64,000 nucleotides of DNA from Fuscovulum sp. (GTDB lineage: Bacteria; Pseudomonadota; Alphaproteobacteria; Rhodobacterales; Rhodobacteraceae). Positions within the stretch are counted from its first letter, which is position 1; each line of letters starts with the position of its first letter. Below, one piece after another: positions 1 to 64,000 of this stretch. The translations under genes were made by a program, and so were the position numbers. Below the pieces are notes generated by a model. The model was not told the origin of the DNA. It ran no database searches and saw only the letters and a program-made list of their open reading frames with translations. The stretch lies in contig CP136571.1 of the NCBI GenBank assembly GCA_035192965.1, forward strand, positions 144,501-208,500, given 5' to 3'.

Positions 1-1392
1 CTGGCTGGCGCCCACGTCGATGTAATAGCCCGACCCGCGGCGCAGATACTTCATGAACAGGCCCGACCCATCGGCCCCCCAATCCAGCCAGAACCCGGCC
101 TTTTCCAGCCCGGCGTAGAAATCGGCGTCCACCTCTTTGATCTTGTCATAGATGGGGATCTGGAATTCGTGCAGGATCTTGTAGGGCAGCGAGGCAAAGA
201 TCAGATCGGCCTTTTCCGTCGTCATCCCCGACCGGACGGCCTGTTCCGAATACAGCCCGCCCAGCCCGTATTCCATCAGCGGTTCCGACCGCACGATATG
301 GGTGGAAGATCGCTGCACCATCGTGACATCGACATCGTTTTCCCAAAGCGCGGCGCAGATATCATGGGCCGAATTGTTGGAACCGATCACCACCGCGCGC
401 TTGCCTTTATAGGCATCCGGGCCGGGATGTTTTGACGAATGGTGCTGGTCACCCTTGAACGTCTCCATCCCCTTGTAGCTGGGCAGGTTCGGCTTGGCCG
501 ACATGCCGGTGGCAAGGACAAGCTGTTTGGGTTTCAGAACCACTTCCTGACCGTCGCGGTCCACCACAACAGTCCATTCCCCCGTCGTCTCATCATATGT
601 GGCGGATTTGCAGGTGGTGCGGGACCAGTAGTTCAGCTCCATCACGCGGGTGTACATCTCAAGCCAGTCGCCGATCTTGTCTTTCGGCGCAAAGACGGGC
701 CAGTTTTCCGGGAACTTGATATAGGGCAGGTGGTCATACCAGACCGGGTCATGCAGGCAGAGCGATTTGTACCGGTTGCGCCAGCTGTCGCCCGGTTTTT
801 CGTTCTTTTCCAGAATGATGGCCGGCACGCCCAGCTGCCGCAGCCGCGCGCCAAGGGCGATGCCGCCCTGCCCGCCGCCGATGATCACCACATAGGGTTG
901 GGTCTTGTAGCCCAGATCGCGCGCCTCGGCCTCACGTTCCTCTTTCCAGGTCGGGCGGTGCTTGTCGGACCCGTGCTTTGCCCCCAGCGGGCGGGTAAAG
1001 CCCTTGTGTTCTTCATGCCCCTTCAGCTCCACCATCGTGGTGAGCAGCGTCCAGATCAGGCCGTTCTTCAGCCGGATCAGACCATAACCCCGCGCCACGG
1101 CGGTTTCAAAACTGATCCAGGCGGTGGCAATGCCGCCATCTTCGCTGGCGGTTTCGCCCTCGGCGATGCGCCAGTTTGACGGCTGGGTCTTGGCCAGTTG
1201 CGCGCCCAGCATGGCGGCAATCTGATCCTTGCCTTCGCTGGTGTGCAGGTTCCAGGTGAAGGTCACCAGATCACGCCAATAGCAATCGTCCTGAAAACAG
1301 GCGGTGGCGGCGGCAATGTCGCCGCGTTCCAGCGCCGCGCCGAACGTATCCAGCAGACCCTGCACCTCGGCGGTGGCGGATGTATCAAGCAT
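1..1392 (-). CDS. Flavin-containing monooxygenase-like oxidoreductase with NTF2-like N-terminus (partial)
   Basis: I translated this frame by hand from an ATG at 1392, which follows a GGGAGG ribosome site. It stays open to base 1, so 464 codons are visible and the C-terminus lies outside the window. Residues 1-150 resemble an NTF2/SnoaL-like fold. Around residue 175 comes the FAD-binding motif GGGQGG, then an LATGMSAKPNLP stretch, then a second nucleotide-binding motif GSNNSAHD. This order is typical of flavin monooxygenases of the YUCCA/FMO type that use NADPH and O2. The substrate cannot be read from the sequence. The gene diverges from the peptidase gene at 1642, and no clear promoter is visible in the 249-bp gap. 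Confidence 0.8.
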   Translation of the reverse strand, partial: MLDTSATAEVQGLLDTFGAALERGDIAAATACFQDDCYWRDLVTFTWNLHTSEGKDQIAAMLGAQLAKTQPSNWRIAEGETASEDGGIATAWISFETAVARGYGLIRLKNGLIWTLLTTMVELKGHEEHKGFTRPLGAKHGSDKHRPTWKEEREAEARDLGYKTQPYVVIIGGGQGGIALGARLRQLGVPAIILEKNEKPGDSWRNRYKSLCLHDPVWYDHLPYIKFPENWPVFAPKDKIGDWLEMYTRVMELNYWSRTTCKSATYDETTGEWTVVVDRDGQEVVLKPKQLVLATGMSAKPNLPSYKGMETFKGDQHHSSKHPGPDAYKGKRAVVIGSNNSAHDICAALWENDVDVTMVQRSSTHIVRSEPLMEYGLGGLYSEQAVRSGMTTEKADLIFASLPYKILHEFQIPIYDKIKEVDADFYAGLEKAGFWLDWGADGSGLFMKYLRRGSGYYIDVGASQ

Positions 1393-1641
1393 GTTGTCCT
1401 CCCTGTTGTTGTCCCTCACGGGCGCTGGCAGAGCCCCGCCCGTGCCGTTGCATCCACAATGCACTGCACAGCCCGACATGATCAGGATCGCGCGCAAGTC
1501 CCCTCCCGGACCTGTTCACCCGATGATCCTGCGCGCATCACGGCCCCGGCTCAACACGACCTTGGTGGCGGGTTGGGGGTTTTCGCCGAGGGCCGGTTGG
1601 GCCTATCACTGGGAGGGACAGTCAACCAAAGGCCCGCCCCA

Positions 1642-2715
1642 ATGCCCAAACCCCGCGCGCGCGATCTTGGCCTGCCCTTTCCCGGAACGCCCGGCCCGTT
1701 GAACGCCATCACCGATGTGCCCGGCCTGCGTGTGGGGTTCTGCACGCTGACCGATCCGGCGAAACGGATGCGCACGGGTGTCACCGCCATCCTGCCGCGC
1801 GACGATCGCGGCATCCCTGTTCCCGTCTGGGCCGGGCATTACGCGCTGAACGGCAATGGCGAGATGACGGGAACGCATTGGATTGACGATGCGGGGTATT
1901 TCATCGGGCCGGTCTGCATCACCAACACCCATGGCGTGGGTGCGGTGCACCATGGCGCGACACGCTGGATGATCGACACCTATGATCACTATTTCCGCGA
2001 AGATCACGCCTGGGCGATGCCAGTGGTGGCGGAAACCTATGATGGCGTGTTGAACGACATCAACGCGCTGCATGTGACACCCGATCACGCCCTTGCCGCC
2101 CTGCGCGCGGCCAAGGGCGGCCCGGTTGAGGAAGGCTCGACCGGTGGCGGAAACGGGATGATCTGCTATGAATTCAAGGGCGGAACCGGCACGTCATCGC
2201 GCCGCGTCGCCATTAGTGAACATACGTTCACAATTGGGGCTCTTGTACAGGCCAATCACGGTTTGCGGCCATGGCTGCGTATCCTTGGCCGCCCGGTGGG
2301 CGAGGCGTTCCCCGAAAACCGGCTGAAAGATCGCGAAAGCGGGTCAATCATCGTGGTGCTGGCCACGGATGCGCCGCTGTCGGGCCTGTCGCTGCGCCAG
2401 ATCGCAAAGCGCGCGGCCATCGGCATCGGGCGGGGCGGCACGCCAGGGGGCAATTCCTCGGGCGATATCTTCCTTGCGTTGTCAGTGGCCGATCCGGGGC
2501 CAATGCCGCAGCACGCCCCCGCCATAATGACTCGCGCCGAGGCGAACGGGGAATTCCTTGATCCGCTTTACCTTGCCGCGGTCGAAGCGGTAGAGGAAGC
2601 GGTGGTCAACGCCCTTGTGGCGGGCGAGGATGTGGCAACGGTGAAACCACCCGGCCAGACCGTCCGCGCCATCGACACGGACCGCCTGCGCCGCCTGTTT
2701 CAGCCCAGCGCGTAA
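1642..2715 (+). CDS. P1 family peptidase (DmpA/BapA-type aminopeptidase)
   Basis: This 357-residue protein belongs to peptidase family S58 (P1), self-cleaving Ntn-hydrolase-like aminopeptidases such as DmpA. The N-terminal PRARDLG and the GPLNAITDVPGLRVG stretch are characteristic. Around residue 270 the segment GGTPGGNSSGDIFLALS contains the Gly/Asn-Ser junction at which family members cleave themselves and expose the nucleophilic serine. The frame is open further upstream, but homology starts at the chosen ATG. The 3' end overlaps the end of phoB by 16 bp in convergent orientation. The natural substrate is unknown; family members take N-terminal D-, beta- or ordinary amino acids. Confidence 0.85.
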   Translation: MPKPRARDLGLPFPGTPGPLNAITDVPGLRVGFCTLTDPAKRMRTGVTAILPRDDRGIPVPVWAGHYALNGNGEMTGTHWIDDAGYFIGPVCITNTHGVGAVHHGATRWMIDTYDHYFREDHAWAMPVVAETYDGVLNDINALHVTPDHALAALRAAKGGPVEEGSTGGGNGMICYEFKGGTGTSSRRVAISEHTFTIGALVQANHGLRPWLRILGRPVGEAFPENRLKDRESGSIIVVLATDAPLSGLSLRQIAKRAAIGIGRGGTPGGNSSGDIFLALSVADPGPMPQHAPAIMTRAEANGEFLDPLYLAAVEAVEEAVVNALVAGEDVATVKPPGQTVRAIDTDRLRRLFQPSA

Positions 2716-3404
2716 CCCGATCCGCGCACGGTGCGGACGGGATCGGCATCGCCATGCACGCACAGCGCCTTGCGCAAACGGCCCACATGCACGTCGACCG
2801 TGCGGGTATCGACATAGATGTCGCGGCCCCAGACCCGATCCAGCAACTGTTCGCGCGACCAGACACGACCGGGCTTTTCCATGAACGCGGTCAGCAGGCG
2901 AAATTCGGTCGGGCCGAGCTTCAGCACCTTTTCCCCGCGAAAGACGCGGTGGGTTTCCGTGTCCAGACGGATATCTTCAAACTCCAGCACCACGCCCATG
3001 GTGGATGGGCGCACGCGGCGGATCTGCGCGCGTGCGCGCGCCATCAATTCCACCATCGAATAGGGCTTGATGACATAGTCATCCGCCCCGGTTTCCAACC
3101 CGCGCACGCGATCCACCTCATCGGCGCGGGCCGACAGCATGATCACGGGGATGGACCGGGTTTCCGGGCGCATCTTCAGGCGGCGGCACACCTCAATCCC
3201 CGAAACCTTGGGCATCATCCAATCAAGGATGATCATGTCGGGGTGATCTTCATCCACCAAAAGCAGCGCGTCTTCGCCGTTGTCGGCCTGGATCACATCG
3301 AACCCTTCGGCCTCGAGGTTATAGGCCAGCACCTCGCGCTGTGCGAATTCATCCTCGACCAGCAGGACCTTGGGCTGATGCACCATTGCGCGTTCCACTT
3401 TCAT
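2700..3404 (-). CDS. phoB: Phosphate regulon response regulator PhoB
   Basis: This 234-residue OmpR/PhoB-class regulator has an N-terminal receiver domain with acidic residues E17-D18-E19, phosphoacceptor D61 in ILDWMMPK, and the conserved lysine in VIKPYS. A C-terminal winged helix follows (KLGPTEFRLL, VDVHVGRLRKAL, VRTVRGSGYAL). It is the last gene of the pst operon and its start overlaps the phoU stop as ATGA. An internal ATG at codon 7 is an alternative start. Phosphorylated PhoB binds 11-bp-spaced Pho-box repeats, and candidates are visible before pstS and phnC. The partner kinase PhoR is not in this window. Confidence 0.95.
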   Translation of the reverse strand: MKVERAMVHQPKVLLVEDEFAQREVLAYNLEAEGFDVIQADNGEDALLLVDEDHPDMIILDWMMPKVSGIEVCRRLKMRPETRSIPVIMLSARADEVDRVRGLETGADDYVIKPYSMVELMARARAQIRRVRPSTMGVVLEFEDIRLDTETHRVFRGEKVLKLGPTEFRLLTAFMEKPGRVWSREQLLDRVWGRDIYVDTRTVDVHVGRLRKALCVHGDADPVRTVRGSGYALG

Positions 3405-4120
3405 TGGCCTGCTGCCGGCTCGGCACCGCTGAGCATTTCGGCCTTGGGGCGTTCGTCGCCGGGCATGGCGCCGGTGGCCAGATAGATCACCTGTTCAGCG
3501 ATGGATGTTGCATGATCGCCCACACGTTCGATGTTCTTGGCGATGAAATGCAGGTGCATCGCCGCGCTGATATTGCGCGGGTCTTCCATCATATGGGTCA
3601 GCAATTCGCGGAACATGGAATTGTACATCTGATCCACTTCCTTGTCGCGGGTGCGCACGTCCTGCGCCACCGCCACGTCATGGGCGATATAGGCATCCAG
3701 CGATTCTTTCAGCCGCAGGACCACCGTCCGCGCCATCCGCAGGATCGAGGCAGAGGTGCCGCCCAGCGGGGACATGTTCGACAAAAGGAGCGACCGCTTT
3801 GCCAGGTTCTTTGCATAGTCGCCGCAGCGTTCCAGTGCGGCGGCAATCCGCATCACCGAAAGCACGGTCCGCAGGTCGCCCGCGGTGGGCGAACGCAGCG
3901 CCAGAAGACGGGCGCATTCCTCGTTGATCTGTTCTTCCAGCGCGTCGATGGCCTTGTCGCCCTGCTGCACCTTATGGGCCAGCGCCTCGTCACGGGTTTC
4001 CAGCGCCTCGGCGGCGTCCAGCAGCGCCTGTTCCACCAGCCCGCCCATGCGCAGGACATAGGCCTGAACCGCCTCAAGATCGCGGTCAAAGGCCGAAAGG
4101 ATATGGGGTTCCTTCATCAC
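3401..4120 (-). CDS. phoU: Phosphate transport regulator PhoU
   Basis: This 239-residue, all-helical cytoplasmic protein has the two-repeat PhoU architecture. Its N-terminus is HILSAFDRDLEAVQAYVLRM, and each half carries the metal-binding-type E/D-xxxD pattern (for example RCGDYAKN and RVGDHATS). PhoU links Pst transporter activity to repression of PhoR/PhoB when phosphate is plentiful and limits uptake. It lies 13 bp after pstB and overlaps phoB by 4 bp, so the pst-phoU-phoB genes are almost certainly co-transcribed. Confidence 0.95.
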   Translation of the reverse strand: MMKEPHILSAFDRDLEAVQAYVLRMGGLVEQALLDAAEALETRDEALAHKVQQGDKAIDALEEQINEECARLLALRSPTAGDLRTVLSVMRIAAALERCGDYAKNLAKRSLLLSNMSPLGGTSASILRMARTVVLRLKESLDAYIAHDVAVAQDVRTRDKEVDQMYNSMFRELLTHMMEDPRNISAAMHLHFIAKNIERVGDHATSIAEQVIYLATGAMPGDERPKAEMLSGAEPAAGQ

Positions 4121-4133
4121 TCGTGTCCTTTCC

Positions 4134-4934
4134 TCAACCGATCCGGCCGGTGATATAGGCTTCGGTTCTGGGGTCTTTGGGGGTGGTGAAGATCTGCCCC
4201 GTCTCGCCGTATTCGACGAGGTTGCCCAGGTGGAAGAAGGCGGTCTTCTGGCTGACGCGGGCGGCCTGCTGCATCGAATGGGTGACGATCACCACGGAAA
4301 ACTGCGACCGCAGCTCATCGATCAATTCCTCGACCTGCGCGGTGGCGATGGGGTCCAGCGCGGAACAGGGTTCGTCCATCAACAGGACTTCGGGGCTGGT
4401 GGCGATGGCGCGCGCGATGCAGAGGCGCTGCTGTTGCCCGCCCGAAAGCCCGGTGCCCGTTGCATCAAGGCGATCCTTCACCTCATTCCACAGGGCGGCC
4501 TTCTTCAGGCTGGCCTCGACGATGGCGTCAAGTTCGGCCTTGCCGCGCGCCAGACCGTGGATCTTGGGGCCATAGGCCACGTTGTCATAGATCGACTTCG
4601 GAAACGGGTTGGGCTTTTGGAACACCATGCCCACCTTGGCGCGCAGCTGCACCGGATCGACGCGCGGATCATAGATATCCTGCCCGTCCAGCGTGATCTT
4701 GCCCGACACGCGGGCGCTGGAAACCGTGTCATTCATCCGGTTCAGGCAGCGCAGAAAGGTCGACTTGCCACAGCCCGACGGGCCGATAAAGGCCGTGACC
4801 GTGCGGTCAAGGATGGTCACATCCACATCTTTCAGCGCGTGCTTTTCGCCGTAATGAACCTGCACGCCCTTTGCTTCGATCTTGCTATGAAGCTGAGTCA
4901 CGTCCCTCTTCACCAGTCGCATGTCGTCCATCAT
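4134..4934 (-). CDS. pstB: Phosphate ABC transporter ATP-binding protein PstB
   Basis: This 266-residue nucleotide-binding subunit of the high-affinity phosphate importer has Walker [10 protein letters not shown], the signature [14 protein letters not shown], Walker [13 protein letters not shown] and the switch histidine in IVTHSM. The NRMND segment after Walker A is typical of PstB. It sits 9 bp downstream of pstA in the operon. The protein is cytoplasmic and pairs with PstA and PstC. The length is normal for the family. Confidence 0.97.
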
Positions 4935-4943
4935 AGCATCCCC

Positions 4944-6305
4944 TTACCAGCGGCGTTCAAAACGGCGGCGCAGCAGGATCGCCGCGACGTTCATGATCAC
5001 AAGAAACACCAGCAGCACGATGATCGCGCCCGAAGACCGTTCGATAAAGGCCGGGTCAGACCGCGACGCCCAGGAATAGACCTGCACCGGCAGCGCGGTG
5101 GCCGGGTCCATGACCCCACCCTCCAGCGGCCCGGCGGGATAGTTCGTCACGAAAGCCACCATCCCGATCAGCAAGAGCGGCGCGGTTTCGCCCAGCGCCG
5201 AAGCCAGCCCAAGGATCGTGCCCGTCATGATGCCCGGCATGGCCAAGGGCAGCACATGGTGGAACACCACCTGCATCTTCGACGCGCCAATCCCCATCGC
5301 CGCATCGCGGATCGACGGCGGCACCGCGCGGATTGCCGCCCGCGTGGCGATGATGATCGTGGGCAGCGTCATCAGCGAGATCACCAGCGCCCCCACAAGG
5401 CTGGAGGATTGCGGCAAGCCCATGAAGTTGATGAAAATCGCCAGACCAAGGATACCGAACACGATCGACGGCACGGCCGCGAGGTTCGAGATGTTCACCT
5501 CGATCAGATCCGTCAGCCGGTTCTTGGGGGCAAATTCTTCAAGATAGATCGACGCGGCCACGCCCACGGGCACGGTGAACAGCGCCACCATCACCATCAT
5601 GTAAAGCGACCCGATGATCGCCACGCCCAGCCCCGAAGCTTCGGGCCGCAGGTCGGATGCATCGGGGCCGGTCAGGAAGCCCCAGTTGAAGGACAGCGAC
5701 AATATCCCCGCCTCGACCAGCCGATCCGACAGGTCCAGCTGTGCGGGCGTCACGTTGCTATCGAGCGCGGCGCTTTCGCGGGTGACGCGGCCCTTGAGAT
5801 AGCCGTCGATCCGGCCCGTCGCAAAGACATCCACATCAACCGTCTGGCCCACCAGCGACGGATCGGCCAGCACCCGGTCACGCAACCGCGCGGGGGCATC
5901 GCCAGAAATCATCGCCTCAAGATCCTTGTCCGACACATCGGTCACAGCGATCCCGCGCTCTTGCAGATGCGCGATGAAGCTGGCGGTCAGCAGCCGCTTG
6001 TAGCCAATCGTCGTGACCTTCGCCATCGCCGCCGCGTCACGGGTTCCGGCCTTGTCCACCACTGCGGCGTCGACAAAGACTGGGAATTCCAGCTTGGCCT
6101 GCCGAAAGGCCGACACGCCATCGATGAAGATCGTCAGCAACATGAAGGCCAGCGTCGCAAGGCTGATCACGATGGCGCCGATGCCATAGGCCTTCATCCG
6201 CCATTCGCGTGCATTGCGCGCGCGTGTCCGTGCGCTGCCCGCCAGAAGAGAGCTTTCCTTTGCCACCGGCCGGATGTCCGGCCCGCCTGCCGACATTTCG
6301 GTCAT
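4944..6305 (-). CDS. pstA: Phosphate ABC transporter permease PstA (long form)
   Basis: I start this at the ATG that overlaps the pstC stop (ATGA at 6302-6305), giving 453 residues rather than a longer open frame. A first membrane helix (about residues 40-60) is followed by a roughly 140-residue soluble insertion with no counterpart in the short enterobacterial protein. The classical binding-protein-dependent permease domain then follows, with the EAA-type loop (RDAAMGIGASKMQVVFHHVLP) and several helices. The long N-terminal domain is common in alphaproteobacterial PstA (DUF3333-type, from family knowledge). It forms the membrane channel with PstC. Confidence 0.93.
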   Translation of the reverse strand: MTEMSAGGPDIRPVAKESSLLAGSARTRARNAREWRMKAYGIGAIVISLATLAFMLLTIFIDGVSAFRQAKLEFPVFVDAAVVDKAGTRDAAAMAKVTTIGYKRLLTASFIAHLQERGIAVTDVSDKDLEAMISGDAPARLRDRVLADPSLVGQTVDVDVFATGRIDGYLKGRVTRESAALDSNVTPAQLDLSDRLVEAGILSLSFNWGFLTGPDASDLRPEASGLGVAIIGSLYMMVMVALFTVPVGVAASIYLEEFAPKNRLTDLIEVNISNLAAVPSIVFGILGLAIFINFMGLPQSSSLVGALVISLMTLPTIIIATRAAIRAVPPSIRDAAMGIGASKMQVVFHHVLPLAMPGIMTGTILGLASALGETAPLLLIGMVAFVTNYPAGPLEGGVMDPATALPVQVYSWASRSDPAFIERSSGAIIVLLVFLVIMNVAAILLRRRFERRW

Positions 6306-7762
6306 TCGTATTGCTCCCGGTATTTGCGCACGATCCACAGCGCAAAGATGTTCAGGCACAGGGTGATGACGAACAGCGAAATCCCCAGCGCAAAGGCCAC
6401 CAGCGTTTCGGGCGAGTTGAATTCGGTATCCCCGGTCAACTGGCTTACGATTTTCACGGTGATCGTGGTCATCGCCTCGAACGGGTTCAGGTCCAGCTTG
6501 GCCGCCGCCCCCGCGCCCATGGTCACGATCATGGTTTCGCCGATGGCGCGGCTGGCGGCCATCAGCACGGCGCCCACGATCCCCGGCAGGGCGGCGGGCA
6601 GCACCACATTGGTGATCGTCTCGGCCCGCGTCGCGCCCAGACCCAGCGACCCGTCGCGCAGGCTTTGCGGCACGGCGGTGATGATGTCATCGGCCAGTGA
6701 CGAGATGAAGGGAACGTTCAGGATGCCGATCACCAGCCCCGCCGTCATCACCGATGATCCGGAATTGCCAAGGCCCAGCGGCATCGCGATGTAATCACGC
6801 AGCAAGGGCCCCACGGTCACCAGGGCGAACAGGCCGAACACCACGGTGGGGATACCGGCGATCACCTCGATCAGCGGCTTGACGATGGATCGCACGCGGG
6901 GATTGGCAAACTCGGCCAGATAGATCGCGGCAAACAGCCCGATGGGCACCGCCACCAGCATCGAGATGAAGCTGATGTAAAGCGTTCCCCACAGCAGCGG
7001 CAGCAGCCCAAGCTCGGACCCGCCACGGAACGCGGGGGACCAGGTCAGCCCGAAGAAGAAATCGCCGATGGGATAGAATTTGAAGAAGCGGATGCTTTCC
7101 GACAGCATCGACATGACGATGCCAACAGTCGTCAGGATGGCGATGGTGGAGGCCAGCATCAGCACGGCCAGCATCACGCGTTCCACCTGATTGCGGGCGC
7201 GGAAATCGGGGTTGGTCAGGCGGATCGCATAGAACAGGCCGCCAACTGCCACCGCCACCACCAGAAGGGTTCGCAGCAGGGCGCCATAGCCCGCCAGTTC
7301 ACGATAGCTTTGCGCCGCGACCAGCGTTTCGGGCTGCACTTCGGCCCCCAGTGCCACACCGGTTGCGGCCAGCGTGTCGCGCACGGAACCCGTGGTCGTG
7401 TCCAGCGCCGCCACTTCATCCGCCGACAGCGCACCCGATGCGATGGCCGAATCCAGACCGGCCGCAATGCGGCGTACATCGGCGAACAGCAGGGTGCGGG
7501 CGGGATCGTCTTCGATCATCTCCGCCGGAAAGAAACCGCTCAAGCGCGTCTCGATCACCAGCGGCTGGGCAATCTGCCAGATTGCCAGAAACAGAACAGC
7601 GGGCAGCGCGGCCATGATCGCCCCGAACCACCCGTAATACCCCGGAAGCGAATGGAGCCGCTTGGCATCGCCCCCCACAAGCGCCATCGCGCGGCCACGG
7701 CACAGCACGAAACCGGCAAATGCCAGCACGGCCAGAAGGCACAGGGTCAGGAAAACCGACAT
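6302..7762 (-). CDS. pstC: Phosphate ABC transporter permease PstC (long form)
   Basis: I start this at the ATG giving MSVFLTLCLLAVLAF (486 residues); a TTG five codons upstream is possible but has no better ribosome site. Two N-terminal helices bracket a soluble segment of about 100 residues. A permease domain follows with the EAA-like loop (RDGSLGLGATRAETITNVVLP) and final helices. At 486 residues it is well over the usual 300, matching the long PstC type common in alphaproteobacteria. It pairs with PstA. A strong hairpin separates it from pstS, which suggests lower permease than binding-protein expression. Confidence 0.93.
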   Translation of the reverse strand: MSVFLTLCLLAVLAFAGFVLCRGRAMALVGGDAKRLHSLPGYYGWFGAIMAALPAVLFLAIWQIAQPLVIETRLSGFFPAEMIEDDPARTLLFADVRRIAAGLDSAIASGALSADEVAALDTTTGSVRDTLAATGVALGAEVQPETLVAAQSYRELAGYGALLRTLLVVAVAVGGLFYAIRLTNPDFRARNQVERVMLAVLMLASTIAILTTVGIVMSMLSESIRFFKFYPIGDFFFGLTWSPAFRGGSELGLLPLLWGTLYISFISMLVAVPIGLFAAIYLAEFANPRVRSIVKPLIEVIAGIPTVVFGLFALVTVGPLLRDYIAMPLGLGNSGSSVMTAGLVIGILNVPFISSLADDIITAVPQSLRDGSLGLGATRAETITNVVLPAALPGIVGAVLMAASRAIGETMIVTMGAGAAAKLDLNPFEAMTTITVKIVSQLTGDTEFNSPETLVAFALGISLFVITLCLNIFALWIVRKYREQYE

Positions 7763-7788
7763 GTCAGCCCATCGCAAGTAAAGGGGTT

Positions 7789-7813
7789 GGGGCGGCGCAT
7801 GATGCGCCGCCCC
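7789..7813 (-). terminator. Intercistronic hairpin between pstS and pstC
   Basis: A near-perfect inverted repeat has arm GGGGCGGCGCAT and a minimal loop, and lies just after the pstS stop. It has no U-run, so it looks more like an mRNA-stabilising or attenuating structure than a full terminator. Such a hairpin would help keep the binding protein in excess of the permease. Confidence 0.7.
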
Positions 7814-7825
7814 GGTTGGTTTGGA

Positions 7826-8866
7826 TCAGTTCAGCGGGCCCATCGGCGTTTCGGCTGCCACGGCAGCCTGAGTCGCGGCCAGTTCCGGATCGGACACCAG
7901 GCCATAGGCGGCCAGCGGGCCATCCGGGCCAGCCATATCGTCGGACACGAAGAATTCGACGAATTCCTTCAGACCGGGGATCACGCCGATGTGCTGCTTC
8001 TTGACGTAGAAGAACAGCGGACGCGACACCGGGTATTCGCCGGTTGCGATGGATTCGGTCGACGGGACGATGCCGCCCATCGTTGCCACGCGCAGTTTGT
8101 CGGTGTTGTTCTGATAGAAGCTCAGACCAAACACGCCAACGGCGGTCGGGTTGGCATCCAGACGGGCCAGCGTTTCGGTGTAGTCGCCGTCGATGTCGAT
8201 GGACAGGCCATCGGTGCGCAGCGCCATGCACTGCTCTTCGGCTGCATCTTCGTCGCCGCCAGCAGCGGCCTTGAAGGCCTCAAACGCACCGGTTTCTTCA
8301 CAGCCAGCGATGATCACCTTGGTGTCGAACACTTCGCGCGTGCCGTGCTTGGTGCCGGGGATGAAGGCCATGATGTCCTGCGCGGGCAGCGCGGCATCAA
8401 CTTCGTTCCAGGCTTTGTTCGGGTTGGCGACCAGTGCGCCATCCTTCATCACCTGCGCGGCCAGCGCGTTGTACCAATGCGCCGGGGTGAAGGCGAATTC
8501 AGCGCCATCAACCTTGGAGGCGAAGACGATCCCGTCATAGCCGATGCGAACTTCCATCAGCTCGGTCACGCCGTTGGCGGCGCAGAGGTCGAGGTCCGAC
8601 TGGCTGATGCGGCTGGACGAGTTGGCGATGTCGATGGTGGTTTCGCCCACGCCTTCGCACAGCTTCTTGCGGCCGGCGCCCGAGCCGCCGCCTTCGACCA
8701 CGGGGGTCGGGAATTCAAAGTTTTCGCCGAAGGCTTCGGCGACGATGGTGGCATAGGGCAGCACGGTCGAGGAACCCGAGATCTGCACGTTGTCGCGCGC
8801 CAGGGCGAGGCCGGTGGTGCCGGCCAGCAGCGCCACGGAGGAAAGGGTGATTTTCAGGAAGGTCAT
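7826..8866 (-). CDS. pstS: Periplasmic phosphate-binding protein PstS
   Basis: This 346-residue protein has an export signal (MTFLKITLSSVALLAGTTG, cleaved near ALA-RD) and the phosphate-binding N-terminal motif ISGSSTVLP. A GGSGAGRKK segment and a second Ser-rich loop near residue 90 also contact phosphate in the family. I chose the ATG at 8866 because a GGAG lies eight bases before it; two in-frame ATGs lie 6 and 12 bp upstream. It is the first gene of the pst operon and has a Pho-box-like repeat array upstream. It delivers phosphate to PstCAB. Confidence 0.94.
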   Translation of the reverse strand: MTFLKITLSSVALLAGTTGLALARDNVQISGSSTVLPYATIVAEAFGENFEFPTPVVEGGGSGAGRKKLCEGVGETTIDIANSSSRISQSDLDLCAANGVTELMEVRIGYDGIVFASKVDGAEFAFTPAHWYNALAAQVMKDGALVANPNKAWNEVDAALPAQDIMAFIPGTKHGTREVFDTKVIIAGCEETGAFEAFKAAAGGDEDAAEEQCMALRTDGLSIDIDGDYTETLARLDANPTAVGVFGLSFYQNNTDKLRVATMGGIVPSTESIATGEYPVSRPLFFYVKKQHIGVIPGLKEFVEFFVSDDMAGPDGPLAAYGLVSDPELAATQAAVAAETPMGPLN

Positions 8867-8937
8867 CTGCATCTCCATCAGGGACCACGGCGCCCCAACC
8901 TTGGGTGCCGCTCGGCCTTGGTTCCTAGCCCCGCCGC

Positions 8938-8977
8938 GTGACGACTATGCAAAGTTATTGTGACAGTTTCGTAACGA
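8938..8977 (-). promoter_or_regulatory. Pho-box array upstream of pstS
   Basis: Read on the minus strand there are 7-base units every 11 bp: TCGTTAC (8977-8971), CTGTCAC (8966-8960), a degenerate ACTTTGC (8955-8949) and TCGTCAC (8944-8938). The spacers are mostly A/T (GAAA, AATA, ATAG). The 7+4 periodicity and the CTGTCAC core match the known PhoB-binding repeat. The array ends about 70 bp before the pstS start. Confidence 0.75.
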
Positions 8978-9033
8978 ACAGGCGGCCGTTGGAAACATTG
9001 CTGGGGCGTTAACGGCACCTCAGCAGACAGTCC

Positions 9034-9087
9034 GCTGCGTGCATACAGTTTGCTGCACCGGCGTCTGCACCGCGTGCTGCACAGGGT
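9034..9087 (+). repeat. 12-bp-repeat element, copy 1 (before phnC)
   Basis: The element starts with GCTGCGTGCATACAGT and continues with three imperfect 12-base units of consensus TGCTGCACCGNN. TGCA occurs at 9040, 9054, 9066 and 9078, that is, with spacings 14, 12, 12. A second copy with exactly the same spacing lies inverted at 41178-41230. The function is unknown. Confidence 0.75.
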
Positions 9088-9099
9088 TTCGTCGGAAAA

Positions 9100-9128
9100 C
9101 TTTCATAAATCTGCAGCCAATCCGTCAT
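9100..9128 (+). promoter_or_regulatory. Pho-box-like array upstream of phnC
   Basis: The units CTTTCAT (9100-9106), CTGCAGC (9111-9117) and CCGTCAT (9122-9128) repeat every 11 bp with spacers AAAT and CAAT. The first and third units differ from CTGTCAT by one base each. A weaker TCGTCGG unit precedes them at 9089. The array ends 48 bp before the phnC start, which fits activation by PhoB. Confidence 0.7.
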
Positions 9129-9176
9129 TCATCGCCGCTATCCCCACTGCGGAGATTGGTCAGGGGGACCGCCGAT

Positions 9177-10001
9177 ATGCTGCTAGAAGCCCGCAATGTG
9201 ACGCGCATTTTCGGCACAAAATCCGCCGTGGACAATGTGAGGTTCACGGTTCCCAAGGCGGGTTTCATCGGAATCATCGGTCGGTCCGGCGCGGGCAAAT
9301 CCACCTTCCTGCGCATGATGAACCGCTTGACCGACGCAACATCAGGTGAATTGCTGTTCGAAGGCCGCAACATCCTGACGCTGGCAGGCAAGGAAAAGCG
9401 CGCCTGGCAGGGCCAGTGCGCGATGATCTTTCAACAGTTCAATCTGGTGCCGCGTGCAGATGTGGTGTCGAACGTGCTGCATGGCACGCTGGCCCGTCGC
9501 GGAATGCTGCCGTCAATGTTCGGCTTCTGGCCCGATGATGACACGCTGAAGGCGCTGGCCATCCTCGACCGTCTGGGAATCGCCGAACAAGCCCCCAAAC
9601 GCGCCGAAGCCCTGTCCGGCGGCCAGCAACAGCGCGTGGCCATCGCCCGCGCCCTGATGCAAGATCCGAAAATTATCCTTGCAGATGAACCAATTGCAAG
9701 CCTTGACCCGATGAATGCGCAGGTCGTGATGGACACCCTGCGCCGCATCCATGACGAGGATCGCCGCCTGGTCATCGCCAATCTGCACACCCTGGATACC
9801 GCGCGCCGCTATTGCGACCGGGTGATCGGGATGCGGGACGGGCGGGTGGTGTTCGACGGCACCCCCGACCAACTGACCACCGGCGTTGCACGCGACATCT
9901 ATGGCGCGGATGCGTCCTTCAACGAAGGCGCGACCTCGACCTCGATCGAGCGGCTGGGTTCGGCGGGCGATGATGCCTATGCCGATGAAATGCTTGCCTG
10001 A
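9177..10001 (+). CDS. phnC: Phosphonate ABC transporter ATP-binding protein PhnC
   Basis: This 274-residue protein starts at an ATG with an AGGGGGA ribosome site nine bases upstream; the frame is open further up but is not coding-like. It has Walker [10 protein letters not shown], the signature [14 protein letters not shown] and Walker [14 protein letters not shown]. The switch region [19 protein letters not shown] is typical of PhnC. It heads the phnC-phnD-phnE-phnE2 import operon. A Pho-box-like site and an unusual 12-bp-repeat element lie upstream. Confidence 0.95.
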
Positions 10002-10050
10002 TTTCCCTAACCGGCCCCGGTTTCGGGGTCTTTCAACACGGAGCGTTCCG

Positions 10051-10947
10051 ATGAAGCACCTGCTTGCCATCCTTGCTGCCACCACCACCCTCTCCGGCGC
10101 GGTTCATGCGCAGGAAATCACCGAATTCAACATCGGCATCCTTGGCGGCGAAAATGCCCAGGACCGCCTGACCAACCAGGAATGCTTCCGCGCCAAGATC
10201 GAAGAAGCGGTCGGTGTTCCGGTCAAGCTTTTTGCCCCGGCTGACTATGACGGCGTGATCCAGGGCCTGCTCGGCGGTACGCTGGACTATGCATGGCTCG
10301 GCGCTTCGGCCTTCGCCAAGATTCACCTGACCGACCCGAATGCCGTTGAACTGAAGCTGACCAAGCAGAACGTTGACGGCTCCACCGGCTATTACTCCAT
10401 CGGCTTTGCCCGCGCCGACTCGGGCATCACGTCGATCGAAGACGCCAAGGGCAAGGTCTTTGCTTTTGCCGACCCGAACTCCACCTCGGGCTATCTGGTG
10501 CCCGGCGCAGAACTGATCGCCAACTATGGCAAGCTGGAAGACTACTTCGCCGAAGTGAAGATGTCGGGCGGCCATGAGCAGTCCATCGTCGGCGTGCACA
10601 ACGGCGACTTCGACGCCGCCGTGTCCTGGGCCGATGGTCTGGGCAACTGGGAAGACGGCTACAACTCGGGCGCCTTCCGCCGCGCAGCTGACGCTGGCCT
10701 CGTCGACATGAACAACCTTGTCGAAATCTGGCGCTCGAAGATGATCCCGGAAGGCCCGATGGTCATCCGTTCGGCCCTGCCGCAGGACGTGAAGGACAAG
10801 GTCACCCAGCTGACCGCCGACCTGTGGGAAACCGATCCGGAATGCGCCTACAACGTCGCCGCCGGCGATGCCAAGGACTTCGTCCCGGTGGACCTGTCGG
10901 CCTATGAAGGCGTGCTGGCCGCGCGCAAGCTTCAGGAAGGCATGTAA
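10051..10947 (+). CDS. phnD: Periplasmic phosphonate-binding protein PhnD
   Basis: This 298-residue protein has a signal peptide (MKHLLAILAATTTLSGAVHAQ). The mature domain has the PhnD-family blocks GILGGENAQDR, DYAWLGASAF, FADPNSTSGYLVPGAEL and AAVSWADG. The last three line the phosphonate pocket in this family. It is the second gene of the operon and is followed by a terminator-like hairpin, so it is probably the most abundant component. The GAT-Asn-rich loops suit aminoalkyl or alkyl phosphonates, but the ligand preference cannot be read directly. Confidence 0.94.
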   Translation: MKHLLAILAATTTLSGAVHAQEITEFNIGILGGENAQDRLTNQECFRAKIEEAVGVPVKLFAPADYDGVIQGLLGGTLDYAWLGASAFAKIHLTDPNAVELKLTKQNVDGSTGYYSIGFARADSGITSIEDAKGKVFAFADPNSTSGYLVPGAELIANYGKLEDYFAEVKMSGGHEQSIVGVHNGDFDAAVSWADGLGNWEDGYNSGAFRRAADAGLVDMNNLVEIWRSKMIPEGPMVIRSALPQDVKDKVTQLTADLWETDPECAYNVAAGDAKDFVPVDLSAYEGVLAARKLQEGM

Positions 10948-10963
10948 TCTTTAGCACTGCAAA

Positions 10964-10999
10964 GCCGGGCTGCCCTTTGGGCGGCCCGGCCCTTTTTTT
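10964..10999 (+). terminator. Intrinsic terminator/attenuator between phnD and phnE
   Basis: Arms GCCGGGC and GCCC pair with GGGC and GCCCGGC around a TTT loop, with one T-G mismatch, followed by a run of seven T. This is a complete Rho-independent structure inside the operon. It should reduce readthrough into the permease genes. Confidence 0.85.
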
Positions 11000-11008
11000 G
11001 GGGGCCAT

Positions 11009-11887
11009 ATGGTAGATATCGCATTCGGGCCGGAACCGGGAAAACGTCCCGAACTTTCCGATTCAAACACCCGTTATCTTGAGATGGTCCGCCGCAAGCG
11101 CATGTATGGCGGCATTCTGCTGGTCTTTTTCATCGCCCTGACAGCCTCGGGCTGGATGCTGGCCGAGGAACGCAATGCCGGTGATTTCTGGTCTGGCCTG
11201 CCGCAGGTGATCGACTTCCCGGCCGAGGTTCTAACTGAGGCCTGGATGAACCGCGGCAATATCGCCGGATATGCCTGGGAACATTTCCCATCGCTGATCG
11301 AGACGATCAACATCGCCGCTGTCGCCACACTTGTGGGCGCGCTAGCCGCCATGTTCCTTTCCCTGCTTGCCACGCGCGGCCTTGCGTGCTGGCCCCGCCT
11401 CATCCCTGTCTTTCGCCGCACGATGGACGGTCTGCGCGCGATTCCGGAAATCGTGATCGCGCTGGTCCTGATCTATATCCTTGGCGGCGGGCCCGTTCCC
11501 GCCGTGATTGCCATCGCGCTGCACACTGGCGGCGCGCTTGGCAAGCTTTTCTCCGAAGTGGCCGAGAATGCGGACACAAAGCCTGTCGAAGGCCTCGCCT
11601 CTGTGGGCGCGACATGGTCGCAGCGGATGTGGTTTGGCGTCATCCCGCAGGTCGCGCCGAACTGGCTTTCCTATGCTCTGCTTCGTTTCGAAATCAACAT
11701 CCGCGCCAGCGCCATCCTTGGCTTTGTCGGCGAAGGCGGCATCGGCAGCGACCTGAAGGTGGCGATGCAATGGGGACAGGGCCGGTATGATCAGGTCGTG
11801 GCGATCTTCCTGCTTTTGTTCATCACCATCGTGGTGATCGACCAGATCTCCGACCACTTCCGCCACAAGCTGGTAAAGGGCCATTGA
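11009..11887 (+). CDS. phnE: Phosphonate ABC transporter permease PhnE (first)
   Basis: This 292-residue inner-membrane protein has one N-terminal helix (GGILLVFFIALTASGWMLA) and a permease domain with about five further helices. The EAA-type loop (EGLASVGATWSQRMWFGVIPQ) contacts PhnC. The C-terminal ASAILGFVGEGGIGSDL segment is a PhnE hallmark. It lies just after the phnD terminator and 3 bp before the second permease gene, with which it probably forms a heterodimeric channel. Confidence 0.93.
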   Translation: MVDIAFGPEPGKRPELSDSNTRYLEMVRRKRMYGGILLVFFIALTASGWMLAEERNAGDFWSGLPQVIDFPAEVLTEAWMNRGNIAGYAWEHFPSLIETINIAAVATLVGALAAMFLSLLATRGLACWPRLIPVFRRTMDGLRAIPEIVIALVLIYILGGGPVPAVIAIALHTGGALGKLFSEVAENADTKPVEGLASVGATWSQRMWFGVIPQVAPNWLSYALLRFEINIRASAILGFVGEGGIGSDLKVAMQWGQGRYDQVVAIFLLLFITIVVIDQISDHFRHKLVKGH

Positions 11888-11890
11888 CCC

Positions 11891-13216
11891 ATGACGATGA
11901 CCATGACGGATCCCGCACTGGCCGAAACCGTTCTTCAGAAACTCCGCCGCAAGCGCCGCATCGCGCTGGCTGTTCCGGTCGCGATCATCGCCTATCTGGT
12001 CTATGCGGCGATCAGTTTTGACATCGCTGGTCTGGTGCAGCGCGCGCGGATGGACAATGCGGCGATTCTTTTGTCCGATTTCTGGTCGCACAAGACGCAT
12101 GTGACGCGCGACAACCGTTCGGGCGATGTGACCGTTGCCATAGAAGGCGAAGGAAAGGGCACCTATCCCGAAGGGATGCTGCCCGACTGGGTTACCATGG
12201 CGGATGGCGTGACCACGATCGATCTCGGCGACGGGCACCTTGTCACTTATGATGATGCGGGTGCGCGTTATGCTGTTCCGGGCTATGGCCTGATCGATAT
12301 CCGGTCCGAGGGCGGCCGCCCGGTAATGACTGCGCCGGAACCCATTCCCGACTGGATCAGCGTGTCGCAGAACCGCATCGGCGTGACCACCGATGCCGGG
12401 CGGTTCAGCTATTCGCGTTCCAAGGTGGAAACCTTCAAGTATCAGGCGGGGTGGGAACTGTGGTTCTTTACCCTCGACAGCCCTTTCTACGGCAAATCCT
12501 TTGTCGAACTCGTCAGCCTCGCCACCGTTGGTGACAGGGTAGATGCTGCCCGGTCCAACATCGGCTACATGGTCAGTGAATTCTGGACCAACCGCATGTG
12601 GCGGCATGGCGACGTGGCCTGGGCGATCTTTGAGACCATCCTGATGGCCTTTCTCGGCACGTTTGCCGCCGCCATCGTGGCGCTGCCCCTGTCCTTTGTC
12701 GCCGCGCGCAACTTCATGCCGCTGGGCATCTTTCGTGGAACGATCCGCCGCATCTTTGACTTTGTCCGCGGGGTGGACGGTTTGATCTGGACGATCATCC
12801 TGTCGCGTGCCTTTGGGCCGGGGCCGATGACCGGGGCCATCGCCATCGCCATCACCGATGCGGGCAGTTTCGGCAAAACCTTTTCCGAAGCGCTGGAAAA
12901 CATCGACGAAAAGCAGGTCGAGGGCATCCGCTCCACCGGTGCAAATGCCATGCAGCGCGCCCGCTTTGGCGTATTGCCGCAGCTGATGCCGGTCATCCTT
13001 GCGCAGGTGCTCTACTATCTCGAGTCAAACACCCGCAGCGCTACGATCATCGGGGCCATTGTTGGCGGCGGTATCGGGCTTTTGCTGACGCAGGCCATCA
13101 TTACCCAAAAGGATTGGGAAGAGGTGGCCTATTACATGGTGCTGATCGTTCTTATGGTCATGGCCATGGACAGCTTTTCAGGCTGGCTGCGGCGCAAGCT
13201 GATCAAGGGCGAGTGA
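11891..13216 (+). CDS. phnE: Phosphonate ABC transporter permease PhnE2 with large periplasmic insertion
   Basis: This 441-residue protein has a first membrane helix at about residues 22-42, then some 180-200 soluble residues, then a standard PhnE permease domain from about residue 230. The EAA-type loop EGIRSTGANAMQRARFGVLPQ and a SATIIGAIVGGGIGLLLTQ end are clear. The soluble insertion is absent from the first PhnE. It is predicted to face the periplasm, where it could contact PhnD. Its stop nearly abuts the acyltransferase start. Confidence 0.92.
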   Translation: MTMTMTDPALAETVLQKLRRKRRIALAVPVAIIAYLVYAAISFDIAGLVQRARMDNAAILLSDFWSHKTHVTRDNRSGDVTVAIEGEGKGTYPEGMLPDWVTMADGVTTIDLGDGHLVTYDDAGARYAVPGYGLIDIRSEGGRPVMTAPEPIPDWISVSQNRIGVTTDAGRFSYSRSKVETFKYQAGWELWFFTLDSPFYGKSFVELVSLATVGDRVDAARSNIGYMVSEFWTNRMWRHGDVAWAIFETILMAFLGTFAAAIVALPLSFVAARNFMPLGIFRGTIRRIFDFVRGVDGLIWTIILSRAFGPGPMTGAIAIAITDAGSFGKTFSEALENIDEKQVEGIRSTGANAMQRARFGVLPQLMPVILAQVLYYLESNTRSATIIGAIVGGGIGLLLTQAIITQKDWEEVAYYMVLIVLMVMAMDSFSGWLRRKLIKGE

Positions 13217-13217
13217 C

Positions 13218-13835
13218 ATGCCGAAACTGTCGCCCGATGCGCCGTTGCTGCACCCTGATACGCAGATCGTGAATTCCACCTTCGGGGCCTATGTCGAGAT
13301 CGGGCAGGGCAGCCGGGTGCAGAACACCGATTTCGGGGATTACGCCTATTGCGACCGCTTTGCCGACATCGCCAATTGCAGCGTGGGGCGGTTCGCCAAT
13401 ATCGCGGCCTTCACCCGGATCGGGCCGACGGATCACCCGTTCACCCATGCGGCGCAGCACCATTTCCTGTATCGGTCCAGCTATTACTGGGACGACGCGA
13501 CGGATGACCCGGTTTTCTTTGCCGCCCGCGCGGCGCGGCGGTTGGTGCTGGGGGCGGATTGCTGGATCGGGCATGGCGCGATCATCAAGCCTGAGGTGAC
13601 AGTGGGCATCGGCGCGATTGTCGCGGCAGGCGCTGTGGTGACACGGGACGTGTCGCCCTTTGCCATCGTGGCAGGGGTTCCGGCGCAGCCGATCCGGTCG
13701 CGGTTTCCGGACGCGGTGATCGACCGGCTGCTGGCGCTGGCCTGGTGGGAATGGGACCATGCCCGCCTGCGCGGCGCGCTAGAGGATTTCCGCACGATGA
13801 AGGCAGAGGCGTTTCTGGAACGCTACGACAGGTAG
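13218..13835 (+). CDS. Phosphonate-cluster hexapeptide-repeat acyltransferase
   Basis: This 205-residue left-handed beta-helix protein resembles the phosphonate-metabolism transferase hexapeptide family found in many phn operons (TIGR03308-like). Imperfect hexapeptide turns run from about residue 15 to 60 and from 110 to 155 (VLGADCWIGHGAIIKPEVTVGIGAIVAAGAVV), followed by the typical AGVPAQPIRSRF end. Its start follows the phnE2 stop by 1 bp, so translation is coupled. The acyl acceptor is not established; acetylation of an amino-phosphonate is a reasonable inference. Confidence 0.85.
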   Translation: MPKLSPDAPLLHPDTQIVNSTFGAYVEIGQGSRVQNTDFGDYAYCDRFADIANCSVGRFANIAAFTRIGPTDHPFTHAAQHHFLYRSSYYWDDATDDPVFFAARAARRLVLGADCWIGHGAIIKPEVTVGIGAIVAAGAVVTRDVSPFAIVAGVPAQPIRSRFPDAVIDRLLALAWWEWDHARLRGALEDFRTMKAEAFLERYDR

Positions 13836-13836
13836 G

Positions 13837-15021
13837 CTATTCCGCCGCCATCCGGGCTGCGCCGGCCATAGCACAGAACCGTGCCGCCGCCTCGCCCGAC
13901 AGATGCGCCATGCGGCCACCGGCGATGACCATTTCGATGGCGCGGCTGTCGCGGTGGACGGCGACCAGATCGGCACGCAGGCCGGTGGTCAGAACGCCCC
14001 GATCCACCAGCCCCAGCACCTGCGCCGGACCTTCGGACACCAGCCGCCAAGCGGAAGCGAGCGGCAGGATGCCCTGATCGACCAGCGCCCAGACCGCCAG
14101 CGGCAAAGCGGGGATGTGGTAATCCGATACCAGCGCATCACACAGCCCGTCGCGGATCAGTTCCACTGCGGCGATGTTGCCGGCCTGTGACCCGCCACGC
14201 ACAACATTCGGTGCGCCCATGATGACGGGATCGCCTGCTGCACGGGCGGCGGCGGCGGCGCGGCGGGTGGTCGGAAATTCGGCCACCTTGGCGCCGATCA
14301 TGCGATAGACCTCGCGCGTTTCGGCATCGGGGTCGTCATGGCTGCCATAGGTGATTCCGAGCCGATCAAAGGCGCCAGCCATCATGCACAGGGCACGCGG
14401 CACATCGCGCGCCTTGGCGCGGGCGGCCTCCATCCGGGTGAGCAACTGAACCTCGGTCAGGCCCGCCTTGCGCGCCCAGTGGCCAAAACCATCGGGGTTG
14501 CGGCGGTGCATCTGAAAGCCCTCTTCCAGATGATCGTTGAACACCACATAGCCGACGCGGAACTGTTCCACCGCCGCGATCAGGCGGGGAACTGCATCGA
14601 CCAGATGGGTTTCAGCCCGGACCTGCACCCGCAGGTCGACCAGCGCCGATTGACGGAATTCCTGCACGGCGGACATCACCGCTTCGGCATGGTCGGGGCC
14701 GCGAAAGCCGCCTTCCCAGCTCCAGCTTTGGGCGAGGAAGGCGGTGGTGACGCCATGTGCCGCCGCCTCACGCGCGGTGGAGGCAAGACCGTCCTTCAGG
14801 GGAAAGGGGGCCGAGGGGCGGGGAAACATCTGCCGTTCGAACCCGTCGCCGTGGAGGTCGATGATGCCGGGAAGCAGCCAATAGCCGGACAGGTCCACCT
14901 CTGCCCCGCCCGGAAGATCGACGATCTGGCCATGGCTTATGCCGACCGCGTGGGCGGCAAAGGCATCGCCGGTCAGGACATCCGCGCCGACAAGACGCAA
15001 CGGGGGCAGGAAGGGGGGCAT
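13837..15021 (-). CDS. phnM: PhnM-family amidohydrolase, paralogue 1
   Basis: This 394-residue protein of the PhnM family (alpha-D-ribose 1-methylphosphonate 5-triphosphate diphosphatase) starts at an ATG preceded by GAGAGG; a GTG four codons upstream is weaker. It has LPGIIDLHGDGFERQ, then SHDD near residue 260, GAPNVVRGGSQAGN and SDYHIPA. Compared with the canonical copy at 21714, the first metal motif reads HGDGFERQ instead of HTDNLERH. It lies downstream of phnF on the same strand and converges on the acyltransferase with a 1-bp gap. It may duplicate PhnM activity or act on a related triphosphate. Confidence 0.87.
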   Translation of the reverse strand: MPPFLPPLRLVGADVLTGDAFAAHAVGISHGQIVDLPGGAEVDLSGYWLLPGIIDLHGDGFERQMFPRPSAPFPLKDGLASTAREAAAHGVTTAFLAQSWSWEGGFRGPDHAEAVMSAVQEFRQSALVDLRVQVRAETHLVDAVPRLIAAVEQFRVGYVVFNDHLEEGFQMHRRNPDGFGHWARKAGLTEVQLLTRMEAARAKARDVPRALCMMAGAFDRLGITYGSHDDPDAETREVYRMIGAKVAEFPTTRRAAAAARAAGDPVIMGAPNVVRGGSQAGNIAAVELIRDGLCDALVSDYHIPALPLAVWALVDQGILPLASAWRLVSEGPAQVLGLVDRGVLTTGLRADLVAVHRDSRAIEMVIAGGRMAHLSGEAAARFCAMAGAARMAAE

Positions 15022-15083
15022 GACACCTCTCACGGTTTAAATGCCCTGTGGATAACCTTGCCCTGCAACGGGGGTGTGACAGG

Positions 15084-15794
15084 TCAGGCCCGATCAACTG
15101 TAAGTGTAATGCGATCCCCGGCAAACCATGTTGTGCCGTATTCAATCGGCACCCCAGCCGCGTCGACATTGACGGCGACAGTGCGCAGGACGGGTGCGCC
15201 TTCCTTGATCTGAAGGGCAAGGGCCAGCATCGGCTTTGCCGCCTTGGCCGTCAGCCGGGTGGAAGAGCGGGTGTAATCGGCCACGCCGCAAGCGGCGAGG
15301 GCGGCGGTGATGGAACCAGACCCCTCTAGCAATCGGAGCAGGTCAGGCAGGCGGTCGGCCGGAAAGATGGACCGGAACATCGCCAGCGGCTGGCCATCGG
15401 CGAGCGAGACGCCTTCCACCACATGCACCCTTGCGCCGTCGGGGAGGTGAAGCTGGGCAGCCTCGGCCGCATCGGCGGGGCGGGTTTCCAGCCGCGTCAG
15501 GCGGCGGGAGGGTGTCATGCCGGCGGCGGTGACGGCCTGATGGAACCGCACGCGGCGGCCAAGGGGATAATCCGTCGCGCGGCCGGTGACGAAGACGCCC
15601 GCACCGCGCCGGGATTGCACCAGCCCCGCCTCTGCCAGCGTCGACAGCGCGTGGCGGACGGTGTGGCGGTTCACGCCGAAGCGGGCGGCCAGTTCCGCCT
15701 CGGTCGGGAGGCGCCCACCGGGTGGGACGTGGCCCCGCGCGATTTCGGCCTGAAGCGTGGCGGCGATTTCCCGCCAGATGGATGACCGGGCCAT
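15084..15794 (-). CDS. phnF: GntR-family regulator PhnF
   Basis: This 236-residue GntR/HutC-type repressor has an N-terminal winged helix (LPTEAELAARFGVNRHTVRHALSTLAEAGLVQ) and a C-terminal UTRA-like effector domain. The chosen ATG has AGGGGGG just upstream; another in-frame ATG lies 15 bp before. It diverges from phnG and shares with it a gap that contains a tandem TTGTATAG repeat. It therefore probably controls the C-P lyase operon and its own transcript (phnF-phnM1) in response to a phosphonate-derived ligand. Confidence 0.9.
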   Translation of the reverse strand: MARSSIWREIAATLQAEIARGHVPPGGRLPTEAELAARFGVNRHTVRHALSTLAEAGLVQSRRGAGVFVTGRATDYPLGRRVRFHQAVTAAGMTPSRRLTRLETRPADAAEAAQLHLPDGARVHVVEGVSLADGQPLAMFRSIFPADRLPDLLRLLEGSGSITAALAACGVADYTRSSTRLTAKAAKPMLALALQIKEGAPVLRTVAVNVDAAGVPIEYGTTWFAGDRITLTVDRA

Positions 15795-15861
15795 GTGCCC
15801 CCCTGTCATGGAAGTTTCACCAAAGCTTCGCACCATCGACTCGACAGTGGCTGTATTGAAT

Positions 15862-15877
15862 TTGTATAGTTGTATAG
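15862..15877. promoter_or_regulatory. Candidate PhnF operator
   Basis: Two perfect head-to-tail copies of TTGTATAG occur in the divergent phnF-phnG gap, 22 bp before the phnG start. Position and symmetry suggest PhnF binding. Known PhnF/HutC sites contain GTATA-type half-sites. Confidence 0.6.
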
Positions 15878-15899
15878 AAATCTGGACAAGCGACAAAAG

Positions 15900-16364
15900 A
15901 TGTCTAGCCAAGCACCCGATACTGCACCCGATACTGCCGAGCGCCAAAACTGGATGGGTCTTTTGGCCCGTGCGAAGGCCGCGCATCTGGCGGCCTTGCT
16001 GCCCGATCCGCTGCCCGATCACAGCCTGCTGCGGGCGCCTGAAATAGGCGCGGTGATGGTGCGCGGGCGGGCGGGTGCGACGGGCGCGCCGTTCAATCTG
16101 GGTGAAATGACGGTGACGCGGTGCAGTTTAAGGCTGGCCTCGGGCGTGGTGGGACATGCCGTGGTGCAGGGCCGCGATCGCGCCCATGCGCGCCGCGCGG
16201 CAGCAGTTGATGCGCTGATGCAGACCGGTGAAGCGGCGGCGATCCGGGCGGGGGTTCTGGTGCCCTTGGCCGAGGCCGAGACAGCGGCACGGCAGACCCG
16301 GGCCGAGAAGGCGGCGGCGACGAAGGTGGAGTTCTTCACCATGGTGCGGGGAGAGGACAAATGA
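15900..16364 (+). CDS. phnG: C-P lyase subunit PhnG
   Basis: This 154-residue protein is the small PhnG subunit of the carbon-phosphorus lyase core complex (PhnG2H2I2J2). The segment VMVRGRAGATGAPFNLGEMTVTRCSLRL and the following GHAVVQGRDRAHARRAAAVDAL are characteristic. The N-terminus carries a short tandem repeat (APDTAPDT). The ATG at 15900 is preferred over an upstream TTG. It opens the phnGHIJKLN operon and overlaps phnH by 4 bp. Confidence 0.93.
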   Translation: MSSQAPDTAPDTAERQNWMGLLARAKAAHLAALLPDPLPDHSLLRAPEIGAVMVRGRAGATGAPFNLGEMTVTRCSLRLASGVVGHAVVQGRDRAHARRAAAVDALMQTGEAAAIRAGVLVPLAEAETAARQTRAEKAAATKVEFFTMVRGEDK

Positions 16365-16933
16365 CGGGTGCCGATGTGCTGTCGGGTGGTTTTTCCGATC
16401 CGCCGATTGATGCGGCGCGGGCCTTTCGCGCCTGTTTGGACGTGATGTCGCGGCCTGGCCGGATTGCAGAACTTGACGGGGCCGTTCCGCCTGGGCCGCT
16501 GTCGGTGGCGGCGGGGGTACTGGCGCTGACGCTGCTGGATGGGACAACGCCGGTGCATCTGGCGGGCGGGCATGATTGCGCGGCGGTGCGGGACTGGATC
16601 ACCTTTCACACCGGTGCGCCCTTTGCCGATGCGGAAGGGGCGGCCTTTGCCTTTGGGACATGGGACGCGCTGCACCCTGTAACGCGCTTTGGCATCGGGA
16701 CACCTGAATATCCCGACCGGGCCTGCACGCTGGTTGTGGAAAGTGCGATGCTGGAGCCTCGCGGGGCGCGGTTGTCGGGGCCGGGGATCAAGGATCACGC
16801 GCTTTTGTCACTGCCTGAAGTGGCGGCTTTTCGCGCCAATCGGGCGCTGTTTCCGCTGGGCTTTGACGCCTTTTTCACGGCGGGTACCCGGATTGCCGGA
16901 TTGCCCCGATCCACCATCGTGGAGGACATCTGA
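16361..16933 (+). CDS. phnH: C-P lyase subunit PhnH
   Basis: This 190-residue protein matches PhnH: SRPGRIAELDGAV near the N-terminus, GTPEYPDRACTLV in the middle and LSGPGIKDHALLSLP near residue 145, then FPLGFDAFFT. PhnH is a core component of the C-P lyase complex that helps install methylphosphonate on ATP with PhnG, PhnI and PhnL. It has 4-bp (phnG) and 3-bp (phnI) overlaps, so translation is tightly coupled. Confidence 0.93.
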   Translation: MTGADVLSGGFSDPPIDAARAFRACLDVMSRPGRIAELDGAVPPGPLSVAAGVLALTLLDGTTPVHLAGGHDCAAVRDWITFHTGAPFADAEGAAFAFGTWDALHPVTRFGIGTPEYPDRACTLVVESAMLEPRGARLSGPGIKDHALLSLPEVAAFRANRALFPLGFDAFFTAGTRIAGLPRSTIVEDI

Positions 16934-18021
16934 TGTATGTGGCCGTAAAGGGTGGCGAACGCGCCATCGAAAATGCCCATGCCTTTCTGGGGGAAGAGCG
17001 GAGGGGCGATCCAGCGGTTGCGGAACTGTCCACCGCGCAAATCCGCGAACAGTTGCGGTTGGCGGTGAACCGGGTGATGGCGGAGGGGTCTTTGTATGAC
17101 CCGGACCTTGCCGCGCTGGCGATCAAGCAGGCGCGGGGCGATCTGATCGAGGCGGTGTTCCTGATCCGCGCTTATCGCACCACCCTGCCCCGGCATGGCG
17201 TATCGCTCCCCGTGGACACGGCGCAGATGGCGGTGACGCGGCGGATCAGCGCGACGTTCAAGGATGCACCCGGTGGGCAGGTGCTGGGGCCGACGTTTGA
17301 TTACACGCACCGCCTGCTGGATTTCACGCTGGAGGCCAATGGCGAGGCGCCGGTTGCAGCCCGTGCGCCCGCGATGGCGGGGGCGGTGCCGCATATCACA
17401 TCCTTTTTGAACCGCGACGGGATGATCGAGGAAGCCCCCCATGACGACACCCCGCCGCCCGACCTGACGCGCGAGCCGATGGAACTGCCCGCAGCGCGCG
17501 CAACACGGTTGCAGGCGATTGCGCGGGGAGATGAGGGGTTCATCCTATCACTCGCCTACTCCACGCAGCGCGGTTACGGGCGCACGCATGCCTTTGTGGG
17601 CGAGTTGCGGATCGGGATGGTGGCGGTGGAGATGGAGGTGCCCGAACTGGGGTTCGCCATCTGCATTGGCGAAGTGGAATTGACGGAATGCGAGACGGTG
17701 AACCAGTTCAAGGGATCCCGCACGGAACCCCCGCAATTCACGCGGGGCTATGGCCTGACCTTTGGGCAGAATGAGCGCAAGTCCATCGCCATGAGCCTAG
17801 TGGACCGGGCACTGCGTTGGAAGGAATTGGGCGAGGATTACACCGGGGCCCCGGCACAGGATGAGGAATTCGTGCTGATGCATGCCGACAATGTGCAGGC
17901 GACCGGCTTTCTGGAACACATCAAGCTGCCCCACTACGTGGATTTTCAGAGCGAATTGGAACTGGTGCGCAAGCTGCGGGCCGAGGTTGCGGCCAGCACC
18001 ATGCAGGAGGCAGCAGAATGA
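16933..18021 (+). CDS. phnI: C-P lyase subunit PhnI (nucleosidase component)
   Basis: This 362-residue protein begins MYVAVKGGERAIENAHAFL, the standard PhnI N-terminus. It contains KQARGDLIEAVFLIRAYRTTLPR and, toward the C-terminus, LMHADNVQATGFLEHIKLPHYVDFQ. PhnI displaces adenine from ATP so that a methylphosphonate ribose triphosphate can form, with PhnG, PhnH and PhnL. It shares 1-4 base overlaps with its neighbours. Length is normal for the family. Confidence 0.96.
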   Translation: MYVAVKGGERAIENAHAFLGEERRGDPAVAELSTAQIREQLRLAVNRVMAEGSLYDPDLAALAIKQARGDLIEAVFLIRAYRTTLPRHGVSLPVDTAQMAVTRRISATFKDAPGGQVLGPTFDYTHRLLDFTLEANGEAPVAARAPAMAGAVPHITSFLNRDGMIEEAPHDDTPPPDLTREPMELPAARATRLQAIARGDEGFILSLAYSTQRGYGRTHAFVGELRIGMVAVEMEVPELGFAICIGEVELTECETVNQFKGSRTEPPQFTRGYGLTFGQNERKSIAMSLVDRALRWKELGEDYTGAPAQDEEFVLMHADNVQATGFLEHIKLPHYVDFQSELELVRKLRAEVAASTMQEAAE

Positions 18022-18896
18022 CCGACCAAGCGTACAACTTCGCCTATCTGGACGAACAGACCAAGCGGATGATCCGGCGTGCGATCCTGAAGGGGGTGGC
18101 GGTGCCGGGCTATCAGGTGCCCTTTGCCAGCCGGGAAATGCCCATGCCTTATGGATGGGGCACGGGTGGGGTTCAGGTGACGGCAGCCTGTCTGACGCCC
18201 GAGGATGTGCTGAAAGTGATCGACCAAGGGGCGGATGACACCACCAATGCCGTGTCGATCCGCAAGTTCTTTCAGCGCACGGCGGGGGTAGCGACGACAG
18301 AGGCCACGGGCGAGGCGACGCTGATCCAGACGCGCCACCGCATCCCGGAACAGCCGCTGACCGAGGATCAGATCCTTGTCTATCAGGTGCCAATCCCGGA
18401 ACCGTTGCGCTTTCTGGAACCGCGCGAGACGGAGACGCGGAAGATGCACAGCCTTGAAGAATACGGGCTGATGCATGTGAAGCTGTATGAAGACATCGCC
18501 CGGCATGGGCATATCGCCACCGCCTATGCCTATCCGGTGAAGGTGGAGGGGCGCTATGTGATGGACCCTTCACCCATCCCGCGTTTTGACAATCCGAAAC
18601 TGTCAGACTGCCCGGCGCTGCAACTGTTTGGCGCGGGGCGAGAACAGCGCATCTATGCGCTGCCGCCCTATACGCAGGCCGTGAGTCTGGATTTCGAAGA
18701 TCACCCGTTCGAGGCATCGAAGGCGCCGCATGACTGCGATCTGTGCGGTGCGGCGGACAGCTATCTGGACGAGGTCATCACCGATGATCAGGGCGGGCGG
18801 ATGTTCGTCTGTTCCGACACCGATCATTGCCGCTGCCGCCGCGAGGCGGGGCATGTGGGTCGGCTGGGGACACCAATGGTTGAGGGGGTTGCCTGA
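18018..18896 (+). CDS. phnJ: C-P lyase catalytic subunit PhnJ (radical SAM)
   Basis: This 292-residue enzyme breaks the carbon-phosphorus bond of ribose methylphosphonate phosphate, releasing methane or another alkane. The cluster and radical cysteines are intact: C240-x2-C243, C265 and C271, with the unusual non-CX3CX2C spacing known for PhnJ. The N-terminal YNFAYLDEQTKRMIRRAILK and the GYQVPFASREMPMPYGWGTGG block are hallmarks. It overlaps phnI and phnK. Confidence 0.97.
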   Translation: MTDQAYNFAYLDEQTKRMIRRAILKGVAVPGYQVPFASREMPMPYGWGTGGVQVTAACLTPEDVLKVIDQGADDTTNAVSIRKFFQRTAGVATTEATGEATLIQTRHRIPEQPLTEDQILVYQVPIPEPLRFLEPRETETRKMHSLEEYGLMHVKLYEDIARHGHIATAYAYPVKVEGRYVMDPSPIPRFDNPKLSDCPALQLFGAGREQRIYALPPYTQAVSLDFEDHPFEASKAPHDCDLCGAADSYLDEVITDDQGGRMFVCSDTDHCRCRREAGHVGRLGTPMVEGVA

Positions 18897-19717
18897 TGGG
18901 GGCCGTGGAATTGGGTATTTCCGCCAAGATGAGGCCCGAAGTTAAGTCGGAGGGTCCGCTTCTTTCTGTTCGCGGGTTGACCAAGCGCTATGGCGCGCGG
19001 ATCGGCTGTGCGGATGTGGGGTTTGAACTGTGGCCCGGCGAGGTACTGGGGATCGTCGGCGAAAGCGGTTCGGGGAAGTCGACACTGCTGTCCTGTCTAG
19101 CGGGGCATTTGGCGCCGGATACGGGCGAGGTGGTCTTTGCCACCCGCGAGGGGCCACGCGATGTGCTGACCATGACAGAACCCGAGCGGCGGCGGCTGTC
19201 GCGCACGGATTGGGCCTTTGTCCACCAGAACCCGCGCGACGGGTTGCGGATGGGCGTGACGGCGGGCGGCAATGTGGGCGAGCGGTTGATGGCCGTGGGC
19301 GCGCGGAACTATGGCGACATCCGCGACCGGGCGACGGATTGGCTGGGGCGGGTGGAAATTGCCGCCGAGCGGATCGATGATCGGCCTTCGGCTTTTTCCG
19401 GCGGGATGCAGCAGCGGTTGCAGATCGCGCGCAATCTTGTGACGGGGCCACGACTGGTGTTCATGGATGAACCCACGGGGGGGCTGGATGTCAGCGTGCA
19501 GGCGCGGCTGTTGGATCTGCTCCGAGGGCTGGTGCGGGAGATGGGGCTTTCGGCCATCATCGTGACGCATGATCTGGCGGTGGTGCGGCTGCTGGCGGAT
19601 CGGCTGATGGTGATGAAATCTGGCCATGTGGTGGAGCAGGGTTTGACCGATCAGGTGCTGGACGACCCGCAGCATGCGTATACGCAACTCCTCGTCTCTT
19701 CCGTTTTGCAGGTGTGA
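18896..19717 (+). CDS. phnK: C-P lyase ATPase component PhnK
   Basis: This 273-residue ABC-type ATPase has Walker A GESGSGKST, signature SGGMQQRLQIARN, Walker B LVFMDEPTGGLD and the switch histidine in IVTHDL. PhnK docks on the PhnJ dimer rather than on a membrane permease. The first ATG overlaps the phnJ stop; an alternative ATG at codon 12 would still leave a complete domain. Confidence 0.94.
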   Translation: MGAVELGISAKMRPEVKSEGPLLSVRGLTKRYGARIGCADVGFELWPGEVLGIVGESGSGKSTLLSCLAGHLAPDTGEVVFATREGPRDVLTMTEPERRRLSRTDWAFVHQNPRDGLRMGVTAGGNVGERLMAVGARNYGDIRDRATDWLGRVEIAAERIDDRPSAFSGGMQQRLQIARNLVTGPRLVFMDEPTGGLDVSVQARLLDLLRGLVREMGLSAIIVTHDLAVVRLLADRLMVMKSGHVVEQGLTDQVLDDPQHAYTQLLVSSVLQV

Positions 19718-19718
19718 C

Positions 19719-20402
19719 ATGATCGAGATATCCGAGCTTTCAAAGACCTTTACCCTGCACAATCAGGGCAGCGCGGTGATCCGGGTGATGGCGGATGCCA
19801 ATCTGACCGTGGCACCCGGCGAATGTGTCGGGCTGATCGGTGCGTCGGGGGCTGGGAAATCCACGCTGATGCGGATGGTCTATGGCAACTATCTGGCCGC
19901 AGCGGGCAGCATCCGGATAGCGGGGACGGACATCACCCGCGCCACCCCGCGCGAGATCATCGCATTGCGGCGCAGCACGCTGGGATATGTGAGCCAGTTC
20001 CTGCGGGTGGTGCCGCGCGTGCCAACACTGGATGTGGTGGCAGAGCCGCTGCTGACGCTGGGACACCCGATGGCCGAGGCGCGGGCGCGGGCCGCGGGGT
20101 TGCTGCGTGTTCTGAACATTCCCGAACGGCTGTGGACGCTGTCGCCCACCACCTTCTCCGGAGGAGAACAGCAACGCGTGAACATCGCGCGGGGGTTCAT
20201 CCACCCTTATCCGGCGCTGCTGCTGGATGAGCCGACGGCAAGCCTTGATGCCGCGAACCGGGAGGTTGTGCTGTCACTGATCGAGGCGGCCAAGGCGCGA
20301 GGGGCGGCTATCCTTGGGATTTTCCATGACGAGGCGGCGCGGGCGCGGGTCTGTGATCGGTTCGTGGATGTGGCGGCCTTTACCCCCAGAGCGGCAGCAT
20401 GA
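19719..20402 (+). CDS. phnL: C-P lyase ATPase component PhnL
   Basis: This 227-residue ABC-type protein has Walker A GASGAGKST, signature SGGEQQRVNIARG and Walker B LLLDEPTASLD. The insertion GYVSQFLRVVPRVPTLDVV is typical of PhnL. It works with PhnI, PhnG and PhnH in the first step of phosphonate activation. It starts just after phnK and overlaps phnN by 4 bp. Confidence 0.94.
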   Translation: MIEISELSKTFTLHNQGSAVIRVMADANLTVAPGECVGLIGASGAGKSTLMRMVYGNYLAAAGSIRIAGTDITRATPREIIALRRSTLGYVSQFLRVVPRVPTLDVVAEPLLTLGHPMAEARARAAGLLRVLNIPERLWTLSPTTFSGGEQQRVNIARGFIHPYPALLLDEPTASLDAANREVVLSLIEAAKARGAAILGIFHDEAARARVCDRFVDVAAFTPRAAA

Positions 20403-20953
20403 CAGCCAATAGGATGGGGCGTTTGTTTGCGGTTGTCGGCCCGTCCGGCGCGGGGAAAGACACGCTGATCGATGCAGCCCGCGCGGCGCGACCCGACCTG
20501 CTGATCGTGCGGCGGGTGATCACCCGGCCCGAGGCTTTGGGTGGCGAGGATTTCGAAGGGGTGAGCGAGGCGGAGTTCGCCAAACGCAAGGTGCGGGGTG
20601 ACTTCGCGCTGGACTGGCGGGCGCATGGGCTGCGCTATGGTCTGCCCGCGTTGCAGATTGCGGAACGGCTGGCGGGGCGGGATGTGCTGTTCAACGGATC
20701 GCGCGCGGCACTGGAGGCGGCGGCGGTGATCTTTCCCGATCTGGTGGTGATCCGCGTGACCGCCCCATCGACGGTGTTGATGGAACGCCTGCTGGCGCGC
20801 GGGCGCGAGACGCGCGAGGAGATTGCCGCGCGGATACAGCGGGCGAGCTATGAGGTTCCTGCCGGGCTGAGCGTGATCGACGTCAGCAATGACGGGCCGC
20901 TGGAGGCCGGGGTGGCGCGGTTTCTGGACGCGATTCAGCCGGTGAGCGGGTAG
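20399..20953 (+). CDS. phnN: Ribose 1,5-bisphosphate phosphokinase PhnN
   Basis: This 184-residue guanylate-kinase-like P-loop protein has Walker A GPSGAGKDT, and RRVITRPEALGGEDFEGVSEAEF resembles the nucleotide/phosphoribose lid. PhnN turns ribose 1,5-bisphosphate, the last C-P lyase pathway product, into PRPP. It is the last plus-strand gene of the phnG operon, and its 3' end overlaps the DUF1045 gene by 19 bp in convergent orientation. Confidence 0.92.
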   Translation: MTANRMGRLFAVVGPSGAGKDTLIDAARAARPDLLIVRRVITRPEALGGEDFEGVSEAEFAKRKVRGDFALDWRAHGLRYGLPALQIAERLAGRDVLFNGSRAALEAAAVIFPDLVVIRVTAPSTVLMERLLARGRETREEIAARIQRASYEVPAGLSVIDVSNDGPLEAGVARFLDAIQPVSG

Positions 20954-21600
20954 CGATGCAGCAGATGAAACCGGCCGTCGCCATCTTCGCCGAACAGGCA
21001 GAGGTCTGTGATGTCGAACGGGCGCGGGAGCACCTCGGCAAACCAGGGGCCAAGAATCGCGGCAGTCGCCTGCGCGGCAGCGGGGGGCAGGTCATCAGTG
21101 AGGGTGAGGTGGAAACGAAACTCCTCCATCACATAGGGATAACCCCAGCGGGCGAGCAATTCGCGTTGACGGGGGCTGAGCCGGTCGGGGCGGCGGCGGG
21201 CGACTTCCGCCTCGGTCAATGGGGCGCGGAGAGGATCAAGGCGGCTCACAACCTCGGCCCCGAGCGCGAGGAGGTCGGTCTCATCGCCTTCGGGGGTGAG
21301 GGCGAGAAAGCCCTTGAGGATTTCAAGGCGCAGGCCCGTCATCCGCACCGGGGGCAAGCGCGTGGCCAGCGCAGCAAGGTCGGATTGCAGCAAACGCGCA
21401 TCGACGCCTTCGGCAAGGCGGAACGGGGCCTTGATCGTGCCGTGAAAGCCATAGCGCCGGGGGGCAGCAGTCAGCGTGGCTGCCGGGCCGGGAAGGCCGG
21501 GCAGATCAGGGGCCGCATCCGACAGCCAGAGATTGGCGCGGGTGGCGAAATCGCCGGGCGGCGGCGCGTAATAGACGGCAAAGCGTTTGAAATCTGTCAT
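20935..21600 (-). CDS. DUF1045 phosphonate-metabolism protein with 2H phosphoesterase motifs
   Basis: This 221-residue protein belongs to the DUF1045 family, often found in phn clusters. Two histidine motifs, H53-G-T (RYGFHGTI) and H164-L-T (FRFHLTL), match the paired HxT/S signature of 2H phosphoesterases, which open cyclic phosphates. The canonical cyclic phosphodiesterase PhnP is not present in the window. My inference is that this enzyme could open the ribose 1,2-cyclic phosphate intermediate. It converges on phnN and diverges from phnM. Confidence 0.82.
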   Translation of the reverse strand: MTDFKRFAVYYAPPPGDFATRANLWLSDAAPDLPGLPGPAATLTAAPRRYGFHGTIKAPFRLAEGVDARLLQSDLAALATRLPPVRMTGLRLEILKGFLALTPEGDETDLLALGAEVVSRLDPLRAPLTEAEVARRRPDRLSPRQRELLARWGYPYVMEEFRFHLTLTDDLPPAAAQATAAILGPWFAEVLPRPFDITDLCLFGEDGDGRFHLLHRYPLTG

Positions 21601-21623
21601 GCCCGCAGCCCTAGCGCCCGTCT

Positions 21624-21639
21624 GTCACATGGATGTGAC
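21624..21639. promoter_or_regulatory. Palindrome/Pho-box-like site before phnM and the DUF1045 gene
   Basis: GTCACATGGATGTGAC is a perfect inverted repeat (7-2-7) in the divergent gap. Starting two bases earlier (21622), it also reads as CTGTCAC-ATGG-ATGTGAC, two Pho-like units 11 bp apart. It may therefore be a PhoB site or an operator for another dimeric regulator. Confidence 0.5.
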
Positions 21640-21713
21640 GCAATGCCCCCATGTGATGCCTTTTGCATTTCCCTGCGGCCAGTATCGCCGCCCCTTTTCA
21701 TCGGACGAGACCT

Positions 21714-22856
21714 ATGACCGAGACGATCCTTGCCAATGCCACCCTTGTTCTGCCCGATGAGGTGTTCACCGGGGCGCTTGTGCTGCGTGATGGGGTGATT
21801 GCGGATATCGCCAAGGGCGCGGCGCAGCCTGCGGGGGCCGAGGATATGGGCGGCGACATGCTGATGCCCGGCCTGATTGAATTGCATACGGACAATCTGG
21901 AACGCCATATCGAGCCCCGGCCCAAGGTGGCATGGCCCCATGCCGCGGCCATCATCGCGCATGATGCGGAATTGGCAAGTGTGGGGATCACCACGGTGTT
22001 CGATGCGCTGCGGGTGGGATCGGTGGTCTCCAAAGCCAAGGCGAATTACGGGGAGTATGCCCGTGCCTTGGCCGATGAGATCATCGCGCTGCGTGAGGCA
22101 GGGGCGCTGCGGATCAACCATCTGCTGCATCTGCGGGCCGAGGTCTGTTCCGAGACGCTGATCGCGGAGTTGGGCAAGTTCGGGCCAGAGGATGGGGTGG
22201 GGATCGTCAGCCTGATGGACCACACGCCCGGACAGCGGCAGTTTCGCGACATCACGCAGTTGAAAAATTACGTTTGCGGCAAGCACGGGTTTTCGGATGC
22301 GGAATTCGTGGAGCATGTCGAAGGGCAGAAGGCGCTGTCAGCGATGATGGGCAGCGCGCATGAATCGGCGGCGGTAGAGGCGGCGCGCCGCTATGGTGCG
22401 GTTCTGGCCAGCCATGATGACACGACCGAGGGGCATGTCGCGCAATCGGCGCGGCATGGCGCGACCTTTGCCGAATTTCCCACCACGGCCGAGGCGGCGC
22501 GCGCCTGCCGGGCGCAGGGGATTGCGGTGATGATGGGGGCGCCGAACCTGATCCGGGGCGGGTCGCATTCCGGCAACGTCGCCGCGCAGGCGCTGGCCGA
22601 GGAGGGGCTGCTGGATATCCTGTCATCAGATTATGTGCCGTCATCGCTGCTGTCGGCGGCGCTGATGTTGGGCGATCTTTGGGGCGATCCGGCGCGGGCG
22701 GTGGCCACGGTGACCCGAGCGCCTGCGATGGCGACGGGGCTTATGGATCGGGGCGAGATTGCGCTGGGCAAGCGAGCGGATGTGATCCGGGTGCATCGCT
22801 TTGGCGATGCCGGGATGCTGCGCGGGACGTGGGTGGCGGGGCGGCGGGTGGGCTGA
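21714..22856 (+). CDS. phnM: Alpha-D-ribose 1-methylphosphonate 5-triphosphate diphosphatase PhnM (canonical)
   Basis: This 380-residue amidohydrolase-superfamily enzyme removes pyrophosphate from the ribose 5-triphosphate made by PhnGHIL. Canonical PhnM blocks are present: LMPGLIELHTDNLERHIEPRP, ASHDDTTEGH, MMGAPNLIRGGSHSGN and SSDYVPSSLL. Of the three PhnM-like proteins in the window this one fits best with known PhnM. It has its own gap, containing a palindromic site, from the C-P lyase genes. It converges with the acyltransferase at 22861. Confidence 0.93.
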   Translation: MTETILANATLVLPDEVFTGALVLRDGVIADIAKGAAQPAGAEDMGGDMLMPGLIELHTDNLERHIEPRPKVAWPHAAAIIAHDAELASVGITTVFDALRVGSVVSKAKANYGEYARALADEIIALREAGALRINHLLHLRAEVCSETLIAELGKFGPEDGVGIVSLMDHTPGQRQFRDITQLKNYVCGKHGFSDAEFVEHVEGQKALSAMMGSAHESAAVEAARRYGAVLASHDDTTEGHVAQSARHGATFAEFPTTAEAARACRAQGIAVMMGAPNLIRGGSHSGNVAAQALAEEGLLDILSSDYVPSSLLSAALMLGDLWGDPARAVATVTRAPAMATGLMDRGEIALGKRADVIRVHRFGDAGMLRGTWVAGRRVG

Positions 22857-22860
22857 TCCC

Positions 22861-23736
22861 TTACCACTTTACATGGGCGGGCCAGCGGAACACCTCATCC
22901 CCCTGCCCGCCCAGCGCCATGGTGCGGCGGCGGAGTTCGGCGGCGATGTCATTGCGGGCAATCCCGGCAAGGGTTTCTGCCGTAATCGGTTGGCCGATCG
23001 TCATGTCCAGCGGACGTCCCATGAGACGGCGGGTTTCGTGGAAGATCAGCGCGATGCGCAGCGGATAGGACAGGTGGCTAGCCATCTGGAACAGGCGAGA
23101 ATTCTGGCCTGCGAAATGCACGGGCAGCGTTGTCACATTGGGAAGCGTGGCAAGGCGGCCAAGGAAGGCGTGCCATTCGGCATCATGGGCGCGCCCGCGA
23201 ATAGGCGAGTTGGCCGTGGCGATGCCACCACCGGGGAAGATCGCCACGACCTTGCCGGCTGACAGCAATTCAACGGCCAGCTTGCGGCTTTGGCCCGAGG
23301 TCTTGCGCCCCTCCGGTGTACCACTGAAATCGATGGGCAGCAGGTGGGGGGCAACTTCGGGCGGCTGGCATAGGACGCTGTTGGTCAGGATCTGCACATT
23401 GCCGCGCAGGCGCATGCCAAGCTGGCCCAGCGCCAGACCGTCGATGATGCCATAAGGGTGGTTGGCCACGAGCAGGAGGCCGCCAGTCTGCGGGATGTTG
23501 GACGCGGGCAAGTGCCATGTGGAGCGCGGCGCAATGCGGAGAAGGCGCAGGGCGGCGTCAAAGACCGATTCCTCGTGGCGCGGGCCTGCCTGCCAATCCC
23601 TGTACAGGCCGCGCAGCATGGGCTGGCCGCTGGCGCGTTCGACGGCGCGGATCAGGGCGCGGCGAAAGGGGGATTGGCCGGGATGGCTGTATGTGAGGTC
23701 GGGCGCGGTGTCGTCGGTGGCGAAAGTGTCGGTCAT
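22861..23736 (-). CDS. Lysophospholipid acyltransferase family protein
   Basis: This 291-residue protein has a PlsC/GPAT-like acyltransferase fold. The catalytic block reads NHPYGIIDG, that is H-x5-D rather than the usual H-x4-D, as in the hemolysin-like NHPxG subfamily. A later FPGGGIA motif matches the phosphate-binding block (FPEG-like) and is followed by LPVHFAG. No membrane helix is obvious. It lies 18 bp after the PhnM-like gene at 23755 and seems to be the last gene of that operon. The substrate is unknown; lysolipid or another acyl acceptor is possible. Confidence 0.8.
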   Translation of the reverse strand: MTDTFATDDTAPDLTYSHPGQSPFRRALIRAVERASGQPMLRGLYRDWQAGPRHEESVFDAALRLLRIAPRSTWHLPASNIPQTGGLLLVANHPYGIIDGLALGQLGMRLRGNVQILTNSVLCQPPEVAPHLLPIDFSGTPEGRKTSGQSRKLAVELLSAGKVVAIFPGGGIATANSPIRGRAHDAEWHAFLGRLATLPNVTTLPVHFAGQNSRLFQMASHLSYPLRIALIFHETRRLMGRPLDMTIGQPITAETLAGIARNDIAAELRRRTMALGGQGDEVFRWPAHVKW

Positions 23737-23754
23737 TGCGTCCCCTTTTTTCGG

Positions 23755-24993
23755 TCAAGCCATCTGGGCCAGATGAAGCGCGGCGTCGGGCAGCGCCGAA
23801 TAGCCACCGCGCCCGGCAACCCAGGTGCGGATGGGTGCCGGCATGCCCTGATCGGGCCAGTCGAGAAGCACCAGATCGGCGCGTTGGCCCGGCGCGATGC
23901 GACCACGATCCGCCAGACCCATGGCCGCCGCCGGATTGGCAGAAACGAGCCGCCACAGCGCGGGCAGGCTCGCCACGCCATCGGCCAGCAGGCGCACGAC
24001 GGCACCCAGCATGGCCGGATAGAAGTAATCAGACGCCAGAATATCGCACAGGCCGCGCGTGATCATCTCGGCCGCGCCGGGCGAGCCGAGGTGTGATCCG
24101 CCGCGCATTGCGTTGGGCGCGCCAAGGACGATCCAATCGCCCTTTTCCCGTGCCGAAAGGAACACGCGTTCATGCATCGGGAATTCCGCGATCTGCGCGC
24201 CATGGGCACGGTAAAAGTCGCGTGTCTCGGTCTGGCTGTCGTCATGCGACAGCATGGGTGCGCCGCGTTCGGCCGCCATGGCGGCCACCACCGCAATGTC
24301 ATCCCCGACGCGCGGGCGGCGGTTCCAGACCGTCATCATCAGCACGACATAGGCATCAAGATCCATATGCGATCGCTTGGCGCGGCCATCCATCTTGGCC
24401 CGGAAGGCGGGGGTGGAAAGGTCGGTCACCGGGTAATCTGGCACCAGGTCGAACGGACGGTCATGCAGCGCGATGGAGGGGTGCAGCAGGGCCGATGAAG
24501 TGTGGTCATTGAAGGCGACAGAAGGCGCGTCCTTGGCGGCCAATGCCTCGGCCATCAGGGGGATGCCTTCGGGGCAGAAGGTTTCCCAACGCAGTTGCAG
24601 ACGGTTTTCCACCGTCAGGCGCGGGCGCAGGCGGCCCAAGGCGTGCAGCATGTCCCATCCGGTTTGCACGGAACGCAGGCCGGGTTCCCAGCTGAGCGTG
24701 AGGGCGTGGTAGGCGGTGGCGATGCCGTTTGCGGCAAGCTGACGGTCAGTTTCCAGAAGCGCGGCGTCGATCGGGACGGTCACGCCGGGGCGGGGCATGA
24801 TCTGGCGTTCAAAGGCATCGCCGTGGATGTCGACAAAGGCGGGGGCGAGGATGCGACCGCGCGCGTCGATCACCGCCGCGCCGTCGCACGCCACATCCAG
24901 CCCGCTGATGCGTCCAGATTCGATCCGGACCGAGGCGCGTTCGATACGGTCGTCTAGGATGACGCGCGCGCCTTCGATGACAACGGCATCCAT
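23755..24993 (-). CDS. PhnM-family amidohydrolase, paralogue 3
   Basis: This 412-residue protein (starting at the ATG that shares one base with the methyltransferase stop) is PhnM-like: LAPAFVDIHGDAFERQIMPRPG, LSHDDSQTETRDFYRAHGAQIAEFP, LGAPNAMRGGSHLGS and LASDYFYPAML. Like paralogue 1 it has HGDxFERQ in place of HTDNLERH. It sits in the operon of the second phosphonate-type importer, between the methyltransferase and the acyltransferase genes. It may handle a different organophosphorus intermediate; pure redundancy is the alternative. Confidence 0.82.
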   Translation of the reverse strand: MDAVVIEGARVILDDRIERASVRIESGRISGLDVACDGAAVIDARGRILAPAFVDIHGDAFERQIMPRPGVTVPIDAALLETDRQLAANGIATAYHALTLSWEPGLRSVQTGWDMLHALGRLRPRLTVENRLQLRWETFCPEGIPLMAEALAAKDAPSVAFNDHTSSALLHPSIALHDRPFDLVPDYPVTDLSTPAFRAKMDGRAKRSHMDLDAYVVLMMTVWNRRPRVGDDIAVVAAMAAERGAPMLSHDDSQTETRDFYRAHGAQIAEFPMHERVFLSAREKGDWIVLGAPNAMRGGSHLGSPGAAEMITRGLCDILASDYFYPAMLGAVVRLLADGVASLPALWRLVSANPAAAMGLADRGRIAPGQRADLVLLDWPDQGMPAPIRTWVAGRGGYSALPDAALHLAQMA

Positions 24994-25649
24994 CACAGAC
25001 GCTCCGCCAAGATGTGCCAATGCCATGAGCCGGGCTTTTCATGTTCCCGGTCGATGAGCGAAAGCGGCTCGAACCCGGCGAAAAGCGCCAGTAGATCGCG
25101 CGCATTGCAGAAGTAATGCGGGTGGACCTTGTCGCCTTCGCCGTCGAAGACCCAGGTATTGCGCGAAATCTCACGTCCCGGTGCAAGGGCCTGTTCCACC
25201 GGAACACGGCGGGCGGACAGCATGGTGGCCATGAAGGTGCCTCCGGGGCGCAGGATGCGGGCGACTTCGGCCAATGTGGTGCGGACCACGGTTTCATCGC
25301 CGTGATAAATCACGTTCCAGGACAGGACGTGATCGAAGGTTCCGTCGGCATAGGGCAGATCGGTCATCGCGCCCTGCTTCACGCCGATTTCCAGCCCTTC
25401 GGCCTTTGCTGCGAGGTCGATCACGCGGACGGATTCAGCGGCGGCATCCAGCGCCTGAACCTTCAGGCCCATCCGGGCCAGTGCCAGAGCGTGCCGTCCG
25501 ATCCCGGCACCAAGGTCAAGGACGCGCGCGCCTTTGGGAAGATGGGCGCCATGGGCCAGAACCTCATCCTCGGCGCGTGCCCATTTGGACGTGCCGTCAG
25601 CGCGCTGCCATTCTTCGTTCCAGTAGCGATGGGCCGTGTCGGTTGTCAT
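24993..25649 (-). CDS. Class I SAM-dependent methyltransferase
   Basis: This 218-residue protein has motif I VLDLGAGIGRHALALA, the acidic end of strand 2 (ALDAA), an MTDLPYADGTFDHVLSWNVIYHG block and post-motif LRPGGTF. These mark a Rossmann-fold methyltransferase of the SmtA/UbiE type. It follows the importer permease by 12 bp and shares one base with the PhnM-like gene. The acceptor is not known. Its location suggests methylation of an imported phosphonate or its product. Confidence 0.85.
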   Translation of the reverse strand: MTTDTAHRYWNEEWQRADGTSKWARAEDEVLAHGAHLPKGARVLDLGAGIGRHALALARMGLKVQALDAAAESVRVIDLAAKAEGLEIGVKQGAMTDLPYADGTFDHVLSWNVIYHGDETVVRTTLAEVARILRPGGTFMATMLSARRVPVEQALAPGREISRNTWVFDGEGDKVHPHYFCNARDLLALFAGFEPLSLIDREHEKPGSWHWHILAERL

Positions 25650-25661
25650 GGCAGAGCCTTT

Positions 25662-26471
25662 TCAGATCAGTTTGGACCGGATCCAGCTGGACCCTTGTTC
25701 GACGATCATCACCAAAGCCAGCAGCATCAGGATGATGGTCAGCGCCTCGTCGTAGTTGAACAGGTCGAAGGCGACTTTCAGATCGACCCCGATGCCGCCC
25801 GCGCCCACAAGACCCAAAGCCGCCGACCCGCGCACGGCCTTTTCCAGCGCAAACAGCGAGGTTGCGGTGAACGAGGGAAGACAGGCGGGAAAGACGGCAG
25901 AGAAGATGATGCCCATGCGGCTGGCACCGATGGAGCGCAGGGCGTCTTGCGGGCCGGTGTCGGCCTCTTCCATCGCTTCGGCGAAGAAGCGGCCGGCAAA
26001 ACCGATCTTGTCGACCATGATGGCCAGCACGCCGGCAGCGGGGCCAAGGCCCACCATGATGATGAAGAAGATCGCCCAAACCAGATCGGGGATGGTGCGA
26101 AACAGCGCAATGATCGCGCGGGCTGCGACGCGGATCAGCGGGTGCGGCGACAGACGGTCGGTGGCGAGGATGGCGAAGGGCACCGCAAAGACAAGGCCAA
26201 GCGCCGCCCCGGCAACGGCCATTTGCAGGGTTTCCAGCAGCTTTAGCGCGATACGGTCGATCCGGCTGATATCCGGCGGGAACATCTGCGCCAGCAGGCC
26301 AGAGGGTGCAAAGAGGCGGGTGATCCCGCGACCCAGCGCATCGAATTGCGGGGCAGTGGCGGCGATGCTGGAGACGACCAGCGCCAGCACAACGATGATC
26401 CCGATGTATTCGCCTATGCTGCGATGTTCGAACCGTGGCAGGTTGACCGTTCCGTTTGCCATCCGTGTCAT
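25662..26471 (-). CDS. phnE: Phosphonate-type ABC transporter permease (second system)
   Basis: This 269-residue PhnE-family permease has an N-terminal helix (YIGIIVVLALVVSSIAAT), four to five more helices and the EAA-type loop (DALRSIGASRMGIIFSAVFPA). The end GSAALGLVGAGGIGVDLK matches PhnE. It is a single permease (presumably a homodimer), unlike the phnE/phnE2 pair of the first system. It overlaps the ATPase gene by 4 bp. Confidence 0.9.
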   Translation of the reverse strand: MTRMANGTVNLPRFEHRSIGEYIGIIVVLALVVSSIAATAPQFDALGRGITRLFAPSGLLAQMFPPDISRIDRIALKLLETLQMAVAGAALGLVFAVPFAILATDRLSPHPLIRVAARAIIALFRTIPDLVWAIFFIIMVGLGPAAGVLAIMVDKIGFAGRFFAEAMEEADTGPQDALRSIGASRMGIIFSAVFPACLPSFTATSLFALEKAVRGSAALGLVGAGGIGVDLKVAFDLFNYDEALTIILMLLALVMIVEQGSSWIRSKLI

Positions 26472-27265
26472 TCCTGATGTTCGAAGAAGCGCCGCAGATG
26501 CGCGGCGTCGGTACCTTGGGTGGGACGGTCCATCACGATCTTGCCTTGTTGCAGGCCAAGGATGTGGTCGGAGAATTCCAGCGTGTGTTCCATGCGGTGC
26601 GAAATCACGATCAGCGTCAGCCCGTCCTGACGGGCGAGATCGGACAGCAGGCGCATGATCTCTTCGCCGGATTGCGGATCGAGGCTGGCATCGGGTTCAT
26701 CGGCCAGGATGATGCGGGGACGTTGCATCAGCATCCGCGCGATGGCCACGCGCTGTGCCTGCCCGCCGGACAAACTGTCGACGCGTTGCAGGGCGCGGTC
26801 GGCTAGGCCAACGCGGGCGAGGCATTCCAGCGCTTCGGCGCGAACAGCGGCAGGGGCGATGGATTGGAACCAGGCGCGCGGGCCGGACATGCGGGCCTGC
26901 ACGCCATGCACCACGTTGGACAGCGCCGAAAGGCGGGGAACGAGGTTGTGCTTCTGCCAGACCACGCCGACCTGCGCCCGAAAGGCCCGCAGCCCACGCG
27001 GCGAGAGCGAGAGCACGTCCTGCCCCAGCATCTGCACCTGCCCGGCCGAGGGTTCAATCAGCCGGATCAGGCATTTCATCAGGGTGGATTTGCCCGAGCC
27101 GTTCGCCCCGATCAGCGCCGTCGCTACACCGGCGCGAACAGTGAAATCGATGCCCGCCAGAACCACGCGCCCGTCAAAGGATTTCTCCAGCTTCGAGACG
27201 GAAAGAACAGACCCCGCTTGCGCGGGATCTGTTGTCACAAGCGGGGCGCGTAGTGGCGCATTCAT
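26468..27265 (-). CDS. phnC: Phosphonate-type ABC transporter ATP-binding protein (second system)
   Basis: This 265-residue PhnC-like ATPase has Walker A GANGSGKST, signature LSGGQAQRVAIARM and Walker B IILADEPDASLDP, with QKHNLVPRLSALSNVVHG resembling PhnC. A 15-20-residue N-terminal extension is present. It lies between the binding protein gene (7-bp gap) and the permease gene (4-bp overlap) of the second system. Confidence 0.9.
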   Translation of the reverse strand: MNAPLRAPLVTTDPAQAGSVLSVSKLEKSFDGRVVLAGIDFTVRAGVATALIGANGSGKSTLMKCLIRLIEPSAGQVQMLGQDVLSLSPRGLRAFRAQVGVVWQKHNLVPRLSALSNVVHGVQARMSGPRAWFQSIAPAAVRAEALECLARVGLADRALQRVDSLSGGQAQRVAIARMLMQRPRIILADEPDASLDPQSGEEIMRLLSDLARQDGLTLIVISHRMEHTLEFSDHILGLQQGKIVMDRPTQGTDAAHLRRFFEHQE

Positions 27266-27272
27266 CGGGCGA

Positions 27273-28142
27273 TCACTCGCCCACGAATTCGGTGAATTCG
27301 GTCACGCCGACATTTTCAAACATCTTGCGGACGTTGTCGTAATCGGCATCGGTCACCGATGCGTTGAAGCTGCCGCCGATGTACTTTTCGTTTTCCTCGG
27401 TCGAGGTGACGGCGGCGATCAGTTCTTCGCCATGGTCGGCAAAGGTCTTGCGGACGATGTCCACCACTTCGGCGGGCACTTTGGACGAGGCGAGCAGGAT
27501 GTCATTGGGCAGTTCCGCGCCCTTGACCAGAACGCGCAGTTTCTGATCGGGGAAGGCTTCGGTCATCTGGTCGATATGGGTGCGGTTCAGGCCGATGGCG
27601 GCAATCTCGCCGCTGATCAGGGCTTCCATCGCAATGTTGCGCTTCAGGAAGACGGGTTCGTAATCCGTGCCATAGACAAGGCCCGCTTCGGCCAGCAGGG
27701 TGGCCGGCGACAGGTGCTGCGAGGTGGAACCGATCTCACCGAACGAGATTTTCTGGCCCTTCAGACCCGCCGTATCCTTGATTTCGGAACTGTCGAGGAC
27801 GACTACGTTGGAATAGTAGTCCGGGCGGTTCCAGGTCACCACCGGCACGGCATCCATGCGGGCGTTGAACACGACATATTCAGCCGGGCCTGTCAGCACG
27901 AAATCGACCTGCTCGGCGGCCATCGCCTCGACCGCCACGGTGCGGCCGGAAACGGGGAAGAATTCGACCTTGAGGCCGGAGATCTTTTCAAAGGCATCCT
28001 TGAACGGACCCATTTCGCGCTGCACGGCTTCGGCACCATCAATATCGGTGACGGCAAAGCGGATGGTTTCTTGCGCCGCGGCGATGCCTGCCCCTGCCAT
28101 CATGGCAAGGCCGAAGATGCCGGCTTTCAGAAGATTGGTCAT
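27273..28142 (-). CDS. phnD: Phosphonate/phosphite-type substrate-binding protein (second system)
   Basis: This 289-residue PhnD-like protein has a signal peptide (MTNLLKAGIFGLAMMAGAGIAAAQ). In the mature part, VDFVLTGPAEYVVFNA corresponds to the ligand-pocket block, and KISFGEIGSTSQHLSPATLL carries the serine-rich phosphonate oxyanion site. The ligand may be an alkyl phosphonate, phosphite or an ester; sequence alone does not decide. It is the first gene of a likely six-gene minus-strand operon. Confidence 0.88.
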   Translation of the reverse strand: MTNLLKAGIFGLAMMAGAGIAAAQETIRFAVTDIDGAEAVQREMGPFKDAFEKISGLKVEFFPVSGRTVAVEAMAAEQVDFVLTGPAEYVVFNARMDAVPVVTWNRPDYYSNVVVLDSSEIKDTAGLKGQKISFGEIGSTSQHLSPATLLAEAGLVYGTDYEPVFLKRNIAMEALISGEIAAIGLNRTHIDQMTEAFPDQKLRVLVKGAELPNDILLASSKVPAEVVDIVRKTFADHGEELIAAVTSTEENEKYIGGSFNASVTDADYDNVRKMFENVGVTEFTEFVGE

Positions 28143-28224
28143 GGAACCCCCAGTGGATGCGATTGGCGTTCCAAGCGGGGTAGAGCGGGCAGATGACAGC
28201 GGGATGATGGTTTGGTTGCCGAAT

Positions 28225-28247
28225 TGTAACGACAGGATGGCGTTACA
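28225..28247. promoter_or_regulatory. Inverted repeat upstream of the second phosphonate-type operon
   Basis: TGTAACG and CGTTACA form a perfect 7-bp inverted repeat with a 9-bp spacer, 83 bp before the binding protein start. It is a possible operator for a dimeric regulator. A convincing Pho box is not seen here, unlike at the first system. Confidence 0.5.
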
Positions 28248-28295
28248 TGAAATTCATCTTCCTGTTGCAGGCGTCATCTGCCGCCCGGAGGGGGA

Positions 28296-28994
28296 TCAGA
28301 TATGGCGGGTGAGGCCACCATCAACGATCAGGGTCTGGCCGGTGACGTAGCTGGAATCATCAGTCAGCAGGAAGGCAGCGGCCTTGGCCTGCTCTTCCAC
28401 CTTTGCGATGCGCTTCAGCGCGGCAAGGTCGCCGTATTTCGCCACATCAAGGCTGTCGGTGAACCCCGGCGCAAGGCAGTTCATGCGGATGTTCTGCGGA
28501 CCGTAGCGATCGGCAAACAGCTTGGTGAAGGAGGATACCCCGGCGCGATAGACGCAAGAGGCCGGGAACCAGAGGGAGGGTTCGAAACTGGCATAGGTGG
28601 TGACGTTGACGATGGCGCCGCCGCCCTGTTCCTGCATCACGGGGGTGACGAGCCGCGCCATGCGGATCACGGATTTCACGATCATCTCATTGGCGAGATC
28701 CCAGTTTTCATCGGTGATTTCCAGAAGGTCACCCTTGGGCGGATGGCCCGTATGGTTCAGCACCGCGTCGATGCGGCCATGGGTGGCCATGGCCAGATCG
28801 ACGATGGCCTTCAGGTCATCGGCGCTTTGCGCCACGCCGCGGCGCGCGACTCCGCCCAGTTCGGCGGCGAGGGTTTCGCAATTCTCTGAGGGGGACATCA
28901 GGACCAGCGCATAGCCACGCATGTGCATTTCGCGCGCGACGGCAGCCCCGATCCCGCGGCCACTGCCGGTTAGCAGACAGACTTTTTGAACCAT
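28296..28994 (-). CDS. SDR-family protein lacking the catalytic lysine
   Basis: This 232-residue Rossmann protein has the NAD(P) motif TGSGRGIGAAVA (residues 9-20). Serine S136 and tyrosine Y149 are in place, but the residue at Y+4 is V153 (YRAGV) instead of the lysine of the YxxxK motif. The ending YVTGQTLIVDGGLTRHI is typical of classical SDRs. The start follows an AGGGAAG ribosome site. It is the last gene of the minus arm of the sugar island. It may be a weak or non-dehydrogenase SDR, or may use another residue. Confidence 0.85.
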   Translation of the reverse strand: MVQKVCLLTGSGRGIGAAVAREMHMRGYALVLMSPSENCETLAAELGGVARRGVAQSADDLKAIVDLAMATHGRIDAVLNHTGHPPKGDLLEITDENWDLANEMIVKSVIRMARLVTPVMQEQGGGAIVNVTTYASFEPSLWFPASCVYRAGVSSFTKLFADRYGPQNIRMNCLAPGFTDSLDVAKYGDLAALKRIAKVEEQAKAAAFLLTDDSSYVTGQTLIVDGGLTRHI

Positions 28995-29109
28995 GATTCT
29001 TCCCTTCGGCGCTTGCGCCCGGCCAATCGGGCAGATGCCCTTGTCCCACAGCATGCCCAACCGCCCCGGAAAGAGCCATCCGTTTCGATGGGGATTGGCG
29101 GATGCCGCA

Positions 29110-30498
29110 TCAGCGCAGCAGGAGGCCGATCTGTTGCGCCAGCATGGCAGGATCGACAGGCTGCTCCGTATCAACCTCGATCAGGGGGAACCCACCCGAG
29201 GGGCGCGCACGTTCGGCCAGTGCGCGCAGTTCCGGCACATAGTCCAGACCGGGGTGGCCGGCGGGGCGGCTTCCTGCGCGGCGCGAGTAACGGTCGGCGA
29301 TAGTATCAGGCCGGGCGTGGCACCAGACTTCGACCACCTCGGTGATCCCGGCGCGCTGCAACCCCTCGTCCAGCACGGCGCGGGGCTGGAAGCCGAACCA
29401 AGCGTCTATGATGACTGTCGCGGCGGGCGGGTGCTGGGCGACCATGTCGAAGATGGCGGAGTATGTGGCCATGCCGAAGCGGCGATTCATCGGGCGGTCG
29501 ACAGGCGCGAATTCCAGCAGGAAGGGGTTCTTGACCGTATCAAGCGACAAGACAGGCCAGCCCCCGGCGCGTGAGAGGTGGTCGGCGATCCCGGATTTAC
29601 CCGACGCCGGAACCCCGTTGACCAGAATGGCGCGGCGGCCGCGCGGCAGGCTGGCCAATGCCGCGCCCGTCACGCCCGCATCATCCTGAAGGGCCGCAGC
29701 GACCACGGGCGCATCGAACCAGGACCGCGCGGATGGCACGCGGGCAAGGGCCGCCAGTGCAGCCGCGCCTGCCCCACCACCGATCAGCACCAGATCGGGC
29801 GAAACAGCCGTGATCATCGTGTCGATCGCGGAACGCAGCGGGGCAGCCCAGCGCATCAGCACGGTTTGCGCAGCGGGATCGTCGTCCATCGCCAACAGAT
29901 CCTGGGCTCGCAGATGCGATGGCAACCCAGCCTCGGCCAGATGGGTGGCGAAGGCAGTGCCGGAACTTTCCGTTTCGACGCAGCCGCGACGTCCGCAGAC
30001 GCACGGCCGCCCTTCGGGCATGACGACGAGATGGCCCAGTTGCCCTGCCGTTCCGCGGCCCCGCAGGATGCGCCCATGGTCGAGGATCGCCCCGCCAATG
30101 CCAGTGCCTATCGTGAACAGGACGGCATTTGCGCAGCCCCGGGCGGCGCCCACCCGCGCCTCGGCGATAAGGGCCATGCTGGCGTCATTGTCGATGGTGA
30201 CGGGCAGACCCGCCTCTTCGGCCAACCGCCGGGCAAAGGGAATGCTGGATAGATCGACGTAACCACCCGACAGCGCGACCTGACGGTCGAAATCCACCTG
30301 ACCGGGAACGCCGGCACCGATGGCCACGGTATCGGCATCGCGCAGGGCGGAGATCAGGGCAAGGCAGGTGCGCAGGCAGCCAGCCGGGTCGCGGTCTGTG
30401 GCCACGGCGCGACGGTCAAGGATGGTGCCGTCCGGTGCCACCCGCGCGGCGCGGATGTTGGTGCCGCCGATATCGATGCCGATGGCATTGCGCGGCAT
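29110..30498 (-). CDS. Fusion of ROK-family sugar kinase and P-loop kinase
   Basis: This 462-residue protein has two parts. Residues 1 to about 285 are a ROK-family kinase: IGIDIGGTNIRAARV, GTGIGGAIL, and the zinc motif C166-x-C168-G-x4-C173 with GHLVVMPEG. From about residue 288 follows ILVNGVPASGKS (Walker A, K301), then LDTVKNPF and a VIIDAWFGFQP segment, resembling small AAA/gluconate-kinase-like phosphotransferases. No stop or frameshift separates them. It lies 3 bp after the LacD-like aldolase gene. Which sugar each half phosphorylates is unknown. Confidence 0.86.
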   Translation of the reverse strand: MPRNAIGIDIGGTNIRAARVAPDGTILDRRAVATDRDPAGCLRTCLALISALRDADTVAIGAGVPGQVDFDRQVALSGGYVDLSSIPFARRLAEEAGLPVTIDNDASMALIAEARVGAARGCANAVLFTIGTGIGGAILDHGRILRGRGTAGQLGHLVVMPEGRPCVCGRRGCVETESSGTAFATHLAEAGLPSHLRAQDLLAMDDDPAAQTVLMRWAAPLRSAIDTMITAVSPDLVLIGGGAGAAALAALARVPSARSWFDAPVVAAALQDDAGVTGAALASLPRGRRAILVNGVPASGKSGIADHLSRAGGWPVLSLDTVKNPFLLEFAPVDRPMNRRFGMATYSAIFDMVAQHPPAATVIIDAWFGFQPRAVLDEGLQRAGITEVVEVWCHARPDTIADRYSRRAGSRPAGHPGLDYVPELRALAERARPSGGFPLIEVDTEQPVDPAMLAQQIGLLLR

Positions 30499-30501
30499 GG
30501 G

Positions 30502-31404
30502 TCAACCGCGCGGCATGTGCCGCCCGATGACGGCCTGAAGTTCCCGCAAGCGGGGTACGGCCATCGTGGTCAGCCGTTCGCGTGTAACGTCACGGTCGAG
30601 CGAGATGCAATCCTTCCACAGGGACCGCCCTGCAATCACACCGGATGCGCCATTCGCCATCGCCGTCTCCACCTGTCCAAGGAAGGTGGCATGATCGACG
30701 CCTGCCGACAACACCGCCCAGGGCACATCGCCCGCCATCCGGGTGATGTTGGCGCAGGCCTCGGCCGTGCCGGGGAACGGGATCTTGAGCACCTTGGACC
30801 CAAGGTCGAGGCAGATGCGCGACCCACCTTCGATCAGCGCGGGAATGGCTTTCGCATGGGTGGCCTTGTCCTCATCCGGCAGGGCGTATGTGAGAAACTC
30901 TACGACCAGCAGCAGGTCTTCGGCGGCGAAATCGTCGATCACCTGTTTCAGAAGGGCGATGTTCTGGGTGTTGGCAGCCGGAATGTCGGACCGCAGATAG
31001 ACCATGATCTTGCCACCCGTGCCGCCCAGTTCCCGCACACGGCGCGCGGTGATGCCGGGAACAAGCTTTGAGATGCGATAGCCTTCGGGCGTGGTGCCAA
31101 ATCCGGAATCATCCAGCCCGACCAGCAGCGCAGTCGATTTGTGCAGATGCCCTTCGTCAATCATACCCGGCAATGCGCAGACCGGATCGACCAGAATCGC
31201 CGTGGCGTGACGGGCAAGATGGGAGCCAATGTCGATCTTCGTGGCCCCAAGCACATCAATGCCGATCTTTGCCTGTTCCTCGGGCGTGGCGGCGAGAAGG
31301 GTCCGCATACCGCCGCGCTGATCGCAGGCCACAACCATCATGGCGCCCTCGTCGCCGCAGATCATCTGATAGCCGCGCCGTTCAGCGGTTGTCATCCCAG
31401 TCAT
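30502..31404 (-). CDS. LacD-type class I aldolase (tagatose-bisphosphate aldolase family)
   Basis: This 300-residue TIM-barrel protein matches the LacD family, which includes tagatose 1,6-bisphosphate and sulfofructose 1-phosphate aldolases. Useful blocks are VVACDQRGGMR at the N-terminus, ILVDPVCALPGM, the Schiff-base lysine region SKVLKIPFPG, and PWAVLSAGVDHATFLGQ. The frame is open upstream, but the start with MTGMTTAERRG is most likely. It is the first gene of the minus arm, divergent from the SorC regulator. It probably cleaves the phosphorylated product of the island's kinases. Confidence 0.85.
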   Translation of the reverse strand: MTGMTTAERRGYQMICGDEGAMMVVACDQRGGMRTLLAATPEEQAKIGIDVLGATKIDIGSHLARHATAILVDPVCALPGMIDEGHLHKSTALLVGLDDSGFGTTPEGYRISKLVPGITARRVRELGGTGGKIMVYLRSDIPAANTQNIALLKQVIDDFAAEDLLLVVEFLTYALPDEDKATHAKAIPALIEGGSRICLDLGSKVLKIPFPGTAEACANITRMAGDVPWAVLSAGVDHATFLGQVETAMANGASGVIAGRSLWKDCISLDRDVTRERLTTMAVPRLRELQAVIGRHMPRG

Positions 31405-31604
31405 GCCACTGCCTTTTCTTTGTCGTCGCGCCGGCATCGGCGCTGTAAAATCTTCCGAACACCCTTCCCCTGCTGATCTGTGCGATTGCCACGAACTGCG
31501 AAGGTGATATGGTGACCGAGGTTGTGTAACACGTTGCTGAAAGGAATTGCAATCTGTCTCAGATCGCTTCATCCGACGCGAGCGAAACCCGCGCGCTGAT
31601 TCAT

Positions 31605-32504
31605 ATGGTGGCCAAGCTGCACTATGAATCTGACCTGCCGCAGGTTCAGATCGCAAAGCAGCTTGGGGTTTCCACGGCAACGATCTCGCGCCTGTTGCAA
31701 CGGGCACGGGCCGAGGGGATCGTGCGGATCGAGGTGCGCGATCTGGTGGTGCCCGATGCCTTGGCCGCGCAACTGGAACGACACTTGGGATTGCGGCGCG
31801 TCGCGGTCAGCGAAGCTGCGCCAAGCGGTGTGGCGATGGCGCTGGCTGGTCCGCTTGGCACGATGCTGAAGACGGCGAACATGGCCCCCGGATCGGTGCT
31901 TGCGCTGGGCTGGGGGCGGACGATCCGCGCGGTGCTGGAGGCGGGGCTGCCGAAGATTCCGGGGGTTCTGGTTGTGCCGGCGACAGGTGGCATGTCGCAG
32001 CATCAGGCGCATTTCCAGATCAACGAATTCGCGCGAATCGCTGCAGAACAGCTGGATGGAACCGCGAACTTTCTGCATGCGCCGGTGCTGCCGAGCGCGG
32101 AATCGCGCAACATCTTTCTGTCTGATCCGGCGATTTTGCAGACGGTAGCGCTGTGGGACCGCATCGATGTGGCTGTGGTCGGGGTCGGTTTGCCCCATTC
32201 GTTGAACGCGCCAGAGGCAAGTGTTGCGACACCGGATGAGCAGCGCCTGCTGAACTGTGCCGGCGATGTGGTGCGGCATTACTTTGACGCGCATGGAAAC
32301 ATGATCGATTGGGACGGCGCGGAACGGTTGATCGCCGTGTCCGAGGCGCAATTGCAGAAGGCGCGGCTGTGCATCGGCGTGGCGGCGGGCGAAGCGAAGG
32401 CGCCGTCGATCATCGGGGCGGCACGGGCGAATCTGATCAACGCGCTGGTCACGGATTCGACCACCGCGCAGGCGGTGCTGGGGCTACTGCGCGCCCCGAT
32501 CTGA
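31605..32504 (+). CDS. SorC/DeoR-type transcriptional regulator of the sugar island
   Basis: This 299-residue protein begins with a helix-turn-helix (YESDLPQVQIAKQLGVSTATISRLLQRARAEGIV). A SorC-type sugar-binding domain follows: VLALGWGRTIRAVLEA, PATGGMSQHQAHFQINE, and LLNCAGDVVRHYFD near residue 225. The annotated ATG leaves a short N-terminus. In-frame coding continues upstream to about 31554, where an AAGGA ribosome site precedes a CTG, so the true start may be non-canonical. It is divergent from the aldolase gene and upstream of the importer, and is likely a sugar-phosphate-responsive regulator of both arms. Confidence 0.88.
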   Translation: MVAKLHYESDLPQVQIAKQLGVSTATISRLLQRARAEGIVRIEVRDLVVPDALAAQLERHLGLRRVAVSEAAPSGVAMALAGPLGTMLKTANMAPGSVLALGWGRTIRAVLEAGLPKIPGVLVVPATGGMSQHQAHFQINEFARIAAEQLDGTANFLHAPVLPSAESRNIFLSDPAILQTVALWDRIDVAVVGVGLPHSLNAPEASVATPDEQRLLNCAGDVVRHYFDAHGNMIDWDGAERLIAVSEAQLQKARLCIGVAAGEAKAPSIIGAARANLINALVTDSTTAQAVLGLLRAPI

Positions 32505-32510
32505 AAACGT

Positions 32511-32538
32511 TTGCAGGTGCAGAAAGTTATTGCTGCAA
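32511..32538. promoter_or_regulatory. Inverted repeat after the SorC gene, before the importer
   Basis: TTGCAG and CTGCAA are separated by 16 bp in the gap before the binding protein gene, 7 bp after the regulator stop. A TTGACG resembling a -35 box follows at 32549. The pair may be an operator for the regulator, but the arms are short. Confidence 0.4.
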
Positions 32539-32648
32539 AAAATTGCTCTTGACGATTTCACACTTCGCGCTTTCAGTTACGCTACTTGAAACGAGGGTGA
32601 TGGACGGGCCGCCTGCCTGTCACGGCACCCCCACCGGGAGGAGATATC

Positions 32649-33635
32649 ATGAAACGTCGTTCGATTCTGAGCGCCGCAGCCGCTGCCTCTGTCGCCCTGA
32701 CCATGGGCATGGGTGCCGCGCAGGCGCAGGACAAGAAATTCACCATCGCACTTGTTCCGGGCCTGACCACGGATGCCTTCTACATCACCATGCAAAAGGG
32801 CGCGCAGGCCGCGGCTGATGCGTTGGGGGTAGAGCTGGTGTTCCAGGGCGCGCCCGATTTCAACCCGGTGACGCAGGTGCCGGTGCTGGACGCGGTGATC
32901 GCGCGGGCTCCGGACGCGATCCTGATCGCGCCCACCGACACGACCCAGCTGATCGAACCGCTGCGCAAGGCGCATGACGCGGGTATCCCGGTGATTACGG
33001 TGGATACGTTCATCGGGACCGGCCAGTACCAGACCGGTGCAGGCGATGCCGATTTCCCGCTGGCCTATATCGCATCGGACAACGTGCTGGGCGGCAAGAT
33101 CGCGGCACGCGCGCTGGCCTCGGCCATTGGTGGCGAAGGCAAGGTCTATGTGTCGAATGTGAAGCCGGGGATTTCCACCACCGACCAGCGCGAAGCAGGC
33201 TTCAAGCAGGCGATGGCCGAAGAATTCCCGAACATCACGGTTCTGGAAACCCAGTTCAACGACAACGACGCCAACAAGGCCGCCTCGCAGTTGCAGGGTG
33301 TTCTGGCGCGCGAGGCCGATCTGAAGGGCGTCTTCGGGGCGAACCTGTTCTCGGCGCTTGGTGCGGCGAATGGCGTCCAGCAGGCTGGTCAGTCGGGCAC
33401 GATCAAGGTTGTGGCCTTTGATGCGCCGACGTCGATCGTTGACAACCTGACCACTGGTCTGGTGGACGTGGCCATTGCACAGCACCCGGCCGAGATTGGC
33501 TATTACGGTGTTGTGTCGGCCTTTGCCCACCTGACGGGCAATTCCATCCCGGTCAGCATCGGGACGGGCTTCACCATCATCACCAAGGACAACGTGACCG
33601 ATCCGAACGTGGCGAAATACGTCTATTCCGACTGA
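32649..33635 (+). CDS. Sugar ABC transporter substrate-binding protein (RbsB/FrcB type)
   Basis: This 328-residue periplasmic-binding-protein-like I protein has a signal peptide (MKRRSILSAAAAASVALTMGMGAAQAQ). The fold marks are clear: IALVPGLTTDAFYITMQKGAQAAADALG, DAILIAPTD, AHDAGIPVITVDTFIG and GVFGANLFSALGA. It precedes a permease and an ATPase, and a strong hairpin follows its stop. The ligand is a monosaccharide or polyol; the sequence does not say which. Confidence 0.92.
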   Translation: MKRRSILSAAAAASVALTMGMGAAQAQDKKFTIALVPGLTTDAFYITMQKGAQAAADALGVELVFQGAPDFNPVTQVPVLDAVIARAPDAILIAPTDTTQLIEPLRKAHDAGIPVITVDTFIGTGQYQTGAGDADFPLAYIASDNVLGGKIAARALASAIGGEGKVYVSNVKPGISTTDQREAGFKQAMAEEFPNITVLETQFNDNDANKAASQLQGVLAREADLKGVFGANLFSALGAANGVQQAGQSGTIKVVAFDAPTSIVDNLTTGLVDVAIAQHPAEIGYYGVVSAFAHLTGNSIPVSIGTGFTIITKDNVTDPNVAKYVYSD

Positions 33636-33643
33636 TCACGACC

Positions 33644-33670
33644 GGCCCCGCGCTGCACAGGCGCGGGGCC
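33644..33670 (+). terminator. Hairpin after the sugar-binding protein gene
   Basis: GGCCCCGCG pairs with CGCGGGGCC around a nine-base loop, with no U-run. As with pstS and phnD, it probably raises the binding protein level above the permease. Confidence 0.7.
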
Positions 33671-33748
33671 ATTCCGATGCGTCACATCACAAGACTGCAA
33701 GCCGGGCCCGTGGGTCCGGCACGCTGTCCCAGACCACAGGACCACCCC

Positions 33749-34807
33749 ATGACGACCGAAGCGCCGGGACCGGCTGGCGGGCATGTCTCGCCCCCTGCTG
33801 ACCATGCCGAAAAGAGCCGCACCGTTGTGCAGCGCATTGCCGACCTGCGGGCCTGGCTGTTTCTTGCCGCCCTGATCCTGGGTTTCGAGATCTGGAGCCG
33901 AGTTTCCTTTGGCGGTTCCTTTGTCTTCAACCCCTATAACATCACCTCAATCGCGATCTTTGCGGTGGCACCCCTGCTGTTGGCGACGGGGCAGACCTTC
34001 GTGATCATCTCGGGCGGGATCGATCTGTCGATGGGCTTTATCATGGGGCTTGCCGCCGTGGTCGCAGCGCATGTGATCAACTGGGCCACCCCGACCATGG
34101 GTATGCCGATGGCGGTGCTGTTCGGGTCGCTGGTCGCGGTGGGGATCGCGATGATCCCCGGCTGTGTGAACGGTCTGCTGGTATCGCGCCTGAATGTGCC
34201 GCCCTTCATCGGGACATTGGGCATGTTCGGTGTGGCACGGGGCGTGGCCTTTCTGCTGGCGGGCGGAACGACCGTGCCGGTGCAAAATTCGTTCTTTGCC
34301 ACGCTGGGCAACGGCCGCATCTTCGGCATCCCGTGGATCGTGATCGTGACTGCGATCTTCGTGCTGATCATGCACTATCTGCTAAGCCAGACCCGGTTCG
34401 GGCAGCACAACTATGCCATTGGCGCCAATGCACAGGCGGCCCGGCGGGCGGGCATCAACATCAAATCGCATCTGCTGCGCCTTTATATCCTGTCGGGGAT
34501 CTGTGCGGGGCTGGCCGGTGTTCTTTATGCGGCGCGGTTCAGCGCGGGCGCGGCGCAGGCGGGGGAACCCTTGCTGCTTGATTCCGTGGCGGCTGTCGTC
34601 ATTGGCGGGGCAAGTCTGTTTGGCGGGTCGGGCACCATCCTTGGAACCGTTGCGGGGGCCTTCGTGATTGCCGTCATCCAGTACGGGCTGGTTTTCATAA
34701 ATGTCGAACCCTTCTGGCAGTTCATCTCTGTCGGGGTGGTCATCATCATATCGGTGCTGATCGATCAGGCGCAGCGCCGGATCAGCGGAGGGCGGCAAAG
34801 TGAGTGA
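33749..34807 (+). CDS. Sugar ABC transporter permease (RbsC/FrcC type)
   Basis: This 352-residue inner-membrane protein has about eight to ten helices. The SGGIDLSMGFIMGLAAVVAA block and NAQAARRAGINIKSHLLRLYILSGICAGLAGVLYAARF are RbsC/FrcC-family hallmarks. I start at the ATG with CAGGA upstream rather than an earlier in-frame one. It overlaps the ATPase gene by 8 bp. Confidence 0.9.
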   Translation: MTTEAPGPAGGHVSPPADHAEKSRTVVQRIADLRAWLFLAALILGFEIWSRVSFGGSFVFNPYNITSIAIFAVAPLLLATGQTFVIISGGIDLSMGFIMGLAAVVAAHVINWATPTMGMPMAVLFGSLVAVGIAMIPGCVNGLLVSRLNVPPFIGTLGMFGVARGVAFLLAGGTTVPVQNSFFATLGNGRIFGIPWIVIVTAIFVLIMHYLLSQTRFGQHNYAIGANAQAARRAGINIKSHLLRLYILSGICAGLAGVLYAARFSAGAAQAGEPLLLDSVAAVVIGGASLFGGSGTILGTVAGAFVIAVIQYGLVFINVEPFWQFISVGVVIIISVLIDQAQRRISGGRQSE

Positions 34808-35546
34808 GACATCCCCCCTGCTGGAGGTGCGCAACCTGTCCAAGAATTTTGGTCCGGTGCAAGCGCTGAACGATCTGACGATGCATGTGGGCGCAGGCGA
34901 GGTTGTTGCACTGGCCGGTGACAATGGCGCGGGCAAGACCACGTTGATCAAGGCGATCTCGGGCGTCTATCGGCCTTCGTCGGGCAGCGTGCTTCTGGAA
35001 GGCCAGGAGGTGAGCTTTGCATCACCGCAAGAGGCGCGGGAACGCGGGATCGAGACGATCTATCAGGATCTGGCGCTGGCGGATAACCTGTCCATCGGGG
35101 CCAACATCTTTCTGGGCCGCGAGCCGATGACCAAACGCTTTGGCTTTTTGCCTGTTCTTGACCGCAAGAAGATGGCGCAGGCGGCAAAGGAAACCATGGC
35201 ACTGCTGGATTTCCACGTCAGCCGGATGGAGGCACCTGTTTCCAACTTTTCCGGCGGGCAGCGGCAGGCGGTGGCCATCGGGCGCGCGGTCTATTGGAAT
35301 GCGCGTATCCTGATCATGGATGAACCTACCGCCGCGCTTGGCGTGCCGGAACAGCGCAAGGTGATCAGCCTGATCCACCAGCTGAAGGCGCAGGGGCGGG
35401 GCGTGATCTTCATCTCACACAATCTGCAAGACATCTTTGCGGTGTCGGACAGGATCGTCGTGCTGCGGCGGGGCGTGATGGCGGGCGAACGCCGCATCGC
35501 CGACACCACACATGACGAGGTGGTGAAATTGATGGTCGGGGGCTGA
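34800..35546 (+). CDS. Sugar ABC transporter ATP-binding protein, single domain (FrcA type)
   Basis: This 248-residue ATPase starts at a GTG overlapping the permease gene. It has Walker A GDNGAGKTT, signature FSGGQRQAVAIGRA, Walker B ILIMDEPTAALG and FISHNL. Most ribose-type importers have a duplicated ATPase of about 500 residues; a single-domain form is as in the FrcBCA fructose importer of rhizobia. It is cytoplasmic and lies 4 bp before the kinase gene. Confidence 0.9.
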   Translation: MSETSPLLEVRNLSKNFGPVQALNDLTMHVGAGEVVALAGDNGAGKTTLIKAISGVYRPSSGSVLLEGQEVSFASPQEARERGIETIYQDLALADNLSIGANIFLGREPMTKRFGFLPVLDRKKMAQAAKETMALLDFHVSRMEAPVSNFSGGQRQAVAIGRAVYWNARILIMDEPTAALGVPEQRKVISLIHQLKAQGRGVIFISHNLQDIFAVSDRIVVLRRGVMAGERRIADTTHDEVVKLMVGG

Positions 35547-35550
35547 TGCG

Positions 35551-36486
35551 ATGACGGCGCGTCCGGTCATCGGATCGCTTGGCGAGTTGCTGGTGGAATT
35601 CGTGTGTACCGAAACCGACGGGCGAAATCTGCGCCCGTCGGTCTATCGCGGCCCGTTCCCCAGTGGCGCACCGGGGATATTCATTGATCAGGTGGCGCTT
35701 GCGGGCGCGCAGGCGGTTTTTGCCGGGGCGGTGGGAACCGATGCCTTTGGGCAGGTGGTGCTGGGCAGGCTTGTGGCCGATGGCGTATCGGACAGCCTGA
35801 TCCGCCAGATCCCCGGCCTGCCCACAGGTACCGCGCATGTCAGCTATAACAGCGATGGCAGCCGCGATTTCGTGTTCAACATGGCCGCCTCTGCCGCCGC
35901 GCGCTTTCCCAAAGGGCGTGAGGCGATCGAGGGGTTTCTTGCCGCCGGAACAGAGGTGCTGCACATTTCAGGCTCTGCATTGGGTGATCCCGACATGCGC
36001 ACTGCAATCGCCGAAGTCGCTGTCGCCCTGCATAAGGCCGGGGTCGCCTTGTCGATTGATCCGAACATCCGCACCGAATTGATGTCGGATGCAGGCTATC
36101 TGGACACGGTTCGCCATCTGATAGGGCTGGCGACTTATGTGCTGCCATCGGATGCGGATGCCGCGCTGCTTTGGCCCGGTGCGGGGTTTGCCGATTGGGC
36201 CGAGGCGCTGCCCGCACGGGTGGTGGCACTGAAGCGGGGCGACAAGGGCGCGATGGCGCTGGCCGATGGCGTGCTGACCGATCTGCCTGTGCATCCTGTG
36301 ACCGTGGTTGATCCAACCGGAGCGGGCGACTGTTTCTGCGGGACATTCGTTACACTGCTGGCCACCGGCATGGCCATGCCGGACGCGCTGGCGCGGGCGG
36401 TGGTCGCGGGCGCGCTGGCCGTGACGGCGCTGGGCCCGATGGAGGGCAACAGCCCAAGGGCGCGGATCGAGGCGGAACTGGCATGA
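35551..36486 (+). CDS. PfkB-family carbohydrate kinase
   Basis: This 311-residue ribokinase-fold protein has the substrate region GAPGIFIDQVALAG, a middle SIDPNIRTEL segment and the ATP-binding/catalytic signature DPTGAGDCFCGTF near residue 255, with the base Asp in place. It probably phosphorylates the imported ketose. It overlaps the GatZ-like gene by 4 bp. Tagatose or fructose kinase are candidates, by context only. Confidence 0.88.
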   Translation: MTARPVIGSLGELLVEFVCTETDGRNLRPSVYRGPFPSGAPGIFIDQVALAGAQAVFAGAVGTDAFGQVVLGRLVADGVSDSLIRQIPGLPTGTAHVSYNSDGSRDFVFNMAASAAARFPKGREAIEGFLAAGTEVLHISGSALGDPDMRTAIAEVAVALHKAGVALSIDPNIRTELMSDAGYLDTVRHLIGLATYVLPSDADAALLWPGAGFADWAEALPARVVALKRGDKGAMALADGVLTDLPVHPVTVVDPTGAGDCFCGTFVTLLATGMAMPDALARAVVAGALAVTALGPMEGNSPRARIEAELA

Positions 36487-37733
36487 CGGCGCTGGCCGAG
36501 ATTCTGGCACAGAACCTTGCGGGCAAGGGGCGCGGGTTGCCCGCATGGTGCACGGCGCATCCGGAAACGCTGGCCGCGATCCTTGCCACCTATCGCGATG
36601 ACGATGCGCCGGTCCTGATCGAGGCGACCTGCAATCAGGTGAACCAGCTGGGCGGCTATACCGGAATGACCCCTGATGCATTTCGCGGGTTCGTCGAAGG
36701 GTTGGCCGTTGCGCAGGGTGTCGATCCTGCGCGCCTTGTTCTGGGGGGCGATCATCTGGGCCCGAACCCGTGGCGGCACCTGCCGGCGGATCAGGCGATG
36801 GATCATGCGAGGGCCATGGTTGCGGCCTATGTGCAGGCCGGTTTCACCAAGATTCACCTCGATGCCTCGATGCCCTGCGGGGGTGAAGTGCTTTCGCAGC
36901 CGGAAATGGCCCGCCGCGCCGCAGACCTTGCCGCTGTGGCCGAGGCAGAGGCCGGAGGGCGGGCGCTGGCCTATGTGATCGGGACCGAGGTTCCGATCCC
37001 CGGCGGTGAGACGGCCCCGGTGGACCGCCTGTCGATCACCACAGCCGAGGCAGCGCGGCAGACCATCGAGGAGCACCGCGATGCCTTTGCGGCGCGTGGC
37101 CTGAGTTCGGTCATGGCGCGTGTCGCAGCGCTGGTGGTGCAGCCCGGCGTGGATTTCGGCAATGCACAGATCATCGGCTTTGATCCACCTGCCGCTGCGG
37201 CCTTGTCCGCCGCTGTTGCCGGTTTCGGTGGCCCGGTGTTCGAGGCACATTCGACAGATTACCAGTCTGGCCCCGCGCTGCGAGCGCTGGTGCAAGGGCA
37301 TTTCGCGATCCTGAAGGTTGGGCCGGAACTGACCTTTGCCTACCGGCAGGCCGTGCTGGCGCTGGAGCGTCTGGCGCAACTGATGGGCCTGCCTTCGGGG
37401 GTGGAGGCTGCGCTGCGCACGGCGATGGCCGATGATCCGCGCGATTGGCAGGCCTATGTCGACCCCGGGCCGGACGCACCGCAGATGATGATATGGGGTC
37501 TGTCGGACCGCGTGCGCTATTACTGGCCCAAGCCGCAGGTGCAGGCGGCACAGCTTGCCTTGTTCACTGCCTTGCGTGCCGCACACCCGCCGCCCGGCCT
37601 TGTGGCACAGGTGACGGGCGGGCTTGCCGTGCCTGTCGATCCCGCGACGCTGCCGGAAACCGTTATCCAAGCCAATGTGGGCGCCGTTGTTGCCCGATAC
37701 CGCACCGCGACAGGAGATTTCGATGCCCCCTAA
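36483..37733 (+). CDS. GatZ/KbaZ-like protein (tagatose-bisphosphate aldolase non-catalytic-subunit family)
   Basis: This 416-residue TIM-barrel protein matches GatZ/KbaZ: PVLIEATCNQVNQLGGYTGMTP, LGGDHLGPNPW, KIHLDASMPCGG, IGTEVPIPGGE, and VFEAHSTDYQS near residue 255. The catalytic class II partner GatY/KbaY is not encoded nearby; a class I LacD-type aldolase is present instead. From family knowledge, GatZ-like proteins can act as ketose-6-phosphate 4-epimerases, so this could epimerise rather than stabilise an aldolase. Confidence 0.88.
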   Translation: MTALAEILAQNLAGKGRGLPAWCTAHPETLAAILATYRDDDAPVLIEATCNQVNQLGGYTGMTPDAFRGFVEGLAVAQGVDPARLVLGGDHLGPNPWRHLPADQAMDHARAMVAAYVQAGFTKIHLDASMPCGGEVLSQPEMARRAADLAAVAEAEAGGRALAYVIGTEVPIPGGETAPVDRLSITTAEAARQTIEEHRDAFAARGLSSVMARVAALVVQPGVDFGNAQIIGFDPPAAAALSAAVAGFGGPVFEAHSTDYQSGPALRALVQGHFAILKVGPELTFAYRQAVLALERLAQLMGLPSGVEAALRTAMADDPRDWQAYVDPGPDAPQMMIWGLSDRVRYYWPKPQVQAAQLALFTALRAAHPPPGLVAQVTGGLAVPVDPATLPETVIQANVGAVVARYRTATGDFDAP

Positions 37734-38799
37734 ACAGGACCGCCTGCTGCGTGTCGGCGTGCTGGGCTGTGGCCCGATTGCGCAGGCAGCCCATTTTGAG
37801 AGCTGCACCAAGGCGCGCAATGCCACGCTGTATGCGATCTGCGACGTGGCCGATGACCTGCGCGAACGCATGGCCGCAACCCATGCCCCGGAGCGGCAGT
37901 TCAACGACTATGACGCAATGTTGGCCGATCCCGACTTAGAGGCAGTGATCATCGCAACATCCGACGCTTTTCACGTTCCGGCCGCCCGGCGGGCGCTGGA
38001 GGCGGGCAAGCACGTGCTGTGCGAAAAGCCGTTGGCAACATCGGTGGAAGAGGCAGAAAGCCTGCGCGACATCGCGGCAAGCAGCGGCAAGGTGCTGCAA
38101 GTGGGGCATATGAAGCGGTTTGATGCCGGGTTGCAGGCGGCGAAGGCTTTCATCGATACTGGCATGGGCCAGATGGTCGCGCTGAAGGCATGGTATTGTG
38201 ACAGCACCCACCGCTATCCGATGACCGATGCCGTGCAGCCGTTGATGGTTACCAGCAAGGCCGCCCGCAAGCCCATCGAAAACCCCAAGGCCGATCTGGA
38301 CCGCTACTACATGCTGGCCCATGGCAGCCACCTTGTGGATACCGCGCGGCTGTTCGCAGGGCCGATCCGTGCGGTGGATGCGCGGCTGTCAAACCGGGCA
38401 GGGATCCGCTGCTGGTTTGTCGATGTGGAGTTTGAGAATGGCGTTTTGGGCCATCTGGACCTGACCGTCGCGGTGCGGATGGATTGGCATGAGGGGTTCC
38501 AGATCTATGGTGAGAACGGGTCAATTCTGGGCAAAACCTACAACCCGTGGTATTACAAATCGTCTGAAGTCGATATCTTTGATGAACGCGACGGCGCGAC
38601 GCGCCGGGTTCTGGGGGCCGACGGGCATTTCTATCGCCGCCAGCTTGAAGGCTTTGCCGATGTGATCCTGAGCGGCACCCGGATGGAAGGGGCCGATCTG
38701 GAAGATGGCATTGCATCCGTCAGGGCCATGGTTGCCATCGCGCAATCTGCCCGCAGCGGGCAGCCCGTGCGGCTTGATCAGGCGCAGGGGCCGGTCTGA
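37723..38799 (+). CDS. Gfo/Idh/MocA-family oxidoreductase
   Basis: This 358-residue dehydrogenase has an N-terminal NAD(P)-binding fold (VGVLGCGPIAQAAH) and the family EKP motif in GKHVLCEKPLATSVEEAE, with the catalytic HGSHLVD region near residue 205. The ATG has a CAGGAG ribosome site and overlaps the GatZ-like stop by 11 bp. It probably oxidises a sugar or polyol (for example an inositol- or glucoside-like 3-OH). Its place in the operon ties it to the same pathway. Confidence 0.9.
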   Translation: MPPKQDRLLRVGVLGCGPIAQAAHFESCTKARNATLYAICDVADDLRERMAATHAPERQFNDYDAMLADPDLEAVIIATSDAFHVPAARRALEAGKHVLCEKPLATSVEEAESLRDIAASSGKVLQVGHMKRFDAGLQAAKAFIDTGMGQMVALKAWYCDSTHRYPMTDAVQPLMVTSKAARKPIENPKADLDRYYMLAHGSHLVDTARLFAGPIRAVDARLSNRAGIRCWFVDVEFENGVLGHLDLTVAVRMDWHEGFQIYGENGSILGKTYNPWYYKSSEVDIFDERDGATRRVLGADGHFYRRQLEGFADVILSGTRMEGADLEDGIASVRAMVAIAQSARSGQPVRLDQAQGPV

Positions 38800-39620
38800 T
38801 GCGGCTGGGCATCTTTGCCAAGACCTTTCCGGGCAGCGATCCGTTTACGGTTCTGACGGCCGCGCAGCAGGCGGGATATGATGCGGTGCAGTACAACATG
38901 GCCTGCTCCGGCCTGCCCTCCATGCCGGACAGCCTGCAGGAAAACACCGTTCCAGCGTTGGTGGCCGCGGCGCGCGGGGCCGGTGTCGCGCTGGCGGCGG
39001 TTTCGGGCACCTATAACATGATCCATCCCGACCCGGCCCAGCGCGCCATCGGATTGCGGCGCCTGTCGGTGCTGATCGACCATGCCGCCGCCATGGGAAC
39101 CGGCATGGTCACGCTGTGCACCGGCAGCCGGGATGCGGCGGACCAATGGCGCCACCACCCCGACAACCAGACGACCGAGGCTTGGCGCGATTTGCTGGTT
39201 GAGATGGAGAAGGCCTGCGCTCTGGCCGAGGCGAAGGGCGTGAAGCTGGGGGTGGAGCCGGAATTGGCCAATGTGGTCAATAGCGCGGCAGCCGCGCGCC
39301 TGTTGATCGACACGATGCAAAGCCAAGCGCTGGCCATTGTGCTGGATCCGGCAAACCTGTTTGAGATTGCCTCCGACGCGGACCGCACCCGTATCATTGA
39401 AGGTGCCATCGACCTGCTGGCCGACCGCATCGCCATGGCGCATGCAAAGGACCGCAACCCGGATGGCAGCTTTGCCACTGCGGGAAGAGGCGTGGTCGAT
39501 TTCACCCATTTCATAGCCCGTCTTCGCAGAGCGGGATTTGACGGCGATCTGGTCACCCATGGCCTGACGGCGGATGAGGCTGCGGGGGTTGCCGCCCATC
39601 TGAGGGACTGTGGCGCATGA
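38799..39620 (+). CDS. Sugar phosphate isomerase/epimerase family TIM barrel
   Basis: This 273-residue AP-endonuclease-2-fold protein begins MRLGIFAKTFPG and has conserved metal-site blocks VKLGVEPE, IVLDPANLF, AMAHAKDRNPDG and DGDLVTHGL. The family isomerises or epimerises ketoses or acts as a dehydratase. It overlaps the hydrolase gene by 4 bp and shares one base with the dehydrogenase gene. Confidence 0.85.
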   Translation: MRLGIFAKTFPGSDPFTVLTAAQQAGYDAVQYNMACSGLPSMPDSLQENTVPALVAAARGAGVALAAVSGTYNMIHPDPAQRAIGLRRLSVLIDHAAAMGTGMVTLCTGSRDAADQWRHHPDNQTTEAWRDLLVEMEKACALAEAKGVKLGVEPELANVVNSAAAARLLIDTMQSQALAIVLDPANLFEIASDADRTRIIEGAIDLLADRIAMAHAKDRNPDGSFATAGRGVVDFTHFIARLRRAGFDGDLVTHGLTADEAAGVAAHLRDCGA

Positions 39621-40423
39621 CGAACCCGGCGAGGTGGATCACCGCGGACGGGCTTTCGCTGGCCCTGCATGATGCAGGGGGCGATGGTTTGCCGGTGATC
39701 TTTCAGCACGGGCTTTGCGGCGATGCGCGCCAGACGGTAGAGGCCTTTCCCCCCGATCCGCGCTTTCGCCGGATCACGCTGGAATGCCGGGGGCATGGCA
39801 GTTCGGACTTCGATCCCGATCCGTCGCTTTCCCAATTCACCGATGATCTGGCAGGGTTGGTTGCATCCTTGGGCCGTGCGGTGCCGGTAGGTGGCATATC
39901 GATGGGGGCGGCGCTGGCCTTGCGTCTGGCGGTGGCGCGGCCGGAGTTGGTATCGCATCTGATCCTGGTGCGGCCTGCTTGGGGCGCCGGGGCGGAGGCG
40001 CCTGCGAACCTGGCCCCGAATGGTGCGGTGGGGCAGTTGCTGTATCGGTTTCCGGCAGCCGAGGCGCGGGCCGCGTTTCTGGAGAGCGACATGGCGGCAG
40101 AGTTGCGTGCGACGTCGCCGGACAATCTGGCCTCGCTCATCGGGTTCTTTGGGCGGGAGCCGGTGTCGCGGACGGCGATCCTGCTGTCTGCCCTGTCCGC
40201 CGAGCCTTTGGGCGTGACGCGCGCCGATCTGGCGGCGCTGCGTTTGCCGGTTCTGATCTGTGCCACGGCAGAGGATGCGATCCATCCGGCGGCGCTTGCG
40301 CAGGATCTTGCGGCGCAGATACCGGGGGCCGTGCTGTGCGACCTTCCCGCCAAGGGGCGCGACAAGGCGGCCCATATCGCGGCCCTTCACCATGAAATAA
40401 TTGACTTCCTTACAAGGACTTGA
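39617..40423 (+). CDS. Alpha/beta-fold hydrolase
   Basis: This 268-residue protein has the nucleophile elbow GISMG (S95), an oxyanion stretch FQHGLCGDARQT and a late catalytic His region KAAHIAALHHE. Placed after a dehydrogenase gene it might be a lactonase acting on a sugar lactone, but esterase or other hydrolase activity is equally possible from sequence. It lies 3 bp before the epimerase-like gene. Confidence 0.82.
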   Translation: MTNPARWITADGLSLALHDAGGDGLPVIFQHGLCGDARQTVEAFPPDPRFRRITLECRGHGSSDFDPDPSLSQFTDDLAGLVASLGRAVPVGGISMGAALALRLAVARPELVSHLILVRPAWGAGAEAPANLAPNGAVGQLLYRFPAAEARAAFLESDMAAELRATSPDNLASLIGFFGREPVSRTAILLSALSAEPLGVTRADLAALRLPVLICATAEDAIHPAALAQDLAAQIPGAVLCDLPAKGRDKAAHIAALHHEIIDFLTRT

Positions 40424-40426
40424 CCC

Positions 40427-41125
40427 ATGCCCCGCCCTGCAGCCAACTGGATGAACACCCTGCCGGCCGACCATCTGATCGCCGAGTTTTCGGTTTGGTC
40501 TGCCGATCTGATCCGGCTTGCCGATGATATGGCGCGCATCCGGCCCCATGCCGATATTCTGCATATTGATGTGGCGGATGGGGTGTTTGCGCCGTCTTTC
40601 CTGTTCTTTCCTGATCTGGTGGCGCGGATTCGCGATGTGTCTGATCTGCCGATCCATGTGCATCTGATGGTGGATGATGCCGTGCTGCTGTCGCAGATCG
40701 ACCAGTTTGCCGAAGCGGGGGCGGATCTGATCAGCCTGCATGCGGAAAACGACGCTGTGGCCGGGCCTGCTCTTGACCGGATTGCCGCCCATGGCGTGAA
40801 GGCGGGTATGGTGCTGCGGGTGGAGACGCCGGTGGAACGGGCCAAGCCGTGGTTACAACATATTGATATGCTGACACTTCTTGGCACCGCCATCGGGGTG
40901 AAAGGGCAAGGTTTGGACCCGTCGGCCACCACAAGGCTGCAAACGGCGACGGGGTTGATCGCCGAAAGCGGGCGGCGGATCGTGCTGGCCGCTGATGGCG
41001 GTATTCGCGACACCACCGTCGCCCTGCTGCGGGCGGCGGGGGCCGAGACGGTGGTGCTGGGATCACTGGCCTTTGGCGCGGCGGATCTTGGGGCGCGGAT
41101 GGCGTGGCTGCGGGGGCTGGGCTGA
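40427..41125 (+). CDS. Ribulose-phosphate 3-epimerase family protein
   Basis: This 232-residue TIM barrel has the Rpe-family motifs HIDVADGVFAPSFLF, HVHLMVDD, SLHAEN and ADGGIRD, giving the metal-binding histidines and aspartates. It is the last gene of the plus arm. In such a cluster it may act on another ketose phosphate, such as allulose 6-phosphate, rather than as the housekeeping pentose-pathway enzyme. The ATG follows an AAGGA site. Confidence 0.85.
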   Translation: MPRPAANWMNTLPADHLIAEFSVWSADLIRLADDMARIRPHADILHIDVADGVFAPSFLFFPDLVARIRDVSDLPIHVHLMVDDAVLLSQIDQFAEAGADLISLHAENDAVAGPALDRIAAHGVKAGMVLRVETPVERAKPWLQHIDMLTLLGTAIGVKGQGLDPSATTRLQTATGLIAESGRRIVLAADGGIRDTTVALLRAAGAETVVLGSLAFGAADLGARMAWLRGLG

Positions 41126-41177
41126 GGCGGGCTATCTTTAGACAAAGCCCTGAGAACGCTGTGTAAATCACGGGATT

Positions 41178-41230
41178 TGCGGTGCAGCGCCCGGTGCAGC
41201 AGGCTGTGCAGCACACTGTATGCACGCAGC
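41178..41230 (-). repeat. 12-bp-repeat element, copy 2 (after the sugar island)
   Basis: On the minus strand this matches the element before phnC: GCTGCGTGCATACAGT and three 12-base TGCTGCAC-type units. On the plus strand TGCA occurs at 41183, 41195, 41207 and 41221, the mirror image of the 14-12-12 spacing of copy 1. By eye about 43 of 53 bases agree. Confidence 0.75.
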
Positions 41231-41284
41231 GCACGGTGATAGGTCGGTTAACCAGAACCAGTCGAATCGTTTTGGAGTGGCCTG

Positions 41285-41890
41285 ATGCACCCGAATCCTG
41301 CCTTTCGCGGCGCGAGCCGTGACGACAACCTTGCCTTTGCCGCCGCGCGGGGCTTCGGGATGCTGTGCATCAGTGGCGATGCGGGGCCGGTGGCCGCCCA
41401 TGTGCCCTTTGTGATCATGCAGGGGGGCGCGGTAGAGGTGCATCTGGCGCGGTCCAACGCGATTGCGCGGGCGGCGCTGCCGCTGCCTGCGCTGCTGGCG
41501 GTGCAGGGGCCGGATGCCTATATCTCGCCCGATTGGTATGGGGTGCCGGATCAGGTGCCGACGTGGAATTATGTGGCGGTGCATCTGCGTGGCGTGCTGC
41601 ATCCGATGGCCGATGCGGGGCTGGAGCCGCAGGTGGATGCGCTGACCGCCGAGTTCGAGGCCCGGCTGCCGGACAAGCGACCATGGACCAAGCACAAGAT
41701 GGGTGAAGGGGTGATGGCGCGGATGATGCGGGGCATCCTGCCGTTCCGGCTGGAAGTGACCGAGGTCGACGGGACCTGGAAGCTGAACCAGAACAAGACG
41801 CCCGAGGCGCGGGCGGGGGTCATCGCGGCGCTGGAGGCGCAGGGCGGGATGGCGGCCGAGATTGCGGGACTGATGCGGCGGCTGGGGTGA
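41285..41890 (+). CDS. FMN-binding negative transcriptional regulator (PaiB family)
   Basis: This 201-residue protein matches the PaiB/FMN-binding split-barrel family: MHPNPAFR at the N-terminus, GPVAAHVPFV, GPDAYISPDWYG, PTWNYVAVHLRG and WKLNQNKTP. Family members bind FMN and are described as negative regulators of sporulation or protease genes in Bacillus; the role here is unclear. A dense set of hairpins follows its stop. Confidence 0.88.
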   Translation: MHPNPAFRGASRDDNLAFAAARGFGMLCISGDAGPVAAHVPFVIMQGGAVEVHLARSNAIARAALPLPALLAVQGPDAYISPDWYGVPDQVPTWNYVAVHLRGVLHPMADAGLEPQVDALTAEFEARLPDKRPWTKHKMGEGVMARMMRGILPFRLEVTEVDGTWKLNQNKTPEARAGVIAALEAQGGMAAEIAGLMRRLG

Positions 41891-41892
41891 GT

Positions 41893-41938
41893 GCGGAATT
41901 TGACGCAAATTCCGCGACGGTTTTTGACACAAAAACCG
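41893..41938. repeat. Tandem hairpin pair 1 (A and B)
   Basis: Hairpin A has a perfect 10-bp stem GCGGAATTTG with loop ACG (41893-41915). Hairpin B has a 9-bp stem CGGTTTTTG with loop ACA (41918-41938). They are separated by only two bases. A similar pair follows at 41987. Confidence 0.8.
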
Positions 41939-41986
41939 GGGTACGCCCGGCCACCACCGGGATGCGGGATGCGGCACGGAGTGCGT

Positions 41987-42032
41987 CGGAATTTGCGTCA
42001 AATTCCGGCGCGGTTTCTGCGTCAGAAACCGC
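41987..42032. repeat. Tandem hairpin pair 2 (A' and B')
   Basis: Hairpin A' has a 9-bp stem CGGAATTTG with loop CGT (41987-42007), the reverse complement of A. Hairpin B' has a 10-bp stem GCGGTTTCTG with loop CGT (42010-42032). The module is therefore a divergent duplicate of the pair at 41893, 48 bp away. Confidence 0.8.
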
Positions 42033-42103
42033 TTCGGCGGGTGGTTGCGGCGCTGCGGGGACAGGCATAGGGTCGGGCCAGACAACCTGCGGAGGGTTCT
42101 GCC

Positions 42104-42709
42104 ATGCACCTCTATTTTTCGCCCACCTCACCCTATGTGCGCAAGGTGATGGTCCTGCTGCACGAGACGGGGCAGATCGGCGAGGTGGAACTGGTCATGG
42201 GGTCGGGCAACCCTGTCGATCCGGCGGGTGCACCGCTGGACGCCAACCCCTTGGGCAAGGTGCCCGCGCTGGAGCGGCCCGACGGGCCGGCGCTGTATGA
42301 CAGCCGGGTGATCTGTCGCTATCTGGATGCCCGCGCCGGAGCGGGGCTTTATCCCGAGGGCGCGCGGCTTTGGGACACGCTGACGGTGGAGGCGACGGGG
42401 GATGGCATCCTCGATGCCGCTTTGCTGATGGTTTATGAGGGGCGCATCCGGCCCGAGGAATTGCGTTTTGCGCCTTGGGTCGAGGGGCAATGGGCCAAGG
42501 TGGACCGGGCGCTGGATGCGCTGGAGACGCGCTGGATCGCGCATCTGGAGGGGCCACTGGACGCCGGGCAGATCGCGGTGGGCTGTGCGCTGGGCTATCT
42601 GGATTTTCGCCATGACGCGCGGGACTGGCGCAACGGGCGGCCCCGGCTGGCGGGCTGGTTCGCGGGGTTTGACGTGCGCGCGTCCATGCGGGCCACCGTT
42701 CCGACCTGA
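42104..42709 (+). CDS. Glutathione S-transferase family protein
   Basis: This 201-residue protein starts MHLYFSPTSPYVRKVMVLLHE, the thioredoxin-fold N-terminal domain with the SPY motif, and continues with NPLGKVPAL and DSRVICRYLD, the glutathione gamma-glutamyl site. A helical C-terminal domain follows. It resembles bacterial beta/zeta-like GSTs. The substrate is unknown. It lies between the hairpin block and the pet operon. Confidence 0.88.
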   Translation: MHLYFSPTSPYVRKVMVLLHETGQIGEVELVMGSGNPVDPAGAPLDANPLGKVPALERPDGPALYDSRVICRYLDARAGAGLYPEGARLWDTLTVEATGDGILDAALLMVYEGRIRPEELRFAPWVEGQWAKVDRALDALETRWIAHLEGPLDAGQIAVGCALGYLDFRHDARDWRNGRPRLAGWFAGFDVRASMRATVPT

Positions 42710-43081
42710 GGCGGGGCTGCCGGAATGGCGCCGCGCGCGGATTAACGAAATTTACGGGATTCCCGTTCCTTATTGGGCTGACCGGCGGGAGGTGGTGCCG
42801 CGCCCCGCGCTTTTGGCGGATGTGCAGGGATGTGCGCTACGACTTGTCGCAGGGGGTTGCGCCGGGCCGCAGGCGGCCCAGACTCCGGCAATGGGAAGAT
42901 CGCCCAACTGCCACAGGGCGTGATTTCCTTGGCCTTTTGGCGGGGATGCGCCCGTTTGTCCGCTGGACGATCTGGTGCGACCGGTCTAAAAGCCGCCCGG
43001 TATGGCTGCGGGAAACTGCGGCCCACATGGATTTTCGAGTCGCGGGACTTCCCCGCGGATCTGGAAGAGGGAGAAGTTCTC
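42710..43081. other. Upstream region of petABC
   Basis: I see no convincing gene in these 372 bp. A perfect 7-bp hairpin, arm GGGCCGC with loop AG, occurs at 42864-42879 without a U-run. The petABC promoter should lie here. No FNR-type site (TTGAT-N4-ATCAA) was seen. The GAGGGAG ribosome site of petA is at about 43066-43072. Confidence 0.5.
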
Positions 43082-43645
43082 GTGTCCCACGCTGAAGACA
43101 ACACAGGTACCCGTCGGGATTTCCTGTACTATGCGACGGCAGGGGCCGGTGCGGTTGCCACGGGCGCCGCTGTCTGGCCGCTGGTCAACCAGATGAACCC
43201 GTCGGCCGATGTGCAGGCGCTGTCGTCGATCTTTGTTGATGTGTCGGCGGTTGAGCCGGGCACGCAGCTGACGGTGAAATGGCTGGGCAAGCCGGTGTTC
43301 ATCCGCCGCCGCATGCCGGAAGAGATTGAGGCCGCGCGCGCTACGGCGCTGACCGAACTGCCCGATCCGCTGGCCGAGAATGCGAATGCGCAGCCTGGTG
43401 CCGATGCCTCGGACCAGAACCGCACGCTGGATGAAGCGGGCGAGTGGCTGGTGATGATGGGGGTTTGCACCCATCTGGGCTGTGTGCCACTGGGCGATGG
43501 ATCGGGCGATTTCGGCGGCTGGTTCTGCCCCTGCCACGGGTCGCACTACGACACCGCCGGCCGCATCCGCAAAGGCCCCGCACCGCGCAACCTGCCGGTG
43601 CCCGTGGCGGCCTTTACTGACGAAACCACGATCAAGCTTGGGTAA
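43082..43645 (+). CDS. petA: Ubiquinol-cytochrome c reductase Rieske iron-sulfur subunit PetA
   Basis: This 187-residue subunit starts at a GTG with a GAGGGAG ribosome site; the resulting [24 protein letters not shown] is very close to Rhodobacter PetA and includes a twin-arginine (RR) tether/Tat signal. The [2Fe-2S] motifs CTHLGC and CPCHGSH are intact, with the disulfide cysteines. It forms the head of the bc1 complex and moves electrons from ubiquinol to cytochrome c1. It is the first gene of the operon with petB 11 bp behind. Confidence 0.95.
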
Positions 43646-43656
43646 GGAACAGACAG

Positions 43657-44994
43657 ATGGCTGGAATTCCGCACGACCATTATGAGCCCAAGTCGGGTGG
43701 CGAGAAGTGGCTGTACAAGCGGCTGCCGATCGTCGGGCTGCTTTACGACACCCTGATGCTGCCGACGCCCAAGAACCTGAACTGGATGTGGATCTGGGGC
43801 ATTGTGCTGACCTTCTGTCTGGCGCTGCAGATCATCACCGGGATCGTTCTGGTGATGCACTACACGCCGCATGTCGACTATGCCTTTGCGTCGGTCGAAC
43901 ACATCATGCGCAACGTCAACGGCGGCTACATGATCCGCTATCTGCACCAGAACGGCGCGTCGCTGTTCTTTGTGGCGGTCTATCTGCATATTTTCCGCGG
44001 CCTGTATTACGGGTCCTACAAGGCCCCGCGTGAGGTGACGTGGATCATCGGGATGCTGATCTATCTGCTGATGATGGGCACGGCGTTCATGGGCTATGTG
44101 CTGCCTTGGGGGCAGATGTCGTTCTGGGGGGCCACGGTGATCACCGGGCTGTTCGGCGCGATCCCGGGTATCGGCGAAGCGATCCAGACCTGGCTTCTGG
44201 GCGGACCGGCGGTGGACAATGCCACGCTGAACCGTTTCTTCAGCCTGCATTACCTGCTGCCATTCGTGATTGCCGGTCTGGTGGCCGTGCATATCTGGGC
44301 CTTCCACACCACCGGCAACAACAACCCCACCGGGGTTGAGGTGCGCCGCACGTCCAAGGAAGAGGCGGCCAAGGATACAGTGCCGTTCTGGCCCTATTAC
44401 GTGATCAAGGATCTGTTCGCGCTGGCGATCATTCTGGCGGTGTTCTTCGCGGTTGTGGGCTTCATGCCGAACTACCTGGGCCACCCTGACAACTATATCG
44501 AGGCGAACGCGCTGGCGACGCCTGCGCATATCGTGCCGGAATGGTACTTCCTGCCGTTCTACGCCATCCTGCGTGCCTTTACCGCCGACGTGTGGGTGGT
44601 GATCGCGGCGGAATGGATCACCTTCGGGATCGTGGATGCCAAGTTCTTTGGTGTGATCGCGATGTTCGGGGCGATTGCGGTTATGGCGCTGGCGCCGTGG
44701 CTGGACACGTCTTCGGTGCGGTCGGGCCGCTATCGCCCGATGTTCAAGTGGTGGTTTGCGCTGCTTTGCGTGGACTTCATGGTTCTGATGTGGGTGGGCG
44801 CGATGCCGGCCGAAGAGCCCTATGCCACCATCTCGCTGATCGCCTCGGCCTACTGGTTTGCCTATTTCCTGGTGATCCTGCCGCTGCTGGGCGTGATCGA
44901 GAAGCCGGATGCACAGCCGGCGACGATCGAGGATGACTTCAACGCGCATTACGGCAAGCCCGGTGGCTATGCCGCGGCCCAACCGGCCGAGTGA
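43657..44994 (+). CDS. petB: Cytochrome b of the bc1 complex PetB
   Basis: This 445-residue integral membrane protein has about eight helices. Haem-ligand histidines lie in the RYLHQNGAS...[11 protein letters not shown] and [20 protein letters not shown] helices. The Qo-site motif PEWY occurs in [14 protein letters not shown]. It binds two b haems and houses the Qo and Qi sites. Middle gene of the petABC operon. Confidence 0.97.
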
Positions 44995-45011
44995 GAAGGG
45001 AACTGAGGAAG

Positions 45012-45857
45012 ATGATCAGGAATTTCGCACTCAGTGCTGCTGCTGCTCTGGCGCTGTCCTCCGGGGCGGCGCTGGCGGCGGGCGGTCACAAGGAAATCAC
45101 CGATGTGGCCTTTGCCCATGAAGGGCCGTTTGGCAAGTTTGACCAGTTCCAGCTTCAGCGCGGGTTGCAGGTCTATACCGAGGTCTGCTCGGCCTGCCAC
45201 GGGCTGAAGTATGTGCCGATCCGCACGCTGGCCGATGAAGGTGGCCCGCAGCTGCCCGAAGACCAGGTGCGCGCCTATGCGGCGCAGTTCACGGTCACCG
45301 ATGCCGAAACGGGTGAGGATCGTGAAGGCGTGCCGACCGACCATTTCCCGGCTTCGGGGATGGAAGGCGCGCCGGACCTGTCGCTGATGACCAAGGCACG
45401 CGCCGGGTTCAGCGGCCCCTATGGCACCGGGATGAGCCAGTTGTTCAATGGCATGGGTGGGGCGGAATACATGTATTCCATCCTGACCCATTACGAGGAA
45501 AACCCGGAATGTGCCCCCGATGGTATCGACGGGTTCTATTACAACACGTCCTTCGACAAGGGGGCCACCCCTGACACCTGCAAGGATGAGAAGGGGATTT
45601 CCACGGTTCCGGGCAGCTGGATCGCGATGCCCGAGCCGCTGTCGGATGATCTGGTGACCTATGCCGATGGCACGGCGGCCACGAAAAGCCAGATGGCAGA
45701 GGACGTGTCGTCCTTCCTGATGTGGGCGGCAGAGCCGAAGCTGATGGACCGCCGTGAGGCGGGCTTCAAGGCGGTGATCTTCCTGCTGATCCTGGCCTCG
45801 CTGCTGTATCTGACCAACAAGCGGATCTGGGCGGGCGTGAAGGGCAAGACGGCCTGA
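45012..45857 (+). CDS. petC: Cytochrome c1 PetC
   Basis: This 281-residue protein has a signal peptide ([22 protein letters not shown]), the haem-binding motif CSACH, downstream GYGTGM- and SWIAMPEPL-type regions, and a C-terminal membrane anchor ([15 protein letters not shown]). The ATG with a GAGGAAG site gives the proper signal peptide; an earlier start is not needed. It ends the operon, and a clear terminator follows. Confidence 0.95.
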
Positions 45858-45883
45858 GCCAACCCTTCATTCTGAAATCCTGG

Positions 45884-45910
45884 AAAACCCCGCCATCGTG
45901 CGGGGTTTTT
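45884..45910 (+). terminator. Intrinsic terminator of petABC
   Basis: A stem with arm AAAACCCCGC and its complement (loop about six bases) is followed by a T-run. It ends transcription after petC. Confidence 0.9.
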
Positions 45911-45933
45911 CATTTTGACCGTCAGCACCGAAC

Positions 45934-46004
45934 GAATTTTCTGCGAAAATTCTGGGCGAGCGGACGTTCGCAGAACGTCCTATCGGATTTTTCGCAGAAA
46001 AATC
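45934..46004. repeat. Triple hairpin block (C, D, E)
   Basis: Three perfect 8-bp stems: GAATTTTC with loop TGC (45934-45952), GGACGTTC with loop GCA (45962-45980) and GATTTTTC with loop GCA (45986-46004). The outer two are inverted relative to each other (loops TGC and GCA). The block lies between the petC terminator and the next gene. Confidence 0.8.
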
Positions 46005-46103
46005 GTGACCCCGGGCCTGACCCCAGCCCTGCGGCACAGCGGGTGCTTGGCCTTGGCGGCGCAAGCGTGTAATCACGGGCCAAAGCTGATTGGGGAACCG
46101 GAC

Positions 46104-47090
46104 ATGAACAAACTTGTCACCATTTATGGCGGGTCGGGGTTCGTCGGGCGGTACATCGCGCGCCGCATGGCCAAGGAAGGCTGGCGGGTGCGGGTAGCCG
46201 TGCGCCGCCCGAATGACGCGCTGTTCGTGAAGCCTTATGGCGTGGTGGGTCAGGTGGAGCCTGTGGCTTGCAACATCCGCGATGATGCGTCGGTGCGCGC
46301 CGCGATGCAGGGGGCGGACGCGGTGGTGAATTGCGTGGGCATCCTGAACAAGGCCGGAAAGAACACCTTTGACTCGGTTCAGGCCAGCGGCGCCGCGCGG
46401 ATCGCGCGGATCGCGGCCGAGGAAGGTGTGAGCCAGCTGGTGCATCTGTCGGCCATCGGCGCGGATGCGGACAGCGCATCGGAATATCAACAGACCAAGG
46501 CGGCAGGGGAGGCGGCGGTTCTGGCTGCCTTTCCGGGGGCGATGATCCTGCGCCCGTCGATCATTTTCGGCAATGAGGACGGGTTCTTTAACCGCTTTGC
46601 GGCCATGACACGATTCTCGCCGGTACTGCCGGTGGTGGGGGCCGCGACGCTGTTCCAGCCCGTACATGTGGATGACGTGGCGCAGGCTGCGGTGAAGGGG
46701 ATTACCGGGGCCGCCGCGCCGGGCATCTATGAACTGGGCGGGCCGGAAGTGGCAACATTCCGGGAATTGATGCAGCGGATGCTGGCCGAGATCCGTCGCC
46801 GCCGGCTAATCGTGAACATTCCTTTCTTTGCCGCGTCGATTATGGGCGGGGTGCTGGACATGATGCAGACCCTTTCGCTGGGGCTGTTCAACAACGGCAT
46901 GATCACCCGCGATCAGGTGCGCAACTTGCGGACCGACAACGTGGTGGCGCCCGGTGCGAAAGGCTTTGCCGAGTTGGGGATCACGCCGATGGCGATGGGC
47001 CCGGTGCTGCCGGAATATCTGTGGCGCTATCGCCCGTCGGGGCAATATGCGGCGATCAAGGAATCGGCCAAGAACCTGCGGAAGGTTTGA
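46104..47090 (+). CDS. Complex I NDUFA9-like NAD(P)-binding protein
   Basis: This 328-residue atypical SDR has the N-terminal motif [15 protein letters not shown], then [23 protein letters not shown] and a [10 protein letters not shown] region typical of the complex I NDUFA9 family found in alphaproteobacteria and mitochondria. It probably assists NADH dehydrogenase assembly or binds its membrane arm. It lies 45 bp upstream of uppP on the same strand. Confidence 0.88.
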
Positions 47091-47135
47091 TCCGATGCGC
47101 GCGATCAGCGCTGGACGGGCCGCCGGGAAGGACTG

Positions 47136-47936
47136 ATGGAAAACACGCTGACCGCTGCCCTTCTGGGCCTGATCGAGGGGTTGACCGAGTTCATCCCCGT
47201 ATCGTCGACCGGGCATCTGTTGCTGGCAGGGCATTTCCTTGGCTTTGACAGCCCCGGCCGCACCTTTGAGGTGGTCATCCAGTTGGGCGCGGTGCTGGCG
47301 ATCCTGACGGTTTATGCGGGCAAGTTGTGGAAAGTTGCGTCGACCATCCATAGCGACCCGGCCTCGGCGCGGTTTGTGGCATCGGTGCTGCTGGCGTTCT
47401 TTCCGGCGGTGGTCGTGGGCGTGCTGGCGCATGACATCATCAAGACGGTGCTGTTCGAGACGCCGGTTCTGATTGCGGTGATGCTGATTCTGGGCGGGTT
47501 CGTGCTGCTGGTGATCGACCGGGTGGCACCGGAACCGGTTCATGAGGAGGCGATGGCGCTGCCGTTTCGCAAGGCGCTGATCATCGGGGTGATCCAGTGT
47601 CTGGCCATGGTGCCCGGGGTAAGCCGGTCTGGCGCGACGATCGTGGGGGCGCGGATGCTGGGTGTGGGCAAGCGCGCCTCGGCCGAGTTTTCGTTCTTTC
47701 TGTCGATGCCGACGATGGCCGGGGCCTTTGCCTATGACTTGTACAAGAGCCGGAATGTGCTGGATTTTTCGGCGGTGGTGGATATCGGCGTGGGCTTTGC
47801 GCTGGCCTTTCTGTCGGCGGTGCTGGTGGTGCGCTGGACGCTGGATTTCGTGAGCCGGAATGGCTTTGCGGTGTTCGGCTGGTGGCGAATCATTGTGGGA
47901 AGCGGGGCGCTGATCCTGCTTTGGCTGGGGTTCTAG
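47136..47936 (+). CDS. uppP: Undecaprenyl-diphosphatase UppP (BacA family)
   Basis: This 266-residue membrane protein removes a phosphate from undecaprenyl diphosphate, recycling the lipid carrier for cell-wall synthesis. The catalytic block [19 protein letters not shown] is at the N-terminus and the second conserved block [14 protein letters not shown] near residue 165. About seven helices are evident. Overexpression of this family gives bacitracin resistance. Confidence 0.96.
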
Positions 47937-47952
47937 GCCAGTTCGGAACGCG

Positions 47953-48041
47953 TACTGACCTATTTTCGGCAAGATCGGGCAGTATTTTTGACCCATTGCC
48001 AGAAAAACAGCTTATTAGGTCATACATACTGACTTTTATTC
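47953..48041. promoter_or_regulatory. Direct repeat in the gltD upstream region
   Basis: TACTGACCTATTTTC (47953-47967) and TACTGACTTTTATTC (48027-48041) match at about 12 of 15 positions, in direct orientation 74 bp apart, ending 57 bp before gltD. This may be a regulatory pair; no known factor is recognised. Confidence 0.35.
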
Positions 48042-48098
48042 CCAAAGCGGGCAAAGTAAGAAGGCGCACCCGAGATTTCCTGTCAGAGAGGGCGCCTC

Positions 48099-49535
48099 AT
48101 GGCAAAGAACCGCATGCTCCAGTTCGTGACCGTGGACAAGGAGACGCCCGAGAAGCGGCCCGCCAACCTGCGGGCGCAAGATTTTCACGAGATTTACCGT
48201 GAATATGCCGCCGAAAAGGCTGCTGAACAGGCGGGGCGGTGCAGCCAGTGCGGCGTGCCCTATTGCCAGTCGCATTGCCCGTTGCACAACAACATCCCCG
48301 ATTGGCTGCGCCTGACCGCCGAGGGGCGGTTGCAGGAGGCCTATGAGATTTCGCAGGCGACCAACACTTTCCCCGAGATTTGCGGACGGATCTGCCCGCA
48401 GGACCGGCTGTGCGAAGGCAATTGCGTGATCGAGCAATCGGGCCATGGCACGGTGACCATCGGGTCGGTTGAGAAGTACATCACGGATACGGCCTGGGAG
48501 AACGGCTGGGTGCAGCCGATCCGGCCGCATGCGGAGCGGACGGAATCGGTGGGGATCATCGGAGCCGGGCCGGGGGGATTGGCGGCGGCGGATATGCTGC
48601 GGCGCAAGGGTGTGCAGGTCACGGTTTATGATCGGCATGACCGCGCGGGTGGTTTGCTGACCTATGGGATTCCGGGGTTCAAGCTGGAAAAGCCCGTTGT
48701 GATGCAGCGGATCGCCCAGTTGGAAGAGGCGGGCGTGCAGTTCGTTCTGAATTGCAACGTGGGGTCTGATATCAGCTTTGACGCCATCCGGGGTCAGCAT
48801 GATGCAGTGCTGATCGCGACGGGCGTTTACAAGGCGCGCGACATTTCCGCCCCCGGCGTGGGCGCGGCAGGGATCGTGAAGGCGCTGGATTACCTGACGG
48901 CGTCGAACCGCAAGAGCTTTGGCGATGATGTGCCGGAGTTCGACAGCGGTGAGTTGAACGCCGAGGGCAAGCGCGTGGTGGTGATCGGCGGCGGCGACAC
49001 CGCGATGGACTGCGTGCGCACGGCGATCCGGCAGGGTGCAACATCGGTGAAGTGCCTGTATCGGCGCGACAAGGCAAACATGCCCGGATCGCAGCGCGAG
49101 GTGCAGAATGCCGAGGAAGAGGGCGTCGAGTTCGTCTGGCTGACGGCACCCAAGGGGTTCACCGGGGGCGCTTCGGTGGAAGGCGTGATGGTGCAGCGGA
49201 TGCGTCTGGGCGCGCCCGATGCGACCGGGCGGCAATCGCCGGAACTGATCGAGGGCGCGGATTACGTGGAGCCTGCCGATCTGGTGGTGCAGGCGCTGGG
49301 GTTCGAGCCGGAGGAAATTCCGTCGCTTTGGGGGGTGCCGGAACTGGCGGTTACACGCTGGGGCACCATCAAGGCGGATTTCCGCACGCATGAGACAAGC
49401 CTGCCGGGCGTTTACGCTTCGGGCGATATCGTGCGGGGGGCGTCGCTGGTGGTCTGGGCGATCCGTGACGGGCGCGAGGCGGCAGAGGCGATCATGGAAT
49501 ATCTGGCGCAGCCTGCGCAGGTTGCTGCGGAATAG
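48099..49535 (+). CDS. gltD: Glutamate synthase small (beta) subunit GltD
   Basis: This 478-residue FAD protein passes electrons from NADPH to the large subunit. It has the N-terminal cysteine cluster (CSQCGVPYCQSHCP and CGRICPQDRLCEGNC), the FAD motif GAGPGGLAAADML and the NADPH motif GGGDTAMDCVRTA. The GARLTYG-type GGLLTYGIPGFKL segment fits the family. It is separated from gltB by two small genes but on the same strand, so all four may be one unit. Confidence 0.96.
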   Translation: MAKNRMLQFVTVDKETPEKRPANLRAQDFHEIYREYAAEKAAEQAGRCSQCGVPYCQSHCPLHNNIPDWLRLTAEGRLQEAYEISQATNTFPEICGRICPQDRLCEGNCVIEQSGHGTVTIGSVEKYITDTAWENGWVQPIRPHAERTESVGIIGAGPGGLAAADMLRRKGVQVTVYDRHDRAGGLLTYGIPGFKLEKPVVMQRIAQLEEAGVQFVLNCNVGSDISFDAIRGQHDAVLIATGVYKARDISAPGVGAAGIVKALDYLTASNRKSFGDDVPEFDSGELNAEGKRVVVIGGGDTAMDCVRTAIRQGATSVKCLYRRDKANMPGSQREVQNAEEEGVEFVWLTAPKGFTGGASVEGVMVQRMRLGAPDATGRQSPELIEGADYVEPADLVVQALGFEPEEIPSLWGVPELAVTRWGTIKADFRTHETSLPGVYASGDIVRGASLVVWAIRDGREAAEAIMEYLAQPAQVAAE

Positions 49536-49545
49536 GGACTTGGAC

Positions 49546-50322
49546 ATGTCGGGCAGTGAGGAATTGGTCAGCATGGGGGGCGGGGCAGAGGCCCCTGCCC
49601 TGCCACGGCTGAACATCCCGCTGCTGCGCAAGGATCGGCGGCTGTGGGTGTGGTGGCACAAGGGCACAAGCCGGCGGCTGGTGGTGGTGTTTTCATCCGT
49701 GGGGCATGGGCCGGACACGCCACCCGTGCTGGAATTCGCGCAGAGTGCGACGGCGGGGGGACGTGACAGCGCCGTGTTCATCGCGGACCCGCAGCGCAGC
49801 TGGCTGAATGCGCCGAAGCTGATCGAAGAAATCGTCGAGGTGATCGAGGCGGCGCGCGATGAGATTGGCGCCGAAGAGACAGTGACGCTGGGCTATTCCA
49901 TGGGGGGCTTTGCGGCGCTGGTGATCGGGGCGTTTGTGCCGGTTCATGCCGCGCTGGCCTTTTCGCCGCAGATGTCGATTGACCCGGAGCTGGTGCCGGA
50001 TGAGGGCCGGTGGAAGCGCTATCGCAACCGGATCGGCGCGATCCGCATTCACTGTGCTGCTGACCATATGGCGGCCGGCACCGTGCATCACATCATCATG
50101 GGATCGTCGCGGCTGGAAAAGCCGCAGCAGCGGCTGCTGCCGCAGGCGGCCAATGCGAACCTGTATTTCCTGCCCAAGACGCAGCATGACACCGCGCCAC
50201 GGATCAAGCGGGCGGGGCTTTTGCCCGCCGTTCTGGACCTTGCCTTTTCACGGCGAAGCGATGCCCTTGGGGCCTTGCTGACGCAGACTTTGAACGCCCG
50301 CAGCAAAGGAATTGCCGCATGA
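49546..50322 (+). CDS. Alpha/beta-hydrolase-like protein between gltD and gltB
   Basis: This 258-residue protein has a nucleophile-elbow-like GYSMGG (S118) and the following FAALVIGAF helix, so it probably adopts an alpha/beta hydrolase fold. An FLPKTQHDTAPRIK stretch near the end might supply the catalytic His. No export signal. It begins 10 bp after gltD and overlaps the next gene by 4 bp, which makes it part of a gltD-x-y-gltB string. Function not recognised. Confidence 0.72.
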   Translation: MSGSEELVSMGGGAEAPALPRLNIPLLRKDRRLWVWWHKGTSRRLVVVFSSVGHGPDTPPVLEFAQSATAGGRDSAVFIADPQRSWLNAPKLIEEIVEVIEAARDEIGAEETVTLGYSMGGFAALVIGAFVPVHAALAFSPQMSIDPELVPDEGRWKRYRNRIGAIRIHCAADHMAAGTVHHIIMGSSRLEKPQQRLLPQAANANLYFLPKTQHDTAPRIKRAGLLPAVLDLAFSRRSDALGALLTQTLNARSKGIAA

Positions 50323-51023
50323 TCCGCGCCCTTCTGCCCCTGTTGCCCTGCCTTGCCTTCGGCCTGACCTCGCCCGCCTTGGCGTCGTCATTCACGCCGC
50401 CGGAGGGGTGCAGCACATTCCTGACCGTGCAGGCCAAGGGGTGCCGGGTATCGAACCATTACAAATGCACGGCGGATGCGCCGGGCGATCAGTGGCGGAC
50501 GGATTTCGATCAGGAAGGGCCGTTCTTCATGTCGCGCATCGACAGCGAAGCGCAGTGGGTGGAAAGCTATGAGATCGACCCGCCTGTGAAGCAGCTTCTG
50601 GACCCGAGCCCGGCTGACCCGGCATCGTTTTCCGAATTGCTGGCAACGGGGAATGACAATTACATCTTTGGTCTGTCCGACGATAACGGCGAGCGCACCA
50701 AGGTGCGCGGTGGCGACCGTTTGACCGGGCGGCAGGTGGTGATCGACGGGATCACACTGCAGGAGACTGAGTTCAACTTTACCGAAACCGATCTGGGCGG
50801 CACCGTGCTGCGCCGGTCGCGCGGGAATGAATACATCCATCCCGAATGGCGGCTGTTCTTTTCCGGCCCGTCAGAATGGGATGGCGGCGACGGAAACTAT
50901 CTACCGCTGGACGGCAGCCCGGTTCAGTTCATCTTTCCCGGTGAGCCCGGCTTTGCCAGCACCCAACCCCTGTTCGACTGCGACGCCGTGATGTCGTCGT
51001 TGCAGACTTTGCCCAAGTTGTAA
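50319..51023 (+). CDS. Secreted protein of unknown function between gltD and gltB
   Basis: This 234-residue protein has a signal peptide (MIRALLPLLPCLAFGLTSPALAS) and a mature region with cysteines C41, C52 and C60 near the start (GCSTF, KGCRV, KCTAD) and one near the end (FDCDAV), suggesting disulfides. No family is recognised. A 4-bp overlap with the previous gene and a 13-bp gap to gltB suggest co-transcription. Confidence 0.72.
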   Translation: MIRALLPLLPCLAFGLTSPALASSFTPPEGCSTFLTVQAKGCRVSNHYKCTADAPGDQWRTDFDQEGPFFMSRIDSEAQWVESYEIDPPVKQLLDPSPADPASFSELLATGNDNYIFGLSDDNGERTKVRGGDRLTGRQVVIDGITLQETEFNFTETDLGGTVLRRSRGNEYIHPEWRLFFSGPSEWDGGDGNYLPLDGSPVQFIFPGEPGFASTQPLFDCDAVMSSLQTLPKL

Positions 51024-51036
51024 GGAGGCCCGAGCC

Positions 51037-54000
51037 ATGACGATTTATGATGACGCCTGGGTGAAGGCCGAAGAAGCCAAGCGCGCCTGGCTGGATGCGA
51101 ACGGGCTGTACAAGACCGATGACGAACATTCGTCCTGCGGCGTGGGGCTGGTGGTTTCCATCAGCGGCAAGCCGTCGCGCAAGGTGGTGGAGAACGGGAT
51201 CAACGCGCTGAAGGCGGTGTGGCACCGTGGCGCGGTGGATGCCGATGGCAAGACCGGCGACGGCGCGGGCATCCATGTGCAGATCCCGGTGAAGTTCTTC
51301 TATGACGTCGTGCGGCGCACGGGGCATGAGCCGGACGCGACCAAGCTGATCGCCGTGGGGCAGGTGTTCCTGCCGCGCACGGATTTCGGTGCACAGGAAC
51401 GGTGCCGGACCATCGTGGAGACGGAAGTCCTGCGGATGGGGCATTACATCTATGGCTGGCGTCATGTGCCGGTGAACACCGAAGTGCTGGGCGACAAGGC
51501 CAATGCGACGCGGCCCGAGATCGAACAGATCCTGATCCGCTGCGAGAAGGACATTGATCAGGAGCAATTCGAGCGCGAGCTGTACATCATCCGCCGCCGG
51601 ATCGAGAAGGCGGCGGTGGCTGCGCAGATTCAGGGGCTGTATCTGTGTTCGCTGTCCTGCCGGTCGATCATCTACAAGGGCATGATGCTGGCCGAGCAGG
51701 TGGCGGTGTTCTATCCCGACCTGATGGATGAGCGGTTTGAATCGTCTTTCGCGATCTATCACCAGCGCTATTCCACCAACACCTTCCCGCAATGGTGGCT
51801 GGCGCAGCCGTTCCGGATGCTGGCGCATAACGGCGAGATCAACACGCTGAAGGGCAACGTCAACTGGATGCGGAGCCACGAGATCCGCATGGCCTCCAAC
51901 AACTTTGGCGACGCGGCCGAGGACATCAAGCCGATCATCCCGTCGGGTACGTCGGACAGTGGTGCGCTGGATGCGGTGTTCGAGGTGCTGGTGCGGTCGG
52001 GGCGCAGCGCCCCGATGGCCAAGACGATGCTGGTGCCCGAGGCGTGGAGCAAGACCACGACCGATATGCCGCAGGCATGGGCGGACATGTATGCCTATTG
52101 CAACAGCGTGATGGAGCCGTGGGACGGACCTGCCGCGCTTGCCATGACGGATGGGCGCTGGGTCTGTGGCGGGTTGGATCGCAACGGGTTGCGGCCGATG
52201 CGCTATGTCATCACCGGTGACGGGATGCTGATCGCCGGGTCAGAAGCCGGGATGGTGCCGGTGGATGAAACCACGGTGCGCGAAAAGGGCGCGCTGGGGC
52301 CGGGGCAGATGATCGCGGTCGATATGGCCGAGGGGCGGCTGTATCACGACGCAGAAATGAAGGACAAACTGGCAGGGAGCCAGCCTTATGGCGCGTGGAT
52401 CGACAAGATTGTCGATCTGAACAGCCTGCTGCGCGATGTGCCGGAGGGCGCGCTGTTTTCGGGTGCCGACCTGCGCCGCCGCCAGATTGCCGCCGGCTAC
52501 ACGGTGGAAGAGCTGGAACAAGTGCTGGCCCCGATGGCCGAGGATGGCAAGGAGATGGTCGCCAGCATGGGGGATGACACCCCGGCAGCGGTTCTGTCCA
52601 AGGTCTATCGCCCGCTGAGCCATTTCTTCCGCCAGAACTTTAGCCAGGTGACCAACCCGCCGATCGACTCGCTGCGCGAGGGGCGCGTGATGAGCCTGAA
52701 GACGCGGTTCGGGAATCTGCGGAACGTGCTGGATGAAAACTCCAGCCAGACGGAAATTCTGGTGCTGGAAAGCCCGTTCATCGCGAATGCCGAATTCGAT
52801 GTGATGGTGAAGCAGTTCGGCGATCAGGTGGCCTTCATCGACTGCACCTTCCCGGTGTCGCCGGAGCTGGACGATCTGCGGCAGGGGCTGGAGCGTATCC
52901 GAGCCGAGGCCGAGGATGCCGTGCGGTCGGGTGCCGGACATCTGGTGCTGACGGACCAGCATCAGGGGCCGGACCGGGTGCCGATGCCGATGATCCTGGC
53001 CACCAGCGCGGTGCATAGCTGGTTGACGCGCAAGGGGCTGCGGACGTTCTGTTCGATCAACGTGCGGTCGGCGGAGTGCATTGATCCGCATTACTTTGCG
53101 GTGCTGATTGGCTGTGGTGCCACCACGGTGAACGCCTATCTGGCGCAGGATTCGATTGCCGACCGGATTTCGCGCGGGTTGCTGGATGGCAGCCTGACGG
53201 ATGCGATGCGGCGCTATCGCGATGCGATTGATGCGGGTCTGTTGAAGATCATGTCGAAGATGGGGATTTCGGTGATCTCCAGCTATCGCGGCGGGCTGAA
53301 CTTTGAGGCGGTGGGTCTGAGCCGTGCGATGGTGGCGGAGTATTTCCCCGGCATGCATTCCCGGATTTCGGGCATCGGTCTGACGGGGATCGAGCAGAAG
53401 CTGGAAGAGGTGCATGCCAAGGGCTGGCTGGGGGGCGCGGATGTGCTGCCCATCGGCGGGTTCTACAAGGCGCGGCGGTCGGGCGAAAAGCACGCCTGGG
53501 AAGCGCAGACGATGCACATGCTGCAATCGGCCTGTGACCGGGCGAGCTATGACCTGTGGAAGCAGTATTCCGCAGCGATGCGGGCAAACCCGCCGATCCA
53601 TCTGCGCGACCTGCTGGACATCAAGACGCTGGGCAAGCCCGTGCCGATTGAAGAGGTGGAGTCGATCACCAGCATCCGTAAGCGGTTCGTGACGCCGGGG
53701 ATGAGCCTTGGGGCGCTGTCGCCCGAGGCGCATAAGACGCTGAACGTGGCGATGAACCGGATCGGGGCGAAGAGTGACTCGGGCGAGGGTGGCGAGGACC
53801 CGGCGCATTTCGTGCCGGAGCCGAACGGCGACAACCCCTCGGCCAAGATCAAGCAGGTGGCATCGGGGCGCTTTGGCGTGACGGCGGAATACCTGAACGC
53901 CTGCGAGGAGTTGGAGATCAAGGTGGCGCAGGGCGCGAAGCCCGGCGAAGGCGGGCAGTTGCCGGGCATGAAGGTGACGGCACTGATCGCGCGGCTGCGC

Positions 54001-55575
54001 CATTCGACGCCGGGGGTGACGCTGATTTCGCCGCCGCCGCACCATGACATCTATTCCATCGAGGATCTGGCGCAGCTGATCTATGACCTGAAGCAGATCA
54101 ACCCGCGCGCCAAGGTGACGGTGAAGCTGGTGTCCTCATCCGGCGTGGGGACGATTGCGGCGGGCGTGGCCAAGGCCAAGGCCGATGTGATCCTGATTTC
54201 CGGCCATAACGGCGGAACGGGGGCGTCGCCTGCCACGTCGATCAAATACGCGGGCCTGCCCTGGGAAATGGGCCTGACCGAGGCGCATCAGGTGCTGAGC
54301 ATGAACAACCTGCGCGAGCGGGTGACGCTGCGCACGGATGGCGGGCTGCGGACGGGGCGCGATGTGGTGATGGCGGCAATGCTGGGGGCCGAGGAATACG
54401 GCATCGGCACGGCGGCGCTGATCGCCATGGGCTGCATCATGGTGCGCCAGTGCCAGAGCAACACCTGCCCCGTGGGCGTCTGCACCCAGAACGAGGCGCT
54501 GCGCGCCAAGTTCACCGGGGATGCGGACAAGGTGGTGAACCTGATCACCTTCTACGCACAGGAAGTGCGGGAAATTCTGGCGCAGATCGGTGCGCGGTCG
54601 ATGGATGAGATCATCGGGCGGGCGGACCTGCTGACGCAGGTTTCGCGTGGGTCGGCCGCGCTGGATGATCTGGACCTGAACCCGCTGCTGATCACGGTCG
54701 ATGGGGCATCCAAGATCACCTATGACCGGTCCAAGCCGCGCAATGCGGTGCCGGACACGCTGGATGCGGAAATCATCCGCGACGGCGCGCGGTTCTTTGA
54801 GGATGGCGAGAAGATGCAACTGTCCTATGCGGTGCGGAACACGCATCGCACCATCGGGACGCGGGCCTCGAGCCATATCGTGAAGAAGTTCGGGATGCGC
54901 AACAGCCTGCAGCACGACCATCTGACGGTAAAGCTGTCAGGGTCCTGCGGGCAGTCTCTGGGCGCGTTTGCCGTGCAGGGGTTGAAGATCGAGGTGCAGG
55001 GCGATGCCAACGACTATGTGGGCAAGGGCCTGTCGGGCGGGATGATCACCGTGCGGCCGTTGATGTCTTCGCCGTTGCGGGCCGAGGAGAACACGATCAT
55101 CGGCAACACGGTGCTCTATGGTGCGACGGATGGCTATCTGTTCGCCAGCGGTCGTGCGGGTGAGCGGTTCGGGGTGCGCAATTCGGGGGCCAAGGTGGTC
55201 GTCGAGGGCTGCGGATCGAATGGCTGCGAATACATGACCGGCGGCGTGGCCGTGATCCTTGGCCGGATCGGCGCGAACTTTGGCGCAGGCATGACCGGGG
55301 GGATGGCCTATGTCTATGATCCCGATGGCGTGGCCGAGGATTTCATGAACCTTGAATCGATCCTGACCTGCGGCATCGGGCACCCGCATTGGGAGGCCCA
55401 GGTGAAGGGGCTGATCGAGCGGCACCATGCAGAGACGGGTTCACAGATCGCAGGCCGCATTCTGGCGAACTGGGAGGCTGAGCGGGGCAATTTCCTGCAG
55501 ATCTGCCCGAAAGAGATGCTGCCGCATCTGGCGCATCCCCTGTCGGACGAGGCGGCGCGGGTTCCGGCGGAGTGA
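51037..55575 (+). CDS. gltB: Glutamate synthase large (alpha) subunit GltB
   Basis: This 1512-residue enzyme makes two glutamates from glutamine and 2-oxoglutarate. After a 33-residue propeptide the glutaminase nucleophile is C34 (SSCGVG). The FMN-binding central domain has GGTGASPATSIKYAGLPWE, and the [3Fe-4S] cysteines lie in CIMVRQCQSNTCPVGVC. The C-terminal GXGXG beta-helix domain ends with GGVAVILGRIGANFGAG. It is full length. It pairs with GltD. Confidence 0.97.
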   Translation: MTIYDDAWVKAEEAKRAWLDANGLYKTDDEHSSCGVGLVVSISGKPSRKVVENGINALKAVWHRGAVDADGKTGDGAGIHVQIPVKFFYDVVRRTGHEPDATKLIAVGQVFLPRTDFGAQERCRTIVETEVLRMGHYIYGWRHVPVNTEVLGDKANATRPEIEQILIRCEKDIDQEQFERELYIIRRRIEKAAVAAQIQGLYLCSLSCRSIIYKGMMLAEQVAVFYPDLMDERFESSFAIYHQRYSTNTFPQWWLAQPFRMLAHNGEINTLKGNVNWMRSHEIRMASNNFGDAAEDIKPIIPSGTSDSGALDAVFEVLVRSGRSAPMAKTMLVPEAWSKTTTDMPQAWADMYAYCNSVMEPWDGPAALAMTDGRWVCGGLDRNGLRPMRYVITGDGMLIAGSEAGMVPVDETTVREKGALGPGQMIAVDMAEGRLYHDAEMKDKLAGSQPYGAWIDKIVDLNSLLRDVPEGALFSGADLRRRQIAAGYTVEELEQVLAPMAEDGKEMVASMGDDTPAAVLSKVYRPLSHFFRQNFSQVTNPPIDSLREGRVMSLKTRFGNLRNVLDENSSQTEILVLESPFIANAEFDVMVKQFGDQVAFIDCTFPVSPELDDLRQGLERIRAEAEDAVRSGAGHLVLTDQHQGPDRVPMPMILATSAVHSWLTRKGLRTFCSINVRSAECIDPHYFAVLIGCGATTVNAYLAQDSIADRISRGLLDGSLTDAMRRYRDAIDAGLLKIMSKMGISVISSYRGGLNFEAVGLSRAMVAEYFPGMHSRISGIGLTGIEQKLEEVHAKGWLGGADVLPIGGFYKARRSGEKHAWEAQTMHMLQSACDRASYDLWKQYSAAMRANPPIHLRDLLDIKTLGKPVPIEEVESITSIRKRFVTPGMSLGALSPEAHKTLNVAMNRIGAKSDSGEGGEDPAHFVPEPNGDNPSAKIKQVASGRFGVTAEYLNACEELEIKVAQGAKPGEGGQLPGMKVTALIARLRHSTPGVTLISPPPHHDIYSIEDLAQLIYDLKQINPRAKVTVKLVSSSGVGTIAAGVAKAKADVILISGHNGGTGASPATSIKYAGLPWEMGLTEAHQVLSMNNLRERVTLRTDGGLRTGRDVVMAAMLGAEEYGIGTAALIAMGCIMVRQCQSNTCPVGVCTQNEALRAKFTGDADKVVNLITFYAQEVREILAQIGARSMDEIIGRADLLTQVSRGSAALDDLDLNPLLITVDGASKITYDRSKPRNAVPDTLDAEIIRDGARFFEDGEKMQLSYAVRNTHRTIGTRASSHIVKKFGMRNSLQHDHLTVKLSGSCGQSLGAFAVQGLKIEVQGDANDYVGKGLSGGMITVRPLMSSPLRAEENTIIGNTVLYGATDGYLFASGRAGERFGVRNSGAKVVVEGCGSNGCEYMTGGVAVILGRIGANFGAGMTGGMAYVYDPDGVAEDFMNLESILTCGIGHPHWEAQVKGLIERHHAETGSQIAGRILANWEAERGNFLQICPKEMLPHLAHPLSDEAARVPAE

Positions 55576-55593
55576 GGCATGGGCGGCCCCAAC

Positions 55594-55648
55594 GAATTTT
55601 CCTGCGAAAATTCAGGGGCCGCCGCGCCTGATTTTTCGCAGGAAAATC
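55594..55648. repeat. Inverted hairpin pair after gltB
   Basis: Hairpin GAATTTTC-CTGC-GAAAATTC (55594-55613) is followed by GATTTTTC-GCA-GGAAAATC (55630-55648), the second with one T-G mismatch. Extended by several bases each, the two halves are reverse complements of each other, so the whole is a nested inverted repeat. Confidence 0.8.
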
Positions 55649-55729
55649 GTTGGCGTCGGCCTGTGCGCGTGATCATGCCGGACTGCGCGCCTTGACCCCG
55701 GCACCCTGCCCGTGGCTATTGTCGCGACC

Positions 55730-56473
55730 ATGACGGACAGCCCAGAGAAACCCGCGAAGAAGCCGCGCAAGGCGGCCGAAAAGGCCGCTCCGGCCCCAGT
55801 GCCGCCGCTGCGGCGGGTGCTGCGCTGGGCGGGGCGGATCGCGGCGGGGATTGCCGTGCTTTATGCGGCGCTGATCCTGATGTTTTCCTTCGTGCCGCCG
55901 CCGATCAACTTCTATCAGCTGGGCGAGGCGGCGCGGCTGGGCGGGATCGAGAAGGACTGGGTGTCGTTCGAGGAGATGGCCCCGGTGATGGCGCGGTCGG
56001 CTGTGGCGGCGGAGGATGCGAATTTCTGCCTGCATTGGGGGTTCGACATGGCGGCCATCCGCGAGGCGGTGGCGCAGGGGTCGGACCGGGGGGCATCGAC
56101 GATCAGCCAGCAAACGGTGAAGAACGTCTTCCTGTGGCATGGCCGATCCTGGTTGCGCAAGGCGCTGGAGGGGCTGCTGACGCCTGTGGTGGAAACCGTC
56201 TGGTCCAAGCAGCGGATTCTTGAGGTCTATCTGAACGTGGCCGAGTTCGGTGAAGGCGTGTTCGGTGTGCAGGCCGCCGCGCAGCATCATTTCGGGGTGG
56301 ATGCGCGCGACCTGACAGCGACGCAGGCGGCGCGACTGGCTGCGGTGCTGCCTGATCCGAAGGGGCGGTCGGCATCGGAGCCTTCGGATTTCGTCCGGTC
56401 GCGGACGCGGGCGATCATATCGGGTGCGGAAACCATAGCGGCGGATGGCCGGGCCGGGTGTTTTCAGGAATGA
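55730..56473 (+). CDS. mtgA: Monofunctional peptidoglycan glycosyltransferase MtgA
   Basis: This 247-residue enzyme polymerises lipid II into glycan strands. A lysine-rich cytoplasmic tail is followed by one membrane helix (about residues 35-58) and a GT51 domain: catalytic Glu in VAAEDANFCLHWGFD, GASTISQQTVKNVFL, and VYLNVAEFGEGVFGVQAAA. The ATG at 55730 is preferred; a GTG six codons upstream is the alternative. No transpeptidase domain. Confidence 0.94.
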   Translation: MTDSPEKPAKKPRKAAEKAAPAPVPPLRRVLRWAGRIAAGIAVLYAALILMFSFVPPPINFYQLGEAARLGGIEKDWVSFEEMAPVMARSAVAAEDANFCLHWGFDMAAIREAVAQGSDRGASTISQQTVKNVFLWHGRSWLRKALEGLLTPVVETVWSKQRILEVYLNVAEFGEGVFGVQAAAQHHFGVDARDLTATQAARLAAVLPDPKGRSASEPSDFVRSRTRAIISGAETIAADGRAGCFQE

Positions 56474-56546
56474 GCCGTTGAATTCCTGCCCCTGACGGGG
56501 CAAGAGACAGTGACCGTTCCATGACATGACGGGATGTCCTTTTCAG

Positions 56547-57212
56547 ATGATCCGCCTTTATCACTTTCCGCTGTCGCCCTACTGCCGCAAGGTCCGCCTG
56601 ACGCTGGCCGAAAAGCGGCTGGAGGTGGAGCTGGTGGAAGAGCGCTATTGGGAACCATCGCCCGATTTCCTGCGGCGAAATCCGGCGGGCAAGGTACCGG
56701 TGCTGCGCTGGGACAATCGGGTGATGTCGGAAAGCCAGGCGATCTGCGAATATCTGGAAGAAGCGATCCCCACCCCGCAGCTGATGCCGCGTGACCCCGA
56801 GGCGCGCTATGAGGTGCGCAGGCTGTGTGCGTGGTTCGACGACAAGTTCCATGAGGAAGTGACGTCAAAGCTGCTGTACGAGCGGGTGAACAAGAAGGTG
56901 ATGGGGCACGGATACCCCGACAGCAAGAATGTGAAATTCGGGGCAAGCCGGATCAAGTATCACATCGACTATATGGGCTGGCTGCTGGATCAGCGGCGCT
57001 GGCTCGCGGGGGATGTGATGACGCTGGCCGATCTGACGGCGGCGGCGCATCTTTCGTGTCTGGATTATATCTCGGACGTGGATTGGAACCGGTCGGCGGC
57101 GGTGAAGGACTGGTATGCGAAGGTGAAGTCGCGCCCCTGTTTCCGCACGTTGCTGGCTGATCAGGTGCCGGGATTTCCGCCGCCGCAGCATTACGCCGAT
57201 CTGGATTTCTGA
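56547..57212 (+). CDS. Glutathione S-transferase family protein (second)
   Basis: This 221-residue GST starts MIRLYHFPLSPYCRKVRLTL, with SPYC as the catalytic motif (a cysteine-type as in beta/omega GSTs). NPAGKVPVL and ESQAICEYLEE give the glutathione site. The helical domain contains LTLADLTAAAHLSCLDY. The start was chosen for the GST fold. A hairpin repeat follows. Cellular role not known. Confidence 0.88.
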   Translation: MIRLYHFPLSPYCRKVRLTLAEKRLEVELVEERYWEPSPDFLRRNPAGKVPVLRWDNRVMSESQAICEYLEEAIPTPQLMPRDPEARYEVRRLCAWFDDKFHEEVTSKLLYERVNKKVMGHGYPDSKNVKFGASRIKYHIDYMGWLLDQRRWLAGDVMTLADLTAAAHLSCLDYISDVDWNRSAAVKDWYAKVKSRPCFRTLLADQVPGFPPPQHYADLDF

Positions 57213-57225
57213 CGGCGGGCGGGTA

Positions 57226-57246
57226 CGATTTTTCTGCGAAAAATCG
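57226..57246. repeat. Single hairpin of the GATTTTTC-TGC family
   Basis: A 9-bp stem CGATTTTTC with loop TGC lies between the GST and queG genes. It has the same core as hairpins at 45934-46004 and 55594-55648. Confidence 0.8.
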
Positions 57247-57333
57247 GGTGGGGGTGCTTCGCCCCTGTCAGCCATCGGTTCTTGGGCCAGTGGCGAAACC
57301 GATGTCTGACCCCGCGAGAGTATTTGAGCCAAG

Positions 57334-58368
57334 ATGAAGCTGGATGACCTGAAGGAACGGCTGGAGGCGCAGGCGCGGGCCGAGGGGTTTGCGGCGATGG
57401 GCATTTGTGCGCCGAATGCCGTGCCGGAAGCGGCGGGGCGGTTGGCGGCTTTTCTGGAGGCCGGGCGGCACGGGCAGATGGGGTGGATGGCCGAGCGGGT
57501 GGAATGGCGCGGGGATGCGGCGGCGCTGTGGCCCGAGGCGCGGTCGGTGATCATGCTGGCGGAATGCTATACGCCAGAGACGGACCCGTTGGCGGTGCTG
57601 GGGCAGCCGGACCGGGGCGCGGTGAGCGTCTACGCGCAGGGCAAGGATTACCATGACCTTGTGAAGCGGCGGTTGAAGCGGCTGGGGCGTTGGCTGCTGG
57701 ATCAGGCCGAGGCGACGGCGGAGATCAAGGTGTTCGTCGACACAGCGCCGGTGATGGAAAAGCCGCTGGCGCAGGCGGCGGGGCTGGGCTGGCAGGGGAA
57801 GCATACCAACCTGTTGTCCCGCGGGTTGGGAAACTGGTTCTTTCTGGGTGCGATCTTTACCACGCTGGACCTGCCGAAGGACGCGGCGGAGGTCAGCCAT
57901 TGCGGGACCTGCACTGCCTGTCTGGACATCTGCCCGACACGGGCCTTTCCAGCGCCATATCAGCTGGATGCGCGGCGTTGCATTTCCTATCTGACGATCG
58001 AGCATCGCGGGCCGGTGGATGCGGCGCTGCGCGGGTTGATGGGGAACCGCATCTATGGCTGTGACGATTGTCTGGCCGTGTGCCCGTGGAACAAATTCGC
58101 GCAAGACGCCGCGGAGATCGGCTATCAGCCGCGGGTGGGTGCGCCGGAACTGGCGGAACTGGCGGGGCTGGATGATGCCGCGTTTCGGGCGCGGTTTGCG
58201 GGCAGCCCCATCAAGCGGATCGGGCGGGATCGGTTCGTGCGCAATGTGCTTTATGCCATCGGCAATTCCGCCCTTCCCCGGCTGCGCCCGGTGGCGGCCG
58301 CATTGATCGGCGATCCTGATCCGGCGGTGGATGATGCCGCGCGCTGGGCGGTGGACCGCCTGTCGTGA
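57334..58368 (+). CDS. queG: Epoxyqueuosine reductase QueG
   Basis: This 344-residue cobalamin/iron-sulfur enzyme makes the last step of queuosine synthesis in tRNA. Two ferredoxin-like cysteine sets are visible: [12 protein letters not shown] near residue 190 and [11 protein letters not shown] near residue 245. N-terminal EGFAAMGI and the [12 protein letters not shown] region fit the family. The C-terminal HEAT-like repeat ([21 protein letters not shown]) is also typical. Confidence 0.95.
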
Positions 58369-58467
58369 TGCGCTGATCGGCGGCCTCGGGGTGAGGGCGG
58401 CGATCAGGGTTATGGGGGTGGCCGATTCGGTGTTAGGCTTCGTCTCCGTAATTCACGGGAGGACGAC

Positions 58468-58635
58468 ATGACCAAGCATCTTGCCGACAAGCGCAGCCCA
58501 TCGACCGGGGCCCGTGTGAAGCAGTTCCTGCGGCTGGCGCGCACCCCGCGTGAGACTTGGCATCGCCCGCGCGGCGCTGCCGGACCGTCGCGGTTGGTGC
58601 AGTTCCTGCGGATCGACCGGGGGCGCAGCGCCTAG
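58468..58635 (+). CDS. Small basic protein of unknown function with an internal repeat
   Basis: This 55-codon frame is preceded by a strong GGGAGGA ribosome site. The product is basic and rich in arginine, with two similar segments: RVKQFLRLAR near residues 16-25 and RLVQFLRIDR near residues 42-51. The stop overlaps the end of ohrR by 4 bp in convergent orientation. No family is recognised. Confidence 0.65.
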   Translation: MTKHLADKRSPSTGARVKQFLRLARTPRETWHRPRGAAGPSRLVQFLRIDRGRSA

Positions 58636-59069
58636 CGCGGGCGGAGCCGATCACGCAGCACTGTCAGGGCGTCGCGCAGGGTGGCGGCCTGATCGGCGGC
58701 GAGGCCGGTTTGTTCAAGGAAACAGAGCGGCACCTTTGCGGCCTCAAGCTGCAAGGCGTGGCCGGCATCGGTCAACGTGATGCGGACCTGACGTTCATCA
58801 TCCGTGGCGCGCTGGCGGGTGATCCATCCGCCCTGTTCGAGGCGTTTCAGAAGCGGCGTCAGCGTATTGCTGTCGAGCAGAAGCGTTGTGCCGATCTGAC
58901 CCACCGTCTGCCCGTCCTTGGCCCAAAGCGCGGCGAGGGCAAGGTATTGCGGATAGGTCAGACCCAGAGGTTCGAGCAGCGGTTTATAGGCGGCCTGCAT
59001 CGCATGCCCCGCGGAATAAAGCGCGAAGCACAGCATCTGGGGCGGGGGAAGGCAGGCATTCTCGTCCAT
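58632..59069 (-). CDS. ohrR: Organic hydroperoxide sensor/repressor OhrR (MarR family)
   Basis: This 145-residue winged-helix repressor has a Cys near the N-terminus in MLCFALYSA (C14), the peroxide-sensing cysteine of OhrR; a second Cys, C6, also precedes it. The DNA-binding part is TVGQIGTTLLLDSNTLTPLLKRLEQGGWI. It diverges from ohr, and two palindromic operators lie between them. Oxidation by organic peroxides should release it from DNA. Confidence 0.93.
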   Translation of the reverse strand: MDENACLPPPQMLCFALYSAGHAMQAAYKPLLEPLGLTYPQYLALAALWAKDGQTVGQIGTTLLLDSNTLTPLLKRLEQGGWITRQRATDDERQVRITLTDAGHALQLEAAKVPLCFLEQTGLAADQAATLRDALTVLRDRLRPR

Positions 59070-59082
59070 CGCGCGAGGTTAT

Positions 59083-59094
59083 ATCGCGCGCGAT
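59083..59094. promoter_or_regulatory. Candidate OhrR operator 1
   Basis: ATCGCGCGCGAT is a perfect palindrome 14 bp before the ohrR start. A related palindrome lies near ohr. Position suggests autoregulation. Confidence 0.65.
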
Positions 59095-59137
59095 TTATCT
59101 GCAAGCGGTTGACAGGGGCTGTGGCAGGCCGTAGTTG

Positions 59138-59166
59138 TATCGCACGCGATATAATCGTATTCGATT
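59138..59166. promoter_or_regulatory. Candidate OhrR operator 2
   Basis: TATCGCACGCGATA is near-palindromic, followed by AATCG-TATT-CGATT, which is also palindromic. A TTGACA resembling a -35 box lies upstream at 59109. The sites would let OhrR block the ohr promoter. Confidence 0.65.
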
Positions 59167-59181
59167 TAAAGGAGAGCAAAC

Positions 59182-59610
59182 ATGACGGTTGACCCGAAAT
59201 ACTGGACCGAAGCGCAAGCAACCGGCGGCGGGCGCAATGGCGTGGCCAAGCTGGTGGATGGCAAGCTGACCGTTACCATGACCAGCCCCAAGGAATTGGG
59301 CGGGTCGGGCGCGGGGCATAACCCGGAAGAGCTGTTCGCGGTGGGTTACGCGGCCTGTTACCTGGGCGCGATGCGCTTTGCCGCCACCAGCGAGAAGCTG
59401 GGGACCGTGCCGGACAATGCCACGGTGAATGCCCATGTGGGCATCGGGCCGCGGTCGGATGGCGGGTTCGGGTTGCAGGTGAAGCTGGTGGTCGCGATGC
59501 CGGGCGTGGACCGGGCCGTGGTGGAAAAGATCGCCGAGCGCGGGCATTTCATTTGCCCCTATTCCAACGCGACCAAGGGCAACATCACCGTGGAAACGGT
59601 GATCGCCTGA
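59182..59610 (+). CDS. ohr: Organic hydroperoxide reductase Ohr
   Basis: This 142-residue OsmC/Ohr-family enzyme reduces organic and fatty-acid peroxides. The reactive cysteines are C59 (GYAACYLGAM) and C125 (HFICPYSNAT), both with standard surroundings. The ATG has an AAAGGAGA ribosome site. It is regulated by OhrR next to it. Confidence 0.95.
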   Translation: MTVDPKYWTEAQATGGGRNGVAKLVDGKLTVTMTSPKELGGSGAGHNPEELFAVGYAACYLGAMRFAATSEKLGTVPDNATVNAHVGIGPRSDGGFGLQVKLVVAMPGVDRAVVEKIAERGHFICPYSNATKGNITVETVIA

Positions 59611-59700
59611 CACGACGGCAAACATTGGCACCCCACAGCCGCCTTGCGGCCTTGTGGGGTGCCGCCTAGGCTGATCCCTGACAGCAATCAGGGGCCGGCC

Positions 59701-60699
59701 ATGAGCAATCCGCATTGGATTTACACCCAGACGATCAAGACTTTTGCTGCAGGCGCAGAACCGGGGTTTGAAGATCCCGGTGAATTGGCGGCGACCTGGG
59801 GCAAGGTTTGGGGGATCGACAATGACGTGGGCCGCATCCGCGAGATTTTGATGCATCGCCCCGGGCCGGAGATGGGGGTTGTGGACCCGACCAAGCGGCT
59901 GGCCGAGATCGGGTCTTTCGGTGATCCAGCGGTGGGGTGGTATTACCAATCGGACACCCCGCCCGACATTCCGCTGATGCAGCGCCAGCATGCGGCCTTT
60001 GTAGCTGCGTTGGAGGCGGAGGGGGTGGTCGTTCATCATGTGGATGGCGAGGCGGGGAACCGGCTGAAGCAGGTTTATACCCGCGATCCGCTGATCATGG
60101 TGAAGGGTGGCGCGATCATCTGCAGGATGGGTGCGCGCATTCGCCGAGGCGAGGAACTGGCGATCACCCGCACGCTGGGGCGGCTGGGGATTCCGATCCT
60201 GCGCACGATCAACGGGACCGGGGTTATGGAGGGCGGCAGTTTTGCCTGGCTGAACCCCAAGACCTGCGCCATCGGCGTGGGGGTGCGGGTGAACCGCGAT
60301 GGGGCAGAACAGGTGCGCGAGGTGCTGGCGCGGCAGGGAGTGGACCTGCTGATCGTGGATCTGGTGGGCTATGACATCCATCTGGATGTGAGTTTCCTGA
60401 TGATCGACCGCGATCTGGCGATCCTGAACCCGATGGGGTTGCCCTATTCGTTTCTTGAGGAGTTGAAGGCGCGGGGCATACGCTGGATTGAAACCGACCC
60501 GGCGGATGATGGCTGGATCGTCAATTCGCTGGCGATTGCGCCTGGCAAGGTGCTGATGCCCGAGGGGGCCACGAACCGCACGCTGGACCGGTTGGCGGCG
60601 GCGGGGGTGACATGGGTGACGATCCCTTATGCCGAGGTGCAGAAGAACGGCGGCGGGCTGCATTGTTCGACCACGCCGCTGATCCGGGATTCGGTGTGA
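59701..60699 (+). CDS. Amidinotransferase-fold hydrolase (arginine deiminase/DDAH family)
   Basis: This 332-residue protein has the catalytic set of the guanidine-modifying superfamily: acidic E177 in VMEGGSF, H227 in YDIHLDVSF and nucleophile C322 in GLHCSTTPL. YTRDP near residue 126 supports it. Such enzymes hydrolyse arginine, methylated arginines or related guanidines to citrulline-type products. The exact substrate is not evident. The ATG at 59701 was chosen for fit to the family. Confidence 0.87.
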   Translation: MSNPHWIYTQTIKTFAAGAEPGFEDPGELAATWGKVWGIDNDVGRIREILMHRPGPEMGVVDPTKRLAEIGSFGDPAVGWYYQSDTPPDIPLMQRQHAAFVAALEAEGVVVHHVDGEAGNRLKQVYTRDPLIMVKGGAIICRMGARIRRGEELAITRTLGRLGIPILRTINGTGVMEGGSFAWLNPKTCAIGVGVRVNRDGAEQVREVLARQGVDLLIVDLVGYDIHLDVSFLMIDRDLAILNPMGLPYSFLEELKARGIRWIETDPADDGWIVNSLAIAPGKVLMPEGATNRTLDRLAAAGVTWVTIPYAEVQKNGGGLHCSTTPLIRDSV

Positions 60700-60756
60700 A
60701 CCGAATCGTAAGGGTTTCCTGCCAGCCTGCCCGTGTGTGGGATGTGGAGGCGGGGC

Positions 60757-61221
60757 ATGCGCGGACGTGGGCAGGGATTGGCCGTGATGGCCCACCGCGC
60801 GTTGGCGCGGCTTGTCGCGCGGCGGGACATTCTGCATCTGGCCGTGGCGGGCGGCGGCCGATCCGATCTGGCGGCGATGCGGGTTCTGGTCCGACTGCGC
60901 GGGCGCGATGGGCTGGATTCCGGTGCGCTTTTGGCATTTGGCCGATCGCTGCGCGCGATGCTGGGTCTGCAACCCGGGTCGGGTTTGCCGCTTCTGGTGA
61001 TCAGCCTTGCAGCAGAGAATGCAGCGGAAAGCGCTGATGCCGACAGGCCGAACGGGGCAGGCTGCGTTGCGAAATGCCTTTGGCAGCGGCGTGCAGGGCT
61101 TGCGCGGCTGGCATCGGTGATCTTGCCAATCGGTGGGCTGTCAGACGCATTGAAACGAAAAGGGCGAAGGTTGCGGTCGCCCCCTTCGCCCTGGTCTGTT
61201 TCCCTGTCAGGCTGTGGCTGA
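60757..61221 (+). CDS. Hypothetical protein
   Basis: This 154-codon frame has a TGGAGG ribosome site before the ATG and GC-rich third positions like its neighbours. It is arginine-rich and the middle section (LVRLRGRDGLDSGALLAFGRSLRAMLGL) may be helical. No family is recognised. Its 3' end runs into the ilvE terminator on the other strand, so the last 15-20 codons are suspicious. It could be a false gene. Confidence 0.4.
   Translation: MRGRGQGLAVMAHRALARLVARRDILHLAVAGGGRSDLAAMRVLVRLRGRDGLDSGALLAFGRSLRAMLGLQPGSGLPLLVISLAAENAAESADADRPNGAGCVAKCLWQRRAGLARLASVILPIGGLSDALKRKGRRLRSPPSPWSVSLSGCG
61157..61191 (-). terminator. Intrinsic terminator after ilvE
   Basis: On the minus strand GGGCGAAGG pairs with CCTTCGCCC around a loop of about 12 bases and is followed by a short U-run. 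It lies about 45 bp after the ilvE stop. Confidence 0.75.
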
Positions 61222-61236
61222 CATCATCCGCCCTGA

Positions 61237-62103
61237 TCAGGCGCGGACGAGCTTTTCGTATTCCATCGACACGCGCTTGGTCAGGTCGCCGACTTCGAAG
61301 TTGTAATCGCCGATCTGGCCAACGGGCGTCACCTCGGCAGCGGTGCCGGTGAGGAAGCACTGTTCGAACCCTTCGAGATCGGAGGCTTCGATCCGGCGTT
61401 CGTGGACCTTGATCTGCATGTCACGCAGCATCCCGATGACTGTCTGGCGGGTGATGCCGTTCAGGATCGCGTCGGGGATGGGGGTGTGCACTTCGCCATC
61501 CTTGACGAAGAAGATGTTGGCCCCAGTCGCCTCGGCCACATAGCCGCGATAGTCGAACATCATGGCGTCGGAGCAACCCTTAGCCTCGGCCGCGTGTTTG
61601 GACATGGTGCAGATCATGTAAAGACCGGCAGCCTTGGCGGCGTGAGGGATGGTTTCAGGCGAGGGGCGTTTCCATTTTGCGATGTCGAGTTTCGCGCCCT
61701 TGAACTTGGCATCACCGTAATAGCTGCCCCAAGTCCAGCAGGCGACGGCAAGGCGGATCGGGTTGCGCTTTGAGGCGACACCCATGTCTTCGCCTGCACC
61801 ACGCCAGGCGATGGCGCGAACATAAGCATCGGTCAGGTTGTTGGCTTTGAGCACCGCCTCTTTGGCGGCGTTGATTTCTTCGACCGTGAAAGGCAGCGGC
61901 ATGTCGAGCAGTTCGCCCGACATGCGCAGACGTTCGGAATGTTCGGTGGATTTGAAGATCTTGCCATTGTAGCAGCGTTCGCCTTCGAACACGGCGCTGG
62001 CATAGTGCAGGGCATGGGTCAGGATGTGGACATTCGCGCCACGCCAATCCACCAGTTTGCCATCCATCCAGATGAAGCCGTCGCGATCGTCATAACCAGC
62101 CAT
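61237..62103 (-). CDS. ilvE: Branched-chain amino acid aminotransferase IlvE
   Basis: This 288-residue fold-type IV PLP enzyme interconverts valine, leucine and isoleucine with their keto acids. Features are FIWMDGKLVDW at the start, HALHYASAVFEGER, the GYVAEATGANIFFVKDG block, and ILNGITRQTVI and LTGTAAEVTPV near the end. I start at MAGYDD with GGGAGTGGG upstream; the longer open frame is not supported. It is divergent from petP. Confidence 0.93.
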   Translation of the reverse strand: MAGYDDRDGFIWMDGKLVDWRGANVHILTHALHYASAVFEGERCYNGKIFKSTEHSERLRMSGELLDMPLPFTVEEINAAKEAVLKANNLTDAYVRAIAWRGAGEDMGVASKRNPIRLAVACWTWGSYYGDAKFKGAKLDIAKWKRPSPETIPHAAKAAGLYMICTMSKHAAEAKGCSDAMMFDYRGYVAEATGANIFFVKDGEVHTPIPDAILNGITRQTVIGMLRDMQIKVHERRIEASDLEGFEQCFLTGTAAEVTPVGQIGDYNFEVGDLTKRVSMEYEKLVRA

Positions 62104-62255
62104 GTCCCACTCCCACAGGCAGAATTTGCGAATGTTGCGCCGCTTAGGTCCGGATCGGACATAAAGTTGCGTCAAACCGGGTGCCGAGCTAGCAGTTGGT
62201 TCTTGGAAAGTCAACAAGGCTGACGTAAATTCAGGGTGACGCGGGAGGGGTAAGG

Positions 62256-62756
62256 ATGGCCGAAGGCACTACGGGCGGGGAAAGCCTGCTGTTTCTGACC
62301 GATGAGCAGTTGCGCAAAGGGATCGAGGCGATGTTCTTCGCCTATCGCGGGTTTACCGATGATCCGGACCGCATTCTGGAAGGGATGGATTACGGGCGGG
62401 CGCATCACCGGGCGATCCATTTCATCCATCGATCGCCCGGGACCACGGTTTCCAACCTGTTGGGCATTTTGGGTGTGACGAAGCAAAGCCTGAACCGGGT
62501 GCTGCGCACGCTGATCGAGGATGGGTTGGTGGAGGCGCGGGTGGGCAAAGCCGACAAGCGCGAGCGCAACCTGCATCTGACGGGCAAGGGGCAAGAGCTG
62601 GAACGGCAATTGTCGGATGCGCAGCGAGCGCGGATGCGGGCGGCCTATCGCGCGGCGGGGCCTGCGGCGGTGCAGGGATTTCGCACCGTGCTTGAGGCAA
62701 TGATGGACCCGGAGATGCGGCGACAGTATCAATCCCTGCGAGAGGGTGAGAAATGA
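62256..62756 (+). CDS. petP: MarR-family regulator PetP
   Basis: This 166-residue winged-helix protein resembles PetP, which in Rhodobacter capsulatus accompanies PetR. DNA-binding part: TTVSNLLGILGVTKQSLNRVLRTLIEDGLVEARV. The N-terminus (LRKGIEAMFFAYRGFTDDPD) fits. It overlaps petR by 4 bp. Here the pair lies next to ilvE, about 17 kb from petABC, while in R. capsulatus petPR is beside petABC (my recollection). Family and symbol rest on context plus motif fit. Confidence 0.75.
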   Translation: MAEGTTGGESLLFLTDEQLRKGIEAMFFAYRGFTDDPDRILEGMDYGRAHHRAIHFIHRSPGTTVSNLLGILGVTKQSLNRVLRTLIEDGLVEARVGKADKRERNLHLTGKGQELERQLSDAQRARMRAAYRAAGPAAVQGFRTVLEAMMDPEMRRQYQSLREGEK

Positions 62757-63454
62757 ACGAACCGCAGCCACATCTTTTGGTCGTCGATGACGATGAACGC
62801 ATCCGGGGGCTTTTGCAGAAGTTCCTGATGCGCAACGGCTATTTGGTCACGGTGGCGCGCGACGCCGCACAGGCGCGCCGGCTTTTGACGGGGCTGGAAT
62901 TCGACATGATCGTGCTGGACGTGATGATGCCGGGCGATGACGGCATCACGCTGACGCGCGAATTGCGCGGGCGGATGAGCGTGCCGATCCTGCTTTTGAC
63001 GGCCAAGGGCGAGACTCAGAACCGGATCGAGGGGCTGGAGGCCGGGGCGGATGATTACCTGGTGAAGCCGTTCGAGCCGAAGGAATTGCTGCTGCGGATC
63101 AATGCCATCCTGCGGCGCGTGCCGCAGGTGCAGGCGGCGCCGCCAGTGCCAAAGGTGCTGCATCTGGGGGCGGTGCGCTATGATATGGACCGGGGTGAGT
63201 TGTGGCGGGGGGCTGATCCTGTACGGCTGACGGCGACAGAGGCCGCGCTGATGCGGATGTTCGCGGCCCAACCGGGGCAGGCGATTGCGCGCGAAAAGCT
63301 GGCCGGTGATCTGGGCCGCGACGAGGGCGGCGCGCAGGAGCGGGCGGTGGATGTGCAGATCACCCGCCTGCGCCGCAAGATCGAGGATGACCCGAAGGTG
63401 CCACGCTATTTGCAGACGGTGCGGGGCGAGGGCTATCTGCTGCAACCGGATTGA
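62753..63454 (+). CDS. petR: OmpR-type response regulator PetR
   Basis: This 233-residue protein has a receiver domain (VDDDERIRGL, phosphoacceptor D in MIVLDVMMPGDDG, LVKPFEPKEL) and a C-terminal winged helix (LTATEAALMRM, ERAVDVQITRLRRKIED, LQTVRGEGYLL). Start overlaps petP as ATGA. In Rhodobacter PetR is required for growth and for bc1 expression, from literature on that system. No histidine kinase is present next to it. Confidence 0.8.
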   Translation: MNEPQPHLLVVDDDERIRGLLQKFLMRNGYLVTVARDAAQARRLLTGLEFDMIVLDVMMPGDDGITLTRELRGRMSVPILLLTAKGETQNRIEGLEAGADDYLVKPFEPKELLLRINAILRRVPQVQAAPPVPKVLHLGAVRYDMDRGELWRGADPVRLTATEAALMRMFAAQPGQAIAREKLAGDLGRDEGGAQERAVDVQITRLRRKIEDDPKVPRYLQTVRGEGYLLQPD

Positions 63455-63526
63455 TTTTCCCATCGCACGCGCAGCGCGCGGTGATAATCTGCCCGCGTGT
63501 GTGTGTGGTACGAGTAGGAGGTTACC

Positions 63527-64000
63527 ATGTTAAGACGAACAGCCGCGGCCCTGACTTTGGCCGTCATGGGCGCAACGGGGAGCGCGGTCTGGGCCCAGAA
63601 CCTTGAGCCGTGGGGAGCGTCGGATTACTGGGACGTGATGATTGACCCGACGCTGGGCAATGGCTGCCTGATCCAAGGTGCATTCGAGGATGGGTCTGTG
63701 GTGCGGATCGGGCTGGATCGGACGAACGACACGGGATACGTGACCGCGTTCAACGATGCCTGGGGCGATATCGAGGAAGGTGCGGTCTATCCGATCAGCT
63801 TTGCCCTGGATGGCGAAGGGTTCGAGGGCGAGGCGCGCGGCATGTATCTGGATGGGATGCCGGGGGCGGATATCGTTTTTGACAACGTGGATTTCTTCAT
63901 GTCCATCGCCCAAAGGCAAACCATGACGATGTATCACGACGGGGCGGAGGTCATGTCGATTGACCTGACCGGAACGATGCGCGGGCTGGAAGCGGTGCTG
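63527..64000 (+). CDS. Secreted protein of unknown function (partial)
   Basis: From an ATG with an AGGAGG ribosome site, 158 codons are open to the window end. The N-terminus is a signal peptide (MLRRTAAALTLAVMGATGSAVWAQ). The mature part is acidic and contains a WGDIEEGAVYPISFALDGEGFEG segment; no family is recognised. The protein is truncated by the window edge. Confidence 0.75.
   Translation, partial: MLRRTAAALTLAVMGATGSAVWAQNLEPWGASDYWDVMIDPTLGNGCLIQGAFEDGSVVRIGLDRTNDTGYVTAFNDAWGDIEEGAVYPISFALDGEGFEGEARGMYLDGMPGADIVFDNVDFFMSIAQRQTMTMYHDGAEVMSIDLTGTMRGLEAVL

Follow-up and report, generated by a model that had tools for sequence, protein, structure and literature searches.

The open frame at 29110..30498 on the minus strand of the window, the 64,000-nucleotide stretch of Fuscovulum sp. 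contig CP136571.1 analysed here, encodes a 462-residue protein in which a ROK sugar kinase and a P-loop kinase are fused in a single chain. The best explanation for this protein, with a probability of roughly 0.7, is a bifunctional ketose kinase that feeds a sugar bisphosphate to the aldolase encoded beside it. The gene is best explained as one member of a six-gene core, consisting of a divergent SorC-type regulator, a three-gene ABC transporter, a LacD-type aldolase and the double kinase.

Two kinase domains in one chain

Translation of the window places the frame at exactly these limits, and a plus-strand reading of 29110-30498 was ruled out by the stops that it contains. The N-terminal half, residues 1-284 (29647..30498, minus strand), is covered by the Pfam ROK model PF00480 over residues 6-281 (E 2.8e-47, 162.1 bits against a cut-off of 22.9), and its nearest solved structures by sequence are the ROK glucokinases 3vov and 2qm1. 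For ROK membership, both the DxGxT motif with the catalytic Asp and the CxCGxxGCx(E/D) zinc motif are present. In an alignment of 21 ROK domains, 18 from fused proteins (the window included) and 3 from split forms, D9, G11-T13, N104, D105, Q153, H156, C166, C168, C173 and E175 are kept without exception; N104-D105 (30184..30189, minus strand) is the catalytic Asp position of ROK kinases, and H156, C166, C168 and C173 (29980..30033, minus strand) make up the zinc site. The initial annotation had called an intact ROK kinase with a zinc motif at C166, C168 and C173, and the residues are as it described. The ExGH sugar motif, as defined for ROK kinases in an excerpt of PMC5458393, is absent from this half, and QxGH, with Q153, takes its place in all 21 domains. 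Since E. coli NanK has His153 at the position of the ExGH glutamate (same excerpt), position 153 varies among ROK proteins named NanK.

The C-terminal half, residues 285-462 (29113..29646, minus strand), has a gluconate/adenylate kinase-like fold and is matched by AAA_33 (PF13671) over residues 291-411 (E 8.2e-07, 29.9 bits against a cut-off of 27). "AAA" is a Pfam label only, as this half folds like small P-loop kinases; one of three standalone P-loop relatives scanned lies above the AAA_33 cut-off and two lie below it. The Walker A motif GVPASGKS spans residues 295-302 (29593..29616, minus strand), which bears out the earlier placing of a Walker A K301 in this domain. An alignment of 34 P-loop domains shows 33 positions without any variation, with K301, D320, K323, R335, R339, D365, R403, R407 and R411 among them. 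The APS_kinase model of Pfam matches the split form L019 at 7.7e-07 and is not among the matches of the fused window protein at a limit of E 0.01. In an AlphaFold model of the whole fusion that is weak (pLDDT 63.8; 58-92 per ten-residue block from residue 291), the best structural match of the C-terminal half is the putative kinase 2rhm (Z 17.6, rmsd 3.1, 164 aligned), with further matches to gluconate kinase 1ko1 (Z 16.2, rmsd 2.6, 158 aligned) and adenylate kinases (Z about 16). A profile of 19 P-loop domains also matches 2rhm (E 4.3e-16). With their catalytic motifs intact, both kinase halves look active as judged from sequence.

Gene neighbourhood in the window

A gene for a DeoC/LacD-family class I aldolase (30502..31404, minus strand; PF01791, E 1.1e-14) lies upstream in the same orientation and ends 3 bp before the ATG of the fusion, in agreement with the adjoining aldolase gene claimed earlier. 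The columns of the catalytic Lys/Glu and of the Schiff-base Lys are kept in 23 of 23 aligned aldolase relatives, and the same columns are common to two of three outgroups, a protein that we label YihT and a LacD annotated in Enterococcus. The Devosia protein used as the third outgroup failed to align at the Schiff-base column. In LacD the catalytic residues are Lys126 and Glu164, according to a portion of PMC9007349. The window aldolase fails the lacD equivalog model TIGR01232 (60.9 bits against 432.2) and therefore represents a sister subfamily rather than LacD proper. It is about equally near YihT and LacD, and no gene of a sulfosugar (YihT-type) pathway is annotated in the annotated regions looked at.

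A SorC/DeoR-type sugar-binding regulator (31605..32504, plus strand; PF04198, E 1.9e-44) is divergently placed, and beyond it lie genes for an ABC sugar-binding protein (32649..33635, plus strand) very close to PDB 5dkv (Avis_5339; E 1.6e-157), an ABC sugar permease (33677..34807, plus strand; PF02653) and an ABC ATPase of 248 residues (34800..35546, plus strand). RbsA-type sugar ATPases are usually double-domain, unlike this one, in which PF00005 matches a single stretch and hence one ATPase domain. Two accessory genes come after, for a PfkB kinase (35551..36486, plus strand), which falls below the cut-off of its best NCBIfam model, tagatose kinase (246.2 against 420 bits), and a GatZ/KbaZ-like protein (36483..37733, plus strand; PF08013, E 8.9e-136). 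Both were ruled out as core genes, being seen in just 7 and 8, respectively, of 33 other loci, counts that are lower bounds because the ends of the fetched DNA vary.

Along 35551-41125 on the plus strand, the PfkB, GatZ-like, Gfo/Idh, AP_endonuc_2 (epimerase-like), abhydrolase and Rpe-like genes trail the transporter in one direction, and they perhaps form a second sugar route fed by the same transporter. The Gfo/Idh, AP_endonuc_2, abhydrolase and Rpe-like genes recur near the module on Agrobacterium and Rhizobium plasmids (L024, L026). Downstream of the fusion, at 23755-28142 on the minus strand, are PhnD, PhnC and PhnE-like transporter genes, together with genes to which we gave the labels methyltransferase-like and PhnM-like independently of any family search. 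A phosphonate link was rejected: among 18 loci compared, in one of which (L015) the DNA ends soon past the fusion, only L013 and L016 share PhnDCE-like genes, which are therefore taken as neighbours and not partners. At L023:5783-6532 and L026:6173-6919, genes annotated as pyridoxine 5'-phosphate synthase and as HAD-family adjoin the SorC regulator of the module; the synthase, deemed an odd partner, is seen in the Agrobacterium rubi and Rhizobium sp. SL42 loci.

Distribution of the fused and split forms

With the fusion as query, 6 of 292 Rhodobacterales genomes were matched at E 1e-30, three with a fused form (its own genome included) and three with a split form, and a class-wide sample of 385 genomes at E 1e-45 returned its own genome only. 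Among 72,556 plasmid records, 24 match at least 80% of the query and come from Rhizobium, Agrobacterium and Aureimonas; 9 of them were examined as loci. The genome collection supplied four further loci, and the P-loop profile led to two more in genomes of the same class (L040, L041); the fused loci outside the family of the window are from plasmid records and these two genomes. The fusion is intact in 17 of 20 PTS-free loci, all alphaproteobacterial, and the remaining three (L019-L021) have separate overlapping genes; among the 17, L013 shares 99% identity with the window. The fusion, whose occurrence in close relatives the initial annotation had put at stake, is thus present in relatives, and its recurrence in 17 other loci rules out a sequencing frameshift joining two genes. 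At E 1e-40, the aldolase as query retrieved the same 6 of 292 Rhodobacterales genomes as the kinases, as well as 5 of 349 genomes of the phylum, all 5 among the 9 with a P-loop domain.

Loci in which a PTS takes the place of the ROK kinase

The P-loop profile found standalone genes in 5 of the 9 P-loop-positive genomes of the phylum and in 11 of 295 genomes of one order, those 5 included; these 11 are taken as relatives of Klebsiella and Sodalis, both of which occur among the 28 records matched by the P-loop half of the window. The standalone genes are flanked by PTS IIB, IIC and IIA genes and have no ROK gene. Altogether 33 loci were tabulated, the window excluded and a neighbouring ROK gene counted within 9 kb, and in these ROK and PTS are mutually exclusive: ROK is found in 20 of 20 PTS-free loci (17 fused, 3 split) but in 0 of 13 PTS loci. 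The PTS-free loci further contain LacD (20), SorC (20) and an ABC binding protein (19), and the PTS loci, in a reference-match table that leaves out transporter and dehydrogenase rows, contain LacD (4), a class II aldolase (9), a PfkA-like kinase (11) and SorC (2). An aldolase is therefore near every P-loop kinase of the table, LacD-type in 24 loci and class II in 9. Scans of two of the nine class II enzymes put both above the cut-off of TIGR00167, a model for ketose-bisphosphate aldolases (269.6 and 262 bits, cut-off 215.6). The matching of class II aldolases covered the 13 PTS loci; among the 20 ROK loci, L023 carries an annotated class II fba at a distance of about 7 kb. In the Sodalis PTS, the sole locus scanned, IIC is EIIC-GAT and nearest to ascorbate-type models, and this locus may therefore act on another substrate.

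Two PTS loci, L069 and L070, retain the alphaproteobacterial layout, with a regulator set against LacD and the P-loop kinase; the genes for IIA, IIB and IIC come next, and then one of about 100 residues. Neither has a gene matching the ROK, PfkB or PfkA-like references, the flanking genes being checked by eye. In the 16 loci with a separate P-loop gene, this gene overlaps by 4 bp the stop of ROK in 3 (L019-L021) and the stop of PTS IIA in 10; its start is unsure in L074. In L069 and L070, its overlap is one of 8 bp with the aldolase gene rather than with IIA, so that not every locus couples it to the component that adds the first phosphate.

Other features of these loci were recorded. The PfkA-like gene of L047 (5646-6697) is split between two frames; this Klebsiella pneumoniae record is deposited as a plasmid of 5.4 Mb and is probably the chromosome. 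GGDGS and TIDND are kept in 6 aligned PfkA-like kinases of PTS operons (L048:5586-6566 and five relatives), and an Arg and a His of the E. coli PfkA active site, at what we take to be their positions, appear replaced. A small protein of about 90-100 residues is encoded in 11 of 13 PTS loci (L048:8285-8557 and counterparts), and no Pfam or NCBIfam model matched its Sodalis copy at the limits used; the protein of about 100 residues after IIC in L069 and L070 looks different from it. The PTS IIA and P-loop genes of L042 gave no blastn match in the E. coli collection. Distant P-loop relatives with 29-30% identity, from Cryobacterium (L049) and Sphingobium (L050), have no annotated aldolase, ROK or PTS neighbour, and were left out of the 33 loci as lying outside the subfamily. 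In the P-loop tree, the PTS-type genes fall among fused Rhizobium rows with support of 82/92, and they may or may not descend from the fused form.

Proposed pathway and its alternatives

In the proposed pathway, for which we infer the activity, the step order, the phosphate positions and the substrate, the ABC transporter would import a rare ketose unphosphorylated. The ROK family of sugar kinases uses the far primary hydroxyl, and the ROK half may phosphorylate C7 of a heptulose or C6 of a hexulose, after which the P-loop half would phosphorylate C1; the carbon given to each half follows from such family habits. Cleavage of the bisphosphate by the LacD-type aldolase would then yield dihydroxyacetone phosphate together with an aldose phosphate, erythrose 4-phosphate in the case of a heptulose bisphosphate. 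A PTS delivers its sugar already phosphorylated and therefore does the job of the ABC transporter and the ROK kinase together. Because the PTS loci drop ROK and keep the P-loop kinase and an aldolase, the two-step reading fits best, and the simplest account of the gene content would be that ROK or PTS adds the first phosphate, the P-loop kinase adds the second and the aldolase cuts. The chance is about even that a gluconate-kinase-like P-loop family has turned into a ketose-phosphate 1-kinase and, fused to a ROK 7-kinase, takes free heptulose to the 1,7-bisphosphate on one chain; on this reading, the second kinase works alongside a PTS in Klebsiella, Sodalis and their relatives, and the first phosphorylation would be an exchangeable module.

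The initial annotation had suggested two sequential phosphorylations giving a bisphosphate for the aldolase, and the comparison of loci speaks for this scheme. ROK is missing from every PTS locus while the P-loop kinase and an aldolase are kept, a class II aldolase replaces LacD in most of these loci, the LacD subfamily occurs in the same genomes of the order as the kinases, and the same two-kinase and aldolase pathway has been proposed independently with mannoheptulose as substrate (part of PMC5507952). The PfkA-like kinase of the PTS loci could itself make a bisphosphate, which complicates the role of the P-loop kinase there, and the PfkB and GatZ-like genes in the transporter operon of the window, as a possible second route, count against the scheme.

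Alternatively, the P-loop half may phosphorylate the aldehyde freed by the aldolase, as a triokinase-like or tetrose kinase, with ROK or PTS making a ketose 1-phosphate. L069 and L070, with one phosphorylating step, an aldolase and a P-loop kinase, have a gene content that allows such a role, and it is the aldolase gene, not a PTS gene, that the P-loop gene overlaps there. An aldehyde kinase is nevertheless unlikely, as the habit of ROK kinases to use the far hydroxyl does not suit a ketose 1-phosphate, the class II aldolases scanned pass a model for ketose-bisphosphate aldolases, and the P-loop domain is tied to the first phosphorylating component by fusion in 17 loci and, among the 16 others, by a 4-bp overlap with the stop of ROK or IIA in 13; the invariant K323, R335 and R339 would moreover suit an anionic substrate. 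Fusions need not channel, and the two kinases could also serve different substrates and be fused merely for co-expression, with a PfkA-like kinase supplying the second phosphate in 11 of 13 PTS loci. Such a supplier was not matched in L069 and L070 (flanks by eye only), and an aldolase lies near the subfamily P-loop kinase in 33 of 33 loci, which makes separate substrates quite improbable. Still further from expectation is a regulatory or inactive P-loop half: some P-loop domains are sensors, and biochemistry on this half was not found in the parts of the literature looked at, but 33 invariant positions, with the Walker A Lys and three Arg of the lid region among them, speak against it.

Substrate of the pathway

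The binding protein of the window is about 79% identical (240/302 residues) to PDB 5dkv, an entry for Agrobacterium vitis Avis_5339 according to its title, with a ligand that we take to be alpha-D-tagatopyranose; the match was found by sequence, the structure model of the window protein being very poor (pLDDT 37.5). Avis_5339 is taken here as the Avi_5339 of PMC5507952. In the pathway section of that 2017 paper, a Rhodobacteriaceae bin08 locus is described that encodes an aldolase of COG3684, a ROK kinase (COG1940) and a kinase of COG0529 (APS-kinase-like) along with an ABC transporter. The binding protein of this transporter shows 83% similarity to Avi_5339, a protein "previously found to bind mannoheptulose" (an unpublished observation). 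The route proposed there, and called hypothetical, runs from mannoheptulose through the 7-phosphate and the 1,7-bisphosphate to glycerone phosphate and erythrose 4-phosphate. The window locus brings together an Avi_5339-like binding protein, a LacD-family aldolase and a ROK kinase, as the predicted pathway requires.

D-mannoheptulose is the most likely substrate, at somewhat better than even odds. The same mechanism acting on D-tagatose, through the 6-phosphate and the 1,6-bisphosphate to two triose phosphates, is a tentative second choice. Tagatose would agree with the tagatose-bisphosphate-like family of the aldolase, with the ligand presumed for 5dkv, and with the presence in the transporter operon of a GatZ-like gene and a PfkB whose nearest model is tagatose kinase. 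Against it stand the mannoheptulose binding reported for Avi_5339 (the same section of PMC5507952) and the rarity of the PfkB and GatZ-like genes among the other loci; furthermore, if fructose 6-phosphate were already made from tagatose by PfkB and GatZ, the window would have little need of the double kinase. Mannoheptulose has the ring configuration of tagatose plus one carbon, which would reconcile both ligands.

Significance

By these comparisons, the 2017 prediction becomes tightly constrained and cheaply testable, and a P-loop family is pointed to as a source of ketose-phosphate 1-kinases. A role is suggested for entries named "ROK family protein", "AAA family ATPase" or "ATPase AAA" in Rhizobium, Agrobacterium, Aureimonas, Klebsiella and Sodalis. 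The loci also offer a clean natural example in which an ABC transporter with a kinase is interchangeable with a PTS in one pathway, and a double kinase giving sugar bisphosphates from a free ketose could serve rare-sugar synthesis.

Comparison with known systems

The ROK half has in common with ROK glucokinases and ManNAc kinases the fold, DxGxT, the catalytic Asp and the zinc site, and differs from them by QxGH in place of ExGH and by the P-loop kinase at its C-terminus. The P-loop half shares its fold with gluconate kinase (GntK) and small P-loop kinases, as seen in the match to 1ko1, but is only 17-20% identical to the gluconate kinases listed, and its expected substrate is a ketose phosphate. 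In the LacC/LacD pathway, the second phosphate is placed at C1. The tagatose 6-phosphate pathway of LacC and LacD resembles the present scheme in a second phosphorylation followed by LacD-type cleavage (excerpt of PMC5816610), the window aldolase being about 28% identical to the annotated Enterococcus LacD. The second kinase there is ribokinase-like, whereas here it is a P-loop kinase: tagatose-6-phosphate kinase and 1-phosphofructokinase are both ribokinase-like enzymes in PMC1079889, and neither stands in the part shown of its P-loop list. The IolC-DUF2090 fusion, as described in part of PMC9007349, likewise places a fused sugar kinase in a pathway with a LacD-related aldolase, but joins a kinase to an aldolase, whereas two kinases are joined here.

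The closest system is the bin08 pathway of PMC5507952, which has an ABC transporter with an Avi_5339-like protein, a LacD-family aldolase, a ROK and a P-loop kinase, and the same reactions; two kinases (COG1940 and COG0529) are described there, and a single chain is found here. As the pathway was already proposed in that paper, the idea of it is not new. Its pathway section mentions neither a fusion nor a PTS variant nor a class II aldolase, and a ROK/P-loop fusion was not found in the portions of the literature searched. In conclusion, relative to these sources, what is new here is the single-chain fusion, its spread, and the exchange of its partners for a PTS and a class II aldolase.
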